Part shown: one piece after another, positions 1-64,000 of the stretch
Layout: each line of letters begins with the position of its first letter
Position numbering within the stretch: the stretch's first letter is position 1
Assembly (NCBI GenBank): GCA_937873695.1
Contig: CALMYL010000006.1
Location: forward strand, 124,001-188,000
DNA: 64,000 nucleotides
Direction: 5' to 3'
From: an uncultured Ignavibacteria bacterium
GTDB taxonomy: Bacteria > Bacteroidota > Ignavibacteria > Tepidaquicellales > OLB5
Notes under the pieces: generated by a model
What the model was told of the DNA's origin: nothing
What the model saw: only the letters and a program-made list of their open reading frames with translations
The model's database searches: none
Position numbers and translations under genes: made by a program

Positions 1-364
1 TATTACTTGAGTGAGTAAACGATACTCCGCTCATACCAACAGAGGCAACCACAATTGAAGTATTAACAGCATTCAGATTTATTGAACTGAGAGCTGTATC
101 AATTCTGAATTTTACAATTATGCTGCCCGTAAAAGATCTGGGATATGGAGAAATAAAACAACTCCTGATATCAAGATTCATTTTGTAATCAAGTACATCA
201 AATGTGTGCTTTGGAGAGTTCGGAGAGTCCTGTTCATAAAAGGAATGCGGTAACGACATTTTCCTTTCAGAACAAAGCTCGCTGCCTCTTTTAAGCGGCA
301 TCTGAGAATATATTGTACCTGCTAGCAAGAGCGTAATAATTATTGTATACAAACTGGATTTCAT
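1..364 (-). CDS. exported protein, N-terminal part only, possibly an M1-like peptidase
   Basis: The minus strand is open from an ATG at 364 to the window edge, so only the first 121 residues are visible. Residues 1-20 form a signal peptide (Lys-Ser, a long hydrophobic run, then TIYSQ). The mature part contains 'HTFDVLDYKMNLDI' and 'FTGSIIVKFRID', which resembles the first beta-strands of the N-terminal domain of M1 aminopeptidases, a family often exported by T9SS in this group. The catalytic HExxH would lie outside the window, so function is a guess. The gene diverges from queF across about 190 bp of AT-rich DNA. Confidence 0.55.
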   Translation of the reverse strand, partial: MKSSLYTIIITLLLAGTIYSQMPLKRGSELCSERKMSLPHSFYEQDSPNSPKHTFDVLDYKMNLDIRSCFISPYPRSFTGSIIVKFRIDTALSSINLNAVNTSIVVASVGMSGVSFTHSSN

Positions 365-466
365 GGCATTATTTATTAAATTTTGGAACAAAATTTTTTT
401 AAAAATAACAAAATTTTAGGGATAAAACCTATGATTTGCGTCATAATAAATTGATAATAAAAATGA

Positions 467-474
467 TATTTTTG
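467..474 (+). promoter_or_regulatory. possible Bacteroidota-type -7 box upstream of queF
   Basis: TATTTTTG fits the TAnnTTTG -7 consensus of Bacteroidota primary sigma factors and lies 84 bp before the queF start. No well-spaced TTTG -33 element is evident, so this is weak. If real it would drive queF and the hydrogenase genes overlapping it. Confidence 0.22.
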
Positions 475-557
475 AAGTGTAAGATGGATAGTTTTTTGAG
501 CAAATTTTGATAATTTTGCTGTAAATCAAGTAAAATTATTAAAGGAACCTGCAAACT

Positions 558-944
558 ATGAAAAAGTTCAATCCTGTTAAGACCGATCCGGCTAAAACGA
601 GCCTTTTAGAATCATTCGATAATTCCTTTCCACAAAGAAACTACCTTATCATTCACCGTGCCAATGAATTCACTTCTGTTTGTCCAAAGACAGGGCAGCC
701 TGATTTTGGGGTTATCACTATTTCTTACATTGCCGGCAAAAAATGTGTCGAGCTCAAATCTCTCAAATTCTACCTACAATCGTTTCGAAATGAAGGAATA
801 TTTTACGAAAATGTGATCAACAGGATCCTGGATGACCTTGTTGGTTTATTAAAGCCTAAATGGATGGAAGTAAAAGGTGAGTTTACTCCGCGGGGCGGTT
901 TAAATTCCACCGTTACTGCTGTACATGGTAAAAAGAAGCAATGA
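558..944 (+). CDS. queF: QueF, NADPH-dependent preQ0 reductase (queuosine biosynthesis)
   Basis: The 128-residue protein is a short, single-domain (type I) QueF. It reduces the nitrile of 7-cyano-7-deazaguanine to preQ1, a step in queuosine synthesis. Cys42 in 'FTSVCPKTGQPDF' fits the nucleophile that forms the thioimide, and Asp49 the general acid. 'ELKSLKFY' (66-73) is the QueF signature for NADPH/substrate binding. Length is normal for the family. The stop overlaps the start of the hydrogenase beta subunit in an ATGA, so the two are probably translated together, although no metabolic link is known. I see no preQ1 riboswitch upstream. Confidence 0.93.
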   Translation: MKKFNPVKTDPAKTSLLESFDNSFPQRNYLIIHRANEFTSVCPKTGQPDFGVITISYIAGKKCVELKSLKFYLQSFRNEGIFYENVINRILDDLVGLLKPKWMEVKGEFTPRGGLNSTVTAVHGKKKQ

Positions 945-2053
945 AAACAATAGATAAAAGTAATTTAGATAAACTTATTGGTATTCTAAAAAAAGACGGC
1001 TATACTGTTATTGGACCTGTCATTAAAGATGGTGCAATTGTATACGATGAAATTGATAGCATTAACGATATTCCTGTCGGCTGGGGAGATGAACAGGAAG
1101 CGGGATCATACAGGCTGGTTAAGCGCGGTGATGACTCTCTTTTTGGTTATGTTGTCGGTCCGCAATCCTGGAAAAAATTCCTTTTCCCCCAGAGAATGAA
1201 ACTTTGGGAAGCGGATCGCGAAGGTAAGGGTTTCACAATTAAACATTCCGATGAGCCGGTTCCTAAGTACGCATTCCTTGGAGTAAGATCATGCGAGCTG
1301 AAAGCGATTTTTATTCAGGATAAAGTTTTTAATAATGATCTGTTCACTGACAGTTATTACAATAACGTAAGGAACAATATTTTTATTATTTCCGTGAACT
1401 GCACGCAGTCTGCTTCAACTTGCTTTTGTGTATCCATGAAATCAGGGCCAAAAGCAAAAGAAGGTTATGATATTTCCCTCACTGAAGTTATCAGCAAAGA
1501 TAAGCATTATTTTGTGCTGGATGATTCTTCAGAAAAAGGAAAAGAGCTGATTGCGGAGCTTGATACCCCGGCTGCCACGGAAGCAGAGATAAAAGCGTCC
1601 GAAGCAGGCATCGCTTCTGCTGAGCTTAGTATGAAGCGCTCTATGAATACAGCAGGAATTAAAGAGTTATTATATCATAACCATGATCATCCAAACTGGG
1701 CAGAAATTGCATCACGGTGCCTTTCATGCGCTAACTGTACATTGGTTTGCCCGACATGCTTTTGTCATACAATGGAAGATACCACCGACCTGACAGGTGA
1801 CCATACCGAAAGATGGAGAAGGTGGGATTCTTGTTTCAGCCTGGATTATTCAAAGGTCGCAGGCGGTAATTTCAGAACCTCGCCTAAGGCAAGATACCGA
1901 CAGTGGATGACCCACAAGCTTGCATCGTGGATAGACCAGTTCGGCACTTCGGGATGCGTTGGCTGCGGCAGATGTATTTCCTGGTGTCCGGTTGGTATTG
2001 ATATTACAAGAGAAGTTGAAAAAATTAGAAATTCACCAAAAACAAAATCATAA
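941..2053 (+). CDS. hydB: group 3b [NiFe] hydrogenase beta subunit (two [4Fe-4S], HydB-like)
   Basis: The 370-residue iron-sulfur protein belongs to the sulfhydrogenase beta / anaerobic sulfite reductase A family. It relays electrons between the NiFe module and the flavin subunit. Two ferredoxin-type motifs are visible: Cys260/263/266/270 and Cys339/342/345/349. A further cysteine-rich patch, 'CTQSASTCFC' (154-163), lies in the middle domain, where the family also has conserved cysteines. It is first in a run with cNMP-fold, gamma, delta and alpha genes, the usual group 3b content. The start overlaps queF by 4 nt. Confidence 0.9.
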   Translation: MKTIDKSNLDKLIGILKKDGYTVIGPVIKDGAIVYDEIDSINDIPVGWGDEQEAGSYRLVKRGDDSLFGYVVGPQSWKKFLFPQRMKLWEADREGKGFTIKHSDEPVPKYAFLGVRSCELKAIFIQDKVFNNDLFTDSYYNNVRNNIFIISVNCTQSASTCFCVSMKSGPKAKEGYDISLTEVISKDKHYFVLDDSSEKGKELIAELDTPAATEAEIKASEAGIASAELSMKRSMNTAGIKELLYHNHDHPNWAEIASRCLSCANCTLVCPTCFCHTMEDTTDLTGDHTERWRRWDSCFSLDYSKVAGGNFRTSPKARYRQWMTHKLASWIDQFGTSGCVGCGRCISWCPVGIDITREVEKIRNSPKTKS

Positions 2054-2071
2054 ATATAAATAGGAAAAAAC

Positions 2072-2530
2072 ATGGAAGACCTTTCAGGAATTTTAAGAAA
2101 TCATCCATTCATGAAGGACCTTGATGAAAACTACCTGAAGCAGATAACAGGTTGCGCCTCTAATGTTGTTTACCATGAAGATGAAGTTATCTTTAAGGAA
2201 GGTGATAAAGCTGAAAAGTTCTATCTTATAAGGACAGGCAAAGTTGCTTTAGAGATCAACGGAAGAGACAAAGGAAATCTCAGGATATTAACCATCGGGC
2301 CGGGTCAGATTCTTGGCTGGTCATGGATAGTATCACCGTACAAATGGCATTTCGAAGCTCATGCTCTCGAAGAAGTAAGGGCTATCGCTCTTGATGGCGA
2401 ATGTTTGAGGAACAAATGTGAAGATGACCCCAAGATGGGTTATGAAATGCTGAAGAGATTTTCGCATATTTTAGAGCAGCGCCTGCAATCAACAAGAATG
2501 CAGCTGCTTGATGTATATAAACGTGTATAA
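2072..2530 (+). CDS. stand-alone cyclic-nucleotide-binding-fold protein in the hydrogenase operon
   Basis: The 152-residue protein consists of the Crp/Fnr beta-barrel sensor domain only (about 15-130, with 'IFKEGDKAEKFYLIRTGKV') plus a C-terminal helix. There is no helix-turn-helix, so it should not bind DNA. The phosphate-binding cassette has 'GQILGWSWIVSPYKWHF' where cAMP receptors have GE-x-G...R-x-A. The ligand-binding arginine is absent, so cyclic nucleotide binding is doubtful. It sits between beta and gamma genes with short spacers (18 and 12 nt). A similar protein accompanies group 3b hydrogenases in other bacteria, which suggests an allosteric or structural role. Confidence 0.8.
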   Translation: MEDLSGILRNHPFMKDLDENYLKQITGCASNVVYHEDEVIFKEGDKAEKFYLIRTGKVALEINGRDKGNLRILTIGPGQILGWSWIVSPYKWHFEAHALEEVRAIALDGECLRNKCEDDPKMGYEMLKRFSHILEQRLQSTRMQLLDVYKRV

Positions 2531-2542
2531 TTATTCAGGAAA

Positions 2543-3400
2543 ATGGACAATAATAAATCAGGTTTAATGAAGTTAGATCCGATGACACCTGAAGCTGTGA
2601 AGGTAAAAAAGATCTTCTGGGAAACCGAAGATGTATTCACAATAGAGCTTGTTTATGATAGCGATGAAAAAAGAGAATTCCGCTTTAAGCCGGGGCAGTT
2701 TAATATGCTTTATGCTTTTGGCGTTGGCGAGTCAGCTATATCTATCAGTTCTGATTCATCCAAAAAAAATTCCCTGCTGCATACTATTCATAAAGTCGGA
2801 TATGTTACTAATGTTCTTTCTAAGTTAAAAAAAGGTGATATAATTGGCTTACGCGGTCCGTTCGGTTCAAGCTGGCCGCTTGAAGAAGCCAAAGGTAAAG
2901 ATATTTGTATAATCGTGGGCGGTATCGGTCTGGCGCCGCTTAGACCATCTATTTACCACATTTTAAAACACCGCAAACAATACGGAAAATTTGTTCTGCT
3001 TTATGGTGCAAGGACCCCAAGAGATATACTCTACCCGGTTGAGCTTGAAAGCTGGCGCAAGAAATATGACATCCAGATCGAAGTTACCGTTGACAGGGCT
3101 GATAGTACGTGGCGCGGACATGTTGGGGTGGTTACTACTTTGCTGAATTATGTGGATCTTAACCCCGAAAAGACTCTGGCTATGGTATGTGGTCCTGAGA
3201 TCATGATGAAATATGCGGTAGATGAACTGGTCAAGAATGGTATTGCTGAAAAAGAGATCTATGTTTCGCTTGAAAGAAACATGAAATGTGCGCTCGGCTT
3301 TTGCGGTCATTGCCAGTACGGCCCCAGTTTCGTCTGCAAAGATGGCCCCGTTTTCAGTTTTAGCAACGTAACCGATATTTTTGAGATAAAGGAGCTTTAA
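2543..3400 (+). CDS. hydG: group 3b hydrogenase gamma subunit, FAD/NAD(P)-binding, [2Fe-2S]
   Basis: The 285-residue protein has the ferredoxin-NADP reductase / dihydroorotate dehydrogenase electron-transfer fold. It has an FAD-binding barrel (about 15-105), a nucleotide-binding domain with '[10 protein letters not shown]' (126-135), and a C-terminal [2Fe-2S] site from Cys249, 254, 257 and 265. It exchanges electrons between NAD(P)(H) and the iron-sulfur chain of the hydrogenase. The delta subunit follows after 4 nt. The symbol follows the Pyrococcus sulfhydrogenase naming and must not be confused with the [FeFe] maturase HydG. Confidence 0.9.
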
Positions 3401-3404
3401 TATA

Positions 3405-4181
3405 ATGGCAAATAAGAAACCGAGATTGGCTGTTTTCAAAATGTCTTCATGTGACGGATGTCAGCTTTCACTGCTTGATGCTGAAGACGAACTGCTTGAT
3501 GTACTGGGAGGTGTTGAACTTGCTTATTTTCCCGAAGCCTCGAGCAAAATGCTGAAAGGACCCTATGATATAGGTTTGGTGGAAGGCAGTATTACAACAC
3601 CAAGAAATGTTGAAGAAATAAGACAGATCAGAAAAGACTGTAAGATTCTTATTACTATAGGCGCATGCGCTACTGCCGGCGGAATTCAGGCGTTGAGAAA
3701 CTGGAAAAATACCCAGGAATTCACAAAGATAGTTTATGCATCTCCTGAATATATTTCAACACTGGACAGGTCACTTCCTGTTAATGCTTTTGTACATGTT
3801 GATTTTGAATTAAGAGGCTGCCCTATTAATAAATATCAGCTTATTGAAGTATTGAACGCGTTTTTGAACAGCAGGAAACCTAATATTTCTACATACAGCG
3901 TTTGCATTGATTGTAAACTAAAAGGTAATGTGTGCGTTATGACCGCTCACAATGTTCAGTGTTTGGGACCGGTTACCCAAACAGGATGCAACGCGCTTTG
4001 TCCTTCTTATAACCGGGGCTGTTTTGGCTGTTATGGACCTATGGATTCGGCAAATACCGCGGCACTTGCTAAACAATTCAAAGAAATGGGAAGTACCAAA
4101 TTTGAGATAATGACTGCTTTCCGCAGCTTTAATGCATATGCCGAAGCGTTTAGAAAAGAAAGTGAAGCAAATGAAAAATAA
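3405..4181 (+). CDS. hydD: group 3b [NiFe] hydrogenase small (delta) subunit
   Basis: The 258-residue small subunit carries the proximal [4Fe-4S] ligands: 'SSCDGCQ' (Cys16/19), the 'GACATAGG' loop and 'RGCPINKYQ'. It then has C-terminal cysteine clusters ('[11 protein letters not shown]' and '[18 protein letters not shown]') for the medial and distal clusters. There is no Tat signal, so the enzyme is cytoplasmic, as expected for group 3. The 3' end overlaps the preferred alpha start by 11 nt. Confidence 0.93.
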
Positions 4182-5460
4182 GACTATTAAAGTAGATTAT
4201 ATAGCGCGGGTTGAAGGAGAAGGCGCGCTGTATCTTAAAATTAAAAATAATGAAGTATCTGATGTAAGACTGGAGATCTTTGAACCGCCCCGCTTCTTCG
4301 AAGCATTCTTAAGAGGAAGACCCTACAGCGAAGCTCCGGATATTACCGCCAGAATATGCGGCATATGCCCGGTGGCTTACCAAATGAGCGCGGTTCATGC
4401 AATGGAAAATGCTTTTGATGTTACCATTCCACCCGAGATCAGAGAACTGAGAAGGCTCTTGTACTGCGGTGAATGGATAGAAAGTCATACCCTGCATTTA
4501 TATATGCTTCATGCCCCTGATTTCCTTGGATACGATGATGTTGTGCAAATGGCTAAAGACTATCCTGATATTGTGAAAAAAGCGCTGCGGCTGAAAAAAG
4601 CCGGAAATGACATCATGAATCTTGTTGGCGGAAGAGAGATCCACCCGATAAATGTAAAGGTGGGCGGTTTCTACAAAGTACCGACAAGAAAAGAACTGAT
4701 GAAAATGCATGATGAGATTAGCTGGGCAAGAGATGCGGCTGTTGAAACAGCGAGGTTCGCAGCTACGCTTAAGTTCCCGGAATTTTTCCAGGATTATGAA
4801 TGTGTATCACTGGTACACCCGGATGAATATCCCTTTAACGAAGGGCGTATCATTTCAAACAAGGGTGTCGATATCTCACCTGAACAGTACGATTTCCATT
4901 TCAGGGAAGAGCATGTAGAGCATTCGCATGCATTGCATTCAAGGATCCGCGAAAGAGGCAACTATCTTGTAGGTCCTATTGCAAGATACAATCTGAATTA
5001 TGAAAAACTTACGTCTCTTTGCAAAGAAATTGCAGCCGAAACAGGACTTGGCAGGGAATGCTATAATCCGTTTAAGAGCATAATTGTACGCGGAATAGAG
5101 ACCATTTATTCTTGTGAAGAAGCTTTGAGGATAATTGATAATTACAGAATGCCCGATAGCCCGGCCGTAGAAGTGGAACCCTCAGAGGCAACAGGATACG
5201 CCTGCACCGAAGCTCCGCGGGGAATGATCTATCACAGGTACAGGGTTAATTCCGAAGGTTTGATAGAAGACGCTAAGATAGTTCCTCCTACATCGCAGAA
5301 CCAGAAGACGATTGAAAATGATCTCAGGAATTTTGTTCCGTCACTTATCAATTTGCCCGAAAAGGATCTGGTGTGGAAATGTGAACAGGCAATAAGGAAT
5401 TATGATCCGTGCATTTCATGCGCAACACATTTTTTGAAATTAGATATTCAAAGGGAGTAG
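4171..5460 (+). CDS. hydA: group 3b [NiFe] hydrogenase large (alpha) subunit
   Basis: This is the catalytic subunit, which interconverts H2 and protons with NAD(P)(H) through the partner subunits. The four NiFe ligands are intact: 'RICGIC' (Cys63/66) and 'DPCISCATH' (Cys414/417, His420) in the 429-residue reading. The C-terminal tail after His420 is only FLKLDIQRE, the likely peptide removed by the protease gene just downstream. I chose ATG 4171 over ATG 4132. The longer form would add 13 unlike residues and a 50-nt overlap, and family N-termini begin close to the [11 protein letters not shown] strand. Confidence 0.93.
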
Positions 5461-5478
5461 ATTTCCTGCTGAATTAAA

Positions 5479-5934
5479 ATGAATAATACCGGAATACTGA
5501 TAATAGGTATAGGCAATGAATACCGCGGCGATGACGCCGCGGGTCTTCTTGCCGCAAGAAAACTCAGAAATTACGATCTGAAAGGAATTGAAGTTATTGA
5601 AAATAACGGCGATGGCGCCGAATTAATTAATAAATGGACCGGAAGAAAAAAAGTGATACTGATTGATGCAGTGCAATCAGGCTCAAAACCGGGAACGATT
5701 CACGAATTTTCAGCTCCAGGCTCTATATTACCGTCAGAACTTTTTAAGTTCTCCACTCATCTGTTCAGCGTACCGCAAGCTATATATCTTTCAGCCTCTC
5801 TTGGTAATCTGCCGCAAGAATTAACAATTTATGGAATAGAAGCATCATCATTTGAATCCGGAACGAAACTGTCTGCTGAGGTTGAAATTGCAGTTAATAA
5901 TATCGTACATTTAGTAAGTAAAATTATCTGGTAA
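5479..5934 (+). CDS. [NiFe] hydrogenase maturation protease (M52 family) for the 3b enzyme
   Basis: The 151-residue protein begins with 'IGIGNEYRGDDAAG', the HycI/HyaD-type motif whose Asp binds the nickel of the precursor. It also has 'LIDAVQSGSKPGT' with the second conserved Asp. It should cut the alpha subunit tail after the last metal-ligand His. It is 18 nt downstream of the alpha gene. A second, different protease follows the 3c enzyme at 12601, so each hydrogenase has its own. Confidence 0.9.
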   Translation: MNNTGILIIGIGNEYRGDDAAGLLAARKLRNYDLKGIEVIENNGDGAELINKWTGRKKVILIDAVQSGSKPGTIHEFSAPGSILPSELFKFSTHLFSVPQAIYLSASLGNLPQELTIYGIEASSFESGTKLSAEVEIAVNNIVHLVSKIIW

Positions 5935-5962
5935 ATCTAAAATCAAAGGAGAGTTCTGCTTT

Positions 5963-6649
5963 ATGGATAAAAAATCCGTATTTGCTGAATCCTTTGCGCT
6001 GGATAATGCAGCTAAAGATATTGTTGAGATACGCAGAAGGATCAAGTATGAAAGTGAACTTGATAAGAGTTTTAAGGATAAGATAGCCAAATCAGCTCAC
6101 GGTGAGAAACTATATGGCTGTATTCAGTGCGGCACCTGTAGTGCTGCATGTCCGGTTAGCCATTACATGGATTATACGCCAAGGAAAATAATCCAGATGG
6201 TGCGTGAAGGATTCAAAGAAGAAGTATTAACATCATCAACAGTTTGGCTTTGCGCCTCATGTTACGCATGTACTGTTGAGTGCCCCAAAGGAATAAAAAT
6301 TACCGATGTAATGTATGCTCTGAAAAGAGAATCCATACTGGGTAATTATTATCCTAAAAAATCCCCTGCCTCAATATTAGCCAACAATTTCTTTAACCAG
6401 GTCTTAAATAACGGCCGCAACAGCGAAGGGCCGCTTCTGGTTAAGATGTATCTTAAGACCAACCCGTTCATGCTGCTGAAGAACATGGCGCTGGGCTTTA
6501 AACTGTGGATGAGAGGCAGAATATCCCTTAAGACCGAAAGGATCAAAGATAAAAGATCTTTAAAAAGACTTCTGCAAAGCGTAGAAGATAACTCAATTAA
6601 CAAAGCTAAAATCAATTCCCCGGCTTTAAAGGAGGCATCTGCCGTATGA
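5963..6649 (+). CDS. hdrC: heterodisulfide reductase-like subunit C (HdrC)
   Basis: The 228-residue soluble protein has two [4Fe-4S] motifs: Cys53/56/59/63 in 'CIQCGTCSAACP' and Cys97/100/103/107 in 'CASCYACTVECP'. It links the flavin subunit HdrA to the HdrB active site. The C-terminal 80 residues are basic and helical, somewhat longer than the minimal archaeal form. The preceding AAAGGAGAG at 5945 is a good Shine-Dalgarno-like site. It overlaps hdrB by 4 nt. Confidence 0.88.
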   Translation: MDKKSVFAESFALDNAAKDIVEIRRRIKYESELDKSFKDKIAKSAHGEKLYGCIQCGTCSAACPVSHYMDYTPRKIIQMVREGFKEEVLTSSTVWLCASCYACTVECPKGIKITDVMYALKRESILGNYYPKKSPASILANNFFNQVLNNGRNSEGPLLVKMYLKTNPFMLLKNMALGFKLWMRGRISLKTERIKDKRSLKRLLQSVEDNSINKAKINSPALKEASAV

Positions 6650-7548
6650 AATATATTTATTACCCCGGATGCTCTTTAAAAAGCACGGGTAAACTTTACG
6701 AAGAATCTTTGTTGGCGGTATTTGATGCGCTTGGTATTGAATACGAAGAACTCAACGACTGGAATTGCTGCGGGGCAACTGCTTATATGGCAGTAGATGA
6801 AAAAAAAGCGTTTGTGCTTGCCGCCAGGAACCTTGCGCTTGCCGAACAGCAGATGAAAGATGAAAAAGAAGTGAACATCGTTGCTCCGTGCAGCGCTTGT
6901 TATATGATACTTCTTAAAACTCAGAAATACCTTGAGGATAACCCGGAAGATATGGCTGTTATTAAAGCCGCATTGAAGGAATCAGGGCTGGAGTATAACG
7001 CGAAAGCAAAGGTAAGACACCCGATCGATGTATTGATAAATGATCTGGGTGAAAAGGAGATCTCAAAGCGTATTACGAAACCTCTGAAGGGTATCAGGGT
7101 TGCCTCGTATTACGGCTGCCAAACAGTTAGACCGTATTCAACTTTCGATGACCAGAGAAATCCGGTTGCTATGGATAATCTTTTTAAGGCAGCCGGTGCC
7201 GAAGTAGTTGACTGGTCTATGAAGACCCGTTGCTGCGGCGCCAGCTTAACAGGCACCATTCAGGAAGTTGCTCTTCCTTTAAGCTATATTATTCTGCACG
7301 AAGCAAAAAAGAGAAGGGCTGATGTTGTTACTACGGCTTGCTCTTTATGCCAGTTCAACCTGGAGTGTTACCAGACTAATATTGATAAGAAATTCAAAAC
7401 AGATACAAAAATAGATGTAATTTATTTTACCCAGCTTCTGGGGCTGGCGCTTGGTATAGAGCCAAAGAAACTTGGCATGAACCGCTTGTTTTCACAGCCT
7501 GAAGATCTTTACAGGATAATGGAAGGAGGTAAGCCGGTATATGTTTAA
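6646..7548 (+). CDS. hdrB: heterodisulfide reductase-like subunit B (HdrB), two complete CCG motifs
   Basis: The 300-residue protein has two cysteine-rich CCG domains: Cys9, Cys41-42, Cys82/85 and Cys158, Cys196-197, Cys232/235. In methanogen HdrB these hold two non-cubane [4Fe-4S] clusters that cleave CoM-S-S-CoB. Both motifs are complete, so a disulfide-type acceptor is expected, but which one is unknown in a bacterium without coenzymes M and B. It overlaps hdrC (4 nt) and hdrA (8 nt). GGAGG at 7523-7527 lies before the hdrA start. Confidence 0.9.
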   Translation: MKYIYYPGCSLKSTGKLYEESLLAVFDALGIEYEELNDWNCCGATAYMAVDEKKAFVLAARNLALAEQQMKDEKEVNIVAPCSACYMILLKTQKYLEDNPEDMAVIKAALKESGLEYNAKAKVRHPIDVLINDLGEKEISKRITKPLKGIRVASYYGCQTVRPYSTFDDQRNPVAMDNLFKAAGAEVVDWSMKTRCCGASLTGTIQEVALPLSYIILHEAKKRRADVVTTACSLCQFNLECYQTNIDKKFKTDTKIDVIYFTQLLGLALGIEPKKLGMNRLFSQPEDLYRIMEGGKPVYV

Positions 7549-9574
7549 TACTAACGGAAATGGCGCACCAAAGATCGGATTTTATGTCTGTCATTGCGGA
7601 CATAATATTGCTTCTATGGTAGATGTCGAAGAAGTTCAGAAGTTCGCTTCAACACTGCCGGGTGTAAAAGTATCCCGTGATTACAAATATATGTGCTCAG
7701 ATCCGGGACAGGAACTGATACAGAAAGATATCAAAGAGCTGGGGCTCAACAGGATTGTTGTTGCATCCTGTTCGCCGCTGCTGCATGAGCATACCTTCCG
7801 TGTTGCCGCTGAAAAAGCGGGACTCAATCCTTATTATTTCCATATGGTAAATATCCGCGAAAATGTCTCATGGGTGCACACAGATAAGCTGACTGCTACC
7901 CGGAAGGCCATGGCTTTAACACAAGCTGCAATTCAAAGAGTATTTTTCCATAAACCACTTGAAAAGAAAACTGTTCCGGTGAACCCGGATGTATTAATAG
8001 TTGGCGGCGGAATTGCGGGCATAACCGCAGCGCTTACAATTGCCAATGCCGGAAAACATGTTTACCTGGTTGAGCGCGAGCCGACCATTGGCGGCCATAT
8101 GGCAATGTTCGATAAAACATTCCCGACTCTTGACTGCGCAGCATGCATATTAACCCCCAAAATGTCAGCAGTAAAATCGCATCCTAATATCACTTTATGG
8201 ACTTATTCAGAAGTTGAAAAGGTTGAGGGTTTTGTGGGTAATTACAGGGTAAATATAAAACGCAAACCCCGTTACGTGATAGAAGAATTGTGCGTTGGAT
8301 GTATGGAATGTATTGATGCATGCATATATAAAGAAGCGAAGTATCCGGATGAATTCAATCAGAAGCTGAGTAAACGTAAACCTATATATATTCCTTTCCC
8401 GCAGGCAACTCCGCAGGTTGTTTTGTTTGATCCTGAAACATGTATAGATTTCAAGAGCCACAGGTGCAAAAAAACCTGTATAGAAGCATGTGACCGCAAA
8501 GCGATCGATCTTCTACAGGTACCTGAATACAAAGAAATTAATGTTGGCACTGTAATTTTAACTACAGGATTCAAACCGTATGATGCAGAGCTTTCTCCGC
8601 AATATGGTTACGGCAAATTCCCCAATGTTTATACTTCGCTTGAAATTGAAAGACTTGTTAACGCTTCGGGACCCACAGCCGGTGAAGTTGTAACAAAGGA
8701 TGGAAAGAAACCCAAATCGGTGGGCATCATACATTGTGTGGGTTCACGCGATCAGAAAGCGCACAAATGGTGCTCTAAGGTATGCTGCATGTATTCGTTA
8801 AAACTTGCACACCTTATTAAGGAGCATACCGGCGCGCAGGTTTATAATTTCTATATTGATATGCGTACGCCGGGCAAAGGATATGAAGAATTTTATGATA
8901 AACTGATGACCGAAGGTGTACATTTTGTACGCGGACGTGTATCTGAAGTAACAGACTGGGCATTGGTTCCCGAAGAGGAGAACAAGCTCACTATCAGGGT
9001 TGAAGATACGCTGGTAGGCGTTGTGCGCAGAGTGCCCGTGGATATGGTTGTTTTGGCGGTTGGGCTTGAACCCCGCGCTGACGCAGGTGATATCAGACGC
9101 ATGTTCAATATATCTTGCTCAAATGAAGGCTGGTTCCTTGAAAGACACCCGAAACTTGCGCCTGTAAACACCTTTACTGACGGTATTTTCATTGCCGGCG
9201 CATGCCAGGGACCAAAAGATATCCCTGACTCAGTTGCGCAGGCCGGTGCCGCTGCCGCTGAAGTACTTTCACTTATCAGCGCAGGAAGCATTGAGCTTGA
9301 GCCTAATACAGCAAGTATTAACGAGAAATTCTGTTCAGGGTGTAAATCTTGCATCCCGATCTGTCCTTATTCAGCAATTTCATATAACGATAGCACGCAA
9401 AAAGCTGTTATCAACGAAGCATTATGCAAAGGCTGCGGAACGTGTGTAGCTGCATGTCCCTCAGGCTCTATCATTCAGAATCTGTTTGAAGATGAACAGA
9501 TTTTTAGTGAAATAGACGGATTGTTAAAATTTGCAGATATAGAACTGGAAGAAACGGAGGCTGAACATGCCTGA
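7541..9574 (+). CDS. hdrA: heterodisulfide reductase-like subunit A (HdrA), bifurcating flavoprotein
   Basis: The 677-residue protein has the usual HdrA order. An N-terminal domain with 'VCHCGHN' comes first, then an FAD-binding thioredoxin-reductase-like domain ('VGGGIAGITAAL', about 151-162). An internal ferredoxin segment follows ('CVGCMECIDAC' and nearby 'CKKTCIEACDRKA'), and two C-terminal [4Fe-4S] motifs ('CSGCKSCIPICP', 'CKGCGTCVAACP'). Its flavin should split electron pairs from the 3c hydrogenase between ferredoxin and HdrB. It is not fused to MvhD, which is the next gene (8-nt overlap). Confidence 0.92.
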   Translation: MFNTNGNGAPKIGFYVCHCGHNIASMVDVEEVQKFASTLPGVKVSRDYKYMCSDPGQELIQKDIKELGLNRIVVASCSPLLHEHTFRVAAEKAGLNPYYFHMVNIRENVSWVHTDKLTATRKAMALTQAAIQRVFFHKPLEKKTVPVNPDVLIVGGGIAGITAALTIANAGKHVYLVEREPTIGGHMAMFDKTFPTLDCAACILTPKMSAVKSHPNITLWTYSEVEKVEGFVGNYRVNIKRKPRYVIEELCVGCMECIDACIYKEAKYPDEFNQKLSKRKPIYIPFPQATPQVVLFDPETCIDFKSHRCKKTCIEACDRKAIDLLQVPEYKEINVGTVILTTGFKPYDAELSPQYGYGKFPNVYTSLEIERLVNASGPTAGEVVTKDGKKPKSVGIIHCVGSRDQKAHKWCSKVCCMYSLKLAHLIKEHTGAQVYNFYIDMRTPGKGYEEFYDKLMTEGVHFVRGRVSEVTDWALVPEEENKLTIRVEDTLVGVVRRVPVDMVVLAVGLEPRADAGDIRRMFNISCSNEGWFLERHPKLAPVNTFTDGIFIAGACQGPKDIPDSVAQAGAAAAEVLSLISAGSIELEPNTASINEKFCSGCKSCIPICPYSAISYNDSTQKAVINEALCKGCGTCVAACPSGSIIQNLFEDEQIFSEIDGLLKFADIELEETEAEHA

Positions 9575-10070
9575 TAAAAATTATGAACCAAAAATTGTAG
9601 CGTTCTTCTGTAACTGGTGTACTTATACGGCTGCAGATCTTGCCGGCGTTTCACGACTGAAATACGCCCCGAATGTTAAGGTGATAAGAATAATGTGCTC
9701 CGGCAGGGTAGACCCGCAGTTTATACTTCAGGCATTTGCCAGCGGGGCCGATGGCGTGCTTATCGGCGGGTGCCACCCCGGTGATTGCCACTATTCTGAG
9801 GGCAATTACAAAATGCTTAGAAGGTTTCGCCTCCTCAAAAGAATGCTGAGCTCGCTTGGTATAGGCGATGATAGATTCCGTCTTGAATGGATATCAGCTT
9901 CGGAAGGGGAAAAAGTTAAAACAGTAATTAATGATATGGTTGAAAAACTGAAAATTCTGGGGCCTCTTTCTATTCCGAAACAGATAAGTATTCTTGATAA
10001 GGAATTGGAAGAAGTAACAGATGAACATACGGAACAATTAACCGGCAGGAAGGAGTTAAGTCATGTCTGA
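9567..10070 (+). CDS. mvhD: MvhD-like [2Fe-2S] subunit linking hydrogenase to HdrA
   Basis: The 167-residue protein has Cys15/18 ('CNWCTY'), Cys44, and 'GGCHPGDCHY' (Cys69/74), the MvhD pattern. In the Mvh-Hdr complex this subunit passes electrons from the hydrogenase small subunit to HdrA. Length is slightly above the archaeal norm because of an acidic C-terminal tail. It overlaps hdrA and the small subunit gene by 8 nt each, and the tight overlaps argue for one stoichiometric complex. Confidence 0.9.
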   Translation: MPDKNYEPKIVAFFCNWCTYTAADLAGVSRLKYAPNVKVIRIMCSGRVDPQFILQAFASGADGVLIGGCHPGDCHYSEGNYKMLRRFRLLKRMLSSLGIGDDRFRLEWISASEGEKVKTVINDMVEKLKILGPLSIPKQISILDKELEEVTDEHTEQLTGRKELSHV

Positions 10071-11037
10071 TAAACCTAAACTCGCATTTTACTGGTGCGC
10101 CTCCTGCGGAGGATGTGAAGAATCGGTAGTCGATCTTGCTGAAGATATCCTGATGGTTGCAGGCGCGGTGGATATTATTTTCTGGCCTGTGGCTATGGAT
10201 TTCAAAAAAAGTGATGTTGAGGCTATGGAAGATGGTTCAATATTTGCCTCGATGATAAACGGCGCCATAAGGACTTCTGAGCAGGAAGAAATGGCACGTC
10301 TTATCAGAAGAAAAAGTAAAGTAGTTATTGCTTACGGTTCTTGCGCGCATATGGGAGGTATACCTTCTCTTGCAAATGAATTTACCCGTTCGCAGATAAT
10401 GGAATATATGTACCAGGAAGCGCCTTCTGTGGTGAACCCCGAAAAAACAAGACCAATGCTGAACTTCAAGCATAATTCCGAAAATGTAACATTGCCAGAG
10501 ATACGGAATCTTGTACGTGCACTCGACCAGGTAATAGATGTTGATTACTACCTGCCGGGCTGCCCCCCGACACCCAAACTGCTGAAACAGGCAGTGTTAA
10601 CACTGCTTTCCGGTGAATTCCCTCCAAAGGGAACCGTACTGTCTCCGGATGAAGCTTTATGTGAAGAATGTCCGCGAAAAGAATCTAAACCATCAGACCT
10701 TTCCTTTAAGCATTTCTACAGGCCGCATGAAGTTCTGCTTGATAAGACCAAGTGCCTGCTTTCGCAGGGCGTGGTTTGCATGGGGCCGGCAACACGCGCA
10801 GGCTGTGAAGCTCTCTGCATCAGCGGAAACATGCCCTGCAGCGGCTGCTTCGGGCCGACATCAAGGGTTAGAGATCAGGGCGCGAAGATGCTTTCATCGC
10901 TCTGCTCAAATATTTCTGAAAATGACGAAGCAGGAATTGATAAAGTACTTGGCGGAATACCGGATCCTGTTGGAACATTTTACAGGTACGGTTTAGCATC
11001 TTCACTTCTCAGAAAAAAAATCACGGAGGATGTGTAA
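10063..11037 (+). CDS. mvhG: group 3c [NiFe] hydrogenase small subunit (MvhG-like)
   Basis: The 324-residue small subunit begins with 'WCASCGGCEES' (Cys12/15/18). It contains 'GSCAHMGG' and 'PGCPPTPKLL' for the proximal cluster and a C-terminal block 'CEALCISGNMPCSGCFGP' for the others. No export signal is present. It follows mvhD (8-nt overlap) and shares one base with the large subunit start (TAATG), which suggests coupled translation. Confidence 0.9.
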   Translation: MSDKPKLAFYWCASCGGCEESVVDLAEDILMVAGAVDIIFWPVAMDFKKSDVEAMEDGSIFASMINGAIRTSEQEEMARLIRRKSKVVIAYGSCAHMGGIPSLANEFTRSQIMEYMYQEAPSVVNPEKTRPMLNFKHNSENVTLPEIRNLVRALDQVIDVDYYLPGCPPTPKLLKQAVLTLLSGEFPPKGTVLSPDEALCEECPRKESKPSDLSFKHFYRPHEVLLDKTKCLLSQGVVCMGPATRAGCEALCISGNMPCSGCFGPTSRVRDQGAKMLSSLCSNISENDEAGIDKVLGGIPDPVGTFYRYGLASSLLRKKITEDV

Positions 11038-12560
11038 TGGAAACAGTAATTAAGGAAAAATGGAATGAAGGCTTAACAAAAGCTGATAACTCATACATGA
11101 AAACCAGGAGGATCACTATTGATCCTATTACAAGGCTCGAAGGACACGGGAAAATAGACATTTTGCTTGACGAAAAAGGTGAAGTAGAGCATGCTTATTA
11201 CCAGATACCTGAAATTCGCGGATTCGAGACTTTTTGCCTTGGCAGGCCCGCAGAAGAGATGCCGCAGATAACAAGCCGTATATGCGGCGTGTGTCCGACT
11301 GCGCACCATATGGCGGCAACAAAAGCGCTGGATAGCCTCTACAGTGTTGAACCGCCGCCAACTGCACGCAAACTGAGGGAACTTATCTACAATGCGTTTA
11401 TGCTTGAAGATCATGCTCTGCATGTTTATGTGCTGGGCGGACCCGATTTTATTGTGGGACCAACAGCAGATAAAAGCAAACGAAATATACTGGGAGTTAT
11501 TGAAAAGGTAGGACTGGAAACCGGCAAACGTGTTATTGATATGCGCCGCAAGGTAAGGAATATCATCAACTATCTGGGCGGCAAAGTTATTCATCCCGTG
11601 TTCGGTCTGCCCGGCGGGGTATCAAGAGGTATCGAGCCTGCTGACCTTCCGGAATTCAGGGAAACAGCAAAAGAAGCGCTTGAATTTGCACGCTTCACAC
11701 TGCAGGTGTTTAAAGATATTGTGCTTAAAAATGATGATTATGTAAAGTTAATAACATCTGATGCGTATACGCACCGTACTTATTATATGGGTATGGTTGA
11801 TGAGAATAACAGGGTTAACTTCTACGATGGGAAGCTTAGAGTAGTTGACCCTGATGGCAAAGAATATGCTAAGTTTGATATCAAAGACTACCTGGAGCAT
11901 ATTGCTGAACGTGTTGAGCCCTGGAGTTATGTAAAGTTTAATTACCTTAAAAAACTTGGATGGAACGGTTATGTTGATGATGCAAATACAAGCGTATATG
12001 CCGTTGCTCCGCTTGCAAGGCTGAATGCCTCTGCGGGTATGGCAACAGAAGAATCACAGAAAGCGTATGAAGAGTACTTTAAGATACTTGGTGCACGGCC
12101 CGTTCACCATACACTTGCCAATCATTGGGCAAGAGTTGTTGAAATGCTGCAGGCTGCCGAAAAGATAGTTGAACTGGTCAATGATCCCGAAATTACCGGA
12201 GAAAATATCAGGACACTTCCCACAGCTGTTCCTAATCTTGGAGTCGGCGTTGTAGAAGCTCCAAGGGGAACGCTCATTCATCATTTCGAAACTGATGAAA
12301 GAGGAATATTAACTAAAGTAAATCTCATTGTGGCAACTCAGAATAATTCAGCCAGAATTGCTATGAGTATTGATAAAGCCGCAAAAGATCTCATTCATGA
12401 TGGTAAGGCAGATGATGGATTATTGAATATGATCGAAATGGCATTCAGGGCATATGACCCCTGTAACGGTTGCGCAACGCATTCGCTGCCGGGAACGGTG
12501 CCTATAGTTATAAATATTTACGATAAGCAAAAAAAACTGCTGCAATCAATTTCAAGATGA
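11037..12560 (+). CDS. mvhA: group 3c [NiFe] hydrogenase large subunit (MvhA-like)
   Basis: The 507-residue catalytic subunit of the electron-bifurcating hydrogenase has 'RICGVC' (Cys83/86) and 'DPCNGCATH' (Cys476/479, His482), so all NiFe ligands are present. The 25-residue tail after His482 is the expected cleavage peptide, longer than in the 3b enzyme. An internal ATG at residue 21 (MKTRRITIDP) is an alternative start that would drop the leader METVIKEKWN. I keep the upstream ATG because it is coupled to mvhG. Confidence 0.92.
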   Translation: METVIKEKWNEGLTKADNSYMKTRRITIDPITRLEGHGKIDILLDEKGEVEHAYYQIPEIRGFETFCLGRPAEEMPQITSRICGVCPTAHHMAATKALDSLYSVEPPPTARKLRELIYNAFMLEDHALHVYVLGGPDFIVGPTADKSKRNILGVIEKVGLETGKRVIDMRRKVRNIINYLGGKVIHPVFGLPGGVSRGIEPADLPEFRETAKEALEFARFTLQVFKDIVLKNDDYVKLITSDAYTHRTYYMGMVDENNRVNFYDGKLRVVDPDGKEYAKFDIKDYLEHIAERVEPWSYVKFNYLKKLGWNGYVDDANTSVYAVAPLARLNASAGMATEESQKAYEEYFKILGARPVHHTLANHWARVVEMLQAAEKIVELVNDPEITGENIRTLPTAVPNLGVGVVEAPRGTLIHHFETDERGILTKVNLIVATQNNSARIAMSIDKAAKDLIHDGKADDGLLNMIEMAFRAYDPCNGCATHSLPGTVPIVINIYDKQKKLLQSISR

Positions 12561-12600
12561 TTAACTTTAACACGAATGTTCTGATAATGAACATTTTTAG

Positions 12601-13104
12601 ATGATGACAATGCAAAACAGGATAATGGTACTTGCCCTTGGAAATGATATAATGGGCGATGACGGTGCAGCGCTGGCAGCAGCAAAAGTATTAAGAAATG
12701 AATTCGGCAGTGAGATCGATATTTTCGAGGTCGCGTCTGCCGGATTCATGCTGCTTGACCTGCTTGAAGGATACGATAAAGTAGTGATCATTGATACAAT
12801 ACTTTCAACACATAGACCCGGACTTATCAGAGAGCTTACCGTTGAAGAACTTTCATGCAGGCTTACAAGTTCACCTCATTATGCAGGATTACCCGAAATC
12901 ATCGGGCTTGCAAAAAAACTGGAACTGGACTTTCCGGATGAAGTAAGAATACTGGTTATTGAAATTGAAGATCCCTTTATCATAAAACAGGGGCTCTCAC
13001 CAGAAATAGAATGCAAAATCCCGGTTCTTGTCTCCAAAGTGAAAGATATTGTGAATGAATGGAAGATAGTAAATACGCCAAAAAAATACGAGCTAACCCA
13101 CTAA
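12601..13104 (+). CDS. [NiFe] hydrogenase maturation protease for the 3c enzyme
   Basis: The 167-residue M52 protease has 'LALGNDIMGDDGAA', the metal-sensing Asp motif, and 'VIIDTIL' with the second Asp. It is distinct from the first protease at 5479. Position directly after the large subunit gene implies it matures MvhA. Translation could start at 12601 or at the ATG two codons later. It ends the structural part of the cluster, and 120 bp separate it from hypA. Confidence 0.88.
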   Translation: MMTMQNRIMVLALGNDIMGDDGAALAAAKVLRNEFGSEIDIFEVASAGFMLLDLLEGYDKVVIIDTILSTHRPGLIRELTVEELSCRLTSSPHYAGLPEIIGLAKKLELDFPDEVRILVIEIEDPFIIKQGLSPEIECKIPVLVSKVKDIVNEWKIVNTPKKYELTH

Positions 13105-13178
13105 TATACTGAAGTTTACATTTCCGGTCAATTTCTGCTTTCCTAAGATAAATCATATTTAGATTACGGGATAAATGC

Positions 13179-13186
13179 TATATTTG
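13179..13186 (+). promoter_or_regulatory. possible Bacteroidota-type -7 box before hypA
   Basis: TATATTTG matches the TAnnTTTG -7 consensus and lies 39 bp before the hypA start, in the only spacer over 100 bp within the hydrogenase block. No clean TTTG -33 box is visible, so this is moderate to low evidence for a separate hyp promoter. Confidence 0.35.
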
Positions 13187-13224
13187 TACTGTTTGGTATA
13201 AGTATATGAAGGGATATTATTAAT

Positions 13225-13572
13225 ATGCATGAACTTTCACTTGCGCAGAATATCATAGAAACCGTAAAGCAAAATGTAACTGCAGATGAACTCATAAAGG
13301 TACGCGAAGTTATAGTAGAAGTTGGCGCATTTTCAGGTGTGGTTGCGGATTCTCTAAAATTCTCTTTCGAAGCTATCACTTCCGGTACAGAGCTTAATGA
13401 TGCGATAATGACGATAGTTGACATTCCGTTTACGCTTAAGTGCGGCGAGTGCGGAAGTGAATCCTCAACTGAAATACCGATGCTGCTTTGCAGCATCTGC
13501 GGAAGCAGTAATACACAGATCCTCTCAGGTGATGAATTGAGAGTTAAAGAATTAAAATTAGTTGAAGAATAA
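13225..13572 (+). CDS. hypA: HypA, nickel insertion chaperone
   Basis: The 115-residue protein starts MHELS, so the nickel-binding His2 is present. The zinc site is formed by Cys73/76 and Cys89/92. It delivers Ni to the hydrogenase large subunits together with HypB, which follows 17 nt downstream. Length is typical. It opens the hypABFCDE run. Confidence 0.95.
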   Translation: MHELSLAQNIIETVKQNVTADELIKVREVIVEVGAFSGVVADSLKFSFEAITSGTELNDAIMTIVDIPFTLKCGECGSESSTEIPMLLCSICGSSNTQILSGDELRVKELKLVEE

Positions 13573-13589
13573 TATAAATACCGGTTCAA

Positions 13590-14234
13590 ATGGAAATAAT
13601 TAAGATCGAAAGAAAAGTACTTGCAAAGAATGATGCAATAGCATCTGAAATACGCGGCAAGTTTGAAGAAAACGGTGTGTTTGCTATAAACATGGTAAGT
13701 TCACCCGGTTCAGGAAAGACAAGTCTCGTTGAAAAAGTAATTGAAAATTTCAGCGGACGTGTGAACATATCAGTAATTGAAGGAGATGTGCAGACCGATC
13801 TTGACGCGCAGCGTGTTTCTGCGTACAATGTCCCTGTGGTGCAGATAATAACCAATGGAGGCTGCCATCTTGAAGCGAACCTGGTTAATGATTCGCTTAA
13901 GAATCTTGACCTGGTGCAAACTGATCTGCTTATCATTGAAAATGTGGGAAATCTTGTTTGCCCCGCAGGTTATGATCTTGGTGAAGATATGAAAGTTGTC
14001 GTTATCAGTGTTACCGAAGGCGACGATAAACCGCTTAAGTACCCAAAGATGTTCATAAATTCAAAAGTACTGGTAATAAATAAAATTGACCTGCTGCCTT
14101 ATGTAAATTGTAATATAGAGCAGCTTAAGCAAAATGCCCTTAAGATTAATCCCGCCCTGCAGGTATTTGAAGTATCATGTACTTCAGGTGAAGGTGTCGG
14201 TAAGTTCTGTGACTTTTTAGAGAGCAGCATTTAA
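13590..14234 (+). CDS. hypB: HypB, nickel-inserting GTPase
   Basis: The 214-residue SIMIBI GTPase has a P-loop 'SSPGSGKTSLVEK' (38-50), 'EGDVQTDLDAQR', and 'NKIDLLPY' for guanine recognition. There is no His-rich N-terminal nickel store, so it is the short form. It acts with HypA on both large subunits. It lies 7 nt upstream of hypF. Confidence 0.95.
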   Translation: MEIIKIERKVLAKNDAIASEIRGKFEENGVFAINMVSSPGSGKTSLVEKVIENFSGRVNISVIEGDVQTDLDAQRVSAYNVPVVQIITNGGCHLEANLVNDSLKNLDLVQTDLLIIENVGNLVCPAGYDLGEDMKVVVISVTEGDDKPLKYPKMFINSKVLVINKIDLLPYVNCNIEQLKQNALKINPALQVFEVSCTSGEGVGKFCDFLESSI

Positions 14235-14241
14235 AGATAAA

Positions 14242-16503
14242 TTGATACAAAAAGTAAAAATAGTTATCCGCGGCGTTGTACAGGGCGTCGGGTTTCGTCC
14301 CTTTATATACAGGCTAGCAAAAGAGCTTGATGTTAAAGGATGGATAATAAATTCCTCACAGGGTGTTTTTATTGATGCCGAGGCAAACCACTCTACCCTT
14401 GAAAGCTTTATCAGAAAAATTGAGACCGATAGACCAAAGAACTCTTATATACAGAGCTTTGAACACACATGGCTGGATGCGGAAGGCTTTAAGTCTTTTG
14501 AGATAAGGGAAAGCAATGAATCCGGCAGTAAAACTGCGCTTGTTTTACCCGATATATCAACATGCAGTGATTGCCTTGATGAAATTTTCGACCCTGGTAA
14601 CAGAAGATATCTTTATCCATTCACGAATTGTACAAATTGCGGTCCAAGATATTCGATAATTGCGGACCTGCCTTATGACAGGTGTAATACAACTATGGGT
14701 GAGTTTGAAATGTGCCCTGAGTGTCGCGCTGAATATACCGACCCGCTAAACCGCAGGTTTCACGCTGAACCAACCGCTTGCCCCAAATGCGGCCCCAAGG
14801 TTACACTAAAAGGTACCGATGGTACCGTGTTGTATGAAAAACAGGATGCAATAATTAATGCAGTTATAGCATTAAAAGATGGAAAGATCATAGCATTAAA
14901 AGGCATAGGCGGATACCAGCTATTGTGCGATGCATCAAATAAGGATGCAGTAATAACACTGCGAAAGAGAAAAAGACGCAGTGAAAAACCTTTCGCATTG
15001 ATGTTCCCAAATGCTGAAATGGCAATGGCTGAATGTGAAGTAAGCGAGCAGGAGCTTCGTCTGCTTTGTTCCGTGGAAGCTCCCATTGTACTGCTGAAGA
15101 AAAAAAATAATATTACTTCGGTAGTATCAAACGAATGCGCAGCGGGAAACCCGTATCTGGGAATAATGCTGCCATACTCTCCTTTGCATCATATTTTGAT
15201 GAAGCAATTTGGATCGCCAATTGTTGCTACCAGCGGGAATATTTCAGAAGAACCGATATGCATAGATGAAGCGGAAGCATACGAAAAGCTTTCGGATATT
15301 GCAGATTACTTTCTTGTTCACAACAGAAAGATACTTAGACATGTTGATGATTCAATTATCCGCTTAGCCGCCGGCAAAGAAGTAATGATACGCAGGGCCA
15401 GAGGTTACGCGCCGCTGCCGGTGATGCTGAACGAAGTTAAGAAAGTAACACTTGCTGCGGGACCGCATTTAAAAAACACAATTGCTCTGAATAAGGCTGA
15501 TAACGTTTTTGTTTCGCAGCATATTGGTGATCTGGAAAATATTGAATCAATTAACGCATTTAAGCGTGTTATAAATGATATCAAGAGTTTTTATGATCTT
15601 ACTCCGGAACGTGTAATTTGCGATTTGCATCCGGATTATATTTCAACAAAGTATGCTGAGTCACTTGATTTACCTGTTTACAAAGTACAGCATCATTATG
15701 CGCATGTGCTTTCATGCATGGCTGAAAATGAGCTTGATGGCAGTGACCTGCTTGGTGTATCTTGGGATGGAACAGGTTACGGAACTGACGGAACAATTTG
15801 GGGCGGTGAGTTTTTAGTGCCGCAGGGAGTCCATTTTAAACGTGTTGGGTGCTTTAAGCCTTTCAGGCTGCCAGGCGGCGAGCAGGCAATTCATGATGTA
15901 TGGAAAATCGGACTATCATTGCTTTACAGTGTTTACGGCGAAGAGATATTTGAGCTTAATAATGTTCCATTCCTGAAAAGAAATGACGCTGTGCTTGTAA
16001 AGCAGCTGCTGGATAAAAACATTAACTCACCTGCAACAACCAGTGCCGGCAGGCTGTTTGACGGTATTTCAGCTATTATTGGTATCAGGAATACGGCAAG
16101 CTATGAAGCGCAGGCAGCTATGGAATTGGAATTTGCCGCTGTTGATTTCAAAACAAATGAGTATTTTAGTTTTTCCATCGATGAACTTAATGGTTCGCTT
16201 ATCTTTAACTGGGAAAATATGGTAAAAGGGATAATTAACGATCTGGGTGGATCTGTTCCCAAAGGAAAAATCGCAGCAAAATTCCATAATACTCTCGCAG
16301 AAGCAATTGTACAGATAGCTAAAAGACTGAAATATAACAAAGTGCTTCTGACTGGCGGCTGTTTTTTGAATAAATACCTGCTCGAAAAGAGTATCTGCAG
16401 ACTTACAGAAGAAGGATTTAAAGTATACACCCAGCAAAGGGTTCCTTCGGGTGACGGAGGAATTTCTCTGGGTCAAATGAAGTTTTCAACATATATAAAT
16501 TAA
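14242..16503 (+). CDS. hypF: HypF, carbamoyltransferase for cyanide ligand synthesis
   Basis: The 753-residue protein has all HypF modules in order: acylphosphatase ('VVQGVGFRPFIYR', about 10-22), two zinc fingers ('CSDCLDE'...'CTNCGPRY' and 'CPECRAEY'...'CPKCGP'), a YrdC-like domain, and a Kae1-like domain ('VQHHYAHVLSC', 'GVSWDGTGYGTDG'). It makes the carbamoyl adenylate and moves it to HypE. The start is TTG at 14242. No ATG exists near the conserved acylphosphatase strand, so this unusual start is well supported. Confidence 0.95.
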   Translation: MIQKVKIVIRGVVQGVGFRPFIYRLAKELDVKGWIINSSQGVFIDAEANHSTLESFIRKIETDRPKNSYIQSFEHTWLDAEGFKSFEIRESNESGSKTALVLPDISTCSDCLDEIFDPGNRRYLYPFTNCTNCGPRYSIIADLPYDRCNTTMGEFEMCPECRAEYTDPLNRRFHAEPTACPKCGPKVTLKGTDGTVLYEKQDAIINAVIALKDGKIIALKGIGGYQLLCDASNKDAVITLRKRKRRSEKPFALMFPNAEMAMAECEVSEQELRLLCSVEAPIVLLKKKNNITSVVSNECAAGNPYLGIMLPYSPLHHILMKQFGSPIVATSGNISEEPICIDEAEAYEKLSDIADYFLVHNRKILRHVDDSIIRLAAGKEVMIRRARGYAPLPVMLNEVKKVTLAAGPHLKNTIALNKADNVFVSQHIGDLENIESINAFKRVINDIKSFYDLTPERVICDLHPDYISTKYAESLDLPVYKVQHHYAHVLSCMAENELDGSDLLGVSWDGTGYGTDGTIWGGEFLVPQGVHFKRVGCFKPFRLPGGEQAIHDVWKIGLSLLYSVYGEEIFELNNVPFLKRNDAVLVKQLLDKNINSPATTSAGRLFDGISAIIGIRNTASYEAQAAMELEFAAVDFKTNEYFSFSIDELNGSLIFNWENMVKGIINDLGGSVPKGKIAAKFHNTLAEAIVQIAKRLKYNKVLLTGGCFLNKYLLEKSICRLTEEGFKVYTQQRVPSGDGGISLGQMKFSTYIN

Positions 16504-16514
16504 AGAAAGTTATT

Positions 16515-16775
16515 ATGTGCTTAGCTGTTCCCGGAAAAATATTGAGCATCGATGATTCAGCGGGTCTTCTGATGAAAACCGGAAGGGTGAACTTCGGCGG
16601 AATAGTCAAAGAAGTTAATCTTGCATACACACCGGAAGCGAAAATAGGCGATTATGTTATTGTTCACGTTGGCTTTGCCCTCAACACAGTAGATGAATCT
16701 GAAGCTATGAAAGTGTTTGAGTACCTCAAAGAAATTGAAGGACTTGACGAATTAACAGGCGAAGAGAAACAATAG
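16515..16775 (+). CDS. hypC: HypC, hydrogenase assembly chaperone
   Basis: The 86-residue protein starts MCLAVPGKI. The N-terminal Cys2 carries the Fe(CN)2CO unit with HypD and hands it to the large subunit. Only one hypC is present for two hydrogenases. It is 11 nt after hypF and 3 nt before hypD. Confidence 0.95.
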   Translation: MCLAVPGKILSIDDSAGLLMKTGRVNFGGIVKEVNLAYTPEAKIGDYVIVHVGFALNTVDESEAMKVFEYLKEIEGLDELTGEEKQ

Positions 16776-16778
16776 AAT

Positions 16779-17867
16779 ATGAAATATATTGATGAATACA
16801 GGGATGCTGATGCTGCCCGAAAATATTCGGAGCTTATTTATGGAATTACCACCAAAAGCTGGAATATTATGGAAGTCTGCGGCGGGCAAACACATGCTAT
16901 CGTAAAATTCGGACTGGATGAATTGCTGCCGCCGGGTATCAGGCTCATACACGGACCCGGCTGCCCTGTTTGCGTTACTTCGCTTGAGCTTATTGATAAA
17001 TCAATTGAAATTGCATCGAACCCAAATGTAATCTTCTGTTCTTTTGGCGATATGTTAAGGGTGCCCGGCTCAAAAAAAGACCTGCTGCAGGTTAAAGCCG
17101 AAGGCGGCGATGTAAGAATGATGTACTCGCCCCTGGATGCAGTAAAAATAGCGGCCGATAACCCCGAAAAAGAAGTTGTTTTTTTCGCTGTCGGATTTGA
17201 AACAACTGCGCCCGCGAATGCTATGGCAGTTTTCCAGGCCAAAGAGAAGGGATTGAAGAATTTTTCAATTCTGGTTTCTCATGTTCTTGTTCCGCCTGCA
17301 ATGGAAGCGATTTTATCATCTGAAAATAATCTTGTACAGGGTTTCCTTGCTGCAGGCCACGTATGTGCCGTTATGGGTTATAATGAATACTATCCCATAG
17401 CAGAAAAATACAAGGTTCCGGTTGTAGTTACCGGTTTTGAACCGCTGGATATTCTGCAGGGAATATACATGACCGTAAAACAGCTTGAAGAAGGAAGGCA
17501 TGAAGTTGAGAATCAGTATTCACGCGCTGTTAATAAAGAAGGAAACTTAAACGCGCAGAATATTGTAAGCAGGGTCTTTAAAATTGGCACAAGGAAGTGG
17601 CGGGGTATAGGCGAGATTCCGGATAGCGGACTTGTACTTCAGGATGAATTCATTGAGTATGATGCATCGCTTAAGTTCGGACTAGCTGATCTTGTTGTTG
17701 AAGAACCAAAAGAGTGTATCAGTGGGATCGTTCTTCAGGGCCTCAAAAAACCGCACGATTGCGAAGCATTTGGCAAAATATGCACACCTGAGCACCCATT
17801 GGGTGCGACTATGGTTTCAAGTGAAGGCGCATGTGCAGCGTATTACAGATACAGAATTAAACCCTGA
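16779..17867 (+). CDS. hypD: HypD, Fe-S scaffold for the Fe(CN)2CO centre
   Basis: The 362-residue protein has the HypD motifs '[10 protein letters not shown]', '[10 protein letters not shown]' and '[10 protein letters not shown]', and a C-terminal cysteine set ('[16 protein letters not shown]...[10 protein letters not shown]') for the [4Fe-4S] cluster. The final codons and TGA stop lie inside a REP-like palindrome (17862-17880), an odd placement that suggests the repeat landed exactly at the gene end. Confidence 0.95.
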
Positions 17868-17880
17868 GCGCAGCGAAGGG
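17862..17880. repeat. REP-like palindrome at the hypD stop
   Basis: CCCTGAGCGCAGCGAAGGG is a GC-rich near-palindrome (CCCT...AGGG, CGC...GCG) in an AT-rich spacer. Sequences of this kind occur as short intergenic repeats in many Bacteroidota genomes, from memory. It overlaps the hypD stop codon. A second small hairpin (ATTCCC/GGGAAT, 17916-17932) follows before hypE. Confidence 0.5.
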
Positions 17881-17943
17881 TCTCATCAATAGTACTAATA
17901 ATTCGAAAAAATGTAATTCCCTTTGCGGGAATGATTATACAAG

Positions 17944-18990
17944 ATGAAAAACTTGAATCTGCAGTGTCCGATACCGATAAGTGATTACCCCAGAGTGCTG
18001 CTTGCACACGGCGGGGGAGGGAAGCTTATGCATAACCTGATAGAAAAAATGTTCGGTGCAGCATTCAGCAATGATATTTTGAAGCAGGATCATGATTCAG
18101 TACAGATCAAAATTGACTCCGGTAAGATTGCTTTTACGACCGATTCATACGTAGTAAAACCCCTGTTTTTTCCCGGCGGTGATATAGGTTCGCTTGCTGT
18201 AAACGGAACTGTAAATGATCTCTCAATGAGCGGTGCAATTCCAAAATACCTGAGCCTTGGGCTGATAATTGAAGAAGGCTTCGGGATGAATGAGCTGTGG
18301 AAAGTTGTGCAAAGCTTAGCAGCTGCAGCTGTAGCTGCAGGAGTAAAAATAGCGACCGGTGATACAAAGGTTGTTGATAAAGGTAAAGGTGATGGTATAT
18401 TCATAAATACATCGGGTATTGGCGTTATTGAACATAAATTAAACATTTCACCAAAGAATATTCAGACCGGTGATGTAATTATTATTAACGGTGATATTGG
18501 CAGGCACGGAATTGCAATTATGGCACAGCGCGAAGGTCTGGAGTTTGAGCATACAATACAAAGTGATTGCGCGCCGTTGAATGAAATTGTACAGAGCATA
18601 ATCAAAGCCGGAATTGATGTCCATTGCCTGCGCGATCTGACAAGAGGCGGTTTATCAAGTACTTTGAACGAGCTTGCAGCTTCATCAGGTAAAGAAATAG
18701 TAATTGATGAAACCACTGTGCCTGTTAATGAAGATGTAAGGGGAGCATGTGAAATTCTTGGATTTGACCCCATGTATGTTGCCAATGAAGGAAAATTCAT
18801 TGCTATTGTGCCCGCAAATGATGCTGAAAAGTGTATTAAAGTAATGAAAACTCACCAATACGGCACGGATTCCTCTATTATAGGGAGAATAAATTCCGCT
18901 GATGAGGCTATAGTAAAATTAAAAAGCCGCTTAGGCACAATGAGGATACTTGACATGTTAAGCGGTGAGCAATTACCGCGTATCTGTTAA
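17944..18990 (+). CDS. hypE: HypE, thiocyanate-forming maturation enzyme
   Basis: The 348-residue protein of the AIR-synthase-like ATP family dehydrates the carbamoyl group on its C-terminal Cys to a thiocyanate. The C-terminus '[12 protein letters not shown]' ends in the required Cys348. '[14 protein letters not shown]' (22-35) is the N-terminal glycine-rich motif. It ends 3 nt before the 3' end of a convergent minus-strand gene, closing the hydrogenase block. Confidence 0.95.
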
Positions 18991-18993
18991 GTC

Positions 18994-19401
18994 TTAGTTA
19001 AAAACATAGAATAATATCCCGGCAATCAACAGACTAAACAACGGAAGTGAAGTTATTGCAAGGGTTTTGAAATACAGCCGCAAATGTTCGGCCGGGTCAT
19101 CCGGTTCAACATGGTCACTTTTATACCTGTAAAGATAGTATCCTGCAACCGCATACATAGCTGCTGCCAGATTAATAATTACAAAAAAAGTCAATTGTGT
19201 GGTGCCTGTAAACGAGCCGGATATCAGCATAGGGTCAACGCCCTGCGTGCGTTTTACTGTGAAGATAATAAATGAAGAAAGGAACAGTAAGACTGCCTGA
19301 AGAAAGTATAACCAGAAAACGATCTTTATCCACCTGGATACAGGCCATTTCTCATGCGCTGTTCTATCCAAAGTGCCGTAATTTATTGAATGAGTATTCA
19401 T
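18994..19401 (-). CDS. unknown three-helix membrane protein
   Basis: The 135-residue protein has three hydrophobic segments (about 27-49, 68-90 and 112-133) separated by short polar loops, with 'YRYKSDHVEPDDPAEHLRLYF' before the last one. I do not recognise a family. It is convergent with hypE and lies downstream of the membrane protein at 19458 on the same strand, possibly co-transcribed (56-nt gap). Confidence 0.7.
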   Translation of the reverse strand: MNTHSINYGTLDRTAHEKWPVSRWIKIVFWLYFLQAVLLFLSSFIIFTVKRTQGVDPMLISGSFTGTTQLTFFVIINLAAAMYAVAGYYLYRYKSDHVEPDDPAEHLRLYFKTLAITSLPLFSLLIAGILFYVFN

Positions 19402-19457
19402 TGTAACATGTATATATTACAAAAATAACTCATTATTACTGAAATTATTCTGATATT

Positions 19458-20753
19458 TTAAAATCCAATCGGCGCCGGCTGGATAGACCAAATTTTGCTT
19501 CCCGTTTCTGTATCAAAAGCCATAACGCCATCGCCTTTTACTTTAAGTAGAACCAAATTACCGGATGCCGTTACAGAAATTTTATCTTTGGTAGAAAAAA
19601 AGCTCTGGCTGCTGTTCTGCTCTTCATCTATCTTCATGAAATCAAAAAGTTCTTTTTGTTCAACACTCCATTTTTCTTTTCCCGTTGCTGCATCTATACA
19701 TGTAAACAACCTGTTTGCTTTTTTCCCTGCCTGGTCAGCGGATACTATATAGATATTATTTTCATCCTGTGCATATATTATGCCCTCTATGTAACTTTTA
19801 TCAGATACTTTTTCTGAAGCTGCCTTATACTGCCGCAGCATATTCGGACGGTCAGAGTAACTCATTAATGTTGACGCCTGTGAAACGATAAATTTTTTTG
19901 GCGCGGTTATTCTGTAAAGCTGTCTTCTGGAATCATTGTTCTCGTTTGCCATTGCGTAGATAAATGATTCGCCATCAACCGAATTTTCTATGGATGTTCT
20001 GAGCTCTTTATCGCTGCTGAACATCTTCTGCATATCTACACTGAATATGATGTCTTTTCTGCCGTCTTTTGTTTCAAATTTCGCGATCCTCTCTTCGGGT
20101 CTGTAGCTGAGCTCAATTATGCCAGAACCAAGTTCAGGATATGATGAAATGAATTCATCTGTTTCGGTGAGTAATTTTCCCGTAACTGCTTCATATATAT
20201 TAACACCCGCCGGCGTTTCACCGTACGAACGTGTGAATTGGTAAATCTTTCCGTCTTTTAGTGCAATATCAGTTGATGCGATAATATCCGGGTAACTGTG
20301 ATCCGTGCTGCTGATTATCTTATCTCCTGCGGGGTCATATAGGTAAGCCGTTATTTTGCAGTCAATACACGCCGCACCGGTAGAGTAATACCCGGGCCGT
20401 TTGTGGGTTTCAATGTATGTCTTTGAACCGTCAGTAAGCAGGAAGATCAAGGGTGTTGAGCCGGCCGAAGGTACAATTACAGCATCTATAAACCCTCCTT
20501 CAAACCTCTTGTCAACATTTCTGCTGCCTATAAATTTATCCTTGTTGCCCAGGTCTTTGAACTTGTCAGTGATCTCTTCTATCTTTCCGCTGGTCTTGTT
20601 GTATAAGTAATATACAAGGTAAGTTCCCGCTCCGCCAAAGACAAGTAATACTATCAATCCAATAGCCAAGCACCCCCTTTTTGATCTTTTTCTTCCATAG
20701 ATCTGCTGCTGCATACCGCTGGTGCCGGGTGTATAGTTATGTTGTGGTTCCAT
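19458..20753 (-). CDS. single-pass membrane protein with a PQQ-like/PA2928-like beta-propeller domain
   Basis: The 431-residue protein has a short cytoplasmic basic N-terminus ('GRKRSKRG'), one membrane helix (28-50), then an extracytoplasmic domain rich in beta strands with repeats such as 'DGVMAFDTETGSKIWSIQ' and 'CIDAATGKEKWSVEQ'. These are the tryptophan-docking repeats of PQQ-like propellers. The overall layout resembles PA2928-family proteins of unknown function. Two cysteines in 'AACIDCKITAYLY' could form a disulfide. No function is assigned. Confidence 0.7.
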   Translation of the reverse strand: MEPQHNYTPGTSGMQQQIYGRKRSKRGCLAIGLIVLLVFGGAGTYLVYYLYNKTSGKIEEITDKFKDLGNKDKFIGSRNVDKRFEGGFIDAVIVPSAGSTPLIFLLTDGSKTYIETHKRPGYYSTGAACIDCKITAYLYDPAGDKIISSTDHSYPDIIASTDIALKDGKIYQFTRSYGETPAGVNIYEAVTGKLLTETDEFISSYPELGSGIIELSYRPEERIAKFETKDGRKDIIFSVDMQKMFSSDKELRTSIENSVDGESFIYAMANENNDSRRQLYRITAPKKFIVSQASTLMSYSDRPNMLRQYKAASEKVSDKSYIEGIIYAQDENNIYIVSADQAGKKANRLFTCIDAATGKEKWSVEQKELFDFMKIDEEQNSSQSFFSTKDKISVTASGNLVLLKVKGDGVMAFDTETGSKIWSIQPAPIGF

Positions 20754-20952
20754 TTTTCTGTGTTTGTTTTGTTAAATATATAGATATTAATCATAAATTA
20801 TAAGCCTTGTCTGCCAGTGAAAAACGGAAAAATAAACAGGTTTGTTTTGATCATTCTATGCTTTTCACACAGCTTAAAGTCATATCAAAATATGACTAAT
20901 TGACCAATATTTATACCTTTTTACGGTTATTCATATGCTGCAGTTAATGATG

Positions 20953-20960
20953 TATATTTG
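20953..20960 (+). promoter_or_regulatory. possible -7 box of a small transcription unit
   Basis: TATATTTG matches the TAnnTTTG consensus. It lies 34 bp before a 28-codon reading frame and about 260 bp before a strong terminator, so the three elements may form one short unit. No -33 TTTG at ideal spacing was found. Confidence 0.35.
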
Positions 20961-20994
20961 CATGAAGTAATTTGTGAACCTTTATTTTTAAATT

Positions 20995-21081
20995 ATGTAT
21001 ACATTTAACAGAATTGAACCACTGATCTATTTGCTTGCAGTTTTGTTTGCACTGCTGTTTGTTCATAATATTGCAAATTGA
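20995..21081 (+). CDS. possible 28-residue single-helix membrane peptide
   Basis: The frame MYTFNRIEPLIYLLAVLF continues with a hydrophobic run to HNIAN-stop, which would make one transmembrane helix. It lies between a promoter-like box and a rho-independent terminator in an otherwise empty 615-bp spacer. No Shine-Dalgarno is visible, which is common in this phylum. It may equally be chance in AT-rich DNA. Confidence 0.3.
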   Translation: MYTFNRIEPLIYLLAVLFALLFVHNIAN

Positions 21082-21216
21082 TCTTCGGAACCTGATTTAT
21101 ACGCAGAAGTCCCGGCAAAGAGTTTGGCAAATTTCTAATAATATTCAAACGAAAGGGGGTCCTTATATAGTTTAAACAAACATTGCGAAATCAAATTAAT
21201 TTTCTCGAAATTAGTA

Positions 21217-21244
21217 AGCCCGTTACAGTAACGGGCTTTTTTGT
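21217..21244 (+). terminator. strong rho-independent terminator without an upstream annotated + strand gene
   Basis: AGCCCGTTAC pairs perfectly with GTAACGGGCT (10 bp around a central A), followed by a run of T. The nearest + strand gene upstream is hypE, more than 2 kb away and separated by minus-strand genes. The terminator therefore must end either the small unit beginning near 20960 or an unannotated small RNA. Confidence 0.8.
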
Positions 21245-21369
21245 ATTTAATATTAACAGAAAACTCTGACTGATAAAACCATAATACTGCTGATCCTTTT
21301 TTTAAATTTTCAATTTTGGCGTTTTATTTTGTTATGCTCTTTGCTAATTTTGTCTAAAAAAAGCGGACA

Positions 21370-22131
21370 ATGAAAAGGTGGACAAGTTATCATTTAAGGA
21401 TACTTAAGCAGCAGTATTCAGAAAAGGGCGCAAAGTATGTCGCAAAAAGAACTGGACATCCGGCATACTCGGTAGTTATAAAAGCAAATTCACTCGGTAT
21501 TTATTCAGGTTCTCTGCGCAGGTGGAGCCAATTTGAAGTGAATTATCTTCTCAGGAATTATTCAGCAAAGCCGATTGAGTCCATTGCCCGCTCTCTTAAA
21601 CGAAACAAATCTTCGGTCGAAAACAAAGCGCGCCAGCTTAAAATATACGTGCCAAAACCCAAGAAGTGGACAGAAGAGCAATTGGAGGAGTTGAAGCAAT
21701 TGTGGACTGACAAGAGATATTCAATTGATGAAGTGGCGGCTAAGCTGAATAAAACCAGACCTGCAACTCATTTCCAGGCGTGGAAAATGGGGCTAAGAAG
21801 ACCGCAAGTGTGGCATTTCTGGACAAGTGAAGAAACAAAATATCTTAAAAAGAATTACAAAAAGAAAACTTATACTCAAATAGCCAAAGATCTGGGAATG
21901 ACAAGGATTGCCGTTTTCCAGAAAGCCAACAAAATGGGATTAAGACTGCGCCGTACACCCCGTGCATGGACAGCAGCAGATGATGAATATATAAGACAGA
22001 ATTACAGAAAGATTCCCACCCGTGAAATAGCTGCCAAACTTGATCGCAGCCTTGATGCAATCATCAATCGCGCAGGACCGCTCGGAATTTCTAATAAAGG
22101 CAAAAAAGGAAAGATCAAATTTTCTAAATAA
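21370..22131 (+). CDS. orphan protein of five tandem Myb/SANT-like helix-turn-helix repeats
   Basis: The 253-residue basic protein is built from five copies of a unit of about 45 residues: 'RWT-x-x-x-x-x-x-L' then 'IA-x-x-L-x-R/K' then 'V-x-x-K-A-x-x-L/M-G-I/L'. Repeats begin near residues 3, 50, 98, 148 and 199. Each looks like a three-helix Myb/SANT or GcrA-type DNA-binding unit. There is no catalytic or sensor domain and no signal peptide. Five units could read a long or repeated DNA site. Phage and mobile-element proteins use such single units, but a five-repeat chain is unusual. No neighbour suggests a target. Confidence 0.75.
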   Translation: MKRWTSYHLRILKQQYSEKGAKYVAKRTGHPAYSVVIKANSLGIYSGSLRRWSQFEVNYLLRNYSAKPIESIARSLKRNKSSVENKARQLKIYVPKPKKWTEEQLEELKQLWTDKRYSIDEVAAKLNKTRPATHFQAWKMGLRRPQVWHFWTSEETKYLKKNYKKKTYTQIAKDLGMTRIAVFQKANKMGLRLRRTPRAWTAADDEYIRQNYRKIPTREIAAKLDRSLDAIINRAGPLGISNKGKKGKIKFSK

Positions 22132-22205
22132 TACGAAACGTGTTATCCTGCTGAATTTATTGTTTCCTCAGGTAAATGATATATTTGTATTCATTTTTGT
22201 TTTTT

Positions 22206-22350
22206 GGGTGTGGCTCAGCCCGGTTAAAGCATACCGTCCGGTTTAATGTGAAAATACTCTTTTTGACTTAAAATAAATTAAAACTCTTAAAATTCTTTTC
22301 CCAAATTGTTCATTCTAAGCCTTTTTTTAGGAGGTGTTACTCATATTTTA
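22206..22350 (+). repeat. copy A of the tRNA-Pro half repeat (degenerate)
   Basis: GGGTGTGGCTCAGCCCGGT at 22206-22224 equals the start of a tRNA-Pro gene, after which the anticodon arm is degraded. The following ~110 bp align with copies B (25314) and C (42210) through shared blocks such as CCCAAATTGTTCATT and GGTGTTACT. This is the oldest-looking copy. It opens a 730-bp gene-free stretch (22132-22862) whose remainder is AT-rich, with nothing else recognised. Confidence 0.7.
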
Positions 22351-22862
22351 ATAACAGATAATTTATTTAATGTCCATAATCAGGGAAATGCAAATGACAT
22401 TCAGTTTGACTAACACTAATTCTTTATTGCTTTTTTAGTACTAGTTTCATTTTCATTGCTTTGTATATGTTTCACTGTTGTCATATGCAAAGAATCTATA
22501 GTAATATATATTTAATTTTCAGTTTATATCTTTAGGAAAAAACTAAATTGTAAGTTTTACTGTTGCATAATTATAAATAAATTGGTATCTTTTTTATATC
22601 AATAAATAAAAAATAGAAATTGTTTTACATATAGTTATTAACAACTATGTAATTCTAAACCACCATCCTTTCAAAAATCCACTCTTCCTTAGATCTATTA
22701 TTCAAAAAAAACTCTGGAGATAGTATTCATACTAACTTTATTTTTTCATAAAGACTTGTTCTTTTTGACAGTCTATGAAAAAGATAAACATAGAGCAATG
22801 AATGCAATAGGAATAAATTTGTCAATTTTATTTATTTAAACTAAATAAATATAAATGAGAAA

Positions 22863-23447
22863 ATGTATATTAAAATTACTGTTATTACAAATATTCTTTT
22901 TGGGATCTTTTTTATGAATTCCGGCCTGTTAGCAGGAAATGCACATGAGCGATCACTTTTTATTTCTGCCGCGAGCATATCAGCAAGCCAAATAGACAAA
23001 TGGAATTTATCAAACTGGTCGGAGCCAGGGGTAAATAATAATGTTTATTCATGTGTAATTGGAGATAATGACGGTAATCTGTATGTTGACAGTATTTTCT
23101 CTATAGCAGGTGGTGTACAAGCCGGCAAGATAACCGGTTGGGGTTCAACTATTGGGATCATATCAAATTCCGGAATAATTCCTGAGAAATACGCACTTTA
23201 TGAATATTACCCTAATCCTTCTAATCCGGCCACAAAAATTAAGTTTGATATTCATAGATCGGATTTAACAATATTAAAAATTTATAATTCACTTGGTCAG
23301 GAAGTATCCCGAATTGTAAACGAATATCTAATTCCTGGAACATATGAGGCGTTATTTGACGCAGCAGATTTGAATTCCGGGATATATTTTTATACTTTGC
23401 ATTCTGGGAATTTTGTCCAAACAAAAAAAATGATGCTGATAAATTAA
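22863..23447 (+). CDS. T9SS-exported protein reduced to one propeller blade plus sorting domain
   Basis: The 194-residue protein has a signal peptide (1-25), one copy of the 'KWN..WSEPGVNNNVYSC..DNDGNLYV..FSIAGGV' blade (about 46-92), and a type A T9SS sorting domain ('YYPNPSNPATKIKFDI' to 'TKKMMLIN'). Relatives with this blade normally have many tandem copies forming a beta-propeller. One blade cannot close a propeller, so this looks like a shrunken gene that kept its export signals. It lies upstream of another T9SS cargo gene (43-nt gap). Confidence 0.75.
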   Translation: MYIKITVITNILFGIFFMNSGLLAGNAHERSLFISAASISASQIDKWNLSNWSEPGVNNNVYSCVIGDNDGNLYVDSIFSIAGGVQAGKITGWGSTIGIISNSGIIPEKYALYEYYPNPSNPATKIKFDIHRSDLTILKIYNSLGQEVSRIVNEYLIPGTYEALFDAADLNSGIYFYTLHSGNFVQTKKMMLIN

Positions 23448-23490
23448 TTATCTGAATTATTATTATTAATTAAAAGAAAGATAGAGAGCT

Positions 23491-25050
23491 ATGAAAAAAT
23501 TAATATTCTCTGTATTTATTGCTGTATTAACATTAGTAAACTGTACATTAACAAATGCTAATGCTATAAAACTATTCGATGTGGTCATTTCTAACAATGT
23601 TTCCGAAAAGGAATATAAAGTTTCAAAAGGGTCAATACTAAAGACATTACCCCGGGCACTTGATTTTATTATGAAAGGCAAAAAAGAAAATTTTGAAATC
23701 GAAGTTCCAATTTCAACTGCAGATATATTTACAGTAGAGTTAAGCAAACAAGATATTTACTCCGATGATTTTAAAATTGTAACTTCCGGAGGTCTGGAGG
23801 ATTTTAGCAGAAATGGCCTGTTCTACAGCGGAAAAGTAATTGGCGAGCAGAATTCTTTGGTTGCGTTTAGTTTTTTCAATGATTACGTTATGGGTATTAT
23901 TTCAGTAAAAGGTGTAAATTATTGTATTACAAAAATAAACGGAAACGATAATCATTATATTGTTTATAAAGATAATGATATGACAATACTGAACGATTTC
24001 AGGTGCAATGTTGCAGATGGGAATTATATAATAACTCCGGATATGGTACAAGAACCCAACGTACAGAATTATTCATTTCAAAGACCCCTGAAATTATATT
24101 TTGAAACTGATTTCAGTATTTACCAGGCACAGGGTTCAATACCGAATGTACAGAATTATGTAACATCACTTTTCAATTCTGTAAAGACAATTTATCAGAA
24201 TGAATCAATACCTTTAGAAATTTCGCAAATATTCATCTGGAATTCAGCAGACCCTTATATACCATTCAATAATACAAATACTGTTATAAGAAAATTCGGC
24301 CAGCTTAGGCAGGATTCATTTAATGGTGATGTAGGGCATTTGCTTTCTGCAAGAGAGCTTGGTGGAGGTTTTGCATGGATGGATGTTTTATGCCGGAATT
24401 ATGATCCGGTAAGCGGCGGAGGAAGGTTTGCTGTCTGTTCAGGCTTAAACCCTGATGTAATTCCTTACCCCGCTTATTCATGGAATTTATTTCAAGTTTC
24501 ACATGAACTTGGGCATAATTTTGGTTCGCCACATACTCATAGTTGCTCATGGCCGGGAGGTATAATTGATACCTGTTTTGTACCAGTTGAAGGCTCATGT
24601 TACAGCGGATCCGCTGTTCCGAGGTTTGGAACTGTAATGAGCTATTGTCATACACAGTTGGCAAACGGCGGTGGCATTAATTTCGGACTAGGTTTCGGCC
24701 CTTTACCCGGCAATCTGATAAGAAATAAATATAATTCAGCCCCTTGTCTGGTTATAGGAATTCAGCCAGTTTCAAATGAAATTCCGGAGAAGTTTGATTT
24801 ATCGCAGAATTATCCAAATCCTTTTAATCCTGGTACTATGATACTTTTTAGTATCCCTAAGTCATTATTTGCAAAACTTACTATTTTTGATGCAACTGGA
24901 AGGATGTTGGCAATACTTGTGAATGAAGAATTGAGACCCGGTAAATATGAAGTTGAATGGGATGCATCCCAGCACGCCAGCGGAGTGTATTACTATAAAA
25001 TGGAAACTGATAACTTTACCGAAACTAAAAAGATGATTCTTTTGAAATAA
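23491..25050 (+). CDS. T9SS-secreted zinc metalloprotease (reprolysin/M12B-like)
   Basis: The 519-residue protein has a signal peptide (about 1-24), a propeptide-like N-terminal half, then the metzincin zinc site 'HELGHNFGSPH' (His338, His342, His348, Glu339) and a Met-turn 'VMSYCH' about 40 residues later. Paired cysteines nearby may be disulfides. The C-terminus is a T9SS type A sorting domain ('NYPNPFNPGTMILFSI' to 'TKKMILLK'). It should be secreted or surface-anchored and act on proteins outside the cell. A strong terminator follows at 25076. Confidence 0.88.
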   Translation: MKKLIFSVFIAVLTLVNCTLTNANAIKLFDVVISNNVSEKEYKVSKGSILKTLPRALDFIMKGKKENFEIEVPISTADIFTVELSKQDIYSDDFKIVTSGGLEDFSRNGLFYSGKVIGEQNSLVAFSFFNDYVMGIISVKGVNYCITKINGNDNHYIVYKDNDMTILNDFRCNVADGNYIITPDMVQEPNVQNYSFQRPLKLYFETDFSIYQAQGSIPNVQNYVTSLFNSVKTIYQNESIPLEISQIFIWNSADPYIPFNNTNTVIRKFGQLRQDSFNGDVGHLLSARELGGGFAWMDVLCRNYDPVSGGGRFAVCSGLNPDVIPYPAYSWNLFQVSHELGHNFGSPHTHSCSWPGGIIDTCFVPVEGSCYSGSAVPRFGTVMSYCHTQLANGGGINFGLGFGPLPGNLIRNKYNSAPCLVIGIQPVSNEIPEKFDLSQNYPNPFNPGTMILFSIPKSLFAKLTIFDATGRMLAILVNEELRPGKYEVEWDASQHASGVYYYKMETDNFTETKKMILLK

Positions 25051-25075
25051 TTTTTCTATTTATCTCTAACTTGTG

Positions 25076-25109
25076 AAAGCCTGAAGAAACTTATGTTCAG
25101 GCTTTTTTA
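25076..25109 (+). terminator. rho-independent terminator of the metalloprotease gene
   Basis: AAGCCTGAA (25077-25085) pairs with TTCAGGCTT (25096-25104) around a 10-nt loop and runs into a T tract, 27 bp after the stop codon. Confidence 0.85.
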
Positions 25110-25313
25110 TTTGCCCAAATAATTTATTCTGGAAAAGATTTTAAGAAAAATTGTAGAGAAGTGGTTCTTTCAGTAAACTTTCAATTGTTAAGAAAAATAA
25201 TAGAGTTTAATTTAAATAAAAATATTAACATTATTGCAAAGTTTTGACAAGTCAACTGATGCAAAAACTGTCATACAAAATTCTTGATCTTAAGTAGTTG
25301 TTTTTATTTATTT

Positions 25314-25465
25314 CGGGGTGTGGCTCAGCCTGGTAGAGCGCCTGGTTCGGGAAGATGTAATTATTGCGTTTTTAGCTCAAAATCAACTAAAACCCTTAAA
25401 TCTTTTCTCCCAAATTGTTCAATTTTAGCCCATTTTTGAAGAGTGTTACTGACACTTTACAGACA
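25314..25465 (+). repeat. copy B of the tRNA-Pro half repeat
   Basis: The first 39 bp are a near-perfect tRNA-Pro(CGG) 5' half: acceptor CGGGGTG, D arm GCTC...GAGC, anticodon stem CCTGG, loop TTCGGGA. The sequence then leaves the tRNA exactly after the anticodon loop. About 110 bp of tail follow, shared with copies A and C (TTTAGCTCAAAATCAAC, CTCCCAAATTGTTCA, GTGTTACTGACACTTT). No 3' half of the tRNA follows. Positions 25466-25530 hold nothing else recognised. Confidence 0.85.
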
Positions 25466-25530
25466 GAACTTTCTTTATTCGGAATGAATTACCAAACTTT
25501 TCTTTTTTAAACTAAATGAACCTTGATCTC

Positions 25531-26535
25531 TCAATCATTTAAATAATTCTTCTTCGTTTGATAGTCCTGATAATAAGTTCTCTTTAATTTGTCGTCTAAA
25601 AAGGAATTGTTAATCAATTTTTCTACAGTTGGTTGATCAATCAGAAATGGTTTAATAATTTCATATATCCGATTTTCTAAAATACCAATTCGTCTGCCTA
25701 ATTCAATAAAATCTTCTTTACTCGGATGATTATTTTTGACACAACTATTCGATTTGAAATCATCGGCAAATAATCCTTTCTGTAACGCAAAATCAGTGTC
25801 ATTTACATGCAGCTTGGTATTTAACAGATCATATGCAGGGCTTAATATATAATCACCCGAATCGGTTTCAATTAAAGAGAAGTTTTTCAGATGTGCATCA
25901 CCATTTGAGAACAGATAATTAAACAATACTAAAGAAAAGTATTTTTCAATTTCAACTTTCCAGGCAGGCACATATTGTTGTATCAATAAACCGATTTCTT
26001 CATAACTGTAATCATATTTAAAGTCAGGTCCGTCATTTTCTCTTGCTTTGCCTGCGAGTGTAGCAAAATCTTCTTTACCTCTTTTACTTCCATTTATTTT
26101 TACATCAAATCTTTTGGTAATATATGCAGGGGCACCGTTAGCAAAGAATATAACAGCATTTTCTGCAGTGCTGATTCCGTAAACCTGTTTTGCTATTTGC
26201 ATTGTAAGATGCTCATTTGCGGGAACCTGTTCAACGTTTTTGACATCTCTCGGAATTGGCTTTAGTATATAACTCCCGCGTTCAGTTTCGGTTGTTAATC
26301 TAAGGATATTCTTTTCAAGTACCAGGCTTAACTTCTCCTGTACACCTGATATTGATATATGCTTTCTGTTCTCTATAAACAGTTCCTGAACGGCATCATC
26401 TCTTTCAGGGGCGTTGTATTGCAGTATATGGCTGACCTTCTTGCCGTTAAACATGCGTCGTATGAATCCAGGGCTATAAGTATTAAAGCCAGTAACCAGT
26501 GTACCCGGGCAATATTTAATTTCAGGAACTGGCAT
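25531..26535 (-). CDS. hipT: HipT-like serine/threonine kinase toxin (HipBST type)
   Basis: The 334-residue protein has the HipA kinase fold without its N-terminal subdomain, which is the separate gene upstream. The Gly-rich loop carries 'SISGVQEK' with the Ser61-Ile-Ser63 motif, the autophosphorylated SxS feature described for HipT. The catalytic loop is 'NGDAHLKN' (Asp213) and the metal site 'SPAYDLLNT' (Asp236). Known relatives phosphorylate aminoacyl-tRNA synthetases and halt growth. The start shares one base with the hipS stop (TAATG). All catalytic residues look intact, so it is probably active. Confidence 0.88.
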   Translation of the reverse strand: MPVPEIKYCPGTLVTGFNTYSPGFIRRMFNGKKVSHILQYNAPERDDAVQELFIENRKHISISGVQEKLSLVLEKNILRLTTETERGSYILKPIPRDVKNVEQVPANEHLTMQIAKQVYGISTAENAVIFFANGAPAYITKRFDVKINGSKRGKEDFATLAGKARENDGPDFKYDYSYEEIGLLIQQYVPAWKVEIEKYFSLVLFNYLFSNGDAHLKNFSLIETDSGDYILSPAYDLLNTKLHVNDTDFALQKGLFADDFKSNSCVKNNHPSKEDFIELGRRIGILENRIYEIIKPFLIDQPTVEKLINNSFLDDKLKRTYYQDYQTKKNYLND

Positions 26536-26858
26536 TACAAATCAATCGGTTTAACGGTTATTGCTCCTACGGTATCAAAATTAGCTGTTGCAAGCAGTAA
26601 TCCGAAACTATCATTCTCATCTATTTTGAGTGTTCTGCATTGCAGTTTTCTGTTAACACCTTCGCTAAGCAGGTTTGAAAAAGCCGGAAATAGAAATTTG
26701 CTTTTATATTCTCTTTGGGTTTTTGGCATCGTCAGACTTATTGATGGTTTAGAGTTATCCAAGAGATAAGAATCATCATATATGAACTTATAATAGTTAT
26801 CTTCCTCGGTTAATGTTCCGACCGGAACATCATTTTTATATACAATTGCTTTTCGCAT
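26535..26858 (-). CDS. hipS: HipS-like antitoxin (HipA N-terminal domain as separate protein)
   Basis: The 107-residue protein matches the N-terminal subdomain of HipA ('GTLTEEDNYYKFIYDDSY', 'SISLTMPKTQREYKS', 'LFPAFSNLLSEGVNR'). In the HipBST type this small protein, rather than HipB, is the neutralising antitoxin. It is translationally coupled to hipT and lies 8 nt after hipB. Confidence 0.85.
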   Translation of the reverse strand: MRKAIVYKNDVPVGTLTEEDNYYKFIYDDSYLLDNSKPSISLTMPKTQREYKSKFLFPAFSNLLSEGVNRKLQCRTLKIDENDSFGLLLATANFDTVGAITVKPIDL

Positions 26859-26866
26859 ATTTTAAA

Positions 26867-27073
26867 TTATACTTTCTTTGCTTCAAACTTTATTTCCATA
26901 CCCAGAACATCAGCCAATTTATAAATGATGTCCAAGGTAGGATTGCTTTGACCACGTTCCAATTTGTATAATGTATTTTTACTTATTCCTGCAAGTGATG
27001 CAAGATGAGTCTGTGTAACTTTTAGCTCTTGTCTTCTTTTTTTTATAGATTTTCCTAATTCAGCCTGTAACAT
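26867..27073 (-). CDS. hipB: HipB-like helix-turn-helix autorepressor
   Basis: The 68-residue protein is a compact XRE/Cro-type HTH ('LGKSIKKRRQELKVTQTHLASLAGISKNTLYKLE' is split here by motif: helix 2 'TQTHLASLAG', recognition helix 'SKNTLYKLERGQ'). It is first in the hipBST operon and should repress it by binding the upstream repeats at 27071-27146. It lacks the extended C-terminal tail of E. coli HipB. Confidence 0.88.
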   Translation of the reverse strand: MLQAELGKSIKKRRQELKVTQTHLASLAGISKNTLYKLERGQSNPTLDIIYKLADVLGMEIKFEAKKV

Positions 27074-27146
27074 TATAGTGTGATTTAAGGATAAATATAC
27101 TATAATTCTAGATTGAAAGCAATAGTAATCCCATTATAGTGTGATT
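27071..27146 (-). promoter_or_regulatory. hipBST operator/promoter region with repeated ATTATAGT boxes
   Basis: The 15-bp sequence CATTATAGTGTGATT occurs twice in direct orientation, at 27071-27085 (overlapping the hipB start codon) and 27132-27146. An inverted ACTATAAT lies between at 27099-27106. Read on the minus strand the distal copy supplies a TATAAT element. The arrangement fits autorepression by HipB, an inference from layout. Confidence 0.6.
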
Positions 27147-27706
27147 GTGAGGTGCGAATGGTATAGACTAAATCATTTGTTATATTGCAAATATTTCAAA
27201 AAATTGGTTATTGTTTGGAATCTTTTAAATCCACATTTGTAGCTTAGAACTCAACAAAAAACCTTCGATCTATTATCCTAATTATATTGAAGCTTCTAAA
27301 CATCATAAATGTCTATTAAGGGTATATTGTAGTTCAAAAGCTTCGGAATACTTGTATAACTATTTTAAAAATGTTATAGCTTGTATTATATGGATCATAT
27401 CAGCAAAATCAAATGAGATAATTGATTCTGTTATGGATATAGTTTAAAATTAGAAAATGTATGCAAAAAGTGCTCATGTAGATATTAATCAAATAAATAT
27501 GATTAATAGAGTTTTACATTTGAAAATATAAAAATTTATTAAAGTCATATTTGAGTTATCTTTTTTATTAAATTGTTAAACAAACAGGTAAAAATATAGC
27601 TAATTATCATATAACTTCATTCTTTTAAATTCTAAGCCCTTGTTTATAAATATATTTATAAGATGAATATCCCTATATTTGAATTATCTAATAAAGGGGG
27701 AATACA
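27147..27706. other. AT-rich intergenic stretch
   Basis: No reading frame of coding character was seen between the divergent hipB and the propeller gene. A TATATTTG box at 27674-27681 and a GGGGG run at 27696-27700 lie just before the 27707 start and are the likely -7 box and ribosome-binding site of that gene. The rest is AT-rich with nothing recognised. Confidence 0.5.
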
Positions 27707-29179
27707 ATGATTAATCTGCTCAGCAATTTTAAGTGGATCATTTTATCAGCTTTGGTTATTTTAATAATAACCGGGTTTGATAAATGTTCCGGCAACCAGC
27801 AAACAAAACCACCCGTTACAAAACCTGTAAACAGCTGCGATACATCTAAACCTGTAGGCAAGATCTTAAAATCAGAAAATATTAAGTCAGTTGATAGTTT
27901 GAAGCGTGAAACTACTCGCAACCTGAATGCGATTCACAGGTACGGGGCGGGTTCTTTTATTGTTGCCGGTGATTCAGGAACTATTATGATAACCCCCAAT
28001 GGCGGATTGAACTGGCTTTTGCCTGCTTCCGGGACAACTAAAAATTTGTATGGCAGTGTGATTAACGACTACGATACAATGATGGTTGTTGGTGATAGCG
28101 GAAAAGTAATAAGATCTAACAATAAAGGTGTAACATGGAATAATATAAATTCAGGTACAACAAAAACATTGAGAAGTGTCTGCTTTCCAACTAAATTAAC
28201 AGGATATTCTTCAGGTGATAGCGGAATTGTAATCAAAACTACCAATTCCGGACTTTCATGGAGCACAATATACTCTTTTGATACAACAGGGACCATAAGA
28301 TCAATTTATTTCGCTGATTCATTAACAGGTTGGTTTTGTACTTCCAAAGGCAGAATTTATAAATCAGTTAATGGGGGAAGTTCCTGGAGTATTCAGTACA
28401 GCAATACCACTATATCGCTAAACAGTATATCTTTTAACGGTTCTGCTAAAGGAACTGCTGTCGGAAGCGGAGGTACAATACTTGAAACAAATAATGGCGG
28501 AAGTTCATGGGTACTATCAGGTTATAACGCGGGAGTTGATTTGAATGGAGTTCACAGGGTCAATGATAAACTGGCATTTATATGCGGCAACGGTAAAATA
28601 ATCCGTGAATCAAACAGTACGATGTCTGAAATTCTGAATAATCCTGCTTACAAATTTAATGCCGTTGATCCTGATCCTTATATTATGGGATTATCTGTCG
28701 CTGATCTTGGGTTGATTGCCGGTGTGAGTGTTGGTGAGTGTGATTGCAGCAGCAAAAATGATCTTGTAATGTTTCCGACAGAAGAAAATCATAAATGGAG
28801 AATTAGTATAAGGTTAAACAATAGTTCAATATATAGACAGTATCTCAGAATAATAGTACCTGGGTTTGAGTTTGATAATACGATTCTTACCGGCTGGACA
28901 CAAACTGATCAGGTTATAACAACAGACCCTGGTATTAACTACATTGTAGGAAGTTCGGGAACTATGAGCGCTACAACATCCGGGTCATATTCTGCAACAA
29001 ACACAAATGATGCAATAACAATTAATTTAGATAGTAAAACATCAGCTTTGCTTAACTTGGATCTCAATCCTACACCTTTAAACCAAACAACTGTAGGAAC
29101 AGTAAATTACTTTTTTGGCGATTCGGGTGAAATGTACTGCGCATCTGTAAAATACGAACTAAGCAGTGGAAATCCATAA
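27707..29179 (+). CDS. exported Ycf48/BNR-like beta-propeller protein paired with a SARP-like regulator
   Basis: The 490-residue protein begins with a hydrophobic export segment (10-24). It is followed by a proline/threonine-rich linker and then five or six repeats of the Ycf48/BNR type ('GDSGTIMITPNGGLNW', 'GDSGKVIRSNNKGVTWN', 'GDSGIVIKTTNSGLSWS', 'GSGGTILETNNGGSSWV'). The C-terminal 160 residues are a separate beta-rich domain. There is no T9SS sorting domain. Its 3' end overlaps the giant regulator by 14 nt, so the two proteins are probably made together. A surface sensor role is inference. Confidence 0.75.
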   Translation: MINLLSNFKWIILSALVILIITGFDKCSGNQQTKPPVTKPVNSCDTSKPVGKILKSENIKSVDSLKRETTRNLNAIHRYGAGSFIVAGDSGTIMITPNGGLNWLLPASGTTKNLYGSVINDYDTMMVVGDSGKVIRSNNKGVTWNNINSGTTKTLRSVCFPTKLTGYSSGDSGIVIKTTNSGLSWSTIYSFDTTGTIRSIYFADSLTGWFCTSKGRIYKSVNGGSSWSIQYSNTTISLNSISFNGSAKGTAVGSGGTILETNNGGSSWVLSGYNAGVDLNGVHRVNDKLAFICGNGKIIRESNSTMSEILNNPAYKFNAVDPDPYIMGLSVADLGLIAGVSVGECDCSSKNDLVMFPTEENHKWRISIRLNNSSIYRQYLRIIVPGFEFDNTILTGWTQTDQVITTDPGINYIVGSSGTMSATTSGSYSATNTNDAITINLDSKTSALLNLDLNPTPLNQTTVGTVNYFFGDSGEMYCASVKYELSSGNP

Positions 29180-32100
29180 GAATCATATTTATTATCAATT
29201 GCGTTACTCTAATTTTGTAGTGATACCGGATATTGATGTAAGGTTAGTTGATCGTCAAAGATTAACTGACTCAATGCATTCCAATATTTCCAATCAGTTA
29301 ATTCTTATATCTGCACCTGCAGGGTACGGCAAAACTACCCTTTTATATCAATTCACCAAAAAAAAAACGGACATAAGATATTACTGGATTCAGGGAAATG
29401 AGCTTGCTAACTCTCCGATTTCACTTTTAAAATTATTTACAGAATCATTCAGATCGAAAATCAATACGTTTGGTGACGAATATTATTTCCTTCTGGAAAC
29501 TTATGATAAAGAAATTGATATTGATAATAGTATTTACAATGAATTTCTTTTACATTTTAAAAATGAGATAAGTAAGCTGAATGATAATAATATACTCATA
29601 ATAGATGATTTTCAGGTACTGGAACAATCCAATCAAAAAAACAAAATAAACGAACTTGTAAATTCTTTAATTAAAGATAAGATACATGGTTTAACTATTA
29701 TAATATCATCAAGAGAAGATTTTGACATAATGACTGCAAAACTTGAAGCAAAAAGAAATTTGTTCAAAGTATCTACTAATGACCTTGAATTTAATAACGA
29801 AGAATTAAAAGTACTTGCTCTTGATATTTACAATTTGTCATTAAAAACAGATGAAATTGATATCCTGCAGAATCTGGCAAGTGGCTGGGCTGCAGCTTTT
29901 CATTTGGTATTCCAGAAGGGAAAGAACTGGCTAAATGAATTAGAAAATGTAAAGTATGATGATATATTCAGGTATTTCACTGAAGATATCTTTCTAAACT
30001 TGACAAATGAAATCCGTGACTTTATTATGAATTCAGTAGTTTTGGATAACTTCTCCGAAATAGATACGAATACACTGTTTAACATTTCAAATAGCGCTGG
30101 AATTTTGAATCAAATAGTCAAGAAGAAGATATTCATTGAAACATACAAAGATGGTAATAACATTAAACAATACAGTTATCAAAAACTATTTAAGGAATAT
30201 CTTCTTAAAAGATTAAACGAAACTAATAATATTTCTGTATTTAAGAATGCATCTGAATATTATAAAAAGAAAGGAGACCTGAAGAAGTATTTATACTATT
30301 TGTTAAAAGCAGGTCAAACAGATAATGCAATTAAATACTTTCATTCTTATGCCATTAGTCTTATAAGGGATAGTGATTTTAGATTATATATGGAGTGCGT
30401 GAAACTATTTGAACTTGATTCATTTTGCGATATCGGTTTTTTAGAATACCACAAGTGCCGTCTGGCATTATTTACAGGAAAACCGATTGATGACTTAGAG
30501 TCTCAAATCCAAGAAATTAAATCCTCATATTTATCTGAGTATGATATTAATATTGTTTTGGCTGAATGTTATTTTTTCAAGAACAGGTATATTAAAGCTG
30601 AAGATATTCTGGTTTTTCTTCTAAAAAATACTCTAACTGCTGAACAAAGTCATTATTGTAATTATCTGCTTGCCAGAACTTATTACAGAAAAGGAGCAGA
30701 TAATTATAAAAAAGCAATAGATATCTGTGAGAAATTTGGTTCAGCGGAATCCCATAACGTTTATTCAGCGGAATTCACAAAAATTCTAGGTAATATATAT
30801 AACGATATGGGAAAAATTACTCTGGCAATACACTTTTATGAATCTATAATATCGGATAAAGGTAATTATGTTATTAATCTTAAACAAATTGCTAATTTAG
30901 TTGAATTATATTCTACGATAGGTGATTATGAAAATGCTTATGAGTATTTATGTGATTTGGAATCATCTGCAAATGATACAAATTTTTCAATAATACAAAA
31001 CATAGTTTTGAGGGCAAATGTAAGGTTTCTAAACAATATTGGTGATTATGAAGAAGCAATCAAATATCTATATAAAACGTTAAAGGAAACAGATACCAAT
31101 AGAAATGCAATATTATTGATGACTAAGTATCTGGAGCTTTCTGAAATATATTGGAATTGGAATAAGTTCAATGAATCCAAAGAAGTATTCATTATTGCAG
31201 AAAATATCTTTAAAAATCAAAAATCAGATAACTACCTGGATATTATTATACCGTATTACAAACAATTCATAGCAGATAATTCACAGGATATTATAAAAAC
31301 AGAGTCTGCTTTATTGAATATATTAAGATGGCATGAGGAAAACAAAATAGAAAAAACGCTGGGTTATTTATTATTCCATACGGCATGTTTTTATCTGAAT
31401 GATCGTCAATTCCATTTAACAATCCATTATTCTACCCAAGCGTTTAACTTACTTCATAAACATGGCATGTATTCTTTTCTGGAAAACCGAATAATTAATT
31501 CAAGAGTTTTATTTGATTTTGCAATATGTCATAATATTAATGCAAAGTTTATTAAGGAGATTGGGATTAGATTTCTGAAAAAACCTGACCTCCCTTTTTT
31601 GAGGGAAGAATACTCGATTGAGCATAATGAAAAAATAATCCGATTTATTGATATTAGACTTAGGTGTTTTGGTCTTACGGAATTATACGTCAGGGGTGAC
31701 TTAGTTACCGAAGACAAATGGATACGCAAAAAAAGTAAGATACTGCTTGTTTATTTAATAAGCGATCCGGGTAGAATTCATACTAAAGATGAGATCATGG
31801 ATATCTTCTTTGATGATTTGCCCGCTGATAAAGCTGATGTAGTTTATCACAGTGCAATATATAATATCCGTACAGCGCTTAAGATATATGATATAAAATC
31901 CGATAAACCGAAGCGCTCAAAAGATAAAACCTACGATTACAACCCGCAGTATATTTTGTACGAAGATAAAACCTTAAGACTTAATCCTGATTTTTATTAT
32001 AAAGCAGATAATATTGAGTTTGAAAAGCTTTACGAAAAGTCAAAATTACTGGCACATACTATTGAAGAAAAGATAAAATATTCAATAAGCGCAATTGAGC

Positions 32101-32447
32101 TTTACAAAGGCGATTTCCTGCCGGGATATTATGATAGCTGGTGTGAAGAGCTGAGAGTAAAGTATAAAAATATTTATATAACTTTGTGTGAGGAGCTTAT
32201 TAAAATGCTGGAATCAGAAGCAAGGTTTGATGAAGTTATAAAATATTCTGAATTGCTTTTAAAGGAAGATAAACTGAATGACCCTGCACATATAAGCATC
32301 ATATATGCTTTTGCAAATCTTGGCAATATTAAAATGGCTAATAGCCGGTTAGATATAATGCTTAAAATTTACGATGAAGAACTTGGCGAAAAACCACAAC
32401 CTAAAACCCTTGACTTAATAAAATCAATTTTAGAGAATCAACAGTAG
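29166..32447 (+). CDS. giant MalT/SARP-like transcriptional regulator (STAND ATPase, TPR, winged helix, BTAD)
   Basis: The 1093-residue protein has an N-terminal MalT-type NTPase with Walker A 'APAGYGKTTLL' (50-60) and Walker B 'NNILIIDDFQVL' (about 140-151). A long helical TPR-like middle (about 370-800) follows, then an OmpR-type winged helix ('KSKILLVYLISDPGRIHTKDEIMD', about 855-880) and a C-terminal BTAD domain ('YKGDFLPGYYDSWCEELR' onward). SARP regulators usually have the winged helix and BTAD at the N-terminus. Here they are at the C-terminus, behind a MalT-like sensor, as in some AfsR/MalT hybrids. Targets are unknown. The exported-peptide gene and surface operon just downstream are candidates. 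Confidence 0.85.
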   Translation: MEIHKNHIYYQLRYSNFVVIPDIDVRLVDRQRLTDSMHSNISNQLILISAPAGYGKTTLLYQFTKKKTDIRYYWIQGNELANSPISLLKLFTESFRSKINTFGDEYYFLLETYDKEIDIDNSIYNEFLLHFKNEISKLNDNNILIIDDFQVLEQSNQKNKINELVNSLIKDKIHGLTIIISSREDFDIMTAKLEAKRNLFKVSTNDLEFNNEELKVLALDIYNLSLKTDEIDILQNLASGWAAAFHLVFQKGKNWLNELENVKYDDIFRYFTEDIFLNLTNEIRDFIMNSVVLDNFSEIDTNTLFNISNSAGILNQIVKKKIFIETYKDGNNIKQYSYQKLFKEYLLKRLNETNNISVFKNASEYYKKKGDLKKYLYYLLKAGQTDNAIKYFHSYAISLIRDSDFRLYMECVKLFELDSFCDIGFLEYHKCRLALFTGKPIDDLESQIQEIKSSYLSEYDINIVLAECYFFKNRYIKAEDILVFLLKNTLTAEQSHYCNYLLARTYYRKGADNYKKAIDICEKFGSAESHNVYSAEFTKILGNIYNDMGKITLAIHFYESIISDKGNYVINLKQIANLVELYSTIGDYENAYEYLCDLESSANDTNFSIIQNIVLRANVRFLNNIGDYEEAIKYLYKTLKETDTNRNAILLMTKYLELSEIYWNWNKFNESKEVFIIAENIFKNQKSDNYLDIIIPYYKQFIADNSQDIIKTESALLNILRWHEENKIEKTLGYLLFHTACFYLNDRQFHLTIHYSTQAFNLLHKHGMYSFLENRIINSRVLFDFAICHNINAKFIKEIGIRFLKKPDLPFLREEYSIEHNEKIIRFIDIRLRCFGLTELYVRGDLVTEDKWIRKKSKILLVYLISDPGRIHTKDEIMDIFFDDLPADKADVVYHSAIYNIRTALKIYDIKSDKPKRSKDKTYDYNPQYILYEDKTLRLNPDFYYKADNIEFEKLYEKSKLLAHTIEEKIKYSISAIELYKGDFLPGYYDSWCEELRVKYKNIYITLCEELIKMLESEARFDEVIKYSELLLKEDKLNDPAHISIIYAFANLGNIKMANSRLDIMLKIYDEELGEKPQPKTLDLIKSILENQQ

Positions 32448-32450
32448 CGC

Positions 32451-32559
32451 AGGCATTCCTGCCTGTGATTGATTAAGGAGTTTATTTTTGGAACGGTCAT
32501 GACCGATCCAAGTGATTAAAGGCTAAACCCGGAATGTCCATAAAATTTTCCGGGTTTTT
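32451..32559 (+). terminator. two palindromes and a rho-independent terminator after the regulator gene
   Basis: Three inverted repeats follow the stop. They are AGGCA/TGCCT (32451-32464), an almost perfect palindrome around CGGTCATGACCG (32490-32509), and a terminator, AAACCCGGAA/TTCCGGGTTT with a T run (32525-32559). The middle palindrome is symmetric enough to be a protein-binding site, but could be a REP-like element. Confidence 0.65.
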
Positions 32560-32649
32560 CTGTTTATGTGAAATTCGCTTGAATTCGTGCAATTAGTCTT
32601 CAAAATCGCACAAAATCCCTTTCTGAATTTTTCTGTCAGATACAAAAAT

Positions 32650-32746
32650 ATGTTTGTACCATGTTCGTTTGGCGAAGGCTTTGAAAGCCGGCTAAAGCCT
32701 GACCCTTCGGACTAAAAACCAAACTAAACATGAAAGGTACAAACAT
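32650..32746 (+). ncRNA. structured leader RNA in front of a small exported-peptide gene
   Basis: Nested perfect stems are present. ATGTTTGTACC (32650-32660) pairs with GGTACAAACAT (32736-32746), GTTTGG (32667-32672) with CCAAAC (32719-32724), and CGAAGG (32673-32678) with CCTTCG (32704-32709). Small GGC/GCC hairpins lie inside. The outer stem takes up the AU of the preferred start codon at 32745, so folding could control translation. It matches no riboswitch class that I know. The region could instead be an inserted repeat. Confidence 0.45.
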
Positions 32747-32933
32747 GAAAACCAAACACATTTTTTTAACAGCGTTTGCAGTAATTGCTTTAGTGACAGC
32801 ATCATTCTCAAACATTTTCTCATCAGATAACAGCGTAACCTTGAAATGCTATGATGAAAAATCATACAGGGTTACAGATGACTCAACGGATGGTAACGGC
32901 GGCGGACCTAAGATTCCACCAACAGGTAACTGA
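32745..32933 (+). CDS. 62-residue exported peptide with Gly-rich, Pro-ending tail
   Basis: The peptide has a clear signal sequence (MKTKHIFLTAFAVIALVTAS) and a mature part of about 35-40 residues with a single Cys ('TLKCYDEKSYRV') and a tail 'STDGNGGGPKIPPTGN'. I prefer ATG 32745 to ATG 32730, because the latter adds MKGTN before the signal peptide. Family unknown. It lies next to a SARP-like regulator and under a structured leader, so a signalling or modified-peptide role is possible but unproven. Confidence 0.65.
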   Translation: MKTKHIFLTAFAVIALVTASFSNIFSSDNSVTLKCYDEKSYRVTDDSTDGNGGGPKIPPTGN

Positions 32934-32954
32934 TACGCTGAATTATTTACTGAA

Positions 32955-32979
32955 AAAGGCAGGTAGAATACCTGCCTTT
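32955..32979. terminator. bidirectional terminator
   Basis: AAAGGCAGGTA and TACCTGCCTTT form an 11-bp perfect stem with a GAA loop between two convergent genes. T runs follow on the minus strand (TTTTTC) and, less cleanly, on the plus strand (GATTTTATTT). Confidence 0.8.
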
Positions 32980-32983
32980 GATT

Positions 32984-34435
32984 TTATTTCAGACTTAATC
33001 TTTCAACTGTTTTGGCTTTAAGAATTTGCTCTTTAAGCCACCCACTTGCATAACAGGGAGACTCCAGCAAATCAAATTCCTTTTCGAGTGTAGATAGTCT
33101 GTAATCATATTCATGCTTTTCGGGTAATAACAATTGAATCATTGTTAACTTTTTGGTAAAATCAATAAACTGACTGTATGCTGATATAAAATGACTTCCG
33201 ATATTTTTGTGTGACTTCAAATATTTTTTTACAACCTCACATATCTGCAGAACCGACTCATGATCACTACCCATATATGCTATTCGGCACTCAATCAATT
33301 TTGCCTCGCAGTAAAAAATGTAATCATCAATGGAAATTTTGGAAAGTAGAAGCCTTGCGCTTTTATACTCATGTTTAAAGAACAGGATCTTTGCCGTAAA
33401 CATGTTATATACATTATCGGGATATTCATATTTAATATGACCTTTCGTATTATGCATGTAATCAAGTGCCCAGTCGAAATTCCCAAGACCTATTGCTGCT
33501 TCAATTATTATTTTCAGGTCTACATATCCTATTCCTTTATCTGAAATAATTCCCTTATTTTGAAGGATTGCACCAATTTCTAACACTTTTTCCGAAAGAT
33601 CATATCTGCCGGAATTAATGAATTTTGATATTATATTTAACAGTGTCAGTAATAGCCCGTTTTCGTTTATTTTAAATAAACTTTCAGTCTTCAGCAGTAC
33701 CTCAAGATACTCATCGTATAAACTTTGTTCAAATCCGTTTCTTTCCATACGTATTGCAAGATAGCGAAGAAAAATTTCCGGATGTTCATTCTGCAGCACA
33801 GTTTTATTAATTTCGATATATTCAAAAAGACTTTTTTCAAAGGTCCTGAATTCAGTTGTATCCATGTTGGCTGTATATTGAAGTGAATCCATTCTCTGTA
33901 AAAGAAACAGTTTCATTGCAGCAAAATACTTATCAAGGTAATTGTTAATTATTATACTAAAGTCATTTTTAGAATCATCCAATGATGTATCTTTGAAATC
34001 ATAAATTTTGGAATGAAGTACAGTTAGCTCAAGGTAATATTCTTCATCTTTATCAAAGTTCTCCTTAATAAAGCCATCAGTATCAACTGCCAGTTTAAGA
34101 TAACCACTAATATCTTTTTTCTTCCTTAACCATTGAAGTTCCATCTTTCTTTTTGTGAGTTCATTTTTATCATACTCGGTCTGCGCGGTAAATGCCCGGT
34201 ATAATTTCATAAATTCCGAAACCAGCTTTCTGAACTTTAGCTCTTTAGAGGCAGCGGGGCTGCCGAAGAATTTTTCGGCTATCAGCTCCCTGGATAAATT
34301 ATTGCCGTGTAAGGCAAGAATATCATACAGTTTAATGAATCTGGGCTCAGAGTTAAAATAAGGCGAGCGGAGAAAGTCGCCGAATTTTTTGAACTCCCTG
34401 CGGTTAAGCAAAAGGTGAATTTTAGTAATGTTCAT
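32984..34435 (-). CDS. unknown cytoplasmic helical-repeat protein
   Basis: The 483-residue protein has no signal peptide. It begins 'LLNRREFKKFGDFLRSPYFNS', a start shared, from memory, with a family of uncharacterised Bacteroidota proteins found in several copies per genome. The remainder is alpha-helical with TPR-like spacing ('LLNIISKFINSGRYDLSEKVLEIG', 'FFKHEYKSARLLL' as shorter pieces of repeats). Function unknown. It diverges from the operon at 34584 over 148 bp. Confidence 0.75.
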   Translation of the reverse strand: MNITKIHLLLNRREFKKFGDFLRSPYFNSEPRFIKLYDILALHGNNLSRELIAEKFFGSPAASKELKFRKLVSEFMKLYRAFTAQTEYDKNELTKRKMELQWLRKKKDISGYLKLAVDTDGFIKENFDKDEEYYLELTVLHSKIYDFKDTSLDDSKNDFSIIINNYLDKYFAAMKLFLLQRMDSLQYTANMDTTEFRTFEKSLFEYIEINKTVLQNEHPEIFLRYLAIRMERNGFEQSLYDEYLEVLLKTESLFKINENGLLLTLLNIISKFINSGRYDLSEKVLEIGAILQNKGIISDKGIGYVDLKIIIEAAIGLGNFDWALDYMHNTKGHIKYEYPDNVYNMFTAKILFFKHEYKSARLLLSKISIDDYIFYCEAKLIECRIAYMGSDHESVLQICEVVKKYLKSHKNIGSHFISAYSQFIDFTKKLTMIQLLLPEKHEYDYRLSTLEKEFDLLESPCYASGWLKEQILKAKTVERLSLK

Positions 34436-34583
34436 AATTTAGTTCACATATTTTCATAAATATAGCTAAAAATTATCAATAATTAAGGTTTATAACGTGT
34501 TATAATGTTCACTTTCAAACAAATATTTCTTTGTTTAGCAGGATCATATCATATAACTTTACATACACTTTAAAACACAGTAA

Positions 34584-34979
34584 ATGGCATTAAGAAAACG
34601 TAAGACCTCATCTAAAGTAACAAAGGCTGAAACCAGGATTGCAGCGATGGATAAAATTGATAATGAAAAAAACACCATAATGAATTATGGGGGAGAGGAT
34701 AATCCGCTTACAACCGGTGAGATGAGGGCACAGGCAGAATTATGCAGGATGCTGGTAAATGAATATAATTTCATACTTGGCGAAGCGGATAAAAAATCAG
34801 CGGAAATTAAGCAGGCAGAAGAAAAGCTTGGTGATATGTTCACCCGGGTACTTGCCGGCGGAAAAAGCATCTTCGGGGTAGATAGCGACGAAGTAACCGC
34901 GCTTGGCGGCACAAAGAAAAGCGAGAGAAGAAAAACAAAAATGATTAAAACTATTAAACCAACAAGAAAAAATATCTAA
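34584..34979 (+). CDS. small conserved basic protein with an AGGT-K-SER motif (unknown function)
   Basis: The 131-residue protein is a helical, charged molecule without an export signal. It ends in 'DSDEVTALGGTKKSERRK' and a basic tail. A similar 'AGGTRKSER' ending occurs in small uncharacterised proteins of cyanobacteria and Bacteroidota that I recall. It is the first gene of a probable five-gene operon (next gene 20 nt away) and the ending could bind nucleic acid or a membrane. Function unknown. Confidence 0.65.
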   Translation: MALRKRKTSSKVTKAETRIAAMDKIDNEKNTIMNYGGEDNPLTTGEMRAQAELCRMLVNEYNFILGEADKKSAEIKQAEEKLGDMFTRVLAGGKSIFGVDSDEVTALGGTKKSERRKTKMIKTIKPTRKNI

Positions 34980-34999
34980 TTTAAAATTAAATAACTGAA

Positions 35000-35638
35000 A
35001 TGGCAGACGAACAAAACAAAAATCAGGAAAAACCAGCAAACAACTCTAATAATCATTTTGAAAGAATGCTTACAGGGTATGTTGAATTTTTCAGATCATA
35101 TACTGATAGACTGAAAAACAACTATTCTAATGAACAAGAAGATGAACTTGAATTCATTGAAATTCAGGGAATAAACTTAATAAACGCCTCAGGAAATTTA
35201 AAAAATGAAATGATGAAGATTTATAATGAAGTGGATTCAGAATCTAAGTATCACATCGATAATCATATTAATAATACAGGAATTAATCAAACATTATTAA
35301 GAATAAATTCAGGGTTAAAAAAAGGAGTATTTGGTAGCATAATGGATAAAATTAAGGTTATTTCCGAATTTGTAAAAAAAGTTATTCAATCCATTAATGA
35401 ATACTTAAAGGATAATGATTTATTCCCGAAAATTCAGAAAATCATTGGATTTATTGTAGATCTTTTTGAGCTTCTTGATAACATTTTTGAAGCATTGGGC
35501 AAAATGCTTGATGGACTAACCGATTTTAGCGGGGCCAAAATATCAAGCAATGCATACGGGAACCTATCATATTTAAGAATGGCCGAAGATCACTTCTTAA
35601 GTACCCATACTAAATGGCAGTCATTAAAAAAGGGTTAA
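35000..35638 (+). CDS. unknown cytoplasmic alpha-helical protein
   Basis: The 212-residue protein has no signal peptide. It has a polar N-terminus (NQEKPANNSNN), several amphipathic helices, and a segment of mixed hydrophobic and charged residues around 118-172 ('IIGFIVDLFELLDNIFEALG') that could insert in or lie on a membrane. I recognise no domain. It is 20 nt after the previous gene and 54 nt before the exported operon members. Confidence 0.6.
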   Translation: MADEQNKNQEKPANNSNNHFERMLTGYVEFFRSYTDRLKNNYSNEQEDELEFIEIQGINLINASGNLKNEMMKIYNEVDSESKYHIDNHINNTGINQTLLRINSGLKKGVFGSIMDKIKVISEFVKKVIQSINEYLKDNDLFPKIQKIIGFIVDLFELLDNIFEALGKMLDGLTDFSGAKISSNAYGNLSYLRMAEDHFLSTHTKWQSLKKG

Positions 35639-35692
35639 ATTTAAAAAATAGTAATTACGAATATTCGGAATTAAAAGAAAGATAACAATAAT

Positions 35693-37525
35693 ATGAAAAC
35701 AATCAAAACACTGGCTGCGATATTTATTTTATTGGCAGTGATAACAAGTCTGCATGCAGGCGATAAAGTAAGAATTATACTTAGTCAGCCGCCGCCAAAT
35801 AAATTAGGTGTTGGTGATATGTGGAACCTTACTCTTGAAAACACAACCAATAGTGATCTCAAGATCTATTTAACCGGAACGGCAATAGAGGAAAAGGATG
35901 GGCTTATCATTGAAGGTAAATCCAAAGTATTCACTATTAAGCCGGGAAAAACCAACTACAAGTACAACGATTTTTCCGGAGCTGAAGTAAAGTACAATAA
36001 TGGGAAGTACAAAGAAATAATTCTGCGTACAGGTAATGCCCCTGAAGGAAGCTATACGATTTGCGTAACGGCACTGGAGGAAAACGGAGAAATTGCGGGA
36101 ATTGAGAACTGCATAATGCAGCAGGTTCGGCAATTGGAAAGTATATCTCTCGTTTCACCCGAGGATAAAGCCGAGATCGATCCGGATACACTTCCCGGGC
36201 TCGTGTTTACGTGGACCCCATTGCCGGGTGCAAAGGAATATATACTTAAAATTGTTGAGATTAAGGGCGAGCAATCACCGGAAGTTGCTTTCAGAACCAA
36301 CCAGCCGATATTTGAAAAAGAACTGAGAACACCTTCATATCAAGGCGATCCGATTCATGGTGTTGATGTAAAACTTGGCATGAATTACGCATGGCAGGTT
36401 TCATGCGGTGATATTCAGAGTGAAGTCTGGTCATTTAAAATGATGAACGCACAGTACCAGGTTATTGTTGATACTGTAATTATCAGGTGCGATTCATTAA
36501 CTCCTTTTAAATATAATTATCAGGTTAAAGTAACCAACAATAATCCAAACGGCAGCCCCGGTCCTTTAAATCCTGCAAAAGTATCAATTGTTTCAATATC
36601 GCCTCCGTTATTTGCAGGTACTCCAAGTGTTCCCACAACACCATCTCCTGCCGGAGGAATACCTTACTTGGGGAGTCACATAATTACAGGCTCTGCTTCT
36701 TTTTCATCTTTTCCATCCTTCATAGATTTTACTGTTAAAATGGAAGATAATACCAATCCCATTGGATATAATGCTACAACGGTATATCGTGTAAATACGC
36801 CTGTGTGCAATAAAAATTGCTGCGAGAACTTTAAACGCACTGTGACAAATATTTCAATAATTCCTTCAAGTACCCCGGGAGCATACCAGTTTAATGCTAC
36901 ATTAACAGCCGGCCCGAACAAGATCAAAAAGATTGAGGCAAATATGAATTATTTTGAATGGAAACTGACTAATGAACTCTGTAAAAAGTGTAATAATTCC
37001 AGTTTATATTGGGGGAACGTAAACAGCGTTCCGTCCCCAACATTGCCGGGTTTTTCCGGAGTATCATTAACTCCAAGCGGATCAGTAAATTCATATAGTC
37101 ATGAAGTAATATGGACCGGAAACGGAAGTAATATGAATAGCGGGGTTCCTCTGAACATGTATCTGATATTCCCGTTAAAAGCAAATATATCATGCTGCTC
37201 TGATACAATAAAGTTCTGTATTAATTTTTCATTTACCGATACAACATGTGCAACCTGTGATACATCCATTTGCTATACGTATATCAGAAATGTAACTACC
37301 GGAATGGGTAAAATTTACGATGAAAGAATCCAGAAAATGAAAATTGACGAAGAATTAATTGAGGATGAAAATAAAGATAATGAAGAATACAAAAGAAGTT
37401 ATAAAGAACAGGAAGAAATGATGAAGAAAAAACAATTTGAAGGTGAGAGCCAGGGTATCAGGAAAAAAGAAACAAAATCAAAAAGAGCAGAACGTCAAAA
37501 TTCTATGAAAGCAGGTAATAAATAA
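35693..37525 (+). CDS. exported modular protein: N-domain shared with the barrel protein, Cys-rich domain shared with the next gene
   Basis: The 610-residue protein has a signal peptide (1-22). Next is an Ig-like N-domain starting 'KVRIILSQPPP', which is clearly related to the N-domain of the 39302 protein. A fibronectin-III-like domain follows ('LVFTWTPLPGAKEYILKI'...'YAWQVSC'). A Cys-rich domain ('CCENFKRTVTN'...'FTDTTCATCDTSICY') is shared with the 37525 protein. The last 75 residues are a highly charged helical tail rich in Glu and Lys. There is no T9SS sorting domain. The stop shares a base with the next start (TAATG). Probably periplasmic or surface-exposed. Function unknown. Confidence 0.7.
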   Translation: MKTIKTLAAIFILLAVITSLHAGDKVRIILSQPPPNKLGVGDMWNLTLENTTNSDLKIYLTGTAIEEKDGLIIEGKSKVFTIKPGKTNYKYNDFSGAEVKYNNGKYKEIILRTGNAPEGSYTICVTALEENGEIAGIENCIMQQVRQLESISLVSPEDKAEIDPDTLPGLVFTWTPLPGAKEYILKIVEIKGEQSPEVAFRTNQPIFEKELRTPSYQGDPIHGVDVKLGMNYAWQVSCGDIQSEVWSFKMMNAQYQVIVDTVIIRCDSLTPFKYNYQVKVTNNNPNGSPGPLNPAKVSIVSISPPLFAGTPSVPTTPSPAGGIPYLGSHIITGSASFSSFPSFIDFTVKMEDNTNPIGYNATTVYRVNTPVCNKNCCENFKRTVTNISIIPSSTPGAYQFNATLTAGPNKIKKIEANMNYFEWKLTNELCKKCNNSSLYWGNVNSVPSPTLPGFSGVSLTPSGSVNSYSHEVIWTGNGSNMNSGVPLNMYLIFPLKANISCCSDTIKFCINFSFTDTTCATCDTSICYTYIRNVTTGMGKIYDERIQKMKIDEELIEDENKDNEEYKRSYKEQEEMMKKKQFEGESQGIRKKETKSKRAERQNSMKAGNK

Positions 37526-39294
37526 TGAAAAAATTAATAATAAGAGCAGCAGCTTTTTTAATATTTAATCTTTTTTTTAGTTCAATTCTGTTATCAGGAC
37601 CGGTTTTACTTGTTGGTGTAGATACGGAATGCGGGTTCAGAAACAATCCTGCAGCAGATCAGTTAGGAGGACATGGTACGATTAATCAGTGGGCTGCGAT
37701 ATATAATAACATGTTCACCAATGTAACAAACGGCGGTTCAGGTATACTTGTAATTGGAGGCGGCAAAGACCAGGTAACACCATTTGATATGGCAACACAA
37801 TTCTGGACATTAATAGGCGCTGCAACCGGTCAAACAATAACTTTTGTAAATACTGCGCCAAATATTACAGCGCAGTCTTTCAGTGGTTTTAAAATGATTG
37901 CGGTTGTTAACGCATATTGTCCAACCGGAACAACGGGAGGTTTAACACAATCTGAACTGGACGCAATTAATGCCAGGGGTAACGAGGTTGCTGCTTTTGT
38001 CTGCGGCGGCGGAGCACTTTTTGGTTCTACATGCACACCTCTTACAAATCAATTTGGTTATGTTGCTGCATTAGGTTCAATTACTGTCACAACTACTGGG
38101 TCGTGGGGTTCACCAACTTATGATCTGTCTCCGGCAGGCTCAACGTTCGGTTTTCCGTTAACACCTCCAACCCAGGCAATTAACGGTCCATGGCATAATA
38201 CTTTTGCCTCATTTCCGGGCTTTCTTCAGGTTCTGGCAGTTATTGGGAGTGGGTCAGATTCATCAAAAGTTCTTGCAATCGGAGGAATGAATGTGTGTCC
38301 GCCTCCGCCAAATTCTCAAAATGATGATTGCTGTAAGGGATTCATCAGGAACATTACAAATACTTCAGTTACAGCCCAAAGCCACCCGATCTTAAATTTT
38401 CAGGTAGCGGCCACGATGGAAGCGGGACCCAACAGGATCAGAAAAGTTGAAGTATCCATGGTCTCCATATCATTAAAGAACAGTAATATAGATTGCCAGC
38501 AATGTTATAATGCACCGTTCAGATATGGTTCATTGTTTCCGGTTACTTTGCCTTTTGCTGTTGCCAGTATTAGCGGACTTACCGGACCTGTTGTCACACT
38601 TCCGCCGGCAACATTTTTAACGATGAATTCAAATCCGCGGAGTATAACCTGGGGCAGCATCAGCGGACCGGGAATAAATATGATGGGTGTAAATAAAAGA
38701 ACTATCAAGCTTTCGTTAAGCCTGCCTGATGCAAGTCCATTAAACTGCTGCGGAGATACAATTGATTTCTGCCTGCGGTATAAATTCACAGATACAACTT
38801 GTGCTGTATGTGATACATTGGTTTGCTATAAGGTAGTAAGAAAAGGCGGTACCGGTACTTTAACAGATTCAAAAAAAATGTCAGAAAGCGTAAAAGAAGT
38901 TGAAGGAATGTTCAAAAAAATGGAAAAACCAAGGGGCGAAGGTTACCCGGGGACGATATTTAACGGAATATTCAACCCTATGGATACTCTTTATTATTGT
39001 AAATCCACTGAAAAGTCATTCTTCCATATTGATATCCTTAACAGTACGGCGGTTACCTTATCATTATATGACAGGTTCGGTAATTTCATAAAAGTACTCA
39101 AAAACGTAGATCTGAAACCGGACAGGTACAATTTTGATCTGACTGAATTCGATATGCCTGAGGGTGAATACATTTGTAAAATACAAACCAATGACGGAAT
39201 CATTGAAAAAGAATTTTACTGGAAAGATGTTCCTTCATGCCCCTGTAAAAAGTACAAAGAACAATTGGAAAACTCCGTTAAGGATAACAAATAG
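37525..39294 (+). CDS. exported protein: GATase-like N-domain, Cys-rich domain, sorting-like C-domain
   Basis: The 589-residue protein has a signal peptide (1-25). Its domain of about 240 residues includes 'AAFVCGGGALFGS', which resembles the nucleophile elbow of class I glutamine amidotransferase/ThuA-like folds. The Cys-rich domain shared with the 35693 protein follows ('CCKGFIRNITN'...'FTDTTCAVCDTLVCY'). The C-terminal beta domain ('VTLSLYDRFGNFIKVL'...'GEYICKIQTNDG') looks like a divergent T9SS type A domain but lacks the usual ending. It is the middle gene of the three exported proteins. Enzymatic activity is not established. Confidence 0.65.
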   Translation: MKKLIIRAAAFLIFNLFFSSILLSGPVLLVGVDTECGFRNNPAADQLGGHGTINQWAAIYNNMFTNVTNGGSGILVIGGGKDQVTPFDMATQFWTLIGAATGQTITFVNTAPNITAQSFSGFKMIAVVNAYCPTGTTGGLTQSELDAINARGNEVAAFVCGGGALFGSTCTPLTNQFGYVAALGSITVTTTGSWGSPTYDLSPAGSTFGFPLTPPTQAINGPWHNTFASFPGFLQVLAVIGSGSDSSKVLAIGGMNVCPPPPNSQNDDCCKGFIRNITNTSVTAQSHPILNFQVAATMEAGPNRIRKVEVSMVSISLKNSNIDCQQCYNAPFRYGSLFPVTLPFAVASISGLTGPVVTLPPATFLTMNSNPRSITWGSISGPGINMMGVNKRTIKLSLSLPDASPLNCCGDTIDFCLRYKFTDTTCAVCDTLVCYKVVRKGGTGTLTDSKKMSESVKEVEGMFKKMEKPRGEGYPGTIFNGIFNPMDTLYYCKSTEKSFFHIDILNSTAVTLSLYDRFGNFIKVLKNVDLKPDRYNFDLTEFDMPEGEYICKIQTNDGIIEKEFYWKDVPSCPCKKYKEQLENSVKDNK

Positions 39295-39301
39295 AACATA
39301 A

Positions 39302-41893
39302 ATGCAAAAATTAAAATATATTCTTCTGATCATTATCGCGCTCTTAGCGCAAAACATATTTTCTCAATCCGGCAAGATTGTTATCATACTCAAAAAGCCG
39401 CCGCCGTTCTTGTTTTATACTGAGGATATGTTTAAACTGACATTGATTAATCCAACTAATGAGACTTACCGTGTTAACCTGCATGGCAGATCGACTGAGA
39501 CTATTATCGGACTGGTTATTGATGCTTCCTGTAATACGTTCGATCTCCCGCCGGGGACAAAAATCGTACAGACAAGCGATGTTGGAAAAGTTACAATAAA
39601 TGAGAAAAATGAGAAATACAAAGATGTAATTACCAGGATGGGACAATTACCAAGCGGAAATTACGATATCTGCGTTGAAGTTGTAAATGCAGCAACGGGC
39701 GAAATACTAGGCACAGATTGTATTACACAGGAAGTAATGTTGGTCTCACAGGTAGCGCTTGTATATCCTGCTGATGCATTGAAATTGCAGACTGAAAACA
39801 AGTATCCTGTGTTTACCTGGTTGCCGCCGGTGCCAATTGCAAAAGGACAATCAGTAACTTATAAACTGAAAATAGTGGATATATACGGGATGCAATCCGC
39901 CTACGACGCAATGCAATCAAATCCGCTCTATTTTAGTAACAGCAACATTAGGTCAACAAGTTACCAATATCCTGTTTCCGCAAGGCCGTTTAGTGCCGGA
40001 AGCAGCTATGCTTGGCAGGTTGAGGCTTATTTAAATGGAAATTTGCTTTCATCCAGCGAAATATACGATTTCACATATGGTGAGATGAAACAGGTTACAA
40101 AAACAAAGGAGCTTGCTACAATGAAAAAGTATTGGGGTGCCAACCTCGATGGAAATTTTGACGGCAATATGGGCGGCACAAATCTAGCAGGGAAGAAGAA
40201 AACATTCATGTTCTCGTTTAACAGTGAGCTCTTTGGTGAATCTGCCAACCGATCCGGTACCGGTTCAGATAAAGAACCAAGGTATGGGTATCTGAATTTG
40301 ACCCCATCAGTTAGTCTTTACGGCTTGCCAATATCTACATCGTTCCTGTTCTCAAGCGAGAATTCAGCATCGAGGCAGAATATCAATTCTGCAGGATTAA
40401 ATCTGGACGTTTCGACAATAAAAGAATTTATTTCAGAAAGAATCGATCAGGAGAAAAATAAAATTCTCAGTGAAAACAATAAAAATGAATCAGAATTAAG
40501 CGAAAAACAGAAAGATAAGCTTGAAAATGACGCGAAGTATAAGGTAATGTCGAAGATGAGTCCCGCATTGAAGCTAATATCAAGCTTCAAAACTCTTGGT
40601 ATTGGTACAACTTACCCTTCATATACTCCATTTACGATGCAGGGTGTACCGGTGTCGGGTCTGAATGTTGAGTTCAATCCTGGCTGGTTTTATATTGCCG
40701 CTACAGCGCAAAAGAATCAGAAACCGATAGATAATACATCATTCCGCCGGGACCTTTATTCAGGCAGGATAGGATACGGACAATCTGATAAGAGTCATAT
40801 ATACCTTACAGGTCTGTATGCCAACGATAAGGCAGGCTCAATTTTGGTTGATTCATCTAATCAGCTGTTAACGCCAAACTCAAACTATCTGTTTGGCATA
40901 CAGGGTAAGCTTAACCTGTTCAGGGATAAGCTCTCATTCGAAGCGGAAGCTGTTGGTTCAATGCTTACCAGGGATAACCGGGATGCTGATCTTGAGAATA
41001 AATCTATACCTTCATTTGTAAAGAATATGTTCCATCCCAAGATATCAAGCCAGATAGATTATTCATATACAATAAAATCAGTATTTGATAATCAAAAATC
41101 AAATACAAAGGTAACAGCATCTCTAAAAATGGTTGGTCCCGGGTTCGTAACACTTGGCAATCCAACCTTAAGAGGTGATAAGATGGAAGTCGAAACTAAA
41201 ATATCGCAGAAGTTCGTAAATAAACAGGTATCTGTAACAGCATCATTAAAATGGTTCAGGGATAACTTAATCAGTTCAAAGCGTTATACAACAAACACAA
41301 CTATTCCTAATCTAACAGTTAATCTAAACTTCAAAGGATATCCATATGTAATGCTTGCCTATATGCCGAATTTTATGACCAATGATGCCACTGACCCGGT
41401 TTATAAATTTGATTACAAAAATCACCTTTTAATGGTTAATACAGGTCATAGCATTCGCTTTGGTAAGATGAATTTATCATCCAATCTTTCATACATGTTC
41501 AACCAGGCAACCTCGCTTGATACTGCAAGCGGCTATACATCAAACAGCTTTACATTAAGCGAAGGACTATCATTTGACATTCCCTTAAGCCTTTCGGCAA
41601 GTGTAAATGTGATACATTCTGATTATGTGAATGATTACAGCAGGATACTATCATTTGATGCATTTGCCAGTTATACACTCGAAGATGTATGGACTAATAT
41701 GATCGGATTTTCAACCGGTGTTGAAAAAGATAAGAACAGGAAACGGATGTTCTATTTAACCACATCTTTCAGTATTATCCAAAACGTAAATTTTGAAATA
41801 CGGACTGAGAAGAATCTATTTACTGATTGGGCCACAAGCTCGAACAACTTTGATGAGTTCCTGATAAGAGGTACTGTCACTACTAATTGGTAG
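39302..41893 (+). CDS. predicted outer-membrane beta-barrel with periplasmic Ig/FnIII domains
   Basis: The 863-residue protein has a signal peptide (1-21). An N-domain 'KIVIILKKPPP' homologous to that of the 35693 protein comes next, then a FnIII-like domain ('FTWLPPVPIAKGQ'...'SYAWQVEAY'). About 560 residues of alternating polar/hydrophobic strands follow, ending in an aromatic Trp as outer-membrane barrels of Bacteroidota do. A charged helical insertion (about 375-415) interrupts the early barrel. It is the last gene of the operon. No TonB box or plug was seen. It may be an export channel or adhesin anchor for the two upstream exported proteins. Confidence 0.7.
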   Translation: MQKLKYILLIIIALLAQNIFSQSGKIVIILKKPPPFLFYTEDMFKLTLINPTNETYRVNLHGRSTETIIGLVIDASCNTFDLPPGTKIVQTSDVGKVTINEKNEKYKDVITRMGQLPSGNYDICVEVVNAATGEILGTDCITQEVMLVSQVALVYPADALKLQTENKYPVFTWLPPVPIAKGQSVTYKLKIVDIYGMQSAYDAMQSNPLYFSNSNIRSTSYQYPVSARPFSAGSSYAWQVEAYLNGNLLSSSEIYDFTYGEMKQVTKTKELATMKKYWGANLDGNFDGNMGGTNLAGKKKTFMFSFNSELFGESANRSGTGSDKEPRYGYLNLTPSVSLYGLPISTSFLFSSENSASRQNINSAGLNLDVSTIKEFISERIDQEKNKILSENNKNESELSEKQKDKLENDAKYKVMSKMSPALKLISSFKTLGIGTTYPSYTPFTMQGVPVSGLNVEFNPGWFYIAATAQKNQKPIDNTSFRRDLYSGRIGYGQSDKSHIYLTGLYANDKAGSILVDSSNQLLTPNSNYLFGIQGKLNLFRDKLSFEAEAVGSMLTRDNRDADLENKSIPSFVKNMFHPKISSQIDYSYTIKSVFDNQKSNTKVTASLKMVGPGFVTLGNPTLRGDKMEVETKISQKFVNKQVSVTASLKWFRDNLISSKRYTTNTTIPNLTVNLNFKGYPYVMLAYMPNFMTNDATDPVYKFDYKNHLLMVNTGHSIRFGKMNLSSNLSYMFNQATSLDTASGYTSNSFTLSEGLSFDIPLSLSASVNVIHSDYVNDYSRILSFDAFASYTLEDVWTNMIGFSTGVEKDKNRKRMFYLTTSFSIIQNVNFEIRTEKNLFTDWATSSNNFDEFLIRGTVTTNW

Positions 41894-41959
41894 AGATATT
41901 CTTATTGTAAAGAACATAATTCCGTGAATTAAATTTATTCCTCCAAATTAAATTAAAAG

Positions 41960-41983
41960 ACCAGATCCTTAAACTGGTTTTTA
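41960..41983 (+). terminator. weak rho-independent terminator after the barrel gene
   Basis: ACCAG (41960-41964) and CTGGT (41974-41978) form a 5-bp stem followed by TTTTATT, 67 bp after the stop codon. The rest of 41984-42209 holds only a CTGATG/CATCAG hairpin at 42152-42166. Confidence 0.45.
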
Positions 41984-42209
41984 TTATGTGTAAACTATCT
42001 ACAGTGAAATAAGTACTTGCATTTTTTGCAGTTAAGTTAGTTGCCTTCTTGTTTATTATTCGTCTGTCAGTGTTTGTCAGTTCTTAAGAATAATAAAAGT
42101 ATTTAATATTTCATAATTAATTCGCATTTTTGCAGTGTTTTGGTAGTACGTCTGATGTTTCATCAGGCGGCCTAAATTTAGATTTTTAAAGTATTGTTTT
42201 TACAGTTTT

Positions 42210-42364
42210 CGGGGTGTGGCTCAGCCCGGTAGAGCGCCTGGTTCGGGATGATGTAGAAACCGCAATTTTAGCTCAAAATCAACAAAAACCCTTTAAATTC
42301 TTCTCCCAATTTGTTCATTTTTAGCCTGTTTTTGAGGGGTGTTACTGACACTTTTACTGACATT
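42210..42364 (+). repeat. copy C of the tRNA-Pro half repeat, best preserved
   Basis: The first 39 bp are the tRNA-Pro(CGG) 5' half ending in the anticodon loop TTCGGGA, differing from copy B at one base. The conserved tail follows to about 42364. On the minus strand the tail reads MSVKVSVTPLKNRLKMNK and a few more codons before a stop, vaguely like the N-terminus of Bacteroidota tyrosine recombinases. The following 42365-42564 stretch is AT-rich with nothing recognised. Confidence 0.85.
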
Positions 42365-42564
42365 AAAAAACAATATCATTTTAGATTATACTCAATTAAG
42401 TCATTCATAAATCCAACTAATGACTTCAAACTTTTTCGCGAACTTTATTCTCTGAAATTAGTAAATTCAATTTGAGACAAATTTTGGAATTTACCTATAT
42501 TCAAAGTTAACCTGTAATAACAAGCAGAATTTTATCGCATTCTTTATACGATGATTAAATTTTT

Positions 42565-45500
42565 TTAATGCACCATAAACTTTGCCATGGCTGATTTATG
42601 CAGCTTACCATTCTTGTTCAGATATACCTTTATCATAACAAATATTATTGGTGTTACAAAAAGTACATGAATTGCTGAAGTAACAACTCCGCCTATCATT
42701 GGAACTGCAATTGGTTTTGCAAGGTCAGCCCCCGTGCCGGTTGCCCACATGATCGGGATCAGCCCTATTAAATTCACAGCTACAGTCATAAGTTTAGGTC
42801 TAAGCCTTAATACAGCGCCATCTTTGGTTGCCTGAATAATATCCTGTGTCGTCACAATATCATTTTTCTCAATCATTTTCTTATCAAGCGCTTCATGGAG
42901 GTAAATTACCATTACAACACCAGTTTCAACAGCTAGTCCGTATAAGGCAATAAATCCAACCCACACAGCTACAGAGAAGTTATAATCGAGTACTGCCATT
43001 AGATAGACTCCGCCTATAAGTGCAAAGGGAACAGATAGCATAACAAGAATTGACTCCAGGAAATTCTTAAATACCATAAAAAGCATAACAAATATTATCA
43101 AAAAAACTATCGGCATAACTATTTCAAGGCGTTCTTTCGCCCTTATCTGGTTCTCCCACTGACCGCTCCACGAATAATAATAGCCTTTTGGTAAATTTGG
43201 AGCAAATTCTTTATCCAAAACGTCCTTTGCTTCATTCACAAAACCGCCCATGTCCCGTCCTCTAACATTGAGAAATACTATTGAACGAAGCATATTATTC
43301 TCGCTTGATATCATCGGAGGTCCTGAAGTTACTTTAATATCAGCAAGCTCACCAAGCGGTATCTGGAATACACTGCTTCCGGAATTATTTGATACTGAAG
43401 TACCGCTCATTTCTGAGCCTGCATCCTGCTGCATTGATGAACCGGATGAGCCTACGGTTACCAGAATATTTTTCAGCTTATCAATATCTTCCCTGTAATC
43501 CCTGAAATACCTTACACGTATAGGGAATCTTCTTCTGCCTTCAACCGTATTGGAAATATTTTCACCGCCAATTGCTGTTTCAATAACATCCTGCACATCG
43601 CCAACATTCAAACCATACCTTGAAATCGCATCACGCTTGATATCTATATCAATATATTTTCCGCCTTGAGTTCTTTCCGCAAATACATCGGCAGCACCAT
43701 TGACTTTCTTTACAATCTCCTCAGCTTCTATTGCTAATCTTTCGAGGGTATCAAGGTTATCACCAAATATTTTAATCCCAAGGTCAGTTCTTACACCGGT
43801 TGAAAGCATATTTATCCTGTTGATAATTGGCTGAGTCCACGCATTACCAACACCCGGTATCTGCATTTTTGAGTTAAGCTCTGCAATGATATCATTTTTT
43901 GTTAATCCTTCCCGCCATTCAGATTTATCTTTCAGGATAATGATCGTTTCTATCATATTCATTGGCGCAGGATCAGTCGGTGTATCTGCCCTGCCAACCT
44001 TACCAAGTACGTGTGCTACTTCAGGTACCGATTTAATTATCTTATCCTGCATCTGCATAATCCTTTTTGCCTCTGTGATTGATACATTAGGAAGGGTTGT
44101 TGGCATAAACAGAAGGCTTCCTTCATCCAGTGATGGCATAAACTCAGAGCCGCGGTTCATAACTAACGGAATGGTTATCAATAAGGCTAATACATTTATG
44201 GCAAGAGTTGTTTTGCGGTATTTAAGCGCAAGATTCAGTACCGGTTCATATAACATTCTGAAGAATTTTGAAACGGGATTTTTGTGTTCAGGATAAAACT
44301 TACCCCTCATGAATAATGTCATAAGCATCGGGACAAGTGTTATAGTAATAATTGCAGAACCTGCAAGTGCGAAAGTCTTTGTAAATGCCAGAGGGTGGAA
44401 AAGCTTGCCTTCCTGTCCTTCAAGCATAAAAACGGGAAGGAATGATACAACTATAATGCCGATCGAAAAGAATATTGCCCTGCCAACCTGTTTGGCTGAT
44501 CTAATTGATATTTCGGTATAGTCTATAGTCTCTCCCCGCTCAGCAGCCATGGCGATATTCCTGTAAGCATTTTCAACCATTACAATCGATGAATCCACAA
44601 GTACACCAATTGAAATTATGAGACCCCCAAGACTCATAATGTTAGATGTAATGTTAAACTGTTTCATCAATATAAATGCAATCAATACAGATACAGGTAT
44701 TTCAATAATTATCCTTATAGCGCTTCGCCAGTGAAAGAGAAATATCAGCACTATCAGGCTTACAACAATTGCTTCTTCAATTAATGAATGCTTTAAAGTA
44801 TCTATAGCATTATCAATTAATGTACTTCTATCGTATGATGTTTCTATCTTTACACCTTCGGGCAGACCCTTTTCCAGTTCTTTGAGCTTTTCCTTTACAC
44901 GTTCAATGACAACTGAAGCATTTTCACCATAACGCATAACTATGATTCCACCAACAACTTCACCTTCACCGTTCATATCAAGCAGACCGCGTCTGGTATC
45001 ACCGCCAATCTGAACAGTGCCCAGATCTTTTATTCTAACAGGTACGCCAAACTTTGTACCTCTAATAGTAATTTCTTCAATATCTTCAGGAGTTTGGATG
45101 TAGCCTTTACCCCTTATAAAAAATTCCTTATCGCTTGATTCCAGATTTTTTCCGCCAACATCTTTATTACTGTTCCTGATCGAGTTCACAACATCATTTA
45201 TTCCAATACCATATGATGAAAGTTTCGCAGGATCAATATCAACCTGGTACTGCTTTATAAATCCGCCAATAGAAGCGACCTCAGCAACACCTTCAACCGA
45301 GGTTAATTGGTATTTCAGGAAATAATCCTGCAATGCTCTTAGCTCACCAAGATCATACTTATCGCTTTTTAGGTGGTACCAGAATACATGTCCCACACCG
45401 GTTCCATCGGGACCCATAACAGGCGTTACTCCCTGTGGCAATGTACTTTGTACCTGGTTCAGTTTTTCAAGTACACGGCTTCTTGCCCAGTAAATTTCTG

Positions 45501-45801
45501 CGTTATCTTCAAATATCACATAAATAAAGCTCATACCAAACATTGATTGTGAGCGAACAGCCCTTACTTTTGGAATGCCCTGCAGGTTTTGAGTTAAAGG
45601 GTATGTTATCTGGTCTTCAATTATCTGCGGACTTCTTCCCATCCACTCAGTAAACACAATAACCTGATTTTCTGAAAGATCAGGAATTGCATCAACAGGT
45701 GTGTTATAAACTGACCAAATTCCAAAACCTGCTATCACAAGGTATGCGATCAATATCAGGAAACGATTTCGCGCGGAAAATTCTATTATTTTTTCAATCA
45801 T
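42565..45801 (-). CDS. cusA: CusA-type heavy-metal RND efflux pump
   Basis: The 1078-residue inner-membrane RND protein belongs to the heavy-metal efflux family. 'VGFIALYGLAVETGVVMVIYL' contains the VETGVV segment, and 'IISIGVLVDSSIVMVENA' lacks the DFG.I.DGAV motif of CzcA, so a monovalent (Cu+/Ag+) substrate is more likely. It should work with the adaptor and TolC-like protein at 48338 and 49730. It is last in a minus-strand run beginning near 51.1 kb. Confidence 0.9.
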   Translation of the reverse strand: MIEKIIEFSARNRFLILIAYLVIAGFGIWSVYNTPVDAIPDLSENQVIVFTEWMGRSPQIIEDQITYPLTQNLQGIPKVRAVRSQSMFGMSFIYVIFEDNAEIYWARSRVLEKLNQVQSTLPQGVTPVMGPDGTGVGHVFWYHLKSDKYDLGELRALQDYFLKYQLTSVEGVAEVASIGGFIKQYQVDIDPAKLSSYGIGINDVVNSIRNSNKDVGGKNLESSDKEFFIRGKGYIQTPEDIEEITIRGTKFGVPVRIKDLGTVQIGGDTRRGLLDMNGEGEVVGGIIVMRYGENASVVIERVKEKLKELEKGLPEGVKIETSYDRSTLIDNAIDTLKHSLIEEAIVVSLIVLIFLFHWRSAIRIIIEIPVSVLIAFILMKQFNITSNIMSLGGLIISIGVLVDSSIVMVENAYRNIAMAAERGETIDYTEISIRSAKQVGRAIFFSIGIIVVSFLPVFMLEGQEGKLFHPLAFTKTFALAGSAIITITLVPMLMTLFMRGKFYPEHKNPVSKFFRMLYEPVLNLALKYRKTTLAINVLALLITIPLVMNRGSEFMPSLDEGSLLFMPTTLPNVSITEAKRIMQMQDKIIKSVPEVAHVLGKVGRADTPTDPAPMNMIETIIILKDKSEWREGLTKNDIIAELNSKMQIPGVGNAWTQPIINRINMLSTGVRTDLGIKIFGDNLDTLERLAIEAEEIVKKVNGAADVFAERTQGGKYIDIDIKRDAISRYGLNVGDVQDVIETAIGGENISNTVEGRRRFPIRVRYFRDYREDIDKLKNILVTVGSSGSSMQQDAGSEMSGTSVSNNSGSSVFQIPLGELADIKVTSGPPMISSENNMLRSIVFLNVRGRDMGGFVNEAKDVLDKEFAPNLPKGYYYSWSGQWENQIRAKERLEIVMPIVFLIIFVMLFMVFKNFLESILVMLSVPFALIGGVYLMAVLDYNFSVAVWVGFIALYGLAVETGVVMVIYLHEALDKKMIEKNDIVTTQDIIQATKDGAVLRLRPKLMTVAVNLIGLIPIMWATGTGADLAKPIAVPMIGGVVTSAIHVLFVTPIIFVMIKVYLNKNGKLHKSAMAKFMVH

Positions 45802-45816
45802 GCTTGTAAATCAAAT

Positions 45817-46383
45817 TTATTTATTTGTATTTATTAACATTATTACAGCCATCATAGCTACCATTACACCACCCATTATGATCCAAAAGCCAGTTGAACC
45901 CATACCCATCATTCCCATCATCCCTTTATCGTGCTCCATATCAGCTTGATTGTTATTTTTGACATTTGTATTGAAACTAAAGCTTAAATTATTAACAGCA
46001 TTATCCTCACTTATCTGGTTGAATGTGAATTTAAGAACATGATTTCCTTCTTTTTTGAATTTTATCTGCGCAGAATATTTACCATTAAGCAGTATCATTC
46101 TATTTACAGCCAGCGTGCTATCAATATTCAATATGCTTAAGCTAACATTTGCAGTATCAACCTGAATGGAAGAAGTTAATTTCAAACTTAGAATATAAGA
46201 GGAGTCTTTAATAAACTCATCAGTTTCCGATAGAACTTCTGCTGTATAATGAGAGTTTTGGGTTACAAACAACACATTAATATTTTCACTATTATTTATA
46301 CTGTGTTCATGCTGTGCAAAAACACAATTAAATGTTGTAAAAAGAATAGTTATTAAAAACGATTTTGACATATAGTTATCCAT
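45817..46383 (-). CDS. exported protein with Ig-like domain, Met-rich linker and C-terminal membrane helix
   Basis: The 188-residue protein has a signal peptide ending 'NCVFAQ', a short His stretch (HEHS), and a beta-rich domain like those of FixH/YtkA-type proteins. A methionine-rich linker 'MMGMMGMG' is followed by a membrane helix (about 160-185). Met clusters bind Cu(I), so it may hand copper to the adjacent CusA. The start may be the ATG four codons later. It overlaps the GDCCVxC gene by 8 nt. Confidence 0.65.
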   Translation of the reverse strand: MDNYMSKSFLITILFTTFNCVFAQHEHSINNSENINVLFVTQNSHYTAEVLSETDEFIKDSSYILSLKLTSSIQVDTANVSLSILNIDSTLAVNRMILLNGKYSAQIKFKKEGNHVLKFTFNQISEDNAVNNLSFSFNTNVKNNNQADMEHDKGMMGMMGMGSTGFWIIMGGVMVAMMAVIMLINTNK

Positions 46384-46582
46384 TTTCTATTTTTTTTTGC
46401 ATTGGCGGACACTTTATACTACCAAAAGAACAAAACACGCAGCAATCATCATTATTTGGTTTAAGCAACGTATGGCAATTTTCACATTCATAAAAATGAA
46501 GGCATGAGTTTTCCGGCAATATTTCTTCTTTTGAACTTAAACAATATGGACAGGTGATAACTGAATATATATTTTTATTCAT
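46376..46582 (-). CDS. GDCCVxC-type small metal-binding protein
   Basis: The 68-residue protein has 'CPYCLSSK', 'CENCHTLL', and 'DDCCVFCSFGSIKCPPMQ' near the end, which is the GDCCVxC family hallmark. Some relatives are selenoproteins, but here every position is a normal Cys codon. It probably binds soft metals. It starts within the stop of a 42-codon gene (ATGA overlap) and ends within the next gene, so the small genes are tightly coupled. Confidence 0.8.
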   Translation of the reverse strand: MNKNIYSVITCPYCLSSKEEILPENSCLHFYECENCHTLLKPNNDDCCVFCSFGSIKCPPMQKKIENG

Positions 46583-46707
46583 TTTTCCTTTTTTAGAAAT
46601 TTTATCTGTTCTATTTGCAGTATGAATCTTTCTTTGAATCTTTTAAAAACATATAATCCAAATGATATAAAGAATAATAAGACTGATTTGCCTACTAGTA
46701 CTTCCAT
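46579..46707 (-). CDS. 42-residue single-helix membrane protein
   Basis: The frame MEVLVGKSVLLFFISFGL continues to 'YVFKRFKERFILQIEQ' and a basic end. It has one membrane helix then an amphipathic charged tail. It starts one base after the CopZ-like gene stop and overlaps the GDCCVxC start by 4 nt (ATGA), a spacing that argues strongly for translation. Function unknown. Confidence 0.6.
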   Translation of the reverse strand: MEVLVGKSVLLFFISFGLYVFKRFKERFILQIEQIKFLKKEK

Positions 46708-46708
46708 A

Positions 46709-46915
46709 TCAACTATTATTTATTACGTCAAAACCACTTTCTGTAATAGCATCTAAGATTTCTTTTCTTTCAATTTTCTCAGAGTTGTATTCAACATATA
46801 ATGAGCCAAGTTTCACTTCATACTTATCAACCGGAAGTTTTTTTATTACTTCATCAATTGATTTTATGCAGTGGTCACAGGTCATTCCTGCAATATTAAT
46901 AGTTTCGGTTATCAT
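46709..46915 (-). CDS. HMA-domain copper chaperone (CopZ-like)
   Basis: The 68-residue protein consists of one HMA domain with the metal-binding 'GMTCDHC' (Cys13/Cys16) and no export signal. It should carry Cu(I) or a related soft metal in the cytoplasm. It sits in a series of small metal-binding genes downstream of the CusB-like adaptor. Confidence 0.9.
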   Translation of the reverse strand: MITETINIAGMTCDHCIKSIDEVIKKLPVDKYEVKLGSLYVEYNSEKIERKEILDAITESGFDVINNS

Positions 46916-46938
46916 CTCAATAAATTTTAAATTTATAA

Positions 46939-47259
46939 TTAATGTTTATGCATACAGCCTTTGCATCCTTTATGCTCCATAGCTTTATCATTTTTTACAT
47001 CGCCTTTAACATCTGATTTCTCGCTGTTTTCTTTTAACTCAAGATCCATACCGCATTTTGGACATGAGCCCGGTTTATCTGAAATGACATCCGGATGCAT
47101 TGGGCAGGTGTATGTTTTGGTGGTTGTTGAATCAGTAACAGAGTTACCTGCTGATATAGTATTTTTTTCAAACGAATAAGCAGCGTTATATGAATAAAAT
47201 CCAATTAACGATATGATTGCAGCTGTAAGTAAAAATAGTTTTGTTTTATTGTTTTTCAT
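46939..47259 (-). CDS. membrane-anchored heavy-metal-binding domain protein
   Basis: The 106-residue protein has an N-terminal membrane/signal segment (8-27) and the YHS-like heavy-metal-binding unit '[18 protein letters not shown]', ending in 'KCGMDL'. A C-terminal tail '[11 protein letters not shown]' is rich in Cys and His. The same unit appears fused to the adaptor at 48338. It is likely a periplasmic metal scavenger feeding the Cus pump. Confidence 0.82.
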
Positions 47260-47296
47260 GATATATTATTTTTTTATGTTTTTGAGTTGCCTTTTA

Positions 47297-47656
47297 TTAT
47301 TCAGGAACCTTACAGCAATCATCAAGCTTATCATAAGCTTCCTTATTTGCTATTTTATTGTTTGCATTATATCCTGACTTGCTGATCACACTTTCTATTG
47401 CGGCTAAAGTAGTTTTAGTATCATCAAAAACTACAATGGCTTTTTTTTCGTTAACATCAACACTAATACTGATTACTCCTTCAACTTTATTGACTGCTTT
47501 TTCAATTGTTTTTTTGCACATACCGCACTGAATTGTTGGCAGTAAAATCTCTTCTGTTCTGTTATCATAAGCCGTTTCAGCTTTTAAGCTGAAAGAAAAG
47601 AATAACAACATGAGAAGTAAAAGACTCTGATATTTTAAGATCATTTTCGTTTTCAT
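47297..47656 (-). CDS. exported HMA-domain protein
   Basis: The 119-residue protein has a signal peptide (about 1-26), an HMA domain with 'CGMCKKT' (Cys44/47), and a C-terminal 'LDDCCKVPE'. The same architecture, including the CC ending, is found at 63206, so the two are paralogues from the two pump systems. It is probably a periplasmic metal carrier. Confidence 0.85.
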   Translation of the reverse strand: MKTKMILKYQSLLLLMLLFFSFSLKAETAYDNRTEEILLPTIQCGMCKKTIEKAVNKVEGVISISVDVNEKKAIVVFDDTKTTLAAIESVISKSGYNANNKIANKEAYDKLDDCCKVPE

Positions 47657-47697
47657 TTTTTATATTAATTTATTTTTTAATTAAATTTTATTTAATG

Positions 47698-48291
47698 TTA
47701 TTTGCAGTCTGCCGGTAACTTTGCAATAGCATCTGCCCCGGCTTTTGTATCATTTGCGTCAAAACCTGCATCTGAGATGACTTTCTCAACATTTGATTTA
47801 GTTGTTTTAGATTTATCTAAGTACATATGAATTACTTTGTTCACAATATCAATATGATATTCTACAACACCTTTATCGCTGCTTAGTGCAGTTTCTATTA
47901 ATCTTTCGCATTGATCCGATTTAATTACAGATAATTTCACTTCAAAATGAATCAGGTCTTTTTTACCTGAATATTTGGTTTCTAAAGCTTCATGTTCTTC
48001 ACTCATTTTTTTGTTATACTCAGATTTCGGATTCAGTTTCATCTTGCAAATTGGACATTTAACAGCCGGGTCATCAGTTTGCTGTGCCGGATGCATTGGA
48101 CAGAAGTATTTTCCGTCTTTAACCATCTTAGCTGCATCAGTATTGTTAACTTTTTGGTCATCGTTTTTCATTTCTGTTGACTGTTTGTTGTCTTTTACAT
48201 CATTTTCTTTCTTATTACAGCCAAACACTAAAACAACTACAAGCACCATAAACACTATTGAAATACTGTTTAAAAATAATTTTTTATTCAT
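47698..48291 (-). CDS. lipoprotein with heavy-metal-binding and HMA-like domains
   Basis: The 197-residue protein has a lipobox 'VFGC' (Cys25), a metal-binding unit 'FCPMHPAQQTDDPAVKCPIC', and a C-terminal HMA-like fold in which the usual CxxC is changed ('SDQCERLIE') but the final 'PADCK' is kept. I place the start at 48291. A strong GGGAGGAG ribosome-binding site lies 9-16 nt upstream, and the longer frame would translate it. It is 46 nt after the adaptor gene. Confidence 0.78.
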   Translation of the reverse strand: MNKKLFLNSISIVFMVLVVVLVFGCNKKENDVKDNKQSTEMKNDDQKVNNTDAAKMVKDGKYFCPMHPAQQTDDPAVKCPICKMKLNPKSEYNKKMSEEHEALETKYSGKKDLIHFEVKLSVIKSDQCERLIETALSSDKGVVEYHIDIVNKVIHMYLDKSKTTKSNVEKVISDAGFDANDTKAGADAIAKLPADCK

Positions 48292-48337
48292 TGTTAATTG
48301 CTCCTCCCGCATTTTTGCGGTTTTTATTTTTTTAAAA

Positions 48338-49711
48338 TTAATGTTTATGTTCTGTTTCAGTTTTTTTATCTTTCATATCTTTCAGAATATCCTGGTTAGG
48401 GTTAATTTTTAATTCATCATTGTTTTCTTTTTTGGGATTATCACTATGATTTTCGTGCCCGGATGTAAATCCTTTCTGTATCTGTGTTTCGCTGTCTATC
48501 AGGAAGCCGCCTGATGTTACCACAAGGTCTCCTTCGGTTAATCCTGATGTAATTGCGTAAAATCCATCCTGCTCATATCCTATTTGTACTTCCTTAGGCT
48601 CATACACACCTTTTTCTTTTTCTATATAAACATAGTTATGTTCACCTGTGCGTATTACAGCGTTTTTGGGAACACCAATTGACTGCGTTACGTATGTATT
48701 GATCTTTACTTTAAGATACATATCAGGCTTTAACTTCATATCTTTATTTGATACGTCAATACGGACTTCAAGCGTTCTGGACTCGGGATTAAAAACAGGA
48801 TTTACGAAATTTATCTTAGCCCTCATAACTTCATCAGGGTAAGCATTAGAATAAATTTCGGCGGTCTGCCCGCTTTTGATATACTGCATATCGGCTTCAT
48901 ATACATTTGCAATAACCCAGACCGAAGACAGATCAGCAACATCATAAATATCCTCACCTGCCATTGCCCAGTGACCAACATGAACATATTTTTTAGTTAC
49001 AATCCCTGAATACTTTGAATACTGTATTGTTGTAGTTTTAACATTACGCGATCTTTCAAGTTCTTCAATTTGTCCGCGAGTCATTTCCCATAAGAGGAGC
49101 CTTTCCCTGGAAGAATTCACAAGGCTTTGCGCCTGGTCAATTGCCAGCCTGTTGCCGCTTGTTTTAACCTGGTTAAAGTTATCCAGCGCTAATAAATATT
49201 CCTTTTGTGTTGAAACAAGCTCAGGTGAATAAATTTCAAGTACTTTCTGACCTTTTCTTACCATCTCACCTTCAAATGATACGAACATATTCACAATTTT
49301 CCCCGAAACAGCAGTTGATATGTGAGCAAATTTCGTTTCATTTATCTTTACATAACCGTTGAATGTCTTCTCACCCTGAAACTGCATGGTTTTAACCCGC
49401 TCGGTCTGAACATTTGCAAGCACCTGCTGTGATGGTGAGAGCTTTACAGAATTAATATTAGCTCCGCCAAGATCGTGATCAGATTGTTCTTCAGTATCAA
49501 CTTCACTTTTTTTAACCAGGTCCATTCCGCATATTGGACACTGTCCGGGTCTATCCTGAATAATTTGCGGATGCATCGGGCAGGTGTATATTTCTTTACC
49601 GGATGATTCCGTATTATTCTTTTGAATAAAGGTTATATAGCCCCAATATCCGCCTGCAACTACAATAACTGCAGCAAGTACACCTATTAATATTTTTATT
49701 GTTTTATTCAT
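48338..49711 (-). CDS. cusB: CusB-type periplasmic adaptor with heavy-metal-binding domain
   Basis: The 457-residue membrane-fusion protein has an N-terminal anchor (5-29) and a YHS-like unit 'YTCPMHPQIIQDRPGQCP' (42-59). Barrel-sandwich and coiled-coil hairpin regions follow ('QTERVKTMQ' to 'NVKTTTIQY'), and a His-rich tail ('HENHSD', 'TEHKH') ends the protein. It bridges CusA and the TolC-like channel. Order in the operon is cusC-cusB-small proteins-cusA. Confidence 0.9.
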   Translation of the reverse strand: MNKTIKILIGVLAAVIVVAGGYWGYITFIQKNNTESSGKEIYTCPMHPQIIQDRPGQCPICGMDLVKKSEVDTEEQSDHDLGGANINSVKLSPSQQVLANVQTERVKTMQFQGEKTFNGYVKINETKFAHISTAVSGKIVNMFVSFEGEMVRKGQKVLEIYSPELVSTQKEYLLALDNFNQVKTSGNRLAIDQAQSLVNSSRERLLLWEMTRGQIEELERSRNVKTTTIQYSKYSGIVTKKYVHVGHWAMAGEDIYDVADLSSVWVIANVYEADMQYIKSGQTAEIYSNAYPDEVMRAKINFVNPVFNPESRTLEVRIDVSNKDMKLKPDMYLKVKINTYVTQSIGVPKNAVIRTGEHNYVYIEKEKGVYEPKEVQIGYEQDGFYAITSGLTEGDLVVTSGGFLIDSETQIQKGFTSGHENHSDNPKKENNDELKINPNQDILKDMKDKKTETEHKH

Positions 49712-49729
49712 AATACTTAATTAAATACT

Positions 49730-51139
49730 TTAATTTTTCAGATTTATACCTGTCGCTTTTTCAAGTTCAGCTATCATTTTTAAGTACATGCTTACTGATT
49801 CATAATACATAATTCTTGATTCCTGGTACATTCTGTAAGCATCTAAGAGGTCAAGGAATCCACCCATATTTGTTTCATATGAATATTGCGAAGATTTCAT
49901 AGTATTTTCAGTCTGCGGCAATTGAACACCGTAATAAAACCTCATGGTTTCTTTTAACGATACCATATTATTCACAATTGTTGTTACTTCATTTCTAATA
50001 TCATTTTTCTTTGCTCTCAATTCATCGGTAGTGCTCCTGATAATGACTTCATTCCTTTTAATTGCGTGATCATATTTACCGCTGGACCAGGGCGCAAAAG
50101 GAATATTCACCCCTACCATAAAGGCAAACGCGTTCTTTTCTTCAAATGGCAGTATTTTATATCCAAGCTTGATATTAAAATCTGGCAGTCTTTCAATTTT
50201 AGCCATTTCAAGATCTGTTTGGTTCATTATGATCTTATTCTTTAATGTTTTGATATCAGGCCTGTGCTCAAATGCATAATCAATAAGTTTTTCGGTTTTG
50301 GATGCGTTAACATTAAAGCTGCCCTGGTCAAGTAAATATTCATTATCAATATCCGCAAAATTTATTCTTGTATTTTCATCAACAACAATTTTAGTGAGCT
50401 TTGTCAGCTCTGAAAAAATATTTTTCCTCTGCTGCTTTAATATAAAATCCTCGTTCTCTAAACGGGACATTTCTATTTGTGATTTAAATACTTCCTGCTG
50501 CATACCTTTACCAACCATATACTGCGCTTCGGCTGCAGCGATGAATGTCTTAATTAAAAGCCGGTTATCGTTATTGATCTGTATTTTATTATTTAGAAGG
50601 TAAAGGTCATAATAGTTCATCTTTATCATATTCATAATATCAATAGCCATACCCAATCTTTCACTCTGCATCATTGCTTTGGAATTAAGTACTGCCTGTT
50701 TTTGCAATGCAAGTTTACCGGGGAATGGGAACATTTGGGATACATAAAAATTTATCATTCCAACTTTCATGAAATCGCTCATAATATCATCAAGCTCAAA
50801 TTCAAACATCGGGTCAGGCAGGTATGATTTTCCTTCAGCCTGGGAATTGGATACATCGATTTTTGTCTGCATTGCAATCAGCTCAGGATTATTATTAACC
50901 GCTGCAAACAACAGCTGGTTTAAGGTAAATACCTCTGACCTTCCGTAAGAATTATAGAAAGCGGTATCCTTTAAACTTTGCCTGGTTTGAATTGTAAGCA
51001 AAGAATCAATGACCTTTAACGAGGAATTGAACCTGTAAAGTGAATCTTTCTGCAAATAATTATCAAAACCGCTTTGAGAATTGGCTTTTATGGTTATCAG
51101 CGAAACATTAATGATAAAATAAATTATGTATTTAGGCAT
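49730..51139 (-). CDS. cusC: TolC/CusC-type outer-membrane efflux protein
   Basis: The 469-residue protein has a signal peptide (1-20) and two outer-membrane efflux repeats, visible as 'FTLNQLLFAAVNNNPELIAMQ' (split motif) and a second helical hairpin near 'LIDYAFEHRPDIKTLKNKI'. It forms the outer channel for the CusBA pump. The adaptor starts 18 nt downstream. Confidence 0.88.
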   Translation of the reverse strand: MPKYIIYFIINVSLITIKANSQSGFDNYLQKDSLYRFNSSLKVIDSLLTIQTRQSLKDTAFYNSYGRSEVFTLNQLLFAAVNNNPELIAMQTKIDVSNSQAEGKSYLPDPMFEFELDDIMSDFMKVGMINFYVSQMFPFPGKLALQKQAVLNSKAMMQSERLGMAIDIMNMIKMNYYDLYLLNNKIQINNDNRLLIKTFIAAAEAQYMVGKGMQQEVFKSQIEMSRLENEDFILKQQRKNIFSELTKLTKIVVDENTRINFADIDNEYLLDQGSFNVNASKTEKLIDYAFEHRPDIKTLKNKIIMNQTDLEMAKIERLPDFNIKLGYKILPFEEKNAFAFMVGVNIPFAPWSSGKYDHAIKRNEVIIRSTTDELRAKKNDIRNEVTTIVNNMVSLKETMRFYYGVQLPQTENTMKSSQYSYETNMGGFLDLLDAYRMYQESRIMYYESVSMYLKMIAELEKATGINLKN

Positions 51140-51229
51140 GACTTTTTAATCTCATTTAAAAAATAGTAAATAAAATAATTTCAGTAAAAATTATTCTACA
51201 GTAAATCCAGGAAACGAAATGAGATTATT

Positions 51230-51631
51230 TTAGATTAAAAGCGAGGAGTTGAATATCGGGATATCAATTTCTGGCAGGTGTGCTTTATCGTGTGTATAAA
51301 GTATTGTGTTGTTGTAATTACTTTCTATATCAACTGTAACATTAAGAGCTAATGATATATTTGAATATATATACTGATCCTGTTGTTCGTTGTTTAAACT
51401 TAAAAGGGTATTAGAATTGGAAAGTTCAGTTGTTTCTTCATTGCAGCATTTGTTTCTTTCCTGGGTTAGGCTAAGTCCATCAGGTTTTGGATTGTCTCTA
51501 TGCGCGCAATCACAAACTTTTGAATCACCCATCATCTCACAAATCATTAATTGAGTTGCAAAGCTGAAATTTGATAAAATAAGCATTAATGATAGTGTAA
51601 CAACAAAATATTTTCTGAACTCTTTTTTCAC
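51230..51631 (-). CDS. small exported Cys-rich protein upstream of the Cus genes
   Basis: The 133-residue protein has a signal peptide (about 1-26) and a Cys-rich start: 'MICEMMGDSKVCDCAHRDN' then 'KCCNEE'. The C-terminal half has no Cys. Similar small HYC_CC_PP-type proteins precede metal efflux genes in Bacteroidota, from memory. It may be a periplasmic metal sink. It is 90 nt before cusC and probably begins the operon. Confidence 0.65.
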   Translation of the reverse strand: MKKEFRKYFVVTLSLMLILSNFSFATQLMICEMMGDSKVCDCAHRDNPKPDGLSLTQERNKCCNEETTELSNSNTLLSLNNEQQDQYIYSNISLALNVTVDIESNYNNTILYTHDKAHLPEIDIPIFNSSLLI

Positions 51632-51879
51632 AATATAAAGTTAACTATTTCTCTTATACAAAACAATGACTAATATCAATAACCTGTAAAATATATGAAA
51701 GGTTTCATATAAATCTAAAAAATCAAGAAAACGTAAAAGAATAAATTTTAGGAAAAAAGCAAAAGAAACCACCTAAAGTGTAAGACTTAGTAATTATGAA
51801 GATTTTTTCCACGAATAAATGGTATTGGTAATGCCAATTGCAATTCAGTTTAACAAATATATTCACGATAACAGGACTT

Positions 51880-52015
51880 TTTGTAAATGAAACCTATCGG
51901 ATGAACTTATCCTGAAAAGGAATACGGGACGCAGGTGCTCAATGACACATGCATTCACCCCGACCGAAGGCACTGAAACAACAGGTGAACCGCCCCCGGG
52001 AAGTATAGGGTTTTA
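51880..52015. other. GC-rich intergenic segment with nested inverted repeats
   Basis: In a roughly 400-bp gene-free spacer (51632-52039) this segment is much richer in GC than its surroundings. It contains TTCACC/GGTGAA (51954-51959 with 51984-51989) inside CGGG/CCCG (51925-51928 with 51995-51998). A frame with MTHAFTPTEGTETTGEPPPG in it ends at a stop near 52016 but has no good start. It fits no riboswitch consensus I know. It could be an RNA, a remnant of a mobile element, or a regulatory region. Confidence 0.35.
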
Positions 52016-52039
52016 GACAAAAACGAAGCAGTTTTAGTT

Positions 52040-52393
52040 TTAGAAATTAATAACTTTGTCTGATTCAACAACCCATTCGGTGAGTTCTGCCATTGTACTC
52101 ATTGTAATTCCATCCGATAAAGTAATATTCTTAATACCTCTTGCATCTGCGCATGAACCACAAACTCTGATTTTGCCTCCTTTAATAAGCACAGCCTTGA
52201 TCATACGTTCAATGTTATAATATCCATTTGGGGTATTTTGACCCTGGATTATGCACGTTGAAGCATCCGCCATCAGAAATATATTTACTTCAATTTCCGG
52301 TTTATCTTTTTGTATCTGCATTGCAAGTCTAAACGCATTATATGCTTTTTCATTGCCATAGGGTGCATCGTTAATTATTATTAAGTATTTCAT
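52040..52393 (-). CDS. DsrE-family sulfur-relay protein
   Basis: The 117-residue protein has the DsrE/YchN fold: 'YLIIINDAPYGNEKAYNAFR' at the start, 'IFLMADAS', and 'IRVCGSCADARGI' with the conserved Cys. DsrE-like proteins carry persulfide sulfur. It lies 25 nt downstream of the SQR-like enzyme gene, so it may take the sulfur released there. Confidence 0.85.
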   Translation of the reverse strand: MKYLIIINDAPYGNEKAYNAFRLAMQIQKDKPEIEVNIFLMADASTCIIQGQNTPNGYYNIERMIKAVLIKGGKIRVCGSCADARGIKNITLSDGITMSTMAELTEWVVESDKVINF

Positions 52394-52418
52394 TATATTA
52401 AAATTTATGGTTTATGAA

Positions 52419-53663
52419 TTATATTTTTGCCGGGATTTTAAAAATTTTACTCCCGGTATTTATTATTAGTTTATAAAACGATTTTTTAAATCCTATTGGC
52501 GCCAGCCACCATTTTTCAAAAAGTACTTTGCTGAAGTGCCAGAGCCACCCTGTTTTTTTTACTTTTACATCAGGAGCGGGTGTACCATAAAAATTACCAT
52601 AAGCTAATCCGGCGATATGTTCACCAGCTTCCAGCATGCAATAACCTGTGCCGCAAAATTCACTTTTTGTATCAATGCCATTAATGTTATCCGAAATACG
52701 CTGAGCAACAGTATCTGCCTGCAAATGAGCGAAAACACCCGCCTTGGGCAAATTCATCGGAACGCCGGATACCCACATTCCGGGAATTGATATTGAAACA
52801 TTATCACCTATAGCATAAACATTTGGAAATTTTGTCTGAAGTGTGGAGCGGTCAACAGGAATCCATCCATTTTCACCTGCCAATTCTGATTGGCGGATAA
52901 CTGCCGGCGCTTTATGCGGGGGGACTACAACCAGTAAATCGTAACCATAGCTTTTTTGATCTTCAAAATTTAGTATCCTTTTAAAACCATCTACTTCATA
53001 CAACTTATGCTGTGATTTGTATTGGATACCTTTGGATTCAATGATCTGTTTTACCGCATTTCCAAGTACCGGACCTCCAACTGGCATTGGTAATGGTTCA
53101 GGTGTATATAAGCTAATTTCAATATCCTTAATAGTCCCTTTTTTTCTGAAAAAATCTGCAATAAGCATTGCACCCTCATAAGGGGCAGCCGGACATTTAA
53201 AAGGAAGAGATGCAATTACAACTGCAATTTTGCCGCTTTTAAATGTATTTAAGTTTTCATATAATTTCTTAGCGCCATCAAGCGTATAAAAATTATAAGC
53301 ATCAGCAGGCAGTCCCGGAATGGATTCGATATGCAGCTCAGCACCTAATGCAACTACAAGGTAATCGTATTTCTCAGTATTTTTATTAGTTGATACAGTA
53401 GATTTTCCGATATCTATACTAATTACTTCCTCATATCGTATATCAACTCTTTTATCCAGTAAGGCAGTTACACTGTTCACAATATCCTTTTCAGTCCGCT
53501 GACCGGCCATTAACCAAAGAAACGAAGGAGCAAATGAATGGCGTTCATTTTTTTCGATAAGTATAATTTCATTTCCTTTCGGCAGTAATTCAGCAAGTTT
53601 GTTTGCTGTTACTATTCCGCCTGTACCGCCCCCAAGTATCAATATTTTTTTACCTATTTTCAT
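52419..53663 (-). CDS. sulfide:quinone reductase-like FAD oxidoreductase
   Basis: The 414-residue flavoprotein has an N-terminal FAD-binding 'LILGGGTGGIVTANKL' (8-23). Cys157 lies in 'LPFKCPAAPYE', the catalytic cysteine region of SQR enzymes, and a later 'FCGTGYCML' supplies more cysteines. The C-terminus 'KVLFEKWWLAPIGFKKSFYKL' (split motif) is amphipathic, as in membrane-bound SQR. It should oxidise sulfide to polysulfide and pass electrons to quinone. Start overlaps the ArsR stop by one base. Confidence 0.82.
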   Translation of the reverse strand: MKIGKKILILGGGTGGIVTANKLAELLPKGNEIILIEKNERHSFAPSFLWLMAGQRTEKDIVNSVTALLDKRVDIRYEEVISIDIGKSTVSTNKNTEKYDYLVVALGAELHIESIPGLPADAYNFYTLDGAKKLYENLNTFKSGKIAVVIASLPFKCPAAPYEGAMLIADFFRKKGTIKDIEISLYTPEPLPMPVGGPVLGNAVKQIIESKGIQYKSQHKLYEVDGFKRILNFEDQKSYGYDLLVVVPPHKAPAVIRQSELAGENGWIPVDRSTLQTKFPNVYAIGDNVSISIPGMWVSGVPMNLPKAGVFAHLQADTVAQRISDNINGIDTKSEFCGTGYCMLEAGEHIAGLAYGNFYGTPAPDVKVKKTGWLWHFSKVLFEKWWLAPIGFKKSFYKLIINTGSKIFKIPAKI

Positions 53664-53986
53664 TATTCACCAACCTTTGTTAAAATTTCATTTCTCTTAG
53701 CATGGTTTTCAATCAGTACTTCTCTCATCAGATCAAACGCTTTTATTACTTTCTTATTTGATATTTTATAGAAAACATTTTTACCTGCTCTTCTGGAGTC
53801 TAATATCCCGGCATCTTTCATGATGGTAAGATGCTGCGATATATTTGCTTTTGGTATCTTCATGAATTTAACCAATTCGGTAACCGTTAATTCATTGTTT
53901 CTTAAAAAATTCAGGATTTCGAGTCTCTTTGGGTTTGCCAGTACTTTACATACATTGGCATGATATTCGTATATATTTTTCAGCAT
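53663..53986 (-). CDS. ArsR-family regulator of the SQR-DsrE cassette
   Basis: The 107-residue winged helix protein has the ArsR DNA-binding helix 'PKANISQHLTIMKDAGIL'. The usual metal site ELCVC is replaced by 'LTVTELV', and the only Cys is Cys13. A classical metal sensor is therefore unlikely, and the two-Cys BigR/SqrR thiol switch is also incomplete. It is first in the cassette and should regulate the SQR gene overlapping it. Confidence 0.85.
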   Translation of the reverse strand: MLKNIYEYHANVCKVLANPKRLEILNFLRNNELTVTELVKFMKIPKANISQHLTIMKDAGILDSRRAGKNVFYKISNKKVIKAFDLMREVLIENHAKRNEILTKVGE

Positions 53987-54100
53987 TTGTTAATTGCATT
54001 ATTGTATAGTTTCGATATTATGTAACTAAAATAGTGATATGATAATTCAAAATCAAGAGATATCCTTTATTACTAATAGTCAATAAAAATTCTATCAATT

Positions 54101-54165
54101 TTAATGACCGTGTTCGTCATTAAGTTCGCCTTTTTCATTTCTGATTTCAAATAAAACGTGCTATT
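54101..54165 (-). pseudogene. remnant of an RND adaptor C-terminus
   Basis: On the minus strand the frame gives TFYLKSEMKK. A one-base shift then gives KGELNDEHGH-stop. The intact adaptor at 54634 ends KGTFYLKSELKKGDLGEHDH-stop, so this is a decayed copy of the same tail. Upstream of it the frame is closed by stops. It suggests that an older adaptor gene was deleted or replaced here, with the 54171 gene now between the two tails. Confidence 0.7.
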
Positions 54166-54170
54166 AGTAA

Positions 54171-54587
54171 TTATAAACTCATTTTTAATAAATAATTGAC
54201 ATATGTAATACCTTTCATGATTTTACTTAGCAAGTATTTACTATTTGCCACCAATTCTAAGAACTTTTTGTTTTCATTGAAATCTACATACAAGTTTTCA
54301 TAGTTTAATTCATAGATTCTGCCATTTTTAGTACTGCTGTAATAATACTTTTTATATTCTCCGTATCTAAAATGCTTATGCATCTTGTAGTATACAATTA
54401 TAGTCGAGGTGTCGATTACTTTAAAATTCCCATATAATTGTTCGTTACCAGGTGCTTCATAAAATCTTTGTTTTAAGCTGTCTGTATTATAATTAATATC
54501 TTTAAAATTCGTATAATAAACACTTTCTGAAAATATCGGCAAGGAAAGAAGAAATACGAATATGGTAAATATTGTATATTTATTCAT
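54171..54587 (-). CDS. unknown exported protein lodged between two adaptor tails
   Basis: The 138-residue protein has a signal peptide (MNKYTIFTIFVFLLSLPIFS, then ESVYY). Its mature part is rich in Tyr and Lys with no recognised motif or Cys. I moved the start to 54587, because the longer frame adds 21 residues that overlap the adaptor and precede the signal peptide. Unlike its neighbours it has no metal-binding features, and it may have been inserted. Confidence 0.55.
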   Translation of the reverse strand: MNKYTIFTIFVFLLSLPIFSESVYYTNFKDINYNTDSLKQRFYEAPGNEQLYGNFKVIDTSTIIVYYKMHKHFRYGEYKKYYYSSTKNGRIYELNYENLYVDFNENKKFLELVANSKYLLSKIMKGITYVNYLLKMSL

Positions 54588-54633
54588 ATTAAAGAACTTT
54601 AAGAATATATTACAAATTTCTAATTGTCTTTTT

Positions 54634-55983
54634 TTAATGATCATGTTCACCTAAATCTCCTTTCTTTAATTCTGATTTAAGATAAAAAGTACCTTTAATC
54701 ACAACCATTTCCCCTTCCTGTAAATCTGTTATGGGAAATATCTGGATGTATTTATCGTCGCTTATACCAGTGTTTATTAATACTTTCTTAAAAGCAATTG
54801 CTTTTTCAGAATTTTTCTGTTCATTCTCTGTATGTTCTTCATCTTTATGGCCTTCTTCATCATGTATATCTTTATTGACCTCAATAGTTTCATTTGTTCT
54901 AACGAAAATGAATTTATTTTCACCTTCTTCTTCTACAGATGAGATTGGAACTGCGAGGACACTTTCCTGCTTTACATAGATTTTCGCTGAAACAAACATA
55001 TTGGGGAGAAGTTTCTGTCTTTTGTTGTTAATTGCTACACGCACTTTTACAGTACGTTTTTCATCGTCAAATACTTTATTTACATAAACTACAATTCCTT
55101 CATAAACTTCGTAAGGGTCAACAGAGACTTCAAGAGATACTTTTTGACCAGATGAGACCAGTGGCAAATCTTTCTCAAATACATTCAAATCCACGAATAC
55201 TGTCGATGTATTCACAATGTGAAACATATCATTTGCAGGCTCAACATACTGTCCTATTGTGACATTACGTTCAACCAAGTTTCCTGATATTGGAGCTGAT
55301 ATTGTAATATATTTCTGTAGATTGGCAATCGTGTCTTCATAAATATTCTCAAATCTATCTTTTGATATACGATAGATTGAAAGTTTTTCTTCTAAAGTTT
55401 TATAGGTAGCAAGTGAACGCTTATAATTAGTTTCAAGTTCATTTAAAGTCTTTTTTGATCCAATATTGTCAGTACTTAGCTTTAATTGTCTTTCATATTC
55501 TTTCTTTGAATACTCATAATCATTTTTGGCATTTATATATTCTACCTGCATATCAATTAATTGAGGATTTTCTATGATAGCAAGTGTTTGTCCAGCTTTA
55601 ACATATGCACCTTCTTTAACGTATATTTTTTTTATCCTTCCCGGTACGGTACTGCCGACCTTTGATTCCTGGTCAGGATTTATCACTACTTCACCATTAA
55701 CTTTTATGTAACCTGAGATGTTTTGCAGAGCCACTTTATCGGTAAGTATTCCCATAGATGTAATTTGGTTTTCTGTTAATGCAACTTCCATAATTTCAGA
55801 TTCGTTTTCATCAGAATGTTTATCTGTCGATTCAGTTTCTACATTCTTCTTTTCTGAATTATTATCATTATTGCTGCATCCATAAACAGAGAATACAGAT
55901 ATCGTAATAAACATAAATAAAACAACAGGACAAACTACTGAAATTAATTTATGATTTATTCTATTATTAGGAATATATTTCAT
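54634..55983 (-). CDS. RND efflux periplasmic adaptor, lipoprotein
   Basis: The 449-residue membrane-fusion protein has a lipobox 'SVYGC', then a Ser/Glu/His-rich linker and a lipoyl/barrel-sandwich half ('VGSTVPGRIKKIYVKEGAYVKAGQ'). A coiled-coil hairpin and a His-rich stretch ('DIHDEEGHKDEEHTENEQ') follow, and the end is 'LGEHDH'. I start at ATG 55983 (MKYIPNNRIN). The upstream ATG 56070 would overlap the small lipoprotein gene and precede the signal. It should link the CzcA-type pump at 60004 to the TolC-like protein at 56161. Confidence 0.85.
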   Translation of the reverse strand: MKYIPNNRINHKLISVVCPVVLFMFITISVFSVYGCSNNDNNSEKKNVETESTDKHSDENESEIMEVALTENQITSMGILTDKVALQNISGYIKVNGEVVINPDQESKVGSTVPGRIKKIYVKEGAYVKAGQTLAIIENPQLIDMQVEYINAKNDYEYSKKEYERQLKLSTDNIGSKKTLNELETNYKRSLATYKTLEEKLSIYRISKDRFENIYEDTIANLQKYITISAPISGNLVERNVTIGQYVEPANDMFHIVNTSTVFVDLNVFEKDLPLVSSGQKVSLEVSVDPYEVYEGIVVYVNKVFDDEKRTVKVRVAINNKRQKLLPNMFVSAKIYVKQESVLAVPISSVEEEGENKFIFVRTNETIEVNKDIHDEEGHKDEEHTENEQKNSEKAIAFKKVLINTGISDDKYIQIFPITDLQEGEMVVIKGTFYLKSELKKGDLGEHDH

Positions 55984-55990
55984 TTTCCTT

Positions 55991-56164
55991 TTAATGATCA
56001 TGTCCATCACCTTCTTTATGTTCGTGGTCATTTTTCTTTTCTTTCTTATTTTTAGATTCATTGTTTTCAATATCTTTTTTATTATCGCAACCGTATATTG
56101 ATAAAGCTAGAGTTACAAATATTACACTAATAATTAATTTGAGATTAATTTTTACTCTGTTCAT
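55991..56164 (-). CDS. 57-residue His-rich lipoprotein
   Basis: The frame starts MNRVKINLKLIISVIFVTL, reaches a lipobox 'SIYGC', and ends in a charged tail 'KNDHEHKEGDGHDH'. The start overlaps the TolC-like stop in an ATGA and the stop lies 7 nt before the adaptor start. Lipobox, tail and spacing together argue for a real gene. The His/Asp-rich end could bind Zn, Co or Ni for the pump. It is below the usual size cut-off. Confidence 0.78.
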   Translation of the reverse strand: MNRVKINLKLIISVIFVTLALSIYGCDNKKDIENNESKNKKEKKNDHEHKEGDGHDH

Positions 56165-57396
56165 TTAAATTCTCCAGCGATTAAGTTTTTAAGTTTTATA
56201 ATTGAATTATTATAGTTGTATAATGAATTAACATATTGTGATTTGGTTTCGTATACCAATTGCAGGGACTGTAAATATTCAACATAATCAATTGCTCCTT
56301 CTTCATATGAGATTTTGGATTGCCTGAGAATTTCATTAGATTCAAAAAGTGCTTCATCATTGAAAAACTGCACTTCTCTTGTACTGTTCAAATATTCTTC
56401 AAAAAAAATATTAACTTCATTTGTTAATGAATTTTTCATACTTGATTCTTCACTATGCGATATATCAATTTCATAACTACTTTCCTTAATGTTGCCAGTT
56501 TGCTCCCACCAGAACCAAAGTGGTATACCAATTCCAAATTCGACCCCCCAAAAATCATTTTCACTTCCAATTTTTTGTTTATAGTATTTGAATGATAAGC
56601 TCGGCAGAAACTCAGACTTCGATAATGACAATTTATTATTAAATTTTTCCTTTTTGTATTTAATGATCTTCAGTGCAGGATTATTCTTTATTGTAAGATT
56701 CATAATATCATCTTTATTTATAAAAAAGGGTTTATATGAAAGACCGTCTAAATTCTCATATTCAAAATATGAAACGTTTAACAATTTGCGTAGTTCTGAT
56801 TTAGAATTAACAATTTCAGATTCGAGCGATTTAACCTGATTCTCATATTTTATTTTACTTACTTTTGCACCTAAAACTTCAAGATTAGAAGCTGAACCAG
56901 CTTCATATTTTTTTCCTGCTACATATAAAAAATCATCGTACAATTTAAGATTTTCTTTTGCGATTTTCAGCAATTCATTATTTAAAACCACTTTAAGGTA
57001 TGCGCTTTCGACTTCATATCTAATTTGATATGCAAGTTTGTTTAACTCCATTTTAGCTATGTTTACCTGTGAATTTTGAACATTTGCCCTAAAAAAATAA
57101 ACAGAAGGAAATTCGAGGTCCTGTGATACACCAATTTTTCTTGATTCAAAGTTATTTATGCTGCCTTTAACGCCTTCAAATTCAATAAATAATTGGGGTT
57201 TTGGAATATTAAAAGATTTTACAACTATCGCTTCTTCTTTTGCAACATTAATTTTAGCAGTTTTAATATCCTGGTTATTTTCTAAAGCAATAAAGACTGC
57301 ATCTTCTATAGTTAACTTTTGAGAGTAAACAGTATGGTTATCAACAGATAATAAAAAGTGAATCAGGAACAAAAATTTGATATATTTCATAAACAT
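56161..57396 (-). CDS. czcC: TolC/CzcC-type outer-membrane efflux protein
   Basis: The 411-residue protein has a signal peptide (about 1-25) and two helical efflux repeats ('AVFIALENNQDIKTAKINV', 'LTIKNNPALKIIKYK'). It provides the outer-membrane channel of the second RND system. It overlaps the P-type ATPase gene by one base and the small lipoprotein by 4 nt. Either of two close ATG codons (57396 or 57390) could be used. Confidence 0.85.
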   Translation of the reverse strand: MFMKYIKFLFLIHFLLSVDNHTVYSQKLTIEDAVFIALENNQDIKTAKINVAKEEAIVVKSFNIPKPQLFIEFEGVKGSINNFESRKIGVSQDLEFPSVYFFRANVQNSQVNIAKMELNKLAYQIRYEVESAYLKVVLNNELLKIAKENLKLYDDFLYVAGKKYEAGSASNLEVLGAKVSKIKYENQVKSLESEIVNSKSELRKLLNVSYFEYENLDGLSYKPFFINKDDIMNLTIKNNPALKIIKYKKEKFNNKLSLSKSEFLPSLSFKYYKQKIGSENDFWGVEFGIGIPLWFWWEQTGNIKESSYEIDISHSEESSMKNSLTNEVNIFFEEYLNSTREVQFFNDEALFESNEILRQSKISYEEGAIDYVEYLQSLQLVYETKSQYVNSLYNYNNSIIKLKNLIAGEFK

Positions 57397-59276
57397 TATT
57401 TAAATTTCATTATTCTTAAGCTGTTCAAAATTACAATTATAGTTACACCAACATCGGCAAAAATTGCCATTATAAGATTACTTAAACCTAAAACTGCAAG
57501 GATTATAAAGATAAATTTTGTAGAAATAGCAAAAAGAGTATTAAATTTAATTCTTGATATAGTGTGCCGGCTTAATTTGATAAGATAGGGAATTAATGAC
57601 AAGTTATCATTCATTAAAACAATATCAGCAGTTTCAATTGCTATATCAGAACCTGCTGCACCCATTGCAATGCCAATTGTTGCATTTGCAAGCGCAGGGG
57701 CATCGTTTATACCATCACCAACCATTGCTACATAATGATACTGGAAGTTTATTTTAGTTATTTCTTTGACTTTACCATCCGGTAATAATTGACTTCTGAT
57801 ATCTTTAATACCAACTATATCAGCTATATATTTTGCGGCATATTCATTATCCCCGGTCATCATAATAGGTATTACACCCAGTTCTTTGATTTGAGAAACA
57901 GCATCAATACTATTATCTTTAATTTTATCTGTAACTGCAATTATTCCTTCTACACTCAAACCAGAACTGAGAATTAATGCTGTTTTACCTTTCTTTTGAA
58001 GAAACTCTACCTCGTTGAGTATATCATTGCTAATATTATGGTTTTCCGTTATATATTTTAAGCTGCCTAAAAAATGAGGCTTTGATGAACAAACTATACA
58101 ATCACCCTTAACTCCTTTTCCTGAAATTGATTCAAAATTTACTACCTGATGAAGGTCAATATTATTCTTTTCAGCTTCTTCAACAATACTTTGCGCTAAA
58201 GGATGTTCAGAAAAAACCTCAAAGCCCGCAGCACATGCCAATAAGTCTTGCTTAGAAAAGCCGTTAAACGGTATAATATCACTCACAATTGGTTTGCCAA
58301 GTGTTATAGTTCTTGTCTTATCCAATGCAATTGCTTCTATTTTGCCGATTTCTTCAAGATATTTTCCTCCTTTAATTAGTATTCCTTTGGACGAGGCATT
58401 CCCTAAAGCAGAGTAAATTGATACCGGAGTTGAAATTACAAGCGCACAAGGACACGAAATAACCAATAAAGTTAAACTCATTAATAGCCACTCATTAAAT
58501 TCGGCATTAAATATAAATACAGGTATTACGAGTATCAAAAATGTAATCACTAAAATTGATGGTGTGTAGAATGAGGAAAATTTGTTTATAAACCTTTGGG
58601 TTTCGGCTCGTTTACCGGCAGATTTAAAGGTAAGATCTATTATTTTTGATAAAGTAGAATCGTTCGACAATTTAGTTACTTCAAATTCAAAGTACCCACC
58701 CTTGTTAATAGTACCAGCATATACCGGATCGTCTTTTCGTTTATCTACAGGTATTGGTTCTCCGGTTATTGTCGATTCATCAACATATGATGTTCCTACG
58801 ATAATTTTTCCATCTAACGGAATCTGATCACCGGGTTTTATTATAACAATATCGCCCTTTTTTACCTTTTCAACGGGTAACTCACCGGATAATTTGACAT
58901 TTGCGGTTTTTGGAGAATTGTTAATTAGAGATTCAATTGCTGATTTACTTTTTTTAATACCATAATCTTCCATGTATTCGCCTAAAGTAAATAAAACAAT
59001 AACAATAGCTGCTTCTGGGTATTGACCAAGATAAAATGCACCGCAAACTGCTAAAAACATTAGGGTATTAATACTTTTGAAGTTTAACTTAATAAGATTT
59101 TTTATTCCGCTCCAGATGGTTTTATGGCCAATACCAATGCAGATTACACTGAAAAAAGGAATTTCTATCCATAAAGGAAAATGAAAATTCAATAGTGACA
59201 CAATTTCGAGTATTATTGCAAATATAACAGCTAATAATAAAAAAGCGAATTTCTTATTTTTTAATAGTTCTTTCAT
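57396..59276 (-). CDS. P1B-type heavy-metal ATPase (Zn/Cd/Co class) with a DKTRT phosphorylation motif
   Basis: The 626-residue ATPase has no N-terminal HMA domain. It has 'TGEP' (171-174), the metal-binding membrane motif Cys275-Pro-Cys277 ('ISCPCALVIS'), and 'GDGINDAPALA' near 520. The phosphorylation loop is Asp319-Lys-Thr-Arg-Thr: the normally invariant Gly of DKTGT is Arg322, encoded by AGA at 58311-58313. The Asp itself is present. It could be a tolerated variant or reduce activity. It sits between czcC and a DUF302 gene. Confidence 0.88.
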   Translation of the reverse strand: MKELLKNKKFAFLLLAVIFAIILEIVSLLNFHFPLWIEIPFFSVICIGIGHKTIWSGIKNLIKLNFKSINTLMFLAVCGAFYLGQYPEAAIVIVLFTLGEYMEDYGIKKSKSAIESLINNSPKTANVKLSGELPVEKVKKGDIVIIKPGDQIPLDGKIIVGTSYVDESTITGEPIPVDKRKDDPVYAGTINKGGYFEFEVTKLSNDSTLSKIIDLTFKSAGKRAETQRFINKFSSFYTPSILVITFLILVIPVFIFNAEFNEWLLMSLTLLVISCPCALVISTPVSIYSALGNASSKGILIKGGKYLEEIGKIEAIALDKTRTITLGKPIVSDIIPFNGFSKQDLLACAAGFEVFSEHPLAQSIVEEAEKNNIDLHQVVNFESISGKGVKGDCIVCSSKPHFLGSLKYITENHNISNDILNEVEFLQKKGKTALILSSGLSVEGIIAVTDKIKDNSIDAVSQIKELGVIPIMMTGDNEYAAKYIADIVGIKDIRSQLLPDGKVKEITKINFQYHYVAMVGDGINDAPALANATIGIAMGAAGSDIAIETADIVLMNDNLSLIPYLIKLSRHTISRIKFNTLFAISTKFIFIILAVLGLSNLIMAIFADVGVTIIVILNSLRIMKFK

Positions 59277-59282
59277 CTATAA

Positions 59283-59669
59283 TTAAAATTTTGCAAGCAC
59301 CTTTTTTAGTTTATTAGTAGTTATTGATGCGGGGATAAGGAGATCTCTTTCACTGAATATTCTCATTGCAATAGAATAATTCATTACTGAAATCCGTATA
59401 CTTGCATTTTTTAATTCCCTGATAGCAATATTAAAAGGTATCAGCAAGGATGATTCTTTATCCAGTTGAATTCCTTTAAATAATATTAATGGATTGTATA
59501 CGATAAATAATTTGTAGTTACTCAATTTATAATTCAAGTTATCCTTAAATACGTCTTTTACATTTAGTTCATTAATAATAATGAATCCTTCAGATTCAAG
59601 CTCTTTTCTTAAAATTCTTACTGCCACTTCAAAATTTGATTTTGTATATTTAGTTAGTAAATATTTCAT
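59283..59669 (-). CDS. DUF302-family protein
   Basis: The 128-residue cytoplasmic protein matches the DUF302 pattern: 'FEVAVRILRKELESEGFII' at the start, 'NVKDVFKDNLNYKL', 'LFIVYNPLI', and 'LLIPFNIAIRE'. The family is often found with metal and oxyanion resistance genes but its activity is unknown. The ATPase starts 6 nt downstream. Confidence 0.78.
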   Translation of the reverse strand: MKYLLTKYTKSNFEVAVRILRKELESEGFIIINELNVKDVFKDNLNYKLSNYKLFIVYNPLILFKGIQLDKESSLLIPFNIAIRELKNASIRISVMNYSIAMRIFSERDLLIPASITTNKLKKVLAKF

Positions 59670-59690
59670 TATTCGAAGTAATGTAGATCT

Positions 59691-60026
59691 TTAATTTAAT
59701 TTTTTTAAATGAGCTTCAGCTGAATCATTGCCTGGATCAATCTCTAAAACATCTTGATATAACTCTTTAGCTTTATCTATTTCTGATGTTTTTTGATAAA
59801 GTAAAGCAAGTTGCAGCATAATATTGACATCTTTTGGATTTTTAGACCATGACCTTTGCAGCAACAATATATTTTCATCATCTGTTCTTTCTTCAGCTGC
59901 CTTATCATCGATACTGTGAATATGGTCGGGTATTTTGCTGCTTTTATTTACTTCCATTATTACAAATGCCAAGAATAGAGCGACAATGCAAAAAATGATA
60001 ATACTAATTTTCCTTTTTGAATTCAT
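59691..60026 (-). CDS. membrane-anchored TPR protein
   Basis: The 111-residue protein has an N-terminal membrane helix (7-24) and one to two TPR units ('VNIMLQLALLYQKTSEIDKA', 'ELYQDVLEIDPGNDSAEAHL'). I start at ATG 60026, because the longer frame from 60077 would overlap the pump gene by 74 nt. This start overlaps it by 23 nt. It may help assemble the efflux complex, which is inference from position only. Confidence 0.72.
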   Translation of the reverse strand: MNSKRKISIIIFCIVALFLAFVIMEVNKSSKIPDHIHSIDDKAAEERTDDENILLLQRSWSKNPKDVNIMLQLALLYQKTSEIDKAKELYQDVLEIDPGNDSAEAHLKKLN

Positions 60027-63000
60027 ATTTAGGATTAGTATGTTTATAAAAAATACCGTATAAAACAGGCAATACAATTAAAGTTAAAATTGTGGATGAA
60101 ATTAATCCGCCAATCACAACAGTTGCAAGAGGGCGCTGAACTTCAGCACCAGCACCCATAGAAATTGCCATAGGTATAAATCCTAACGATGCTACCAAAG
60201 CAGTCATCAATATAGGACGTAGCCTTGCTGAAGTACCTTTGATTATGCGGTCATGAATGTTTGTTACACCATCTTCTTCGAGTTTGTTGAAAAAAGCAAT
60301 CATTACAATGCCATTTAAAACAGCAACTCCAAATAATGCAATAAAACCCACTCCTGCAGAAATGCTAAACGGCATACCTCTTGCAAGTAGGGAAAGAATT
60401 CCACCAACTATTGCAAATGGTATCCCCGAAAAAACAAGCAGCCCTTGTTTTACTGAATTGAAGGCAACAAACAATAAAGCAAAGATAAATAATAATGCTA
60501 CAGGTACTGCAATTAATAACCTGTTTGATGCACTTTCAAGATTTTTGAACTGACCACCATACTCAATTATATAACCGGGTGGCATCTGAACTTCGGAATT
60601 TATGTTTTTTTTCAATTCTTCAACAAAGCTGCCGATATCCCTGCCCCTAACATTACATTGAATTACAATTCTTCTTTTGCTGTTATCCCTTGTTATTTCA
60701 GCGGGACCTTCTTTAACATTAATATCTGCAAGTTCTGTTAAAGGTATTTTCATTCCTGAAGGCGCTGAAACAAGTATATTATGAACGGAATTAAAATCAC
60801 GTTTATATTCATCATCAAAACGGATAATAATATCAAACTTCCTGTCACCTTCAAAAATTACACCTGCCTGCTTACCTGCAAGGGCAGTTTCTATAACATC
60901 ATTAATATCATCAACATTTATACCGTATAAAGCAATTTTGTCTCGGTTAATTTGTATCTGTAGCTGTGGTAAACCTTCAAGCTGCTGCATAGATACATCT
61001 TCAGCACCCTGAACTGACGACAGCACTTTAGATATTTCAGTTCCTTTTTGAGTTAAAATACCAAGATCATCGCCAAAAATTTTTACAGCAATATCACCAC
61101 GTGCACCAGAGAGTAATTCATTAAATCTTAATTCAATTGGCTGTGTAAATGTTAAACCGATACCCGGTACTCTTGATAGCTCTTCCTGCATTTTTTCAAT
61201 TAACTCCTCTTTTGTCTCGGCTGTTTTCCATTCATCTATTGGTTTCAATATAACTATTACGTCACTGAATTCAGGTCCCATTGGGTCAGTAGCAAGCTCG
61301 GGAGCGCCGGTTTTGGTTACTACTGTTACAACTTCGGGAAATTTTTCTTTTAAGATTTGTTCACATTTGGTACCAATATTTACTGATTCAGTTAATGATA
61401 TCCCCGGTAATCTTACAATCTGATATGCTATATCACCTTCGTTTAATTTCGGTATAAATTCTGAACCAAGTTTTGTGAAAACATATAAGCTAATTACAAG
61501 AAAAATAACGGCAATACCGATAATTACTTTCTTATTTTTTAAAGAAAATTCCAATATCGGAATGTAGAATTTTTTGACAAAATTAATGATTTTATCAGCA
61601 ATGGTTTCTTTTTCACTGATATTACGTTTTAAAATCAACGAACACATCATTGGAACATAAGTTAGTGATAGAAGCAACGCGCCTACAAGGGCAAATCCAA
61701 CAGTAAATGCCATTGGTTTGAACATTTTGCCTTCAATACCACCTAAAGCAAAGATTGGAAGATACACGATCAGTATTATCAAGACACCAAAAATTGCGGA
61801 TTTAATAATACCCGCAGAAGCGCTAAATACTGTTTCATTCATTTCCTCTTTTGAAAGGGGTTTTTTATTCAAATGAATTTTTGCAGCAATAACAACAATT
61901 ACTGATTCTACAATTATTACCGCGCCATCTACAATTAAACCAAAATCTATTGCTCCTAATGACATCAAATTACCGGATACATTGAAAATATTCATCATAA
62001 TCAGCGCAAACAGCATAGAAAGCGGAATTACTGAAGCCACTATCATTCCGGCTCTTAAATTACCGAGTAGAAGGAACAAAACAAAAATGACAATAACACC
62101 CCCTTCAATCAGGTTTTTTTCAACTGTTGCTATAGTTTTATTTACGAGATTTTCCCTGTTATAGAACTCATCAATGGTAACACCCTTGGGTAATGAAGGT
62201 TTAATTTCTTCTATCTTTTCATGCACCCGCTGAGCAACTTCCCTTGAATTTGCTCCTTTTAACATCATTACAATGCCTGTTACAACTTCACCTTTTCCAT
62301 CCTGGGTAACTGCCCCAACTCTCAAACCTTCTCCATACTCAACAGTAGCCAATTGTTTCAGAAATATTGGAGTTCCATGATTAGTTTTAACAACAATATT
62401 CTGCAGATCATCCATATCCTCGGCTAAACCGATACCTCTAATGGAATATTGATTTGATTGTTTTTCAATATAACCGCCGCCGACATTACTATTATTTTTA
62501 GTAACAGCATCATAAACATCGGCTAATGTTAAGTCATAATTAGTTAATTCATTAGGGTTTATATGTACGTGATATTGTTTTTCAAAACCGCCGAAACTGT
62601 TTATTTCGGCAACACCATCTGTTCCTAATAATTGTCTTTTAACTATCCAATCCTGAATTTCCCTCAACTCGGTAGAACTGAAAGTCGTATCATTTGGATC
62701 TTCAGCCCTTACAACATACTGGTATATTTCTCCTAACCCGGTACTTACCGGACCCATTTCAGGTGTACCCAAACCTGGAGGAATATTTTCCTGTGCTTCC
62801 TGAAGTTTCTGGAATACGAGGTTTCTTGCAAAGTAGATATCTACATTATCTTTGAATACTATTGTTACTAGTGAAATACCAAATTTAGAGATAGATCTTA
62901 GTTCTACAACATCTGGTATGCTTTTCATCGAAATTTCTATAGGGTATGTTATAAATCTTTCAACTTCTGATGCAGATAGTGTTGGACTTGAAGTTATTAC

Positions 63001-63144
63001 CTGGATCTGATTATTGGTAATATCCGGAACAGCATCAATTGGTAAATTTAAAGCGGAAAATACTCCTGCAAGTATCAGCACAAAAGTTAAGAAACCAATT
63101 ACCAATTTTTGTTTTATTGAAAACGCAATAATTTTTTCAATCAT
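60004..63144 (-). CDS. czcA: CzcA-type heavy-metal RND efflux pump
   Basis: The 1046-residue inner-membrane pump has 'GAIDFGLIVDGAVIIVE', the DFG-x-x-VDGAV motif of divalent-cation pumps (CzcA/CnrA/NccA), and 'GVAVLNGIVMIAFF', the NGIVM segment. It is therefore distinct in class from the CusA-type pump at 42565. Likely substrates are Zn, Co, Cd or Ni. It heads the tandem czcA-TPR-DUF302-ATPase-czcC-lipoprotein-adaptor. Confidence 0.92.
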   Translation of the reverse strand: MIEKIIAFSIKQKLVIGFLTFVLILAGVFSALNLPIDAVPDITNNQIQVITSSPTLSASEVERFITYPIEISMKSIPDVVELRSISKFGISLVTIVFKDNVDIYFARNLVFQKLQEAQENIPPGLGTPEMGPVSTGLGEIYQYVVRAEDPNDTTFSSTELREIQDWIVKRQLLGTDGVAEINSFGGFEKQYHVHINPNELTNYDLTLADVYDAVTKNNSNVGGGYIEKQSNQYSIRGIGLAEDMDDLQNIVVKTNHGTPIFLKQLATVEYGEGLRVGAVTQDGKGEVVTGIVMMLKGANSREVAQRVHEKIEEIKPSLPKGVTIDEFYNRENLVNKTIATVEKNLIEGGVIVIFVLFLLLGNLRAGMIVASVIPLSMLFALIMMNIFNVSGNLMSLGAIDFGLIVDGAVIIVESVIVVIAAKIHLNKKPLSKEEMNETVFSASAGIIKSAIFGVLIILIVYLPIFALGGIEGKMFKPMAFTVGFALVGALLLSLTYVPMMCSLILKRNISEKETIADKIINFVKKFYIPILEFSLKNKKVIIGIAVIFLVISLYVFTKLGSEFIPKLNEGDIAYQIVRLPGISLTESVNIGTKCEQILKEKFPEVVTVVTKTGAPELATDPMGPEFSDVIVILKPIDEWKTAETKEELIEKMQEELSRVPGIGLTFTQPIELRFNELLSGARGDIAVKIFGDDLGILTQKGTEISKVLSSVQGAEDVSMQQLEGLPQLQIQINRDKIALYGINVDDINDVIETALAGKQAGVIFEGDRKFDIIIRFDDEYKRDFNSVHNILVSAPSGMKIPLTELADINVKEGPAEITRDNSKRRIVIQCNVRGRDIGSFVEELKKNINSEVQMPPGYIIEYGGQFKNLESASNRLLIAVPVALLFIFALLFVAFNSVKQGLLVFSGIPFAIVGGILSLLARGMPFSISAGVGFIALFGVAVLNGIVMIAFFNKLEEDGVTNIHDRIIKGTSARLRPILMTALVASLGFIPMAISMGAGAEVQRPLATVVIGGLISSTILTLIVLPVLYGIFYKHTNPKYEFKKEN

Positions 63145-63205
63145 ATATTATATATCAATACCTTCAATTCTTAAATTTATTATTCATTGTATCTCAACTA
63201 AAACC

Positions 63206-63586
63206 TCAATCCTTAGTATGTTTTTGTTTTTGATCTTTCGGCAACTTACAGCAGTCATCTAAAAACTCATAAGCAACAGAATCTGCTTTTTTATCATTTG
63301 CGACATAACCTATGGAAGTAATTTTATTTTCAAGTGAAGAAATGTTTGTTTTACTGCTGTCAAAATTTATTTCAGCTATCTTATCCCTGATGGATACATG
63401 TACAAATTCTACTCCTTTAACTTTATATAAAGCTGATTCAATATTGATTTTGCACTTTTTGCACTGCATTGAAGGCAGTTTAATAACAACATCAGGAACT
63501 TTTTTACTGTTACAGGATAACAAAACGGTAATTAATACTGAACAAATTATGAATTTGCCCAGGTTAAATGAATAAAATTTGAACAT
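63206..63586 (-). CDS. HMA-domain lipoprotein
   Basis: The 126-residue protein has a lipobox 'VLLSC' (Cys25), an HMA domain with 'SMQCKKCKINIES' (Cys42/45), and a C-terminal 'LDDCCKLPK' before a His/Lys tail. It is the counterpart of the 47297 protein and probably carries metal in the periplasm to the CzcA system 61 nt downstream. Confidence 0.82.
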   Translation of the reverse strand: MFKFYSFNLGKFIICSVLITVLLSCNSKKVPDVVIKLPSMQCKKCKINIESALYKVKGVEFVHVSIRDKIAEINFDSSKTNISSLENKITSIGYVANDKKADSVAYEFLDDCCKLPKDQKQKHTKD

Positions 63587-63674
63587 AACTTAATTGTTTA
63601 CGACAATTAAAAAAATAACAACTTATTCAGCCTTTTTATGGCTAATAATTAAATAACAAAAAAAAATTACTGGA

Positions 63675-63980
63675 TTATATTTTAGGAGGGGGTGAAGCCG
63701 GATTTTGATAAAACGGAGTTGAAAATGAACTGTAATTTAGGCAAAAGACGTCAGATTTATTAATTGAATGTATTTGATATGAACTTGTTATTGATACAAT
63801 AGTATTACAGCAAAGGCAATTACAAAGTGGTGAGCAGATATCATCATGATCAGAATGAGCGTTTTCAATATGTACTATCCCTTCAGTCTGGCAAAATTCT
63901 GTTGTACAATTATCAACACAAGGTAAAATTGCCAAAAAAAGCAGATAACTTACAAATAATATTTTAAGTGTATTGAGCAC
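63675..63980 (-). CDS. small exported Cys-rich protein (DUF6660-like)
   Basis: The 101-residue protein has a signal peptide (about 1-20), 'CVDNCTTEFC', a 'NAHSDHDDICSPLCNCLCC' cluster of His and Cys, and a 'NPASPPPKI' C-terminus. This layout matches small proteins (DUF6660 in my memory) that sit upstream of metal RND operons in Bacteroidota. It is likely a periplasmic metal-binding protein and the first gene of the island. The 88-bp spacer to the next gene holds nothing obvious. Confidence 0.7.
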   Translation of the reverse strand: MLNTLKILFVSYLLFLAILPCVDNCTTEFCQTEGIVHIENAHSDHDDICSPLCNCLCCNTIVSITSSYQIHSINKSDVFCLNYSSFSTPFYQNPASPPPKI

Positions 63981-64000
63981 GTTGTAATTTGAGAATAATA

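What the first reader, a model, noticed from the sequence alone, without database searches (positions are those of the whole stretch)
34584..41893. Candidate undescribed envelope system: five-gene operon ending in an outer-membrane barrel
Five co-directional genes (gaps 20, 54, -1 and 7 nt) encode a small basic protein, a helical protein with a membrane-like segment, two large exported modular proteins and a barrel with periplasmic Ig/FnIII domains. None belongs to a system I recognise. The pairing of cytoplasmic helpers, exported partners and a dedicated barrel suggests a surface assembly or secretion pathway (inference).
Basis: partly seen in the sequence, partly recalled or inferred. Interest (0 to 1): 0.75.

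Follow-up and report, generated by a model that had tools for sequence, protein, structure and literature searches.

The report
Barrel-TANFOR outer-membrane module of Bacteroidota
The five genes are real, and inside them sits a conserved but undescribed pair found across the Bacteroidota: a very wide predicted outer-membrane pore and large exported TANFOR proteins, whose unknown export route this pore could explain.

Summary
The five-gene run (34584-41893) exists exactly as described, and no gene passes any curated family cut-off. It is not one five-part machine. P5 is an exported TANFOR-like double beta-sandwich joined to a predicted 26-strand barrel (AlphaFold pLDDT 82). P3 is a TANFOR-like partner. 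P4 looks like a type IX secretion (T9SS) cargo protein in a variable slot. P1 and P2 are not conserved with the barrel. In 345 genomes, 80 hold both barrel and TANFOR domain, 2 the barrel alone, 8 TANFOR alone and 255 neither. 98 of 111 barrels have a TANFOR domain within 20 kb, always on the same strand. Loci picked by the TANFOR profile alone gave 14 of 19 with an adjacent barrel, usually plus a fibronectin-III protein. Only 1 of 85 TANFOR partners carries the T9SS sorting domain. The best reading is a dedicated outer-membrane conduit or anchor for TANFOR proteins; transport itself is inferred. The long partners are conserved to near their C-termini, and none of ten had a toxin domain, so this is not a simple polymorphic-toxin locus. 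TANFOR proteins and a hypothesised T9SS route are published; I found no description of the barrel. In the window the module lies between att-like tRNA-Pro fragments.

The parts
34584..34979 (+). P1, 131-aa basic soluble protein; not part of the conserved core
   Evidence: Homologues in 6 of 99 relatives, typically beside the divergent 483-aa-type gene and upstream of secreted proteins
35000..35638 (+). P2, 212-aa protein, orphan
   Evidence: No family at a curated cut-off; profile found only itself in the loci searched
35693..37525 (+). P3, exported TANFOR-like partner protein (N-domain about 1-250, cysteine-rich C-domain 265-535, charged tail)
   Evidence: N-domain homologous to that of P5 (36% identity; E 2e-34); TANFOR profile hits the same domain in relatives; C-domain homologous to the middle of P4
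37525..39294 (+). P4, T9SS-cargo-like exported passenger with a sorting-domain-like stretch at residues 498-562 and 27 further residues
   Evidence: TIGR04183 E 0.015, 15.2 bits against cut-off 23; residues 500-562 match many secreted-protein C-termini; 90% identical copy in G005
39302..41893 (+). P5, outer-membrane barrel with fused N-terminal TANFOR-like domain
   Evidence: AlphaFold2 pLDDT 82.2, 26 strands between 302 and 862; fold nearest MtrB, Z 17.1; barrel family in 79 of 148 relatives
40211..41890 (+). Barrel domain used for profile A1
   Evidence: 37-sequence alignment
39320..40087 (+). TANFOR-like domain of P5
   Evidence: 58-sequence alignment, model pLDDT 94.4, tandem fibronectin-III-like sandwiches
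32984..34435 (-). Divergent 483-aa gene paired with P1
   Evidence: Same pairing in G002 (two loci), G009 and G010; also beside modules L039 and L044
29166..32447 (+). MalT/SARP-type regulator, syntenic upstream gene
   Evidence: NF003420 9.5e-42 and BTAD 7.5e-11; conserved with the module in G002/L033 and L046
25301..25465 (+). att-like repeat: 5' half of tRNA-Pro(CGG) plus about 110 bp, left of the module
   Evidence: 87% identical over 157 bp to the right copy
42191..42362 (+). att-like repeat: 5' half of tRNA-Pro(CGG), right of the module
   Evidence: Same; intact tRNA-Pro lies at this junction in G005

Best explanation
P3 and P5 are the window's version of an undescribed, phylum-wide outer-membrane module: a 26-strand barrel and one or more large exported TANFOR proteins, usually with a roughly 700-aa fibronectin-III protein. 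Proposed mechanism: Sec exports both proteins; the barrel is inserted in the outer membrane with its TANFOR domain (fused as in P5, or a separate short protein) on the periplasmic face; that domain recruits the TANFOR end of the partner, whose long beta-rich body passes through, or is held in, the wide barrel to reach the surface. P4 is a cargo protein of the separate type IX system that rides in the operon. Shown here: homology, linkage, co-occurrence, co-inheritance, predicted barrel, lack of T9SS sorting domains. Inferred: topology, docking, direction of transport, surface location.
For: Linkage: 98 of 111 strong barrels have a TANFOR domain within 20 kb, all on the same strand, 81 within 3 kb; genome table 80/2/8/255. 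The independent selection by TIGR02542 gave 14 of 19 loci with the barrel next door and usually a fibronectin-III protein. Co-inheritance: distance correlation 0.87 over 34 modules; in G515 and G575, which hold two modules each, each barrel and its partner have matching nearest relatives. The TANFOR domains fused to barrels and those of partners form separate lineages kept together in Ignavibacteria. Only 1 of 85 partners and 0 of 34 fibronectin-III proteins has a T9SS sorting domain, so another route or anchor is needed. Predicted 26-strand barrel whose folds rank MtrB (Z 17.1) and the FimD usher (13.6) on top, with SprA in the Foldseek list. 61 of 76 barrels end in F, W or Y, as outer-membrane proteins do.
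Against: No contact between barrel and partner was predicted or measured. SprA, the T9SS pore, is present in all 25 module genomes tested, so T9SS could export the partners by an unknown signal. The genome counts are not corrected for phylogeny, and about nine barrels contain a TANFOR domain themselves. The TANFOR match of P3 and P5 is indirect (no hit of TIGR02542 to them at E<=1). Some barrels in one family (f32) have no TANFOR domain nearby.
Confidence: 0.45

Rival explanations
1. Surface anchor, not exporter: TANFOR proteins leave the cell by T9SS and are then held at the surface by the barrel, as type B sorting-domain proteins are held by PorP/SprF-like barrels.
For: SprA in 25 of 25 module genomes; PorP-PG1035 and SprF-SprB complexes show this logic in the phylum (PMC9143113); sorting-domain proteins lie around many modules.
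Against: 84 of 85 partners lack the sorting domain; P5 matches no PorP family; a predicted 26-strand barrel is larger than an anchor needs (inference).
Confidence: 0.27
2. Periplasmic scaffold: the TANFOR proteins stay in the periplasm and form a stalk or bridge attached under the barrel, which imports or exports a small or lipidic substrate.
For: The fused TANFOR domain must face the periplasm by barrel topology (inference); large partners are conserved to near their C-termini in two classes, as machine parts would be.
Against: Length of partners varies from 600 to over 4000 aa, and the window's P4 slot holds exported cargo.
Confidence: 0.16
3. Polymorphic-toxin locus as described for TANFOR proteins of Bacteroidetes (PMC7073777), with the barrel as toxin exporter.
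For: TANFOR domain shared; variable passenger next to the barrel (P4 here, a peptidase C13-like protein in L034).
Against: No toxin domain in the last 400 residues of ten partners; class-wide conservation to near the C-terminus; no immunity-like gene beside P3-P5.
Confidence: 0.07
4. MtrB-like conduit for electrons, or an ordinary substrate-specific porin.
For: Best fold match is MtrB of the Mtr complex, Z 17.1, 439 residues aligned, rmsd 5.0.
Against: No CXXCH haem motif in P3, P4 or P5 and no cytochrome gene in the operon; sequence search of solved chains finds no MtrB.
Confidence: 0.04

Closest known systems
TANFOR-domain proteins (TIGR02542; Jana, Salomon and Bosis 2020, PMC7073777)
   Same: Exported proteins with an N-terminal TANFOR domain and fibronectin-III neighbours, no sorting domain on the TANFOR protein, in T9SS-bearing Bacteroidota; export route unknown.
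   Different: P3 and P5 fall below detection by the curated profile; barrel-linked partners have conserved C-termini without toxin domains; the passages read mention no barrel, and here one is fused to the domain in P5.
PorP/SprF barrels with type B sorting-domain adhesins (PMC9143113)
   Same: A dedicated outer-membrane barrel is encoded with, and bound to, an exported surface protein.
   Different: No PorP-family match for P5, about 26 predicted strands, and partners lack the sorting domain.
Chaperone-usher pilus ushers (FimD, PapC)
   Same: Wide barrel handling beta-sandwich proteins; fold similarity Z 13.6.
   Different: No usher profile match, no chaperone or pilin genes, different strand number (ushers have 24, from general knowledge).
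MtrB/PioB 26-strand barrels
   Same: Same predicted strand number and best fold score.
   Different: No cytochrome partner and no sequence match.
SprA, the T9SS translocon
   Same: Giant outer-membrane barrel of the same phylum, high in the Foldseek list.
   Different: SprA is a separate gene present in the same genomes, about 2200-2500 aa; P5 does not match its profile.

Membership tests
TANFOR family (TIGR02542) | Profile score over the curated cut-off of 67 bits | tested here: not met
   No hit for P3 or P5 at E<=1; relatives' homologous domains reach 33-47 bits, E down to 8.2e-12, still under the cut-off
TANFOR family (TIGR02542) | N-terminal domain homologous to TANFOR in an exported protein | tested here: met
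   Own N-domain profile hits L109 and L115 N-termini at 1e-35 and 4e-32, and TIGR02542 hits the same regions at 4.6e-8 and 3.4e-8; signal-like N-termini
TANFOR polymorphic toxins | Variable C-terminal toxin domain with a downstream immunity gene | tested here: not met
   P3 has no toxin match; ten relatives have none in their last 400 residues and share conserved C-termini
T9SS cargo, type A (TIGR04183) | C-terminal sorting domain over the cut-off (23 bits) | tested here: not met
   P4 15.2 bits, E 0.015; homology is nevertheless visible. P3 and P5 have none
PorP/SprF family | Match to the PorP profile in NCBIfam | tested here: not met
   No such match for P5 at E<=1
Chaperone-usher ushers | Usher profile match | tested here: not met
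   No Pfam match for P5 at E<=1
Chaperone-usher ushers | 24-strand barrel with plug, fed by chaperone-subunit complexes | tested here: inconclusive
   Fold Z 13.6 to FimD; a helical insert at 370-427 exists in P5 but its position was not examined; no chaperone gene in the operon
MtrB/PioB | Multihaem cytochrome partner (CXXCH motifs) | tested here: not met
   0 CXXCH in P3, P4, P5
Two-partner secretion (Omp85/TpsB) | POTRA domains and Omp85 barrel | tested here: not met
   No such Pfam match at E<=1; about 26 strands rather than 16

The most novel reading that the evidence does not exclude
A new outer-membrane protein-export system of the Bacteroidota, separate from T9SS: a 26-strand barrel with a TANFOR docking domain threads very large TANFOR proteins to the cell surface.
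Probability: 0.3. Interest if true: 0.85.

Novelty: new variant of a known kind. Interest (0 to 1): 0.6.

Why it matters
TANFOR proteins, including known antibacterial toxins, have no established way out of the cell; a 2020 study could only speculate about T9SS. The tight linkage of TANFOR proteins with one unnamed barrel family across about 29 families of the phylum (counted by hand) names a concrete candidate and makes the question testable by one gene deletion. If the barrel is an exporter it would be a further outer-membrane protein-secretion route; if an anchor, a second dedicated surface-display pair beside PorP/SprF.

Tried and rejected
Scanning genome contigs with diverse barrel alignments failed for lack of a conserved stretch; the single-protein scan gave six Ignavibacteria MAG loci only. 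TIGR02542 in the first phylum sample rang nowhere and worked only in samples centred on G387. I first suspected that the weak 800-930-aa barrel hits were LptD; reading them showed another barrel with N-terminal Ig-like domains. A viral fold search gave nothing useful. Solved-structure sequence searches with the barrel, TANFOR and long-partner alignments gave no convincing relatives. An operon promoter could not be supported: promoter-like and terminator-like sites are no more frequent than in shuffles. I considered placing the module inside a mobile island as its defining trait and did not: in G005 and G002 it simply abuts tRNA-Pro. In one search the rows from L200-L203 carry the label Bd although they are Ignavibacteria.

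Full report
Observation. The five ORFs and their spacing are as stated. None passes a curated Pfam, NCBIfam or PHROGs threshold. The window is contig C6:124001-188000 of a 3.78-Mb genome; named close relatives are Ignavibacteria MAGs.

Two of the five proteins share a domain. The first 260 residues of P3 and P5 are homologous, with a near-invariant cysteine pair (C118 and C134 of the P5 domain). The modelled domain (pLDDT 94.4) is a pair of fibronectin-III-like sandwiches. The middle of P4 is homologous to the C-terminal half of P3. P4 ends in a T9SS-sorting-like stretch that is below the curated cut-off (15.2 against 23 bits) but matches many secreted-protein C-termini in relatives; its first 250 residues recur, at 41-45% identity, in two proteins of G063 and G090, both of which appear by eye to end in sorting-like domains.

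What the shared domain is. Searching for the literature on such proteins led to TANFOR. TIGR02542 does not detect P3 or P5 directly, but it hits the same domain in barrel-linked proteins of other Bacteroidota at E 2.5e-8 to 4.6e-8 and 8.2e-12, and my domain profile hits L109 and L115 at 1e-35 and 4e-32. So P3 and P5 carry a divergent TANFOR domain by a two-step homology, not by membership under the curated cut-off.

What the barrel is. P5 was predicted with a 30-sequence alignment at mean pLDDT 82.2: residues 302-862 hold 26 strands by my count of the secondary-structure string, with a helical insert at 370-427 and a disordered linker at 262-299. The second-look aligner puts MtrB first (6r2q_B, Z 17.1, 439 residues, rmsd 5.0), then FimD (Z 13.6) among many other porins near Z 12-13; Foldseek also lists SprA. 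No sequence relative has a solved structure.

The conserved unit. In 40 relatives' loci the barrel sits beside large TANFOR proteins and often a roughly 700-aa fibronectin-III protein. In the 345-genome phylum sample, taking barrel hits at E<=1e-30 and TANFOR hits at E<=1e-20, 82 genomes have the barrel, 88 the TANFOR domain and 80 both. Of 111 barrels, 98 have a TANFOR domain within 20 kb and all 98 on the same strand. About nine of these barrels carry the domain in their own ORF (judged from ORF lengths); without them the figure is 89 of 102. The counts are not corrected for phylogeny. The reverse test started from TIGR02542 alone, in 247 genomes of the class of G387: 14 of the 19 TANFOR loci fetched have the barrel as neighbour, and one of the others is a short contig. 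Barrel and partner trees agree (Mantel r 0.87 over 34 modules, none of 2000 permutations as high). In the two genomes with two modules each (G515, G575), each barrel and its partner have matching nearest relatives, which species history alone would not give.

Two kinds of TANFOR domain. In the domain tree, 16 of 18 barrel-fused domains fall in one group of 17 rows (SH-aLRT 92; 15 of the rows at 95), while P3 falls in another group of 18 partner rows (98). The window's fused domain is therefore not a recent copy of P3.

Not the published toxins. Of 85 non-barrel TANFOR proteins in the loci, one has a T9SS sorting domain; none of 34 fibronectin-III proteins does. The long partners fall mostly into two classes conserved along nearly their whole length from Ignavibacteria to other classes of the phylum, with no Pfam toxin domain in the last 400 residues of ten examples. 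SprA is present in 25 of 25 module genomes, so T9SS is available but has no recognised signal on these proteins.

What is not core. P1 occurs in 6 of 99 relatives. Elsewhere it lies next to the divergent 483-aa-type gene and upstream of other secreted proteins. P2 has no relatives in the loci examined. P4 is whole only in G005; G013 has a peptidase C13-like protein in that slot (L034).

Mechanism. I prefer a dedicated conduit: a TANFOR domain at the periplasmic mouth of the barrel recruits the TANFOR end of the partner, and the partner body goes through or into the barrel. The shown steps are homology, linkage, co-inheritance and the predicted fold. Docking, direction and surface location are inference. 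The anchor model, by analogy with PorP-PG1035 and SprF-SprB (PMC9143113), is close behind.

Setting. The module lies between two direct repeats (87% over 157 bp) that begin with the 5' half of tRNA-Pro(CGG). The intact tRNA stands 60 kb downstream of the right repeat, just after a tyrosine integrase. In G005 the barrel gene is followed directly by the intact tRNA and the same downstream genes, which shows a roughly 60-kb insertion in the window's genome at that junction. The left repeat suggests that the module itself arrived at this tRNA; that is inference.

Limits. Absence of a description of the barrel in that library is not proof that none exists.

Noticed in passing
window 22199-22350, 25301-25465, 42191-42362; L209:15149-16368: Direct repeats made of the 5' half of tRNA-Pro(CGG); the intact tRNA lies 60 kb on, beside a tyrosine integrase. 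Successive stretches between the repeats carry T9SS-cargo proteins (22.2-25.3 kb) and the barrel module (25.3-42.2 kb), like an array of islands, none with its own integrase inside the window.
   Followed up: partly
L209:7636-10809 (-): A 1057-aa RNA polymerase beta-prime-like protein (Rpb1 domains 1-5) on the 60-kb integrated stretch, 4.3 kb before the integrase; no partner subunit was looked for.
   Followed up: no
window 32984-34979; L145, L147, L149: P1 family paired with a divergent 400-480-aa gene and placed just upstream of various secreted proteins; in L145 P1 overlaps the next gene by 4 nt. Looks like a mobile expression cassette for surface proteins.
   Followed up: partly
L101:3-2345, L102:576-2987: A second, weakly related barrel family of about 800-930 aa with N-terminal Ig-like domains, found in many of the 345 genomes at 60-77 bits; no TANFOR domain.
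   Followed up: partly
L034:9144-11585: Peptidase C13/caspase-like exported protein in the slot that P4 occupies in the window.
   Followed up: no
L173:8357-15130, L057:7934-13681: Two undescribed classes of 1500-2300-aa TANFOR proteins conserved along nearly their full length across the phylum (alignments A5 and A6).
   Followed up: partly
window 941-18990: NiFe-hydrogenase gene cluster (two large-subunit-type genes, small subunit, maturation protease, HypF, HypD, an AIR-synthase-type protein that fits HypE).
   Followed up: no
window 42565-51139: Heavy-metal RND efflux system (AcrB-family pump, HlyD/CusB-type adaptor, outer-membrane efflux protein) just outside the right repeat.
   Followed up: no
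window 25531-26858 (-): HipA-type kinase split into a C-terminal-domain gene and an N-terminal-domain gene, next to the left repeat.
   Followed up: no
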